From a virus: 21,393 nt of DNA. Both the position numbers and the translations under genes were made by a program. This document shows, piece after piece, positions 1 to 21,393 of this stretch. The notes under the pieces are model-generated. The model had not been told where the DNA came from. It was given only the letters and a program-made list of their open reading frames with translations, and searched no databases. The stretch spans positions 1 to 21,393 of IMG/VR virus record IMGVR_UViG_3300033153_006795. One strand, given 5' to 3'. Every line of letters starts with the position of its first letter. The first letter of the stretch is position 1.

Positions 1-21
1 AATAATTTATATATATAGAGG
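1..21 (-). promoter_or_regulatory. AT-rich promoter-like box (leftward class)
   Basis: Read on the minus strand this is CCTCTATATATATAAATTAT followed by T. It resembles the boxes at 5396-5423, 5937-5963 and 16731-16753. As at 16731, it lies just left of a rightward AGAACAAAATATAAA box, which suggests a divergent promoter region with a leftward gene beyond the window edge. The sequence is low-complexity A/T, so similarity by chance is possible. Confidence 0.3.
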
Positions 22-47
22 TAATGTTCTAAACTAGTATATTTTAT

Positions 48-62
48 AGAACAAAATATAAA
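48..62 (+). promoter_or_regulatory. AGAACAAAATATAAA box (rightward promoter class)
   Basis: AGAACAAAATATAAA ends 35 bases before the start codon at 98. Bases 42-62 match 2929-2950 almost exactly, with one extra base there, and the 15-base core recurs identically at 16789-16803. The TATAAAT at 57-63 resembles the T4-type late promoter TATAAATA. The recurrence is seen in the sequence; the promoter role is inferred. Confidence 0.45.
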
Positions 63-97
63 TGATTTCTACAAAATTAATCTAAAGGATTTCTAAT

Positions 98-763
98 ATG
101 AGTAAAGAAAAAGATTTATTAATTAAAATTACTGATTCATATGGTGAATTTTGTTTACATGATAATGTAATTTCTGATCCTCTTACAAAAAAAAGAGGAC
201 CACAAGGTAGAGTAGAAATATTTGAAATTACTGATGATAATAAGAAGAAGTTAATACAAAAAAGTAATTTAGTTGTATATGTTGGTAGAGAGTTAATTGC
301 ACAAAGAATAGTAGATACAGAAAATGCTAATGTAAATACTGATAAAGATGAATATATCTCTTGGTTGGGTCTTGGAGATGGTGGAGTAGATCCTGCAGAT
401 CCATTTGATCCAATTCCTCCAACAAATAGTGATACTGATTTAGCAAGTGAAGTACCATTAAATAATTCAGATGCTTCTTATGCTGATTTCAGAGTTGGTA
501 ATTATTATAAAGCTCCACTTCAATCAATTGAATTTGAACAGGACACTGCTAATGATGATGCATGGTTAATTGTTAAAATTACAGTTCAGATTCAGCAAAT
601 TGATGCAATTGGTGAGCAAATTAGTGAATGTGGTCTTTTTAGTTCATTAAGTGATGCTGGAGGATATGCTGGACCTTTTCATTTGTTTGCAAGAGCTACA
701 TTTCCAACAATTGTAAAAACAGCTACGAGACAATTATTAGTAATTTGGTATTTATATACTTAA
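98..763 (+). CDS. Putative virion structural protein
   Basis: A 221-residue acidic protein with no signal peptide or membrane segment. The start is supported by AAAGGA about seven bases before ATG 98. After a short charged N-terminus it has a beta-rich look, with a Gly/Asp/Pro-rich loop near residues 89-110 (LGLGDGGVDPADPFDPIPPT) and a C-terminus ending in alternating hydrophobic residues. I do not recognise a family with certainty. Placement directly before the tail sheath, and a composition like tail and baseplate accessory proteins, suggest a virion component, but this is inferred from context. It is probably transcribed from the box at 48-62. No clear terminator follows. Confidence 0.6.
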   Translation: MSKEKDLLIKITDSYGEFCLHDNVISDPLTKKRGPQGRVEIFEITDDNKKKLIQKSNLVVYVGRELIAQRIVDTENANVNTDKDEYISWLGLGDGGVDPADPFDPIPPTNSDTDLASEVPLNNSDASYADFRVGNYYKAPLQSIEFEQDTANDDAWLIVKITVQIQQIDAIGEQISECGLFSSLSDAGGYAGPFHLFARATFPTIVKTATRQLLVIWYLYT

Positions 764-771
764 TAAAATTA

Positions 772-806
772 AAAAGGATTTCTAAATAATGGTTGGAATT
801 TTTTAA
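772..806 (+). other. Duplicated start-site motif with five-codon ORF
   Basis: AAAAAGGATTTCTAAATAATG nearly repeats the AAAGGATTTCTAATATG leader of the gene at 98. It opens a five-codon frame (MVGIF, then TAA). It may be a duplicated translation start, a remnant of a lost gene, or a tiny leader ORF. The remaining 140 bases before the sheath are AT-rich with no other coding signal. Confidence 0.3.
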
Positions 807-946
807 ATATAAAAATATATATCATTTTATTCCTACCAAAAGAATAAATTTATTATAATATGTTTTAGATTATCTTAGATTAAGAAAGGATATTATTCAA
901 TAGAATCAAATAATATATTTATATAGAATTTTGGAGGAATTAAAAA

Positions 947-2902
947 ATGGCTAATATTTCACCAGGTGTATATACCAAAATTATTGACCTCTCGACCTAT
1001 ACACAACAAGTTCCAAGTACAATTGGTCTTATATGTTCTCTTGCAGAAAAAGGTGAAGATAATAAATTAAAATTTATTGGTTCAAGATCTGATTATGTTG
1101 CAGAATTTGGAGAACCAAATATAGCTAAGTATGGAAAACATTATGGACAGGGACCTTATTTAGCTTATAATTACTTAGGTGAATCTGGATCATTATATCA
1201 CATAAGATGTTTACCAGATAATGCTGCTTTTGCAAATATGAGAATTGAAGCAAGATTTACAAATGCAGATAGTACTGCTAATGTTGTAGTGACTCATATT
1301 AGTGATATTAATACAAAAAGTGAATTACAAACAAATCTAGAACAGGCTGGTCATATTTATCCAATTGCTTTTCTATATCCAATAGGAAGAGGTGAGTATT
1401 ATAATGCAATTGGAGTTAGAATTACTGAATATTCTAATCCAATGGTTGAAGGAGTTTATGTATTAGATATTTATGAAAAACAGTCTGATGGAGATGATGT
1501 TGTAATAGAATCATTTAATGTTTCTTTCAATTCAAAAGCTGTTGATGATAATGGAGAATCTTTATTTATTGTTGATGTTTTAGAAACTTATTCTAGTGTT
1601 CTAAGAGCTGAAATGACTTTGGCTAGTGGAGCATATTCTAGTGGTCATGATTTAGTTTCTAAAATTTATGATAAAGATATTGGAGATGTATCTGTTACTT
1701 TGACTGATGGAGCTGCAGAAATATCTGATAATAAACAAGATTTTTCTGATTGGGAAAATGCTACTGAAACTGGAAATGCTAATTATGTAGTTATCGCTAT
1801 TGATGGAACTGGTAATAAGATTTGGGGTTGGTTAGGAGCTGCAACTGGAGGAAGTAGTACTTCTATTAATGTTTTTGATGATAGAAATCTGACAGGTTCT
1901 GCTAGAAATTGGAATGGAGCAACTACTTCTTTTAATGTTAATTCTACTATTACATATTTAATTAAAGAAACATATACTGAAATTTCTGATGCTTTTATTT
2001 CTAGCATTCCAGTTCCTCTTAGAAGAGGATCTGATGGTGCATTATTAGATGCTGCTGGAGATCTAGATACTACTGAAGCTACTGAAGTTTTAGCAAATGC
2101 ATATGCTGGAACAATTGATGATGATATTCTAGATACTGAAAATATTTACTTCACGGCTGTTTTTGATTGTGGATATCCAGATGATGTTAAAACTCAAATT
2201 AGTACTCTTGTTCAAACTAGAAGAGACTGTGTTGCTTTAATAGATAATGGTGATAATGCAACTTATAATGCATGTATTAATAGCAGAGTTAATACACACA
2301 CTTTTAATAATTACTTTTGTGCTCTTTATGAAGAGTATAATAAAGTATATGATGTTTTTACTGGAAAAGATGTTTGGTTTTCTCCTGTATATCATGTTGC
2401 ATATTTGTTACCGAGAAATGATTCTGTTGCTGAACCTTGGTTTGCAGTTGCTGGATTTAATAGAGCATCTATTGATACAATTAAAGATCTTCGTTTTAAT
2501 CCAAGATTGGGTCAGCGTGACCAAATGTATTTAAAACAGATTAATCCTCTGGTTAAATTTAATCCCGGGTATGTTTTATGGGGACAATTAACCACTCAAG
2601 CAAAAGCATCCGCTCTTCAAGACCTTAATATTGTAAGGTTAGTTCTTTATTGCAAAAGAGCACTTGAACAATATTGTAGGTATTTTATTTTCGAGCAAAA
2701 TGATGAAATTACTTGGAGTTTAATTGGTGGAGATATAGTTGAATTTCTAGAAGATATTAAAAGACGAAGAGGATTATATGATTATAGTGTTGAAGTCGGT
2801 GCTACTGCTTATGAAAAGAAAACAAAAACTTGTCACGTGAATGTAACATTAAATCCGGTCCGGGTGTTAGAAAAAATCGAACTAAACTTTTTCATTGTAT
2901 AA
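947..2902 (+). CDS. Contractile tail sheath protein
   Basis: A 651-residue protein with the classic sheath layout. The N-terminus is MANISPGVYTKIIDLS, which threads into the neighbouring subunit in the sheath lattice. A variable, beta-rich Gly/Ser/Asp middle follows (about residues 100-390). The conserved C-terminal domain has FNPGYVLWGQLTTQ near residue 540, then LVLYCKRALEQYCRYFIFE and a beta-strand-rich end (VNVTLNPVRVLEKIELNFFI). Polymerised sheath contracts around the tube to drive DNA injection. GGAGG lies nine bases before ATG 947, and the stop is followed by a strong terminator. In many myoviruses the tube gene lies next; here it is displaced to 18188. The 3' part (about 2560-2640 and 2820-2900) is less AT-rich than the middle, consistent with a conserved region that the endonuclease next door may recognise. 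Confidence 0.95.
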   Translation: MANISPGVYTKIIDLSTYTQQVPSTIGLICSLAEKGEDNKLKFIGSRSDYVAEFGEPNIAKYGKHYGQGPYLAYNYLGESGSLYHIRCLPDNAAFANMRIEARFTNADSTANVVVTHISDINTKSELQTNLEQAGHIYPIAFLYPIGRGEYYNAIGVRITEYSNPMVEGVYVLDIYEKQSDGDDVVIESFNVSFNSKAVDDNGESLFIVDVLETYSSVLRAEMTLASGAYSSGHDLVSKIYDKDIGDVSVTLTDGAAEISDNKQDFSDWENATETGNANYVVIAIDGTGNKIWGWLGAATGGSSTSINVFDDRNLTGSARNWNGATTSFNVNSTITYLIKETYTEISDAFISSIPVPLRRGSDGALLDAAGDLDTTEATEVLANAYAGTIDDDILDTENIYFTAVFDCGYPDDVKTQISTLVQTRRDCVALIDNGDNATYNACINSRVNTHTFNNYFCALYEEYNKVYDVFTGKDVWFSPVYHVAYLLPRNDSVAEPWFAVAGFNRASIDTIKDLRFNPRLGQRDQMYLKQINPLVKFNPGYVLWGQLTTQAKASALQDLNIVRLVLYCKRALEQYCRYFIFEQNDEITWSLIGGDIVEFLEDIKRRRGLYDYSVEVGATAYEKKTKTCHVNVTLNPVRVLEKIELNFFIV

Positions 2903-2916
2903 GTTAAACTAAATAT

Positions 2917-2970
2917 CAACTCCCTTCCTTTTATAGAACAAAAAAATAAAAAGGAAGGGAGTTGTTTTTT
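2917..2970 (+). terminator. Sheath terminator hairpin that carries the next gene's Shine-Dalgarno
   Basis: CAACTCCCTTCCTTTT (2917-2932) pairs perfectly with 2949-2964, followed by six T residues, so it is a strong intrinsic terminator for the sheath transcript. The right arm contains AAGGAAGGGAG (2951-2961), the only plausible ribosome binding site for the endonuclease starting at GTG 2971. In read-through transcripts this site would be base-paired and closed. Confidence 0.85.
2935..2950 (+). promoter_or_regulatory. Promoter-like box in the hairpin loop
   Basis: AGAACAAAAAAATAAA lies between the hairpin arms. Extended to 2929-2950 it matches 42-62 except for one extra A and one T-to-A change. 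A transcript starting here would lack the left arm and leave the Shine-Dalgarno of the gene at 2971 open. The core is AATAAA instead of TATAAA, which lowers confidence. Confidence 0.35.
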
Positions 2971-4815
2971 GTGTATATATGTAAAATTTGTAATAAAAAA
3001 TTTAAAACAAATCAAGGTCTAGTTTCTCATCTAACTAATCCTAAATCTTCCTGTAAAACTAATATTCAAGAATATTACAACAAATTTTTACGTAAACTAA
3101 ATGAAGGTATTTGTAAATTTTGTAATAATGAAACAAAATTTCTTGGTTTAAATAAAGGTTATTCTGGTAATATATGTTATGATTGTAATTTAAAAAATGT
3201 TGATAAAGAAAAAAATAAGAAAAGAAGTTATTCAATAAAATCTACTTTAAAAACAAAAAGTAAATTAAATAATATAAGAAAAAAATTAATTATACTTTTA
3301 AAAAAACAAACTATTAATAAAAAAAATAAACTTCAATGTCAAATTTGTGGTATACAATTTCTAAATTATTCTTCTATTTCAAAACATATTAAGATTCATA
3401 ATCTTTCAGTAGAAGAATATTACATAAAATTTTTTAAAACAACTAATGAAGATATATGTTTATGTTATAATATGGTAGATAATTGTAAAAAATTTACTAG
3501 TTTTGCATCTTTAGAAAAAGGATTTTCTGATTATTGTAGTTCTAAATGTGTATCATTGTCTCCTATTACTAAAGAAAAAAAGGAACTAAATTATTTAAAA
3601 AAACATAATGTTACTCATCCATCAAAAAATCCTTTAGTAAATAAAAAACAAAGAGATCATATTAAAAAAGCTTATAGAGAGAATTTAGAATCAATTCTTA
3701 TAAAAAGAAGAGAAACATTTTTGAAAAATTATATTCCAAAAATAGAAAAAGAATTGTCAAAAAGAAATATAAAATTAGAAAAATATAATGGTTGTAATAT
3801 ATTATCTATTTTTTCTTGTGAAAAATGTGGAGAAAAATTTGAAAGATTATTTGATTCAATAATTCATTATGATTGTAAATGTCCAAAATGTTTTCCGTAT
3901 TTCAAACATGTTTCTAATTTAGAACAAGAAATTGTAGATTTTATTAAACAACATTTAAATACTAATGAAGAAATTTTAACTAGTTATGTTGGTTTAATAA
4001 AGAATTTCGAAAGTAAAAGAAATTTAGAAGTTGATATTTTTATTCCATCTAGAAATATAGCTTTTGAATTTGATGGTTTATATTGGCATTCAGAATTAAA
4101 CTTAGATAAACCAGAAAAATATCATTTAAATAAAACTATTGGTTGTAAAGAAAAAGGAGTTCAGCTTATTCATATATTTGAAGATGAATGGATTATGAAA
4201 AATGATATTGTTAAAAATATGATTATACATAAATTAAACTTATCAAATAATAAAAAAATATATGCAAGAAATTGTATTATCAAAGAAATTTCTCCATCTG
4301 AAAAAAATGAATTTTTAGAAAAATATCATATTCAAGGAAAAGATTATTCAAAAATAAAACTTGGAGCATTTTTTAAAAATGAACTAGTAGCAGTCATGAC
4401 TTTTGGTTATGGAAATATTTCTAGAGGAGGAAATCCAAAAGACAAATTAACATGGGAGCTTAGTAGATTTTGTTCCTCTTCTAAATATAGAATAATTGGT
4501 ATTTCTAGTAAAATGTTAAAATATTTTCAAAATAATTGGGAATGGAATAGTATTTTTAGTTATGCTGATTTACGATGGTCTTATGGTAATATGTATTATA
4601 AATTAGGTTTTAATTTATCCCATCAAACTTCTCCAGATTATTGGTATTTTGGTAATAATATAATGGGTAGAATCCATAGATTTAATTTAAGAAAGAAACC
4701 AGACGAGCCAAAAGATATTCCAGAATGGAAATTAAGAAATGAACAAGGTTATTATCGAATATGGGATTGTGGTAAATTAAAATTTATTTTAAAAAACAAC
4801 AAAAAAATACTTTAA
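2971..4815 (+). CDS. Free-standing Vsr-like (EDxHD) homing endonuclease with zinc fingers
   Basis: A 614-residue multidomain protein. The start is GTG 2971, nine bases after AAGGAAGGGAG; an in-frame TTG at 2962 lies inside the terminator stem and is less likely. Zinc-binding modules come first: CKIC with a later H/C near residues 4-27, several Cys pairs, and a classical C-x2-C-x12-H-x3-H finger near 122-145. A Vsr-like nuclease core follows: E353/D355 in LEVDIFIP, E366/D368 in FEFDG, H373 in YWHSE, and FEDEW near 404. These residues fit the EDxHD family typified by I-Bth0305I. The C-terminal third (KLGAFF, ADLRWSYGNMYYKLGF) looks like a GNAT-type acyltransferase fold and ends in a conserved DEPKDIPEW tail. 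It is a homologue of the gene at 18927. It should cut endonuclease-free alleles near its insertion site and spread by repair. Confidence 0.85.
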   Translation: MYICKICNKKFKTNQGLVSHLTNPKSSCKTNIQEYYNKFLRKLNEGICKFCNNETKFLGLNKGYSGNICYDCNLKNVDKEKNKKRSYSIKSTLKTKSKLNNIRKKLIILLKKQTINKKNKLQCQICGIQFLNYSSISKHIKIHNLSVEEYYIKFFKTTNEDICLCYNMVDNCKKFTSFASLEKGFSDYCSSKCVSLSPITKEKKELNYLKKHNVTHPSKNPLVNKKQRDHIKKAYRENLESILIKRRETFLKNYIPKIEKELSKRNIKLEKYNGCNILSIFSCEKCGEKFERLFDSIIHYDCKCPKCFPYFKHVSNLEQEIVDFIKQHLNTNEEILTSYVGLIKNFESKRNLEVDIFIPSRNIAFEFDGLYWHSELNLDKPEKYHLNKTIGCKEKGVQLIHIFEDEWIMKNDIVKNMIIHKLNLSNNKKIYARNCIIKEISPSEKNEFLEKYHIQGKDYSKIKLGAFFKNELVAVMTFGYGNISRGGNPKDKLTWELSRFCSSSKYRIIGISSKMLKYFQNNWEWNSIFSYADLRWSYGNMYYKLGFNLSHQTSPDYWYFGNNIMGRIHRFNLRKKPDEPKDIPEWKLRNEQGYYRIWDCGKLKFILKNNKKIL

Positions 4816-4856
4816 TCTAAAAAGAAATTTCAATCATTCAGATTAAAGTATTTTTT
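4802..4856. terminator. Bidirectional intrinsic terminator
   Basis: AAAAAATACTTTAATCT (4802-4818) pairs perfectly with 4840-4856 around a 21-base loop. A-tract and T-tract ends make it work in both directions, separating the rightward endonuclease (its TAA, 4813-4815, lies in the stem) from the leftward gene ending at 4861. Confidence 0.8.
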
Positions 4857-4860
4857 ATCA

Positions 4861-5361
4861 TCATTTTCCTACAGACCTTAATAGCATATTAAACAAATCT
4901 GAACCACTATATTCAAATACTTTCTTCTTTCTTCCTGAATCAGTTTCTTCTAATTCTGAATGTTGATATATTTCTTTTACAAATCTTAATAACTCTCTAT
5001 TACTTTGAATATGTTTCTCAATTAACTCATTGTTTTCTTTCTGTAGTTTATAAGATTTTATATCTAGTATTTGAACTATTTGAATAAAATCTCTTTCATA
5101 AACATTTACTGGTAAAAGAAAGGAATAAGTGGCAAGATTATTAAGAGTAAATCCATTAGCTTCAAGAAGTCCTCGAAAAACACCACCTTTTTCATCTGGA
5201 ACATAAACAAAGAAATCCATATCTGATTTACTAGGATTATAATATCCAAACCTAAAACTCCCACCTTCAAACATGTCAGAATCTTCAAATCTTGATAACA
5301 ATGAAACTAACCATGTTCTGACTGCTGGATAAAGTTCCTTTACTAATAGTACTTCTCTCAT
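4861..5361 (-). CDS. Small nucleotidyltransferase-fold protein
   Basis: A 166-residue protein. GAAAGGAG lies seven bases before ATG. The segment GGSFRFGYYNPSKSDMDFFV holds the minimal nucleotidyltransferase signature: G34-S35 followed after 11 residues by D47-x-D49, the metal-binding pair of the Pol-beta-like fold. The rest is helical and charged (about 105-145), ending SDLFNMLLRS. Proteins of this kind transfer a nucleotide to RNA, protein or an antibiotic; the substrate here cannot be told. It is the third nucleotidyltransferase-like gene in the cluster, with those at 11499 and 13845. It has its own promoter-like box at 5396-5423 and a terminator at 4802-4856, so it may be monocistronic. 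The assignment rests on one motif. Confidence 0.55.
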   Translation of the reverse strand: MREVLLVKELYPAVRTWLVSLLSRFEDSDMFEGGSFRFGYYNPSKSDMDFFVYVPDEKGGVFRGLLEANGFTLNNLATYSFLLPVNVYERDFIQIVQILDIKSYKLQKENNELIEKHIQSNRELLRFVKEIYQHSELEETDSGRKKKVFEYSGSDLFNMLLRSVGK

Positions 5362-5395
5362 GTTATTTCTCCTTTCAAAATAATAAATTTTGTTT

Positions 5396-5423
5396 TCTCA
5401 ATAATTAATATATATTAGAAATT
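5396..5423 (-). promoter_or_regulatory. Putative leftward promoter of the gene at 5361
   Basis: On the minus strand this reads AATTTCTAATATATATTAAT then TATTGAGA. It matches the box at 5937-5963 at all but two positions over 27 bases and sits at nearly the same distance (about 35 versus 40 bases) from its start codon. Conservation of both sequence and spacing argues for a promoter. Confidence 0.5.
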
Positions 5424-5437
5424 ATTTTAAACAAAAG

Positions 5438-5486
5438 AAAAATGAAGACTGTAATCTATTTAAATTAGACTCAAGTCTTCATTTTT
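5438..5486 (-). terminator. Intrinsic terminator of the secreted-protein/RNA cassette
   Basis: AAAAATGAAGACT (5438-5450) pairs perfectly with AGTCTTCATTTTT (5474-5486) around a 23-base loop. On the minus strand the stem is followed by a T-rich run. It closes the transcript carrying the gene at 5616-5897 and the structured RNA at 5489-5612. Confidence 0.7.
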
Positions 5487-5488
5487 CC

Positions 5489-5612
5489 AATTGAACATAT
5501 TGGAACCAGACACCCTGTAACCTGATCAAAGGCAGGCTTCCTCGCTTCTGGTATTCTCGCGGCCGGTATAATTTGAACCGTCCACCATGCAGGTTTTATC
5601 CAATATGCAATT
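5489..5612 (-). ncRNA. GC-rich structured RNA element, family unknown
   Basis: An island with 51 G/C in the 100 bases 5496-5595, inside very AT-rich DNA. Its ends form a long stem: CATATTGGA (5496-5504) with TCCAATATG (5599-5607), extended by AATTG/CAATT across a two-base bulge. Inside, ACCAGA (5505-5510) pairs with TCTGGT (5547-5552), and AACCTG (5519-5524) pairs with CAGGTT (5590-5595). These two helices cross and would form a pseudoknot. CGGT/ACCG (5564-5567/5577-5580) makes a local hairpin. It begins four bases after the stop of the gene at 5616 and runs into the terminator, so it is most likely a structured 3' UTR or a processed small RNA. Alternatively it is a decayed coding tail: the same frame stays open for 29 codons to a TGA, then 21 more. 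Confidence 0.45.
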
Positions 5613-5615
5613 TAT

Positions 5616-5897
5616 TTATCTCTCCACAACAACATATGATATTGAACTTGATTTTAACATATCAGTCAACAAGTGCAATGTCAGAAAATCAGCATTTTCA
5701 CATATGATGACAACTGGCTTTGTAGAAGTTATTGTATGGATAATGGAATTTTCAGCCGCCTCTCCTATACTGACCTTCTTTCCATCCTGATACAAATGCT
5801 CACCACTTATGAGGATTGAATCATATTCCGCAGAAGCGACTACAGCAAACGACATAATAAAGACTGTCAGTAATGAAATAACCATAACTTTTTTCAT
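5616..5897 (-). CDS. Small secreted/periplasmic protein, TolR/ExbD-like domain
   Basis: A 93-residue protein with an excellent Shine-Dalgarno (AAAGGAGGT) eight bases before ATG. Residues 1-23 form a signal peptide (MKK, then a hydrophobic stretch ending VVASA, with a likely cut before E24). The mature part is about 70 residues: LYQDGKKVSIGEAAENSI, then TKPVVIICENADFLTLHLLTDML, then SISYVVVE. This order of strands and helices resembles the periplasmic domain of TolR/ExbD, but the N-terminal anchor lacks the functional Asp of true ExbD. The resemblance is by pattern only. GC content (about 36%) is well above the surrounding genes, suggesting acquisition from another replicon. It has its own promoter box and terminator, the typical form of a phage moron. 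Possible roles are changing the envelope of the infected cell or superinfection exclusion; neither is shown. Confidence 0.65.
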   Translation of the reverse strand: MKKVMVISLLTVFIMSFAVVASAEYDSILISGEHLYQDGKKVSIGEAAENSIIHTITSTKPVVIICENADFLTLHLLTDMLKSSSISYVVVER

Positions 5898-5936
5898 GAT
5901 CTTTTACCTCCTTTAAAATATAAAACATATTTTTTA

Positions 5937-5963
5937 TCTCATTAATTAATATATATAAGAAAT
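5937..5963 (-). promoter_or_regulatory. Putative leftward promoter of the secreted-protein cassette
   Basis: On the minus strand this reads ATTTCTTATATATATTAATT then AATGAGA, a near-copy of the box at 5396-5423, 40 bases before ATG 5897. Its presence between two same-strand genes suggests the cassette is transcribed independently of the cluster upstream. Confidence 0.5.
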
Positions 5964-5986
5964 AAATTTATATGTTTATATTTTAT

Positions 5987-6571
5987 TTATTCTTCAATTG
6001 GATAAAAATCATTTTTTCCTCCTTTTGTAATTAAGTCAAACTTATCATGTGTAATATAATATACAGAAGGAACATCTATTGGTTCATCAAATCTATTACC
6101 AGATTCCAAATTAATTAAACAAACTTTATCATAAGATGATCTACAAATCATATATATAGGACTATTTTTTATCTTTGAATTTTTTAATTTTTGACCTATA
6201 AAATGTATATTTTGTCGTATACAAAATTTATGTTGCGCTCGCATAAGAAGTAATATTTCTTCTTCTATATATTGTTCACAAGTTGGACAAAGAATTACTT
6301 TTTCATTTCCTGAAAAAGATGATTTATGTTTATCATTAGATTTATAATAGTTCTTGTGATTATCATCCCAGTGTTCTATAAATTTAGCATATGGTGATAA
6401 ATCACATTTAAAGTCTGAAGAAATATGATAAACTGGACAATCTCTGCAAGCAGGCATTATATTACAGATAGGAAATTTTTGTAAAGATAAGTCTACTTCT
6501 TTTAATTCTAACATGTCTTTAAATTTTTTTATTGTTCTATATAAAGCATCTAATATAATTTCATTTTTCAT
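5987..6571 (-). CDS. Cys-rich putative zinc-binding protein, paralogue of the upstream gene
   Basis: A 194-residue soluble protein. The N-terminal half has a CNIMPACRDCPVY cluster (about residues 36-48), another Cys near 55, FIEHWDDNH near 65-73, and a C-P-T-C pair near residue 96, consistent with two metal sites. The C-terminal half (IYMICRS, VCLINLESGNRF) is beta-rich and aligns with the same part of the gene at 6561. The ATG overlaps the upstream gene's end by 11 bases and AAGGGA lies ten bases before it, so the two are probably translationally coupled. The function is unknown. It is the last gene of the long leftward cluster before the independent cassette. Confidence 0.7.
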   Translation of the reverse strand: MKNEIILDALYRTIKKFKDMLELKEVDLSLQKFPICNIMPACRDCPVYHISSDFKCDLSPYAKFIEHWDDNHKNYYKSNDKHKSSFSGNEKVILCPTCEQYIEEEILLLMRAQHKFCIRQNIHFIGQKLKNSKIKNSPIYMICRSSYDKVCLINLESGNRFDEPIDVPSVYYITHDKFDLITKGGKNDFYPIEE

Positions 6572-7139
6572 ATTTTAATTTCCCTTTATATATATGAAAA
6601 AATTTATCATTGCCTTCGCATATACATTTGAATTCTTTTTTATTAATATGAGCTATATCATTAACTTTATAACTATATAAATAACAATGTCCATTGTTTA
6701 AATTAACCAAAGAACAATTTGAATGACAAGATGTTAATATGTAAATATCTCCACACATATGTTCAAATAGTTGACCAACATAATAAAAAATTTCTTGATA
6801 TTCTTCTGTAAATTCTTTTCTAACTTCTTTTAAAAATTTTATTTCTTTTTTAATAATTTTTTCACATTCATTACAAACAATTCTTCTATTATATATATCT
6901 AAATATTTAGAATGACATTTTGACCAATGTAGATAAAATTGTTCCCATGGAGTTTCTGCACAAAGTTTGTTTCCTGTTTTTACAAATATTGGACATTCTG
7001 TACATTCATCTTTAACAAATAAAGAACATAATGCACAATTTTCTTGTCCTCTTTCGTAACCTTCTAAACGTAAAATTTTTTGATATTTTTCTATAGAAGA
7101 ATCTATTGCTTTTAAAACTATATTATCTCCATATTTCAT
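6561..7139 (-). CDS. Cys-rich putative zinc-binding protein
   Basis: A 192-residue protein preceded by AAAAGGAG. The N-terminal half holds CALCSLFVKDECTECPIF (about residues 35-52), then TGNKLCAETPWEQFYLHW, then a C-N-E-C pair near 97. The C-x2-C, C-x2-C-P, TG-x3-C-x2-TP arrangement is one I associate with uncharacterised phage proteins. The C-terminal domain (IYILTSCHSNCSLVNLNNGH) is shared with the downstream paralogue. A helical charged linker (about 99-120) joins the halves. Function unknown; metal-site spacing suggests zinc binding and possibly nucleic-acid or protein contact. It is co-oriented with the NSSS-motif genes upstream and separated from them by 71 bases without an obvious terminator. 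Confidence 0.7.
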   Translation of the reverse strand: MKYGDNIVLKAIDSSIEKYQKILRLEGYERGQENCALCSLFVKDECTECPIFVKTGNKLCAETPWEQFYLHWSKCHSKYLDIYNRRIVCNECEKIIKKEIKFLKEVRKEFTEEYQEIFYYVGQLFEHMCGDIYILTSCHSNCSLVNLNNGHCYLYSYKVNDIAHINKKEFKCICEGNDKFFHIYKGKLKYEK

Positions 7140-7210
7140 ATTTATTTCTCCTTTTTAATCTGGCCATTCATCAAAAAACGTCTATTGTATAACACCATTC
7201 TTGAATTCTT

Positions 7211-7570
7211 TTATTCATCTTTTTCTACTTTGATTGTTATATTCTTTATTCCTTTTAGATCATTATCAATTAAATGTCTTAAAATTAAATCTCTCATATA
7301 TTGTGGAACATTTTTATAATTATTATATAATAAACAAGAGTCTATTATTACAAAAAGATTTCCAGACTCTTGTCTAATATTACCTGGATTGTAAAAAGAT
7401 GGAAATGAACTACTATGACAATATTCCTTTAAATTATCGATATAAATATCCATATAATTACTAAACCATTTTTCAAATTCTTCTAAAGTAGTAATATTTT
7501 CATCCGTTTTTATACACATTAAAAAGCTAGCACTACTAGAATTTGTAATAAAATCTTTTTTAATTTTCAT
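7211..7570 (-). CDS. NSSS-motif protein 3 (MKIKKDFITNSSS N-terminus)
   Basis: A 119-residue protein. AAGGAG precedes ATG 7570, 14 bases after the neighbouring stop. Residues 1-18 (MKIKKDFITNSSSASFLM) are almost identical to those of the gene at 7585 and similar to the gene at 8086. The rest differs entirely: an acidic, aromatic region (TTLEEFEKWFSNYMDIYI), a Ser-rich turn, and a strand-like C-terminus (NITIKVEKDE). There is no signal peptide or membrane segment. A conserved N-terminal motif in front of unrelated bodies suggests the motif is a recognition or processing tag and not part of the fold. I recall similar N-termini in other phage and bacterial proteins but know no function. Confidence 0.65.
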   Translation of the reverse strand: MKIKKDFITNSSSASFLMCIKTDENITTLEEFEKWFSNYMDIYIDNLKEYCHSSSFPSFYNPGNIRQESGNLFVIIDSCLLYNNYKNVPQYMRDLILRHLIDNDLKGIKNITIKVEKDE

Positions 7571-7584
7571 ATTTAATAAACTCC

Positions 7585-8067
7585 TTAATGGTGACTTACA
7601 TGAATAAATGGTAACTCATAGAAAATTCCATCATGTTCCATTTGAGACCAAAATTCTCCATTATTATCTGAATAATGAAAAATATAAAAAACTTTATCAA
7701 TATTTTCTTTTACAAATTGTTTAGCTAATTTTAATGATATTTTTCTATTCTCCTCTCGAATACACTTCCATAATTTATACCTTTTTCTATAATCATCATT
7801 CTTTATTATATCATCATAAGATAAAGATAAATAACCATCAAATGTACCACTTCTAATTACACTATGAATTCTTTTAATAGTATTTGAATAATTTAATATA
7901 TCAGTTTTTAAAGGAGTTTGATTCTTTGAATCTTGTAATACAGCCATTGCTTTTTCTATATTAGGTATAAATTTATAAACATCTTCAAAACATTTTATTT
8001 CTTTATCCCAAGCTACTATAAAACTTGAAGAACTAGAATTTGTAATAAAATCCTTTTTAATTTTCAT
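7585..8067 (-). CDS. NSSS-motif protein 2 (MKIKKDFITNSSS N-terminus)
   Basis: A 160-residue protein with AAAGGAG nine bases before ATG. Residues 1-18 read MKIKKDFITNSSSSSFIV, the most canonical of the three copies. The body is helical and mixed-charge (about 20-135) and ends in VFYIFHYSDNNGEFWSQMEH and a His-rich tail (HVSHH). No enzyme motif is recognisable. It sits between the other two family members, 14 and 18 bases from each, so the three are certainly one transcription unit, read after the radical SAM gene upstream. Confidence 0.65.
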   Translation of the reverse strand: MKIKKDFITNSSSSSFIVAWDKEIKCFEDVYKFIPNIEKAMAVLQDSKNQTPLKTDILNYSNTIKRIHSVIRSGTFDGYLSLSYDDIIKNDDYRKRYKLWKCIREENRKISLKLAKQFVKENIDKVFYIFHYSDNNGEFWSQMEHDGIFYELPFIHVSHH

Positions 8068-8085
8068 TATAATATCTCCTTTCTA

Positions 8086-8487
8086 TTAACACAATCTCGT
8101 AGAAAAATATAAATTCATTTCTCCATTATATCCAAATTTTTTTCTTAGTTCACTAATTATATCTGTTAATGCATTTAAATTAATTTGTTGTTTCGACCAA
8201 TCATAATTGTCAGAAGAATATGTTGCTAAGTGGTAACCAATAATAATTGTATTATCATTTGGGGTTCCATCTTCTCCTGATCTTAATATATGAAAATCAT
8301 TAGCTTCTTCAATTATATTTTCTATTTCATCTATATTTTCTATTTTAATATTTTCATCATTGATTATACATTCAATAATTTCTTGTTCTGACATTTTATA
8401 ATTTTCTTTTTCTGTATTAATATGAAATCCAATCATTACAAAATTACAAGTAGAACTATTTGTTACAAAATTAGTTTTAATTTTCAT
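8086..8487 (-). CDS. NSSS-motif protein 1 (MKIKTNFVTNSST N-terminus)
   Basis: A 133-residue protein with TTGGAG before ATG 8487. The N-terminus MKIKTNFVTNSSTCNFVM is the most divergent version of the motif, keeping K-I-K, F, T-N-S-S and the final aromatic-hydrophobic pair. The body is very acidic (EQEIIECIINDENIKIENID), with DWSKQQINLNALTDIISELR and a beta-like C-terminus (GEMNLYFSTRLC). No known catalytic motif. It is the first of the three paralogues to be transcribed and lies 26 bases after the 53-residue gene. Confidence 0.65.
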   Translation of the reverse strand: MKIKTNFVTNSSTCNFVMIGFHINTEKENYKMSEQEIIECIINDENIKIENIDEIENIIEEANDFHILRSGEDGTPNDNTIIIGYHLATYSSDNYDWSKQQINLNALTDIISELRKKFGYNGEMNLYFSTRLC

Positions 8488-8513
8488 TTTTTATATTCTC
8501 CAATATAAATTTT

Positions 8514-8675
8514 TTATAAATTTTTTATTTCTTCTAATACTTCTAATACTTCGTTAGTTGGAATTGAAGCTCCTTCATGAAATATGATTCTTGCTTGTTC
8601 TCTTACACTTAAATATTTATTAATATCAAAATCTTTTGGAAATTTTAATAAAATAATATTTTTTACTTCTATCAT
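8514..8675 (-). CDS. Small hypothetical protein, 53 residues
   Basis: An intact 54-codon frame in the gap between two clear genes, with codon use like its neighbours: MIEVKNIILLKFPKDFDINK, then a predicted helix (VREQARIIFHEG), then a second helix (NEVLEVLEEIKNL). Its start lies 12 bases after the upstream gene's stop, in step with the tight packing of the cluster. The ribosome binding site is weak (TGAGAA), so translation may depend on coupling. Two short amphipathic helices would suit a protein-binding or DNA-binding role, but I recognise no family. Confidence 0.6.
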   Translation of the reverse strand: MIEVKNIILLKFPKDFDINKYLSVREQARIIFHEGASIPTNEVLEVLEEIKNL

Positions 8676-8687
8676 TTTATATTATTC

Positions 8688-8915
8688 TCAGAAATTTTTT
8701 ACTACAAATATTAAAAGAATACTAGTATAAAAAATTATTGTATACATTATTCCACCAAAAAAGAAAATTAAATAACTTCCTTTTTTTGCTAATTCTTCAA
8801 GAGAGGGACAATATTTCAAATATGGATGATCTTTTGGAAGTACTCCACTATAAATAAAGAATTTAATTAATAACCATGGTAGAAATACACAAAACTTAAT
8901 AATAAATAATTTCAT
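8688..8915 (-). CDS. Small membrane protein
   Basis: A 75-residue hydrophobic protein with AAGGAG before ATG 8915. Two membrane segments are visible (about residues 4-25 and 48-71), separated by a polar loop (LPKDHPYLKYCPSLEELAKKG) with a Pro-Tyr-Cys stretch. It follows the radical SAM gene by 18 bases. No family recognised; possibilities include a holin-like, envelope-modifying or exclusion protein. Confidence 0.6.
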   Translation of the reverse strand: MKLFIIKFCVFLPWLLIKFFIYSGVLPKDHPYLKYCPSLEELAKKGSYLIFFFGGIMYTIIFYTSILLIFVVKNF

Positions 8916-8933
8916 TTTTAATTTCTCCTTGCT

Positions 8934-9977
8934 TTATAATCCATAAGGACATTCATTTGAATTTGATTTTAATAAATTTCTGAATTCTAAAAATATATCT
9001 CCATTGTTCCATACTTTCTCAATTGATTTATTTTCTAAAGAAATTCCATATTTATCTGAATCTCCAAATGAACATGGTAATAACTTCATATCTGGAGAAA
9101 TATAAGCCGACATTCTAGATCCTTCACATGTATCAATAAACATCTTTTCATATTCAGTAAAATGTGCAAATGATTTAATTTTATTTACCATACAACTATC
9201 TAAACCAACTTGAAATGCACAATATGGTTTTTTTATCATTTTCGCAAATCTTTTTAATTGTTCTCTTGAAGGAATCCATTGTTGTAAATTCTTTCCTCTT
9301 CCTTGAGGTTTAAATAAAAGAAATATAACTGCATTTAATTTTTTAACATCAATTTTCTGATTCCATATGTCTATACCAAATAAAATATTCATACATCTAG
9401 TAAAAGATTCAGAAGAAAATATAACATGAATATTTGTTTTAATTCCAGCATTTATAAATTTGTTTAAAGCTTGATATGTCCAAAGTTGATCATAATCAGA
9501 GATTGCAACTGCACCACAACCTTTAGAAATTTCAATTTGTTCATCTGTTAAATTTCTTCCAGATGTAGTATAATTTGGAACAACATTATTTTTATTACAA
9601 TATTCAATTATTTCTTTAAAATTTTCATGTAAATTTGGATCTCCTCTTCCTCCAAGAGCAACTTGATTTACATGATGTTTTGTTTCATCAATAATTTTTT
9701 TAAAATCATCTAGTTTCATATTTGGTTGTTGATTATCTCCTTGATAACAAAAGTGACATTTATTTGAACAATGACCCATAATTCCAACATCTATCATAGT
9801 TGGCAGATCAGTAACAAAAGGATCATTATTTCCATTGATTCCTCTTAATACTTCAAACCCAGTTTTTGTATTAAATAATAATTCATATTTATCATTTTTA
9901 AATTGTTTATCAAAATTTCCAATTATTATGCTTTTTGTTTCATCATCAATTAGGATTTCTTTTTTCAAAGTTTTCAT
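8934..9977 (-). CDS. Radical SAM enzyme with SPASM/twitch-like C-terminus
   Basis: A protein of about 347 residues. The radical SAM motif C70-S-N-K-C74-H-F-C77 binds the 4Fe-4S cluster that cleaves S-adenosylmethionine. VALGGRGDPNLH (about 110) is the Gly-rich segment of the partial TIM barrel. The C-terminal region has CEGSRMSAYISPDMKLLPCSFG and ends NECPYGL, so it resembles a SPASM/twitch auxiliary-cluster domain with fewer Cys than usual. Such enzymes modify peptides or proteins, or act as anaerobic maturases. The start is uncertain: GGAGG (9978-9982) directly abuts ATG 9977, while an in-frame TTG at 9968 has a normal nine-base spacing. Its original upstream region was probably disturbed by the HNH gene inserted at 10015. 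It is transcribed towards the three NSSS-motif genes. Confidence 0.85.
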   Translation of the reverse strand: MKTLKKEILIDDETKSIIIGNFDKQFKNDKYELLFNTKTGFEVLRGINGNNDPFVTDLPTMIDVGIMGHCSNKCHFCYQGDNQQPNMKLDDFKKIIDETKHHVNQVALGGRGDPNLHENFKEIIEYCNKNNVVPNYTTSGRNLTDEQIEISKGCGAVAISDYDQLWTYQALNKFINAGIKTNIHVIFSSESFTRCMNILFGIDIWNQKIDVKKLNAVIFLLFKPQGRGKNLQQWIPSREQLKRFAKMIKKPYCAFQVGLDSCMVNKIKSFAHFTEYEKMFIDTCEGSRMSAYISPDMKLLPCSFGDSDKYGISLENKSIEKVWNNGDIFLEFRNLLKSNSNECPYGL

Positions 9978-9982
9978 CCTCC

Positions 9983-9998
9983 AGAACAAAATTATAAA
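9983..9998 (+). promoter_or_regulatory. AGAACAAAATTATAAA box before the HNH gene
   Basis: The same motif as at 48 and 16789, with one extra T, 16 bases before the HNH gene at 10015. It is rightward, inside an otherwise leftward cluster, so it would give the inserted endonuclease its own transcription. It overlaps the 5' end of the divergent radical SAM gene's translation signals. Confidence 0.45.
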
Positions 9999-10014
9999 AA
10001 GGTTTAATAAGAAA

Positions 10015-10977
10015 ATGAAATTATGTGACTATGGTTGCGGAAGAGAAGCAAAATATTACTTTAAAATAGTTAAAAAATGGTGTTGTTCTAAATATGTAGC
10101 ACAATGTCCAATATATAGAAATAAAAATAGTAATTATTCTAAAGAACTTCATAAAGATCCACAATATAAAGAAAAACACTCTTTTGGTTTAAAGTTAGCG
10201 TGGTCTAACTTAAATAATGGCTTTTTAAATAGAAATGAAAAATTGAGTAAATCTATTCAAGAAGCATGGAAAAGAAAAACTAGTAAATATCATACAAATG
10301 AATATAAAAGAAAGAGAAGTATTATTATGAAAAATCAATGGAACAATCCAAATGGAAAAATTAATAGTAAAGATAATAAGAAAAAACAAAGTATAAATAT
10401 TAAAAATAGATGGAAAAATTCAAATTATAAACAAATGATGAAAAAGAAAATAACTAAATCATGGAAACATGATAATACTAGAAGAATTAATTATGACTTT
10501 TTAGTTAAATATCATCCATTTTTTTGTATAATAGAAAATCCTATTCCAGATAAAGAAAGTGGACTTATCAAAATACATTGTAAAAATAGTAAATGTAAAT
10601 ATTCTAAAGAAAATGGAAATCGATTTGTTCCAACTTTATTACAAATATTTGAAAGAATTAGACAATTAGAATCTAAATATGGAAATGGTGGTTCATATTT
10701 TTATTGTTGTGAAAAATGTAAAAAAGAATGTGCCTTATTTAATTTGAAATCGGACCCATATAAAAATAATGATAAATTATATATTCCAGAAGAATATCAA
10801 ACATTTAGAGAAATTGTTCTAAAACGGGATGATTACAAATGTATTTATTGTGGAGAAAAAGCAGAACATGTTCATCATACTCGTCCACAAAAATTAGAAC
10901 CATTTTTCTCATTAGATCCAGACTTTGGAATTTTTGTTTGTAAGGATATTTTACAAATCTCCTCCAAATTCTTTTAA
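10015..10977 (+). CDS. HNH homing endonuclease with truncated, fused 3' end
   Basis: A 320-residue protein starting at ATG 10015 (MKLCDYGCGREAKYYF, like the start of the gene at 17288), with AAAAAGG about 12 bases upstream. The N-terminus has a Cys-rich motif. The middle is Lys/Asn/Trp-rich with short repeats around MKNQWNNPN, IKNRWKNSN and ITKSWKHDN (about 105-165), typical of modular DNA-binding repeats. The HNH domain starts at CIYCGEKAEHVHH (C276 onwards). It is broken: after FVC (base 10941) the sequence stops matching the intact paralogue and reads through 12 codons of flanking DNA. The second Cys pair's final Cys, the last His and about 20 more residues are missing. It is probably inactive or damaged. 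It is the only rightward gene in the leftward cluster. Confidence 0.75.
   Translation: MKLCDYGCGREAKYYFKIVKKWCCSKYVAQCPIYRNKNSNYSKELHKDPQYKEKHSFGLKLAWSNLNNGFLNRNEKLSKSIQEAWKRKTSKYHTNEYKRKRSIIMKNQWNNPNGKINSKDNKKKQSINIKNRWKNSNYKQMMKKKITKSWKHDNTRRINYDFLVKYHPFFCIIENPIPDKESGLIKIHCKNSKCKYSKENGNRFVPTLLQIFERIRQLESKYGNGGSYFYCCEKCKKECALFNLKSDPYKNNDKLYIPEEYQTFREIVLKRDDYKCIYCGEKAEHVHHTRPQKLEPFFSLDPDFGIFVCKDILQISSKFF
10828..10941 (+). repeat. Near-identical HNH segment shared with 17924-18091
   Basis: These 114 bases match 17924-18091, minus its extra 54-base copy, with five mismatches. The 5' parts of the two genes are strongly diverged. The match ends sharply at 10941, marking the truncation point of this gene. 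Confidence 0.85.
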
Positions 10978-11213
10978 TTCCCACCAATGTGCATTTTTCC
11001 TTTCTTTTCATTAAATAATACACTAAAAAATGCGACAATAGAAATTATACTAAACATGATAAACATCAATGAATCTTGAAAGATTCTTTCTTCTAAAAAT
11101 AGATCTTTAAAATCAGATAATTTTTTTCTTTTTCCAAAAAGTAAACATAATAAAAATGCGAGACAACCAATTAGAATCCAATCTATTATTATAATATGAA
11201 GAGATAAATTCAT
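10974..11213 (-). CDS. Small membrane protein, 3' frameshifted paralogue
   Basis: A 79-residue frame from ATG 11213, which is ten bases after GGAGG in the preceding gene's last codons. In-frame ATGs at 11231 and 11222 lie too close to, or upstream of, that site. It has two membrane segments (about residues 4-26 and 48-68) with a charged loop. The present frame ends KGKMHIGGN. Shifting by -1 just before this gives NAHWWELKEFGGDL and a stop at 10951, matching the C-terminus WWKLKEFGGNV of the neighbouring paralogue. The gene has therefore probably suffered a one-base indel in an A-rich run, or is read by frameshifting. Its ancestral end (10951) is ten bases from the HNH junction at 10941. Function unknown. 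Confidence 0.55.
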   Translation of the reverse strand: MNLSLHIIIIDWILIGCLAFLLCLLFGKRKKLSDFKDLFLEERIFQDSLMFIMFSIISIVAFFSVLFNEKKGKMHIGGN

Positions 11214-11214
11214 T

Positions 11215-11460
11215 TTAAACATTTCCTCCAAACTCTTTTAATTTCCACCATGGAGTTTGTTCTATTATTAATTTTCTTTTTTCTTTTTTTCTTTCTTTTT
11301 CTTTATTATATTTTTCAAACATTTTATATATTAAAGTAATATAAAAAGAAATAAATCCACCTGCAATTATAATATGTAATGGATTATCTATATTCATAAT
11401 TTCTAGTGATAAAAAACCAAATGATATCCATAGTAAAAAAATAAAAATAATTAGAAACAT
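11215..11460 (-). CDS. Small membrane protein with C-terminal WWKLKEFGG motif
   Basis: An 81-residue protein with two membrane segments (about residues 1-21 and 27-47), a long positively charged cytoplasmic-type helix (YNKEKERKKEKRKL) and the C-terminal motif TPWWKLKEFGGNV. The same tail is found, out of frame, at the end of the next gene. The last codons GGA GGA AAT also supply the Shine-Dalgarno for that gene, so the two are coupled. No family recognised. The conserved Trp-Trp tail after a basic helix suggests a partner-binding peptide. Confidence 0.6.
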   Translation of the reverse strand: MFLIIFIFLLWISFGFLSLEIMNIDNPLHIIIAGGFISFYITLIYKMFEKYNKEKERKKEKRKLIIEQTPWWKLKEFGGNV

Positions 11461-11498
11461 AATTTCAATTATTATAAAATCCTTTTAAAATAAATCAA

Positions 11499-12551
11499 CT
11501 AAAAATTTCTTAAATAATTTTCATTAATTTCTTCACAAAGTTGGTCTAATTTTTTAATGTTTGGCGAATATTGTAATTTACTTTTATCATATAAATCATC
11601 AAATAAGTTATCATAATTACTAACTAAACTCATTAATTCATCAAAGGTTAATGAACCATTTTTTATTTGAGTTAAAAATTCTGCATCTGGTCTTGGAAAT
11701 GTAATTTTTCCAGTTGTTAATAATTCTTCTCCTTCTGTCATCAAACGGTAGAGGTGACTTGCGTGTTTACAATCATAACCAAATTTCTTTTCTAAAATAG
11801 CTCTTTCTGGATTTCTATTTTTTTTCCATCTATTATAAGCATTCCACTCTCGAATTGCATTTAAGTAACCTTTTTCTCTCTCCAAAGCATCTATCATATT
11901 ATCAGAAACTGGAAGAATTTGCTTAACTACTTTATAATCAATATTTACTAAGTTTTGAGTTAAAGATATATATGATGTTGTTTCTTCCATCTCTTCCAAC
12001 TGTTCTCTTAATTTATGATGTTTACCAATCTGTTCTAAATATAAAGATAATAAAATATTAAAAGCTCCAATTTGATCTTTTGGAACTAAACTTTGATTTT
12101 CTGGTAAACCAAACTCAGACCTTTCTGGTTTCTTTTTTGGTGGATTTAATAACCATGATCTATGTCTTTTTATTCTTTTAAATTGTGAATGAGCATATCC
12201 TGAAAATGTGAATTTACATTTTTTAGATATAAAATAATCTCTATTATCTAAAATTTGTTTCCATTCGTCAGTTATTAATAAATGATTTTCTATTGGTATA
12301 AAAAGATATTCTACTATATTTGGATTATTAGCAATTGCTAATTTAAAAAACTTCTTTATTTCATGAAATACTATATCATTTACTTTATCTTCAAATTGTT
12401 CAACTCGTTTAGAAAATCCATAAAAATATTCTTTACTTGGTATAAAAACTCCACGAGTGTCTATATCAGAATCTTTTGTTGCATTACCATATAAATTACT
12501 TCCTGTTATAAAAGTAGAAATCATTTTGAAATCTTCTGGAATATTAATCAT
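11499..12551 (-). CDS. RlaP-type nucleotidyltransferase (Pol-beta superfamily)
   Basis: A 350-residue protein, full length for the family, with AAAGGAAAT before ATG. The catalytic signature is G17-S18-N-L-Y-G followed by S28-D29-I-D31-TRGVFIP. Next come FEDKVNDIVFHEIKKFFKLA (about 53-72), NPNIVEYLF, a GYAHSQFKR segment, and the C-terminal KKFGYDCKHASHLYRLMTEG. This order matches the COG3541/PF10127 (RlaP) family, which comparative genomics has linked to RNA repair alongside RNA ligases. It would add nucleotides to RNA ends; the substrate is unproven. It lies 15 bases downstream of the AAA+ ATPase and in the same operon as the CCA-adding-type enzyme, which supports a joint role on tRNA or other broken RNA. 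No ligase is seen in this window. Confidence 0.8.
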   Translation of the reverse strand: MINIPEDFKMISTFITGSNLYGNATKDSDIDTRGVFIPSKEYFYGFSKRVEQFEDKVNDIVFHEIKKFFKLAIANNPNIVEYLFIPIENHLLITDEWKQILDNRDYFISKKCKFTFSGYAHSQFKRIKRHRSWLLNPPKKKPERSEFGLPENQSLVPKDQIGAFNILLSLYLEQIGKHHKLREQLEEMEETTSYISLTQNLVNIDYKVVKQILPVSDNMIDALEREKGYLNAIREWNAYNRWKKNRNPERAILEKKFGYDCKHASHLYRLMTEGEELLTTGKITFPRPDAEFLTQIKNGSLTFDELMSLVSNYDNLFDDLYDKSKLQYSPNIKKLDQLCEEINENYLRNF

Positions 12552-12566
12552 TTTTTCATTTCCTTT

Positions 12567-13556
12567 TTATAGTTTTCCAAATCCAGCTTCAGATGAATAG
12601 TATTCATCGCTAGATTTTTTCTTTTCTAATTGTTTTAATCTAAATGCTGCTTCTTCAAGAGACAAATCAAAACATTTTGTGGAGATAACCAAATCACTTA
12701 ATGAAGCATAAGTAAAGCCATTTGATATCTCCACATATTTTTCAACTTCGTCATCATTTACTTTTAATTTTTCTTGAAAGTATTTTCTTCGAATCTCTTT
12801 ATTTGGTTCTACAATTTTTATTATCCTATCAAATCTTCTTGGTCTTGAAACAATTCTCTTATCTAAACGTTCTGGATAATTTGTTGTAGCTATATTTAAA
12901 ACGTAATCAATAAGATTCTCACCATCTAATAATGATAAAATCTCTTGTTCTCCATACTCATCTATAATAGAATCTATGTCTTCAAATATACATAATATAT
13001 TTCTATTTGGTTCAACTATTCTAATTTGTTCAATTGCTTTAATAATTATATATGGTCCAGTAGATGTACAATTAATAACTATACCATCTTGTTCATTAAT
13101 AACCGAATTTATTATTTGTTTTACAATTGAACTTTTACCTGTTCCAGCTCTTCCATAAAATAAATATCCTCTGCGATGTGAAAACCCTCTACTTTTAAAT
13201 TCATTTCTTTTCTTCCAAAATTTAGAAATTTCTTTTGTAACTTCTATTGATATATCATCTAAAAGTAATAAATCATCTGTAATTATATCTTTTTTACATA
13301 AAGTAGATATTCCTTGATTATTTAAATAAGTTTCATAATACCCACTATGTAATTTTTGAATACTTCTACTAATTGGTCTAAATTCATTATTTGGTAAAAT
13401 AATCCATTGTGAAAATCCAAAATTTAAATTTTCTTCTCGATCCTCAGGTGTAGCTTCTTCGACTTTTCCAGCTTCTCTTGATCTTAATTTATGTTTTATT
13501 AATAATTTTTCTGACTTATTTTCTGAACTTCCAGAACCAAATTCTTCTATATTCAT
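12567..13556 (-). CDS. AAA+ ATPase (Bcs1/FtsH-like AAA module)
   Basis: A 329-residue protein with AGGAGAAG before ATG. An N-terminal non-ATPase region (about 1-115) has no recognisable domain. The AAA core follows: Walker A GRAGTGKS at 135-142, Walker B ILCIFEDID near 190, sensor 1 NIATTNYPERL near 220, and an arginine-finger region RIVSRPRRFDR near 235. The small helical lid domain ends in KKKSSDEYYSSEAGFGKL. Such ATPases assemble as rings and remodel or unfold a partner. There is no protease domain and no membrane segment. The start overlaps the end of the decayed gene by a TAATG junction, and the RlaP-type gene follows after 15 bases, suggesting that it works with the nucleotidyltransferases. 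Confidence 0.85.
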   Translation of the reverse strand: MNIEEFGSGSSENKSEKLLIKHKLRSREAGKVEEATPEDREENLNFGFSQWIILPNNEFRPISRSIQKLHSGYYETYLNNQGISTLCKKDIITDDLLLLDDISIEVTKEISKFWKKRNEFKSRGFSHRRGYLFYGRAGTGKSSIVKQIINSVINEQDGIVINCTSTGPYIIIKAIEQIRIVEPNRNILCIFEDIDSIIDEYGEQEILSLLDGENLIDYVLNIATTNYPERLDKRIVSRPRRFDRIIKIVEPNKEIRRKYFQEKLKVNDDEVEKYVEISNGFTYASLSDLVISTKCFDLSLEEAAFRLKQLEKKKSSDEYYSSEAGFGKL

Positions 13557-13848
13557 TATTTTACTTCTCCTATATCCTCTTTTTTATTTTTAATTTCTTG
13601 AGATATTTCCTTTTTTATATCTGATATACATTTGTGATTGATAGTTCCAGTTCTAAAAATCCTGTTCCCGTTAAATAATTCATAACTATTTTTAACTTTT
13701 TATTTTCAGTTTTCGATATATTTCCTAAGTATTCCTTTAATTGTTAACAACACCACTCTGGTCTTTTTAACCATTGATTTAATAATTTAAATCTAACTTT
13801 TTGTCATTCTTTATCTTTTACTAAATCAGACATTTTTTCCTTTGTCAT
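13556..13848 (-). pseudogene. Decayed gene of about 97 codons between the CCA-type and AAA+ genes
   Basis: The 290 bases between the two large genes still read as a gene. ATG 13848 overlaps the CCA-type gene's TGA (ATGA). The frame continues MTKEKMSDLVKDKE, a TGA, QKVRFKLLNQWLKRPEWCC, a TAA, then QLKEYLGNISKTENKKLKIV. A one-base frame change near 13640 restores TGTINHKCISDIKKEISQEI up to a TAA that overlaps the AAA+ start (TAATG). Perfect overlaps at both ends show that it was once a translated operon member; two stops and a shift show that it is now broken. Function unknown. Confidence 0.6.
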
Positions 13849-15251
13849 TTTTTCTTTCCTTCTATTTCTTTAACTAATTTTTCTAATGTTTCTTTTTCAT
13901 TCAAAGATAGATCATTTACAATCATCTGTAAAAGTTGTTTTTTAATTCTCCCGACTTCTGGACTAGGTTTTAAATTTCTTATTTCCATTATATCGTTTCC
14001 ATTTATTTTTAAATCTGAGAATTTATTTGGAGGTTTTTCGTTTAAAACATTCTTAAAAATAGTCATTATCAATTTCTTTTGAAAAAATGTATAATTATTT
14101 TTACTTATATTTGCAATTCTATCAGCTATCATAAGTCTTACTAAATCTTTATAATTTACATCTTTATCATTAATTTTTTTAAGAAATCTTCTTACAATTC
14201 TATTTCTTCTGTTATATCGTTTTTCAGATATAATTTTAGTTCTTCTAGATTTCTTTAAAGGTTTTGCTAAAGTTTGATATGGAATTCTCATATGAAAATA
14301 TATTAGATTTTTAATATAATCAATTTCATAGTTAGAAAATGTTAAATTTTTCAGTTCATCTTCTACTACTTTTGCACCAGTTTTTTCATGACCTAAAAAT
14401 TTTAATTGACCATCTTTATTTATATCTGCTGATATTGGTTTTCCTACATCATGTAAATACCCAGTTAGTTTTAATAGTGGATATTTTGTTGTAATATTAT
14501 CACCACAAATTAAACTATGATCAATTATACTTTCAATATGATATTTTCCATGTCCATTTTTAAAATTATAACAAGTTTCAAGAGATGGAAAAATATATTG
14601 AAGACAATTAATTTCATAAAGACAATTAAAAAATAAAGAAGCTTTTTGAATTTTCATAGATTTTAAAACTTCTAAACGAATGCGCTCTGGATTTACATAA
14701 TTTAATACATAATCAGAATAGTTTTTCATTTCATCTTTTGTATTTTTATCAAATTTTCCATCTATTAAAGCTAAAAATCTACATGCTCGAATAATTCGAT
14801 TTGGATCTTCATATATTCTTTTAAACGGATCTCCAGTAAATCGAATTATTTTATCTTTTAAATCTTTAACTCCATTAAATGGATCTACAATTTTCTCTGA
14901 AAATGGATCTAAAGCAATTGAATTTATAGTCAAATCTCTTCTAGATAAATCTTCTTCAATAGTATTTGCAAATTTAATTTCAGTATTTTTATCACTTAGA
15001 CCAAATGATTTATCTATTCTATATGTTGCTACTTCAATATTATCTACTATAACAACACCAAAGTTTTTTCCAACTAATTTTACATTTTGTTCTTGAAATA
15101 AATCAATAATTTCATCTGGTTTCGCTGATGTTACAATATCAATGTCGGAGGATTTATCAAAACCCATTAATTGATCTCGAACAAATCCTCCGACAATGAA
15201 TACTTCAAAACCAGACTTCGATAATTTTTCAATTATTTGTTTTGAAGTCAT
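13845..15251 (-). CDS. CCA-adding-type tRNA nucleotidyltransferase with HD domain
   Basis: A 468-residue class II nucleotidyltransferase. The head domain has GGFVRDQLMG (21-30) and D36-I-D38, the metal-binding pair. RRDLTINSIALDP near 105 and YEDPNRIIRACRF near 148 are the ribose- and nucleotide-binding motifs of the tRNA nucleotidyltransferase/poly(A) polymerase family. LHDVGKP (H267-D268) marks an HD phosphohydrolase domain, as in bacterial CCA enzymes able to remove 2',3'-cyclic phosphates. A Lys/Arg-rich stretch (KRYNRRNRIVRRFLKK, about 343) could bind RNA. It probably builds or repairs tRNA 3' CCA ends; poly(A) polymerase activity cannot be excluded. It stops with TGA overlapping the next start. 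In a phage it could counter tRNA-cleaving host defences or finish phage tRNAs. Confidence 0.9.
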   Translation of the reverse strand: MTSKQIIEKLSKSGFEVFIVGGFVRDQLMGFDKSSDIDIVTSAKPDEIIDLFQEQNVKLVGKNFGVVIVDNIEVATYRIDKSFGLSDKNTEIKFANTIEEDLSRRDLTINSIALDPFSEKIVDPFNGVKDLKDKIIRFTGDPFKRIYEDPNRIIRACRFLALIDGKFDKNTKDEMKNYSDYVLNYVNPERIRLEVLKSMKIQKASLFFNCLYEINCLQYIFPSLETCYNFKNGHGKYHIESIIDHSLICGDNITTKYPLLKLTGYLHDVGKPISADINKDGQLKFLGHEKTGAKVVEDELKNLTFSNYEIDYIKNLIYFHMRIPYQTLAKPLKKSRRTKIISEKRYNRRNRIVRRFLKKINDKDVNYKDLVRLMIADRIANISKNNYTFFQKKLIMTIFKNVLNEKPPNKFSDLKINGNDIMEIRNLKPSPEVGRIKKQLLQMIVNDLSLNEKETLEKLVKEIEGKKK

Positions 15252-15262
15252 ATTAAATATCC

Positions 15263-15580
15263 TTAATGAATTATTACTCTATGATTGTCTTTCCATAAAT
15301 ATGGTTCCTCCGGAGCATCAAATGCTTTACACCATTCTTCTTCACTAAAGGACTGTATTGATCCAAATTGATTACATTTAATACATTTAACTAAAATCTC
15401 TATTGTAAATAATGAAGCAGAATATACAAACCATTCATGTTCACAACTTGGATTTAATAAAAGATCTCGAATGTCAAGAAGAACTTCTAATATTAATTTT
15501 TGAATTAATATTTTGTTATTATCTCCTGATCCACCAGAATATATTTTTTCTCTTTCTTCTATTTCTTTTCTAGTTCTCAT
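15263..15580 (-). CDS. Small protein with conserved N-terminal helix and Cys pairs
   Basis: A 105-residue protein. Residues 1-45 (MRTRKEIEEREKI, then LILEVLLDIRDLLLNPS) resemble the N-terminus of the gene at 16309 (MKTKRELIENQN, then VLLEVLIDIRDVLLDIN), so the two share an N-terminal helical module with different C-terminal parts. Here the second part holds CEHEWFVY and VKCIKCNQFG, a possible zinc site, then EEEWCKAFDAPEEPYLW. Weak Shine-Dalgarno AGAGGA precedes ATG, seven bases after the upstream stop. Function unknown. Confidence 0.6.
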   Translation of the reverse strand: MRTRKEIEEREKIYSGGSGDNNKILIQKLILEVLLDIRDLLLNPSCEHEWFVYSASLFTIEILVKCIKCNQFGSIQSFSEEEWCKAFDAPEEPYLWKDNHRVIIH

Positions 15581-15586
15581 TATAAC

Positions 15587-15799
15587 TTATCCTCTTATTT
15601 TTTCAAGTGAGGTTTTTACAATATGTCTTTTATATACAGTTCTCAAATTATTATTACGTATCTTTGGAGGTTTCAATTGCTCTAACTTAAATTTCACTTC
15701 TTTATCAGAAAGATTTTCCAATTCATTAGTCTCAATTTCTTTAACTTCTGTATTCCAAAATCTTTTTCCATTCCCATTCATAAAAGAAAAACAATCCAT
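15587..15799 (-). CDS. Small hypothetical protein, 70 residues
   Basis: AAGGAG lies seven bases before ATG 15799, and the reading frame fits the tight spacing of the cluster (six bases to the next start). The protein is basic, without membrane segments: MDCFSFMNGNGKRFWNTEVK, an acidic helix (NELENLSDKEVKFKLEQL), and a basic end (RTVYKRHIVKTSLEKIRG). No family is recognised. It is the first gene after the terminator at 15841-15891, so a promoter for the genes from here downwards may lie in 15800-15840, but I cannot identify one. Confidence 0.55.
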   Translation of the reverse strand: MDCFSFMNGNGKRFWNTEVKEIETNELENLSDKEVKFKLEQLKPPKIRNNNLRTVYKRHIVKTSLEKIRG

Positions 15800-15840
15800 T
15801 TCAAGCTCCTTATTTTCTATAAAAAGTTATTTATAAAATA

Positions 15841-15891
15841 AATGTTATCACTCAACTTATATAATCTAAAATTAAGTTGAGTGATAACATT
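15841..15891 (-). terminator. Strong hairpin, probable terminator
   Basis: AATGTTATCACTCAACTTA (15841-15859) pairs perfectly over 19 bases with 15873-15891, with a 13-base loop. On the minus strand an A/T-rich tail follows (TATTTTATAAAT). It lies 20 bases after the stop of the leftward gene at 15911 and would end or attenuate that transcript. Confidence 0.65.
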
Positions 15892-15910
15892 AGAAAAAAG
15901 TTTGTTACAT

Positions 15911-16276
15911 TTATTTTGTTTGAAATTCCACAAGTTCACCAATTGCTGAATTTTTTAGTAAACGAGTTACAGCTATTGCTTGGTTATTCTGAAGACTGAC
16001 TTTAAATTTTTTGCTCCGGAATTCAGGAACAAAGATTTTTAATCCATTACCACATCTTGTAAATGGATTACACCATCCTACAAAATCAATAATTCCTGAA
16101 AGAACTCTTCCATTTTCTCTTCTATCACCATCATTGATTAGATTAATAAATGTAAAAAACTCTCTTCTTTCTGTATGCCAAAACATTACAATAGGATTGA
16201 TGTTTACATTTTCATTGGAGAGATTTCTCCAAATGTACGGAAATACAATATCCCCAACTTTTAACATGTTTTTCAT
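15911..16276 (-). CDS. Hypothetical protein, 121 residues
   Basis: AAAGGAG precedes ATG 16276 by nine bases. The protein is beta-rich and soluble: VGDIVFPYIWRNLSN, NPIVMFWHTERREFFTFINL, a loop with WCNPFTRCGNGLKIFV, then SLQNNQAIAVTRLLKNSAIG. Strand-turn-strand character with two Cys could indicate a small barrel, but no family is recognised. It ends at the strong hairpin 15841-15891 and is therefore the last gene of the short upstream unit that begins at 16590. Confidence 0.6.
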   Translation of the reverse strand: MKNMLKVGDIVFPYIWRNLSNENVNINPIVMFWHTERREFFTFINLINDGDRRENGRVLSGIIDFVGWCNPFTRCGNGLKIFVPEFRSKKFKVSLQNNQAIAVTRLLKNSAIGELVEFQTK

Positions 16277-16308
16277 TTTTTCTTCTCCTTTTGATTTATT
16301 TTTATATA

Positions 16309-16590
16309 TTATTTAATAATTCCTAATTCTTTACAATAAGCTTTGGCTTCTTTAAGACCAGTTCCAGTCAGCTCTCTGTACTTTTTTATTGCTTCAATTG
16401 GAGAACCAGTAATACAAAATTGATATGTTACTTTTTCCTTAATTTTTTCTTCAGTTATTTCATGTTTAGAAAGGTTTTGATTAATATCAAGTAATACATC
16501 TCTTATATCAATTAATACTTCTAACAGAACTATAGGATTATTAAGATTAATTTGGTTCTGATTTTCAATAAGTTCTCTTTTAGTTTTCAT
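16309..16590 (-). CDS. Small protein with ribosomal L7/L12 C-terminal-like segment
   Basis: A 93-residue protein with AAAGGAG before ATG 16590. The N-terminal helix (about 1-36) is shared with the gene at 15263. After a polar linker the C-terminal part, about residues 55-93, reads YQFCITGSPIEAIKKYRELT then GTGLKEAKAYCKEL. The pattern I-K-x2-R-x2-T-G-x-GLKEAK is the hallmark of the L7/L12 C-terminal domain, the part that recruits translation factors to the ribosome. Only about half of that domain is present, so ribosome binding is a guess. It is the first gene of the leftward cluster. Confidence 0.65.
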   Translation of the reverse strand: MKTKRELIENQNQINLNNPIVLLEVLIDIRDVLLDINQNLSKHEITEEKIKEKVTYQFCITGSPIEAIKKYRELTGTGLKEAKAYCKELGIIK

Positions 16591-16593
16591 TAT

Positions 16594-16700
16594 TTATTCT
16601 CCTTTATTTATATTTGGTTTTTCATGTATTTCTAATGGATATCCTACATCACCTCTTGAAATATGTATCTACATTCATCATATAATATCTTCCCTTTCAT
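16594..16700 (-). pseudogene. Possible small gene remnant
   Basis: Between the first leftward gene and the divergent promoter region, ATG 16700 opens MKGKILYDECRYI. A one-base shift then gives ISRGDVGYPLEIHEKPNINK up to a TAA just before the next start. There is no clear Shine-Dalgarno. The protein-like second half suggests a broken small gene, but the region is short and chance cannot be excluded. Confidence 0.25.
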
Positions 16701-16730
16701 TTAATAGTTTTTAAAACAAACATATTTCCT

Positions 16731-16753
16731 TAATTATTTATATATATAGAAGA
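16731..16753 (-). promoter_or_regulatory. AT-rich promoter-like box for the leftward cluster
   Basis: On the minus strand this reads TCTTCTATATATATAAATAA then TTA, close to the boxes at 5396 and 5937 and to 1-21. It would transcribe leftwards into the gene at 16590 with a leader of about 140 bases. With the box at 16789 it forms a divergent promoter region, the same arrangement as at 1-62. Confidence 0.4.
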
Positions 16754-16788
16754 TTGTTACTAAAAATATCTAATATCTGATCAAAACT

Positions 16789-16803
16789 AGAACAAAATAT
16801 AAA
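16789..16803 (+). promoter_or_regulatory. AGAACAAAATATAAA box before the HAD/tube operon
   Basis: Identical over 15 bases to 48-62 and placed 18 bases before ATG 16822. The genes from 16822 to the window end are tightly packed with no other such box, so this is the best candidate promoter for the HAD, HNH, tube, endonuclease and structural gene unit. Confidence 0.5.
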
Positions 16804-16821
16804 ACTATAATAGGAAGTATT

Positions 16822-17298
16822 ATGAATCTAAAAAACTACTTAGAAACAATACAAAATGATGAATCCATATTTCCTATGGATTCGTATCATAAAGATAAAA
16901 AAATATTTCGAGTAGTTTATCCCGAATCTGAGAATTTATCTGAAAAAGATAGAATTATGATAGATTTCGATAAAGTTATTCACTCTTATGATGAAGGTTT
17001 TAAAGATGGAAGTATTTACGGAAAAGTAATAAGTGGAGCAAAAGAAGCTATTGATAAATTAAAAGATATGGGTTTCGAAATAGTTATCTTTACTACTAGA
17101 GCTTCAGATTTTGAAAATGATGGTAAAAATCAAAAAGAAGATGTTAAAAAATGGTTACAAAAAAATAATATTTATTTTGATAATATAACTGCTGAAAAGT
17201 TAGGAGCAGTTGCTTATATTGATGATAAAGCTGTGAGATTTGAAAATTGGAAACAAGTAATGAAAATAATTGGAGATTTGATGAATAGTGGAATGTAG
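16822..17298 (+). CDS. HAD-like phosphatase
   Basis: A 158-residue protein with AGGAAGT before ATG. Motif I is IMIDFDKVIHSY (about 46-57), with the D-x-D in which the first Asp is normally the phosphorylated nucleophile. GAKEAIDKLKDMGFEIVIFTTR (about 74-95) contains motif II (Thr near 93). Motif III/IV is AVAYIDDKAVRFENW near 133-147. The DFDxVIHSY form is common among small phage and bacterial HAD proteins, usually with Gly where this one has Lys. Likely a phosphohydrolase on a small metabolite or a nucleic-acid end; the substrate is unknown. It ends with TAG overlapping the HNH start by 11 bases. Confidence 0.8.
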   Translation: MNLKNYLETIQNDESIFPMDSYHKDKKIFRVVYPESENLSEKDRIMIDFDKVIHSYDEGFKDGSIYGKVISGAKEAIDKLKDMGFEIVIFTTRASDFENDGKNQKEDVKKWLQKNNIYFDNITAEKLGAVAYIDDKAVRFENWKQVMKIIGDLMNSGM

Positions 17299-18169
17299 TT
17301 ATGGTTGTGGAAGAGAAGCGAAATATTTTTTAAAAAATGGAAACCCTTGTTGTTCAGAAAGGTTTCAACTTTGTCCAGAACCTATAAGAAAAAGTGCAAA
17401 CACTAGAATCGGACAAAAGAGAAGTAAAGAAACTAAAAAATTATTATCTGAGATACATAAGGGACATAAATCAAATAAAAAAGGGAAAACATATATTGAA
17501 TTATATGGAAAAGAAAAAGCGGATAAAATTAAAAAGAAAATGAGTATCAATAGTAAGGTTTCTATAGAACAAATACAAAAGAGATATCCCTTCTTTTCTA
17601 GAATTGAAGAGATGAGATATAATCCAAATAAGACCAAAGAAATTCAAGTACATTGTAAAAACCATAATTGTCCTAATTCAAAAGAACAAGGTGGTTGGTT
17701 TACTCCAACATATAATCAATTATCTGAGAGAATTAGACAATTAGAAAATGATTGGGGAAATTGTTCTTCTTATTTCTATTGTTCAAAAGAATGTAAAAAT
17801 ATTTGTCCTCTTTATGGTAAAACTGTAAATCAACTTCTTAAAGAATATGAAATAAATGATGATAATTTAGAAATATATACTTCAGAAGAATATCAAATAT
17901 TTAGACAAGAAGTGTTAAAACGAGATGATTACAAATGTATTTATTGTGGAGAAAAAGCAGAACATGTTCATCATATTCGTCCGCAAAAACTAGAACCATT
18001 TTTCTCAAAAGCAGAACATGTTCATCATATTCGTCCGCAAAAACTAGAACCATTTTTCTCATTAGATCCAGATTTTGGAATTTCTGTTTGTATAAATTGT
18101 CATTTTTTATATGGACATAAAACAAATACAAATTGCTCTACAAATAACTTAGCAAAAAAAGTTTGTTAA
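17288..18169 (+). CDS. HNH homing endonuclease with internal 18-residue duplication
   Basis: A 293-residue protein. The start is GTG 17288, with GGAG 12 bases upstream inside the HAD gene; the N-terminus ECSYGCGREAKYF matches that of the gene at 10015. A Cys-rich region follows (PCCSERFQLCPEP, CKNHNCPN, YCSKECKNICP). The HNH domain begins at C217 (CIYCGEKAEHVHHIRPQ) and ends with VCINCHFLYGHK, so both Cys pairs and the last His are kept. The segment KAEHVHHIRPQKLEPFFS occurs twice in tandem, duplicating the catalytic His pair, which may distort the active site. It lies between the HAD gene and the tail tube, 18 bases before the tube start, with no intron signs, so it is free-standing. Confidence 0.8.
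   Translation: MECSYGCGREAKYFLKNGNPCCSERFQLCPEPIRKSANTRIGQKRSKETKKLLSEIHKGHKSNKKGKTYIELYGKEKADKIKKKMSINSKVSIEQIQKRYPFFSRIEEMRYNPNKTKEIQVHCKNHNCPNSKEQGGWFTPTYNQLSERIRQLENDWGNCSSYFYCSKECKNICPLYGKTVNQLLKEYEINDDNLEIYTSEEYQIFRQEVLKRDDYKCIYCGEKAEHVHHIRPQKLEPFFSKAEHVHHIRPQKLEPFFSLDPDFGISVCINCHFLYGHKTNTNCSTNNLAKKVC
17953..18060 (+). repeat. Perfect 54-base tandem duplication in the HNH domain
   Basis: 17953-18006 and 18007-18060 are identical at every base. The unit is 18 codons, so the frame is kept. The paralogue at 10828-10941 has one copy, showing that the single-copy form is ancestral and the duplication recent. Confidence 0.97.
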
Positions 18170-18187
18170 TTAGGAGGTAAATTACAA

Positions 18188-18910
18188 ATGAAGTATTCAT
18201 TTGCAGAACTAAATCAAAACATATTAACTAGAAACTTCGGTGGGACACAGGTGGGTATCTCAGATCCCTATTTAACGGGATATCATTTTATATGGTTTTC
18301 AAAAATTCCATCAAAATTAATAGATTATTTATCTGCTTCTGGTTCTGGTATTAGTGATGACAGTGAAGTAAAAAATATACTTGCTGCATCTTGTCTTTCT
18401 GTGACTCCTCCAGGAGGAACTCTCAATACAGTTGAATTTACTGGACTTGGTGGAGTTAAATGGGGCGTGCCAGGAAATGTTGATTATGGAAATACAGTTT
18501 CTATTAAATTTCTAGAATTCGATCAGACTCCAATTTATAATATTATGCATAATTGGATTAAAATGATCAGAGATTATAGAACTGGTTTGACTGAAATGGA
18601 AGATGGTGACCAGGGTGAAGGATATACAAAGAAAACTTATGCAGGATTGTTATTTTATTGGACAACTTCTCCTGATGGAAAAACAATACAAGAGTATTCT
18701 TGCTTTGATGGTGTGTATCCAACTAAAGATCCGCGAGATTTATTTACTAGTGATGTAGAAACTGTTGGAAGACTTGATTTAGAAATTGAATTTCATCTTG
18801 ATTATGCTTGGCATGAACCATGGGTTAAAACTAAGTGTCAAACGTTAGCTCAATCTTTTATGGCTGCAAAAGAAATAGTGAAAAAATATGGCGAATCTTA
18901 TTCACAATAA
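18188..18910 (+). CDS. Tail tube protein
   Basis: A 240-residue protein with AGGAGGT eight bases before ATG. Features of phage tail tube proteins: a central beta sandwich with VEFTGLGGVKWGVPGNVDYG (about 79-98), SIKFLEFDQTPIYNIMHNWI, YAGLLFYWTTSPDG, YSCFDGVYPTKDPRD, and the C-terminal VGRLDLEIEFHLDYAWHEPW. The D-G-V-Y-P-T-K-D-P and F-H-L-D-Y-x-W-H-E segments are typical of large myoviruses. Hexameric rings stack inside the sheath to form the DNA channel. It is separated from the sheath by more than 15 kb, which is unusual. Its stop is followed directly by an endonuclease gene. Confidence 0.88.
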   Translation: MKYSFAELNQNILTRNFGGTQVGISDPYLTGYHFIWFSKIPSKLIDYLSASGSGISDDSEVKNILAASCLSVTPPGGTLNTVEFTGLGGVKWGVPGNVDYGNTVSIKFLEFDQTPIYNIMHNWIKMIRDYRTGLTEMEDGDQGEGYTKKTYAGLLFYWTTSPDGKTIQEYSCFDGVYPTKDPRDLFTSDVETVGRLDLEIEFHLDYAWHEPWVKTKCQTLAQSFMAAKEIVKKYGESYSQ

Positions 18911-18926
18911 AAGGATAAAATACATA

Positions 18927-20663
18927 ATGAAATGTCAATTTAAAGATTGTGAAAAAACATTAAAAAATTTGAATGGTTTAGCAAAACATATTAAAATTCA
19001 TAATATATCTCTTAAAGAATATTATGATATGTTTATGAAAAAAGAAGAAGATTGTATATGTAAAGAATGTGGTTCTCCAACAACATTTATAGATTTAAGA
19101 CAAGGTTACAGAAAATATTGTCATAATCCATGTCCAACAAATAAAGAACTTGGTAAAGTATGGAAAGATTCTATAAAAAAGATACATGGAGTAGATAACG
19201 TTTCTAAACTAAAATATATAAAAGAAAAGAAAAAAGAGACATTTCAAAAGAATTATGGTTCTGACAACATTTTTGCCACAGAAGAGTTTAAAAGAAAAAA
19301 CAAAAAAGAACTAAAAGAAAAATATGGTGTAGAATATGCATCTCAAGTAGATTTTGTAAAAAAGAAAAGACAGCAAACTTTTAATGAAAAATTTAATGGT
19401 CATCCAATGAAATGTGAAGAAATTAAAGAAAAAGTAAAAAATGTATTTATAGAAAAATATGGAGTTGATAATCCACTGAAATGTGAAGAAGTAAAAAATA
19501 AAATGAAGAATACATGTTTAGATAAATATGGTGTAGATCATGTATCAAAATGTAAAGAAATTAAAAATAAAGCAAAAGAAACAAATATTAATAAATTCAT
19601 TAAAAATAAATTATATACAATTCTAAATTATTTAGAACTTGAATTAATTGGTACTTATAAATCTGCTCATAACCGATATACTTGGAAATGTTTAGAATGT
19701 AATCGTGAATTTCAACAGACATGGAACGCTATTCAACAAGGTTGTCTTTGTCCAAAATGTTCTTATAAAGTAAAAAATAAATCCAAACTAGAAAACGAAT
19801 TATATCGATTTATAAATGATTTATTATTAAATGAAGAAATAGTAAAAAACTCTAGATCTATAATTCCTCCTCAAGAATTAGATATTTTTATACCAAACAG
19901 AAAAATTGCTATTGAATTTAATGGACTTTATTGGCACTCAGAAGAAATATTAGAAGATAAAAATTATCATTTAAATAAAACTAAAAACTGTAATGAAAAA
20001 GGAATTCAACTTATTCATATATTTGAAGATGAATGGTTATTTAAAAAAGATATTGTAAAAAATCGTTTAAAACAAATTCTAGATGTTAATAATGTTGAAA
20101 GAATTCATGGAAGAGATTGTATAATTAAAGAAATAGACAGCAAAATAAAAAGTAATTTTTTAGAAAAATATCATATACAAGGAAGTGATAATTCTGTTAT
20201 AAAATTAGGAGCATTTTATAATAATCAATTAGTTTCAGTTATGACTTTTTCTCACGGGAATATTGCTAAAGGAAGTAAATCAGAAGAAGATGTTTGGGAA
20301 TTAAATAGATTTTGTTCAAACTATAAGTATCATATTCCAGGAATTGCTGGAAAATTATTAAGTTATTTCAAAAAGAATTATCAATGGAAAGAAATTTTTT
20401 CTTATGCAGATCGAAGATGGTCTAATGGTAATTTATACTATAAATTAGGTTTTAAACTAGAACATATTACTAAACCTAACTATTGGTACATACAAGGATA
20501 TGATAGAATACATAGATTTAATTTAAGAAAAAAACCAGATGAACCAAAAGATATTCCAGAGTGGAGTTTAAGAAGTAAAGAAGGATATACCAGAATTTGG
20601 GATTGTGGTAATTTAAAATTTATATACAAAAAACAGGAGGTAAATAATAATGTTATTATATGA
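18927..20663 (+). CDS. Free-standing Vsr-like (EDxHD) homing endonuclease with DNA-binding repeats
   Basis: A 578-residue homologue of the gene at 2971. ATG 18927 follows AAAAGGA by 12 bases; an in-frame ATG at 18888 lies within the tube gene and has no ribosome binding site. It opens with a C-x4-C-x12-H-x3-H zinc finger (residues 3-25). At about 87-223 are five or so repeats of about 26 residues of the form KYGVDNPLKCEEVKNKMKNT, probably DNA-reading modules. The nuclease core has E317/D319 (ELDIFIP), E330 (IEFNG, with Asn where the relative has Asp), H337 (YWHSE) and FEDEW. The GNAT-like domain and DEPKDIPEW tail follow. The 3' end overlaps the next gene by 14 bases, so its last codons (VNNNVII) are borrowed from that gene's leader. 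Confidence 0.85.
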   Translation: MKCQFKDCEKTLKNLNGLAKHIKIHNISLKEYYDMFMKKEEDCICKECGSPTTFIDLRQGYRKYCHNPCPTNKELGKVWKDSIKKIHGVDNVSKLKYIKEKKKETFQKNYGSDNIFATEEFKRKNKKELKEKYGVEYASQVDFVKKKRQQTFNEKFNGHPMKCEEIKEKVKNVFIEKYGVDNPLKCEEVKNKMKNTCLDKYGVDHVSKCKEIKNKAKETNINKFIKNKLYTILNYLELELIGTYKSAHNRYTWKCLECNREFQQTWNAIQQGCLCPKCSYKVKNKSKLENELYRFINDLLLNEEIVKNSRSIIPPQELDIFIPNRKIAIEFNGLYWHSEEILEDKNYHLNKTKNCNEKGIQLIHIFEDEWLFKKDIVKNRLKQILDVNNVERIHGRDCIIKEIDSKIKSNFLEKYHIQGSDNSVIKLGAFYNNQLVSVMTFSHGNIAKGSKSEEDVWELNRFCSNYKYHIPGIAGKLLSYFKKNYQWKEIFSYADRRWSNGNLYYKLGFKLEHITKPNYWYIQGYDRIHRFNLRKKPDEPKDIPEWSLRSKEGYTRIWDCGNLKFIYKKQEVNNNVII

Positions 20664-21393
20664 TATTAATATTAATGATTCAATATTATTCTTAGCATCT
20701 GCTAGAATGGCATTAGCTGGAATTGTTGAATCTTCTTCATTAAAGAAAAAAGAGGAAACAATTAATTATATATTAAAAGAAATGTCAGATTTCGATGTTT
20801 TATCTATGTTAGCATTTGAAGATGTAATTCCTGAGGAACATGATGTTATTGATGAAGCTATGGTTCTTGAAGTTATTAAAGAAAAAATTACAAATAATTT
20901 CTCTGAATTATCCGAAGTTATTGATAAAGATATATTAACTAATGTTCTTTATGAAGTTGGTCCAATTTCAGATAAAGGATTATCTTCATCTATGTTACTA
21001 TTAGAACACTCAATGAATTTAAATTTAGAAGCTAATGAAGAAAAATATTGGAAAAATCTTGAAGTTAGATTATCTGAAGTTGATCCTACATCTTATTGGG
21101 CTAATATTGCATCTAAAGGAGCTGCTGCTTTAAAAAGTAAAATATCAAAAGTTGGTTCAGACCTTGCAACTCAGAAAAATTATTTAGCTGGTTTAATAAA
21201 GAAGAAAGCAGGAATAACTGATACTTCTCAAGTTGATAAATTACATGGACTTATATCTAAACAACATAATAAAATTGCTCAATTAACAAAACAACAAGCA
21301 GCTTTAAAAGCACAATTAGCTGGTGCCTTAAAAGGTAAAACAGCAGGTGCTACTATAGGAGCAAAAGTTGGTGCTACTGCTGCAGAAGCTAAA
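20650..21393 (+). CDS. Probable virion-associated protein, 3' end beyond window
   Basis: ATG 20650 has AGGAGGT eight bases upstream, and the frame is open for 248 codons to the window end. The N-terminal part is helical and acidic (MLLYDININDSILFLASARM; LSMLAFEDVIPEEHDVIDEA). After SYWANIASKGAAALKSK the sequence becomes Ala/Lys/Gln-rich with coiled-coil character (KLHGLISKQHNKIAQLTKQQ) and then Gly/Ala-rich (GKTAGATIGAKVGATAAEAK). I recognise no family. Position after the tail tube and the composition suggest a structural or internal virion protein. The Gly/Ala stretch could be a flexible linker or membrane-active segment. Confidence 0.7.
   Translation, partial: MLLYDININDSILFLASARMALAGIVESSSLKKKEETINYILKEMSDFDVLSMLAFEDVIPEEHDVIDEAMVLEVIKEKITNNFSELSEVIDKDILTNVLYEVGPISDKGLSSSMLLLEHSMNLNLEANEEKYWKNLEVRLSEVDPTSYWANIASKGAAALKSKISKVGSDLATQKNYLAGLIKKKAGITDTSQVDKLHGLISKQHNKIAQLTKQQAALKAQLAGALKGKTAGATIGAKVGATAAEAK

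Follow-up and report, generated by a model that had tools for sequence, protein, structure and literature searches.

A candidate tRNA-end repair cassette of CCA-type and RlaP nucleotidyltransferases in large myophages, beside a putative radical SAM protein-modification system

A class II CCA-type tRNA nucleotidyltransferase and an RlaP nucleotidyltransferase, encoded near one another on a 21.4-kb fragment of a myophage genome, make a good candidate, judged from their sequences, for a tRNA-end repair cassette. We put at roughly 55% the probability that the two genes form an optional two-gene unit for tRNA-end repair, housed in the slot between the tail-tube and tail-sheath genes of large myophages, and that the AAA+ ATPase gene lying between them in this phage is a lineage-specific insertion. 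A preliminary description of this DNA had grouped all three genes in a tRNA-repair module. The part concerning RlaP and the CCA-type protein as RNA-end repair enzymes is supported by homology, intact active sites, fixed adjacency, both-or-neither presence and prior literature (PMC7824862), and the membership of the AAA+ ATPase is not. The repair idea itself dates from 2021, when RlaP and a CCA enzyme were proposed, in the accessible part of that article, to serve jumbo phages in RNA repair as end-restoring nucleotidyltransferases set against host attack on tRNA (Viruses 2021;13:63, PMC7824862); their tight pairing as a cassette is not described in that part. The window analysed (21,393 nucleotides) is the entire record, so that the absences of ligase, kinase and tRNA genes reported below for it cover a fragment only.

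The CCA-type and RlaP enzymes

ORF calling and profile searches against Pfam and PHROG bore out the RlaP, AAA+ and CCA-type genes that had been claimed for positions 11499-15251; all three are intact and all lie on the minus strand. The first gene of the conserved pair (13845..15251) encodes a class II tRNA nucleotidyltransferase of CCA type with an HD domain, 468 residues long, which matches PF01743 (E 4e-31), PolyA_pol_RNAbd, HD (PF01966) and tRNA_NucTran2_2 (PF13735) in Pfam, and phrog_2244 (E 5.8e-68), and whose top PDB matches are CCA-adding enzymes (9.8e-33). It shares every catalytic motif and the HD residues with bacterial Cca (class II, HD): the head-domain motifs GGxVRD, DxD, RRDxTIN, EDxxR and ER are all kept, and the HD domain is complete, with H245, H267-D268, H288 and H320 present. 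It differs in that the phage proteins, about 50% identical within the clade, fall under the curated cut-offs for the cellular enzymes. Because its score against the NCBIfam equivalog PRK13299 (195.9 bits) is below the cut-off of 290, it is labelled here as CCA-type and not as a cellular orthologue, and it may have an end-adding specificity other than CCA.

The second gene of the pair (11499..12551) encodes a 350-residue RlaP of the T4 NrdC.11 type, a group of enzymes known from hundreds of phages. Its match to PF10127 (E 4.9e-21) reaches 76 bits against a curated cut-off of 23, and its match to phrog_388 has an E of 1.6e-64. The pol-beta catalytic motif G17-S18...S28-D29-x-D31 is kept, and is invariant across 55 relatives. 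The protein thus resembles other members of its family in its GS...SDxD signature, its score far above the cut-off and its phage context, and the difference is that RlaP in this clade is partnered with a CCA enzyme, not with an RNA ligase. No report of a biochemical activity of RlaP was found in the literature searched.

An AlphaFold2 model of RlaP (pLDDT 92.8) has the pol-beta nucleotidyltransferase fold. Sequence searches found no solved relatives, and the nearest solved fold is that of HalB (Z 10.1 over 170 residues, rmsd 4.0, 16% identity), with the family in second place clearly behind at Z 6.9. HalB belongs to the Hailong system and produces an oligodeoxyadenylate, for which a role in the negative regulation of immune activation is described (PMC12265719), and this likeness raises the alternative that RlaP, instead of acting in RNA repair, produces a nucleotide signal or an oligonucleotide by which a host defence is blocked. 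We regard this as improbable: there is no sequence match to HalB, even by a 55-sequence profile, the aligner warns that Z values under about 13 may reflect a common arrangement in helical proteins, and the linkage of RlaP to CCA enzymes and RNA ligases indicates RNA ends. Of 26 records outside the clade, 15 have an RNA ligase within 12.5 kb of RlaP (4.5 expected), in a count that treats related phages as independent records, and this proximity would fit the expectation for an RNA-repair gene.

The clade contigs that carry both CCA and RlaP genes, which are fragments, contained no RNA ligase. An extra ligase gene between RlaP and the radical SAM gene (L012/L013) was considered for this role and rejected, since its product, which has OB, HhH and BRCT domains, is an NAD-dependent DNA ligase. 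The lack of an RNA ligase from these contigs, together with the restriction of CCA enzymes to the acceptor end, would suit a different target for the pair: nucleotidyltransferase or nuclease toxins that attack the tRNA acceptor end, through MenT-like extension or CCA removal, in place of anticodon nucleases. MenT3 is described as extending tRNA acceptor ends (accessible text of PMC11541572). By our analysis this target is an unlikely one.

Among the window proteins scanned against Pfam and PHROG there was neither an RNA ligase nor an end-healing kinase or phosphatase (by the Pnkp-Rnl-Hen1 or Rtc criterion), and the earlier remark that no ligase or kinase is visible is correct for the window, itself a fragment. 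A HAD protein at 16822 resembles PNKP phosphatase only weakly (E 0.06), and no tRNA gene was found in the window. The nucleotidyltransferase-like gene previously noted at 4861 is indeed there (4861..5361, minus strand), encoding a small NTP_transf_2-type protein whose match to PF01909 (5.2e-05; 24 bits against 21) is barely above the cut-off; its other hits lay only in L172/L177, a contig of the same virus, and it is outside the CCA-RlaP pair.

Distribution of the pair in related phages

A CCA gene followed by RlaP on the same strand was found in about 14 distinct related contigs, in a slot between the tail-sheath and tail-tube genes. The edges of this slot are marked in the window by the tail sheath gene (947..2902, plus strand; phrog_19666/phrog_23) and by a gene for a tail tube-like protein (18188..18910, plus strand; phrog_45 at 3.2e-07, and two virion-protein families). 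The CCA and RlaP frames overlap or lie no more than 5 bp apart in six of the contigs (L020, L022, L023, L024, L027 and L279). The tail sheath gene also provided a handle for sampling the clade independently of RlaP: among 41 contigs of further relatives, picked by sheath regardless of RlaP, two contain RlaP, and the CCA gene occurs in exactly those two, about 1.5 kb away. The chance of an identical two out of 41 is 1/820.

The association extends to some distant phages. KLEP7 has CCA genes immediately upstream of RlaP, UPEC06 has one about 2 kb upstream, and the gap is 67 bp and 749 bp in two distant contigs (L078 and L091, respectively); overall, the enrichment outside the clade is weak, with a CCA gene within 5 kb of RlaP in 4/25 records against 1.5 expected (P 0.06). 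Within the clade one 60-kb contig (L018) is an exception, having RlaP without CCA. In a mirror-tree comparison the distances for RlaP track those for the sheath and the radical SAM protein, and the distances for CCA correlate with nothing, RlaP included, so that co-inheritance is neither backed nor ruled out by this comparison. Set beside the jumbo-phage RNA repair set of PMC7824862, the enzymes here, RlaP and CCA, are the same and have the same proposed role; what differs is that in this clade the two genes are tightly paired in a cassette that is acquired and lost as a whole, with no visible ligase, kinase or tRNAs.

CCA enzymes are widespread in large phages, and four tRNA genes lie on one clade contig of 277 kb, so the CCA enzyme might simply mature the phage's own tRNAs, RlaP being an unrelated housekeeping gene. 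However, that contig has neither CCA nor RlaP, a 108-kb relative has the pair and no tRNA gene, and CCA and RlaP travel as a pair; we therefore think this explanation unlikely. The 108-kb relative also lacks a PF09414 ligase and, since the window in turn has no tRNA, ligase or kinase gene, a complete repair route is only conjectural.

The AAA+ ATPase gene

The AAA+ gene (12567..13556, minus strand) encodes a YjoB/BCS1/CDC48-like ATPase of 329 residues (PF00004 at 9.9e-11; PDB matches to YjoB at 1e-18 and BCS1 at 7e-10). It shares with these classical AAA proteins, of which YjoB is the best PDB match, Walker A, Walker B and the second region of homology: the classical-clade motifs GRAGTGKSS (Walker A), FEDID (Walker B), ATTNYPERL (conserved Asn) and RPRRFDR (paired Arg) are present, and are conserved in A2. 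In contrast, its N-terminal 100 residues match phage proteins alone, and for the N-terminal domain of BCS1 there was no BCS1-specific model among its Pfam matches with E up to 0.1.

Only 15 bp separate the AAA+ gene from RlaP, and the two are presumably co-transcribed. They might thus be a functional unit, with the ATPase serving, for instance, to remodel a stalled ribosome or an RNP and so give RlaP and CCA access to the tRNA end, and some relatives of the ATPase do adjoin RNA-related genes (T4-type RNA ligase, DUF2828). Yet the gene occurs at the CCA-RlaP junction in this window alone, and is absent from the slot in every relative examined, including all other clade contigs with CCA and RlaP. 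The preliminary description had itself named a co-occurrence no better than chance as evidence against its module, and members of the AAA+ family in viral contigs proved no closer to RlaP than chance, with none of nine records linked within 5 kb and two within 10 kb against 1.55 expected. The link to RNA ligase (4/11 within 3 kb, P 0.03) comes chiefly from one lineage and is not significant at 5 kb. RlaP plus AAA+ was consequently rejected as a system, and a functional unit of the two seems to us very improbable. The junction itself is seen in one assembly; another from the same virus (L092, 45.7 kb) starts near the radical SAM gene and stops short of AAA+. The AAA+ gene appears to be a guest private to this phage, outside the repair system; it would be an insertion into the operon, dispensable as a partner, and its product may work as a YjoB/BCS1-like chaperone or remodeller.

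As a separate observation, AAA+ relatives have a T4-type RNA ligase family member directly downstream in L362, L363, L365 and L370, and DUF2828 upstream in L351-L353, L357, L360 and L364; these neighbours represent two or three lineages.

The neighbouring radical SAM and TNSSS motif genes

Downstream of CCA and RlaP in the clade, and found in most relatives, is a gene for a radical SAM protein with a SPASM-like C-terminus (8934..9989, minus strand; PF04055 at 7.3e-10), which in the window has a TTG start, with ATG at residue 5. Beside it, recognised by motif and position, are three short genes on the same strand for TNSSS motif proteins 1 to 3, which begin MKIKTNFVTNSSTCNF (8086..8487), MKIKKDFITNSSSSSF (7585..8067) and MKIKKDFITNSSSASF (7211..7570), respectively. 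The common N-terminus of such proteins is MKIKxDF[VI]TNSSS, and one to five of these short genes accompany the radical SAM gene.

The model of the radical SAM protein (pLDDT 93.2) has its best PDB folds among RiPP maturases, SuiB (top, E 2.4e-13), SkfB and PqqE, and no NCBIfam equivalog scored above cut-off. The enzyme shares with these radical SAM/SPASM maturases the fold, the CxxxCxxC motif (C74/C78/C81, conserved) and an extra conserved Cys; its partner proteins bear instead an unnamed N-terminal motif. In cells, too, the radical SAM and motif genes lie side by side, at 23 of 27 loci, the bacterial version being an operon of one enzyme and one putative substrate in several phyla, and large phages having one to five motif proteins. 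A control comparing motif ORFs with other ORFs of the same length was blunted by spurious ORFs that overlap radical SAM genes. TNSSSSSF and similar strings had no match in the literature text searched, which takes in few subscription papers and no figures.

Genetic linkage, motif and fold together incline us, by a small margin, to the view that the radical SAM/SPASM-like enzyme modifies proteins with the N-terminus MKIKxDF[VI]TNSSSxxF, and that the CCA-RlaP gene block thus includes an undescribed protein-modification system. The candidate stretch for the putative modification, for instance in the pair of Tissierella praeacuta (L230), is MKIKADFVTNSSSTSF. The radical SAM-TNSSS pair is apparently an undescribed protein-modification pair, and is more surprising than CCA-RlaP.

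Proposed role and significance

In the proposed tRNA-end repair, the CCA enzyme would rebuild 3' CCA ends during infection, its HD domain might remove 2'- or cyclic phosphates, and RlaP would restore nucleotides lost from RNA 3' ends. If cut strands are rejoined, the ligase would come from the host or from a part of the phage genome beyond the fragment. In this way tRNAs hurt by host defences, or by decay following host shut-off, would become usable again. With its two enzymes as a matched pair for testing, the CCA-RlaP cassette makes the restoration of tRNA 3' ends a concrete hypothesis, and setting the AAA+ gene apart removes a gene that would mislead such a test. The radical SAM and TNSSS pair, if our reading of it is true, would represent a novel type of protein modification, common to phages and bacteria.

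Gene organisation between the tail-sheath and tail-tube genes

The window, 21,393 b with a G+C content of about 25%, is the entire record of a virus fragment, and the phage from which it derives has contractile-tail genes encoding a sheath (947-2902) and a tube-like protein (18188-18910). The interval from sheath to tube is occupied by a block of genes lying mostly on the minus strand. Among them the preliminary description had placed genes for an RlaP nucleotidyltransferase (11499-12551), an AAA+ ATPase (12567-13556) and a CCA-type enzyme with an HD domain (13845-15251), all on the minus strand, and all three prove to be intact. The nucleotidyltransferase motif is kept in RlaP, whose confident predicted model (pLDDT 92.8) comprises a pol-beta domain and a helical part; a PDB sequence search returned no relative. 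The CCA-type protein has all the class II motifs and a complete HD residue set, and on alignment to 6ibp its loop preceding RRDxTIN is about as long as in the solved CCA-adding enzyme.

The window also carries homing-endonuclease-like ORFs of two kinds (9835-10977, 17288-18169, 2962-4815 and 18888-20663). An HNH-like stretch, DDYKCIYCGEKAEHVHH, is nearly identical in the first two, and ORF 17288-18169 contains a short internal duplication. A small NTP_transf_2-type protein is encoded at 4861-5361; the sole other occurrence seen was in L172/L177, a contig of the same virus.

The CCA-RlaP cassette

The nearest of 80 RlaP loci taken from IMG/VR belong to the same phage clade and keep one gene order: tube and HAD, then CCA, RlaP and radical SAM, then sheath. 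In about 14 distinct contigs from this sample CCA precedes RlaP and shares its strand; the two reading frames overlap or are at most 5 bp apart in six of these, and an AAA+ gene lies between them in none. Because this sample had been chosen by RlaP, a second was chosen by sheath (n=41 contigs). Two of the 41 had RlaP, and these same two also had CCA, at a distance of about 1.5 kb, while the remainder, including contigs of 224 kb and 277 kb, had neither; the pair is therefore an optional cassette of the clade. The association recurs in the distant phages KLEP7 and UPEC06 and at loci L078 and L091. Outside the clade, enrichment of CCA near RlaP is marginal (P 0.06), and RNA ligases lie near RlaP in 15/26 cases against 4.5 expected, related phages being counted separately.

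In two close relatives a gene for an NAD-dependent DNA ligase separates RlaP from radical SAM (L012:11551-13350; L013:12057-13850). DAOUVJ010000001.1 (L208, L222), filed as a Lokiarchaeota MAG, bears the clade's sheath, radical SAM, TNSSS, CCA and RlaP genes; given the sheath gene, it probably comes from a phage and was binned together with the archaeon.

The AAA+ protein is a classical AAA ATPase whose closest solved relative is B. subtilis YjoB. Its relatives at 80 loci in viral contigs mostly stand alone and are about 334 residues long; only two of these loci have RlaP within 10 kb, and two, with the same copy, have CCA. Whole records of AAA+ relatives contain RlaP in 9/50 cases. The preliminary description had suggested that RlaP and the AAA+ ATPase could be parts of one system, and had itself named co-occurrence no better than chance as refuting it; with RlaP within 5 kb in 0 of the 9 RlaP-bearing records, that proposal falls, and the AAA+ gene is an outsider to the cassette. 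As a weaker lead, two or three AAA+ lineages adjoin a T4-type RNA ligase or a DUF2828 protein, and the enrichment for RNA ligase vanishes with a 5-kb window. Relatives directly beside a DUF2828/DUF7788 protein or T4-type RNA ligase occur at L357:8277-11005 and L362:9974-12061. BCS1-type ATPases have been noted in jumbo phages before, with a proposed role in virion assembly (PMC7824862).

Proposed role of the cassette

The CCA protein would extend the 3' ends of tRNAs with C and A; its HD domain, like that of E. coli Cca, may remove blocking 2'- or cyclic phosphates, and RlaP would add nucleotides to RNA 3' ends. A rival reading of RlaP, as an oligonucleotide synthase like HalB, draws on the fact that HalB is the nearest solved fold to the predicted model, but the two have no sequence relationship. 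Both RlaP and CCA functions have been proposed for jumbo phages, with RlaP restoring bases lost before ligation (PMC7824862). Since RlaP is partnered in the clade by a CCA enzyme, and clade contigs bearing the pair (up to 108 kb) showed no RNA ligase, repair of the anticodon loop is no more likely than restoration of the acceptor end. The pair is less likely to serve in maturing phage tRNAs: the 108-kb contig that carries it yielded no tRNA, and four tRNA genes are present in a 277-kb relative that lacks it.

The radical SAM enzyme and its TNSSS neighbours

Downstream of RlaP lie a radical SAM/SPASM-like enzyme gene (8934-9989) and then three short genes (8086-8487, 7585-8067 and 7211-7570) whose products have little in common after the opening residues, MKIK[KT][DN]F[VI]TNSS. 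Most clade contigs spanning the region have the radical SAM gene, and many have one to five TNSSS proteins, with or without CCA-RlaP. The adjacency of the enzyme to short proteins with the N-terminus MKIKxDF[VI]TNSSSxxF is conserved in the clade. When GTDB genomes were scanned at the DNA level for this motif, 27 stretches turned up, from Bacteroidales, Clostridia, Sulfurimonas, Spirochaetia and other groups, and in 23 of these cellular stretches, from several phyla, a homologue of the window's radical SAM gene is directly adjacent (for example L230:3735-5191 and L207:2440-3894); the Lokiarchaeota-filed contig described above is, however, probably phage. Beyond the clade, viral contigs often carry the motif with no radical SAM gene in the nearest 600 bp (one is present in 11/41 loci), and some TNSSS proteins there lie close to a radical SAM gene of a second type, LTRKCNLxCxYCAIV (L239, L245, L251, L252, L267, L277, L286, L289, L291, L307 and L309).

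The TNSSS proteins had no convincing match in Pfam or NCBIfam, the enzyme passed no equivalog cut-off, and neither a family model nor literature was found for the pair. The enzyme's predicted model most resembles RiPP maturases, SuiB ranking first, and it is tempting to suggest that the enzyme modifies the TNSSS motif.

The CCA and RlaP enzyme types and their general role have been put forward before. What this analysis adds is the fixed cassette, its occurrence as both genes or neither, and the demonstration that the AAA+ gene stands outside it. The radical SAM-TNSSS pairing, a side result, may outweigh the cassette in importance.
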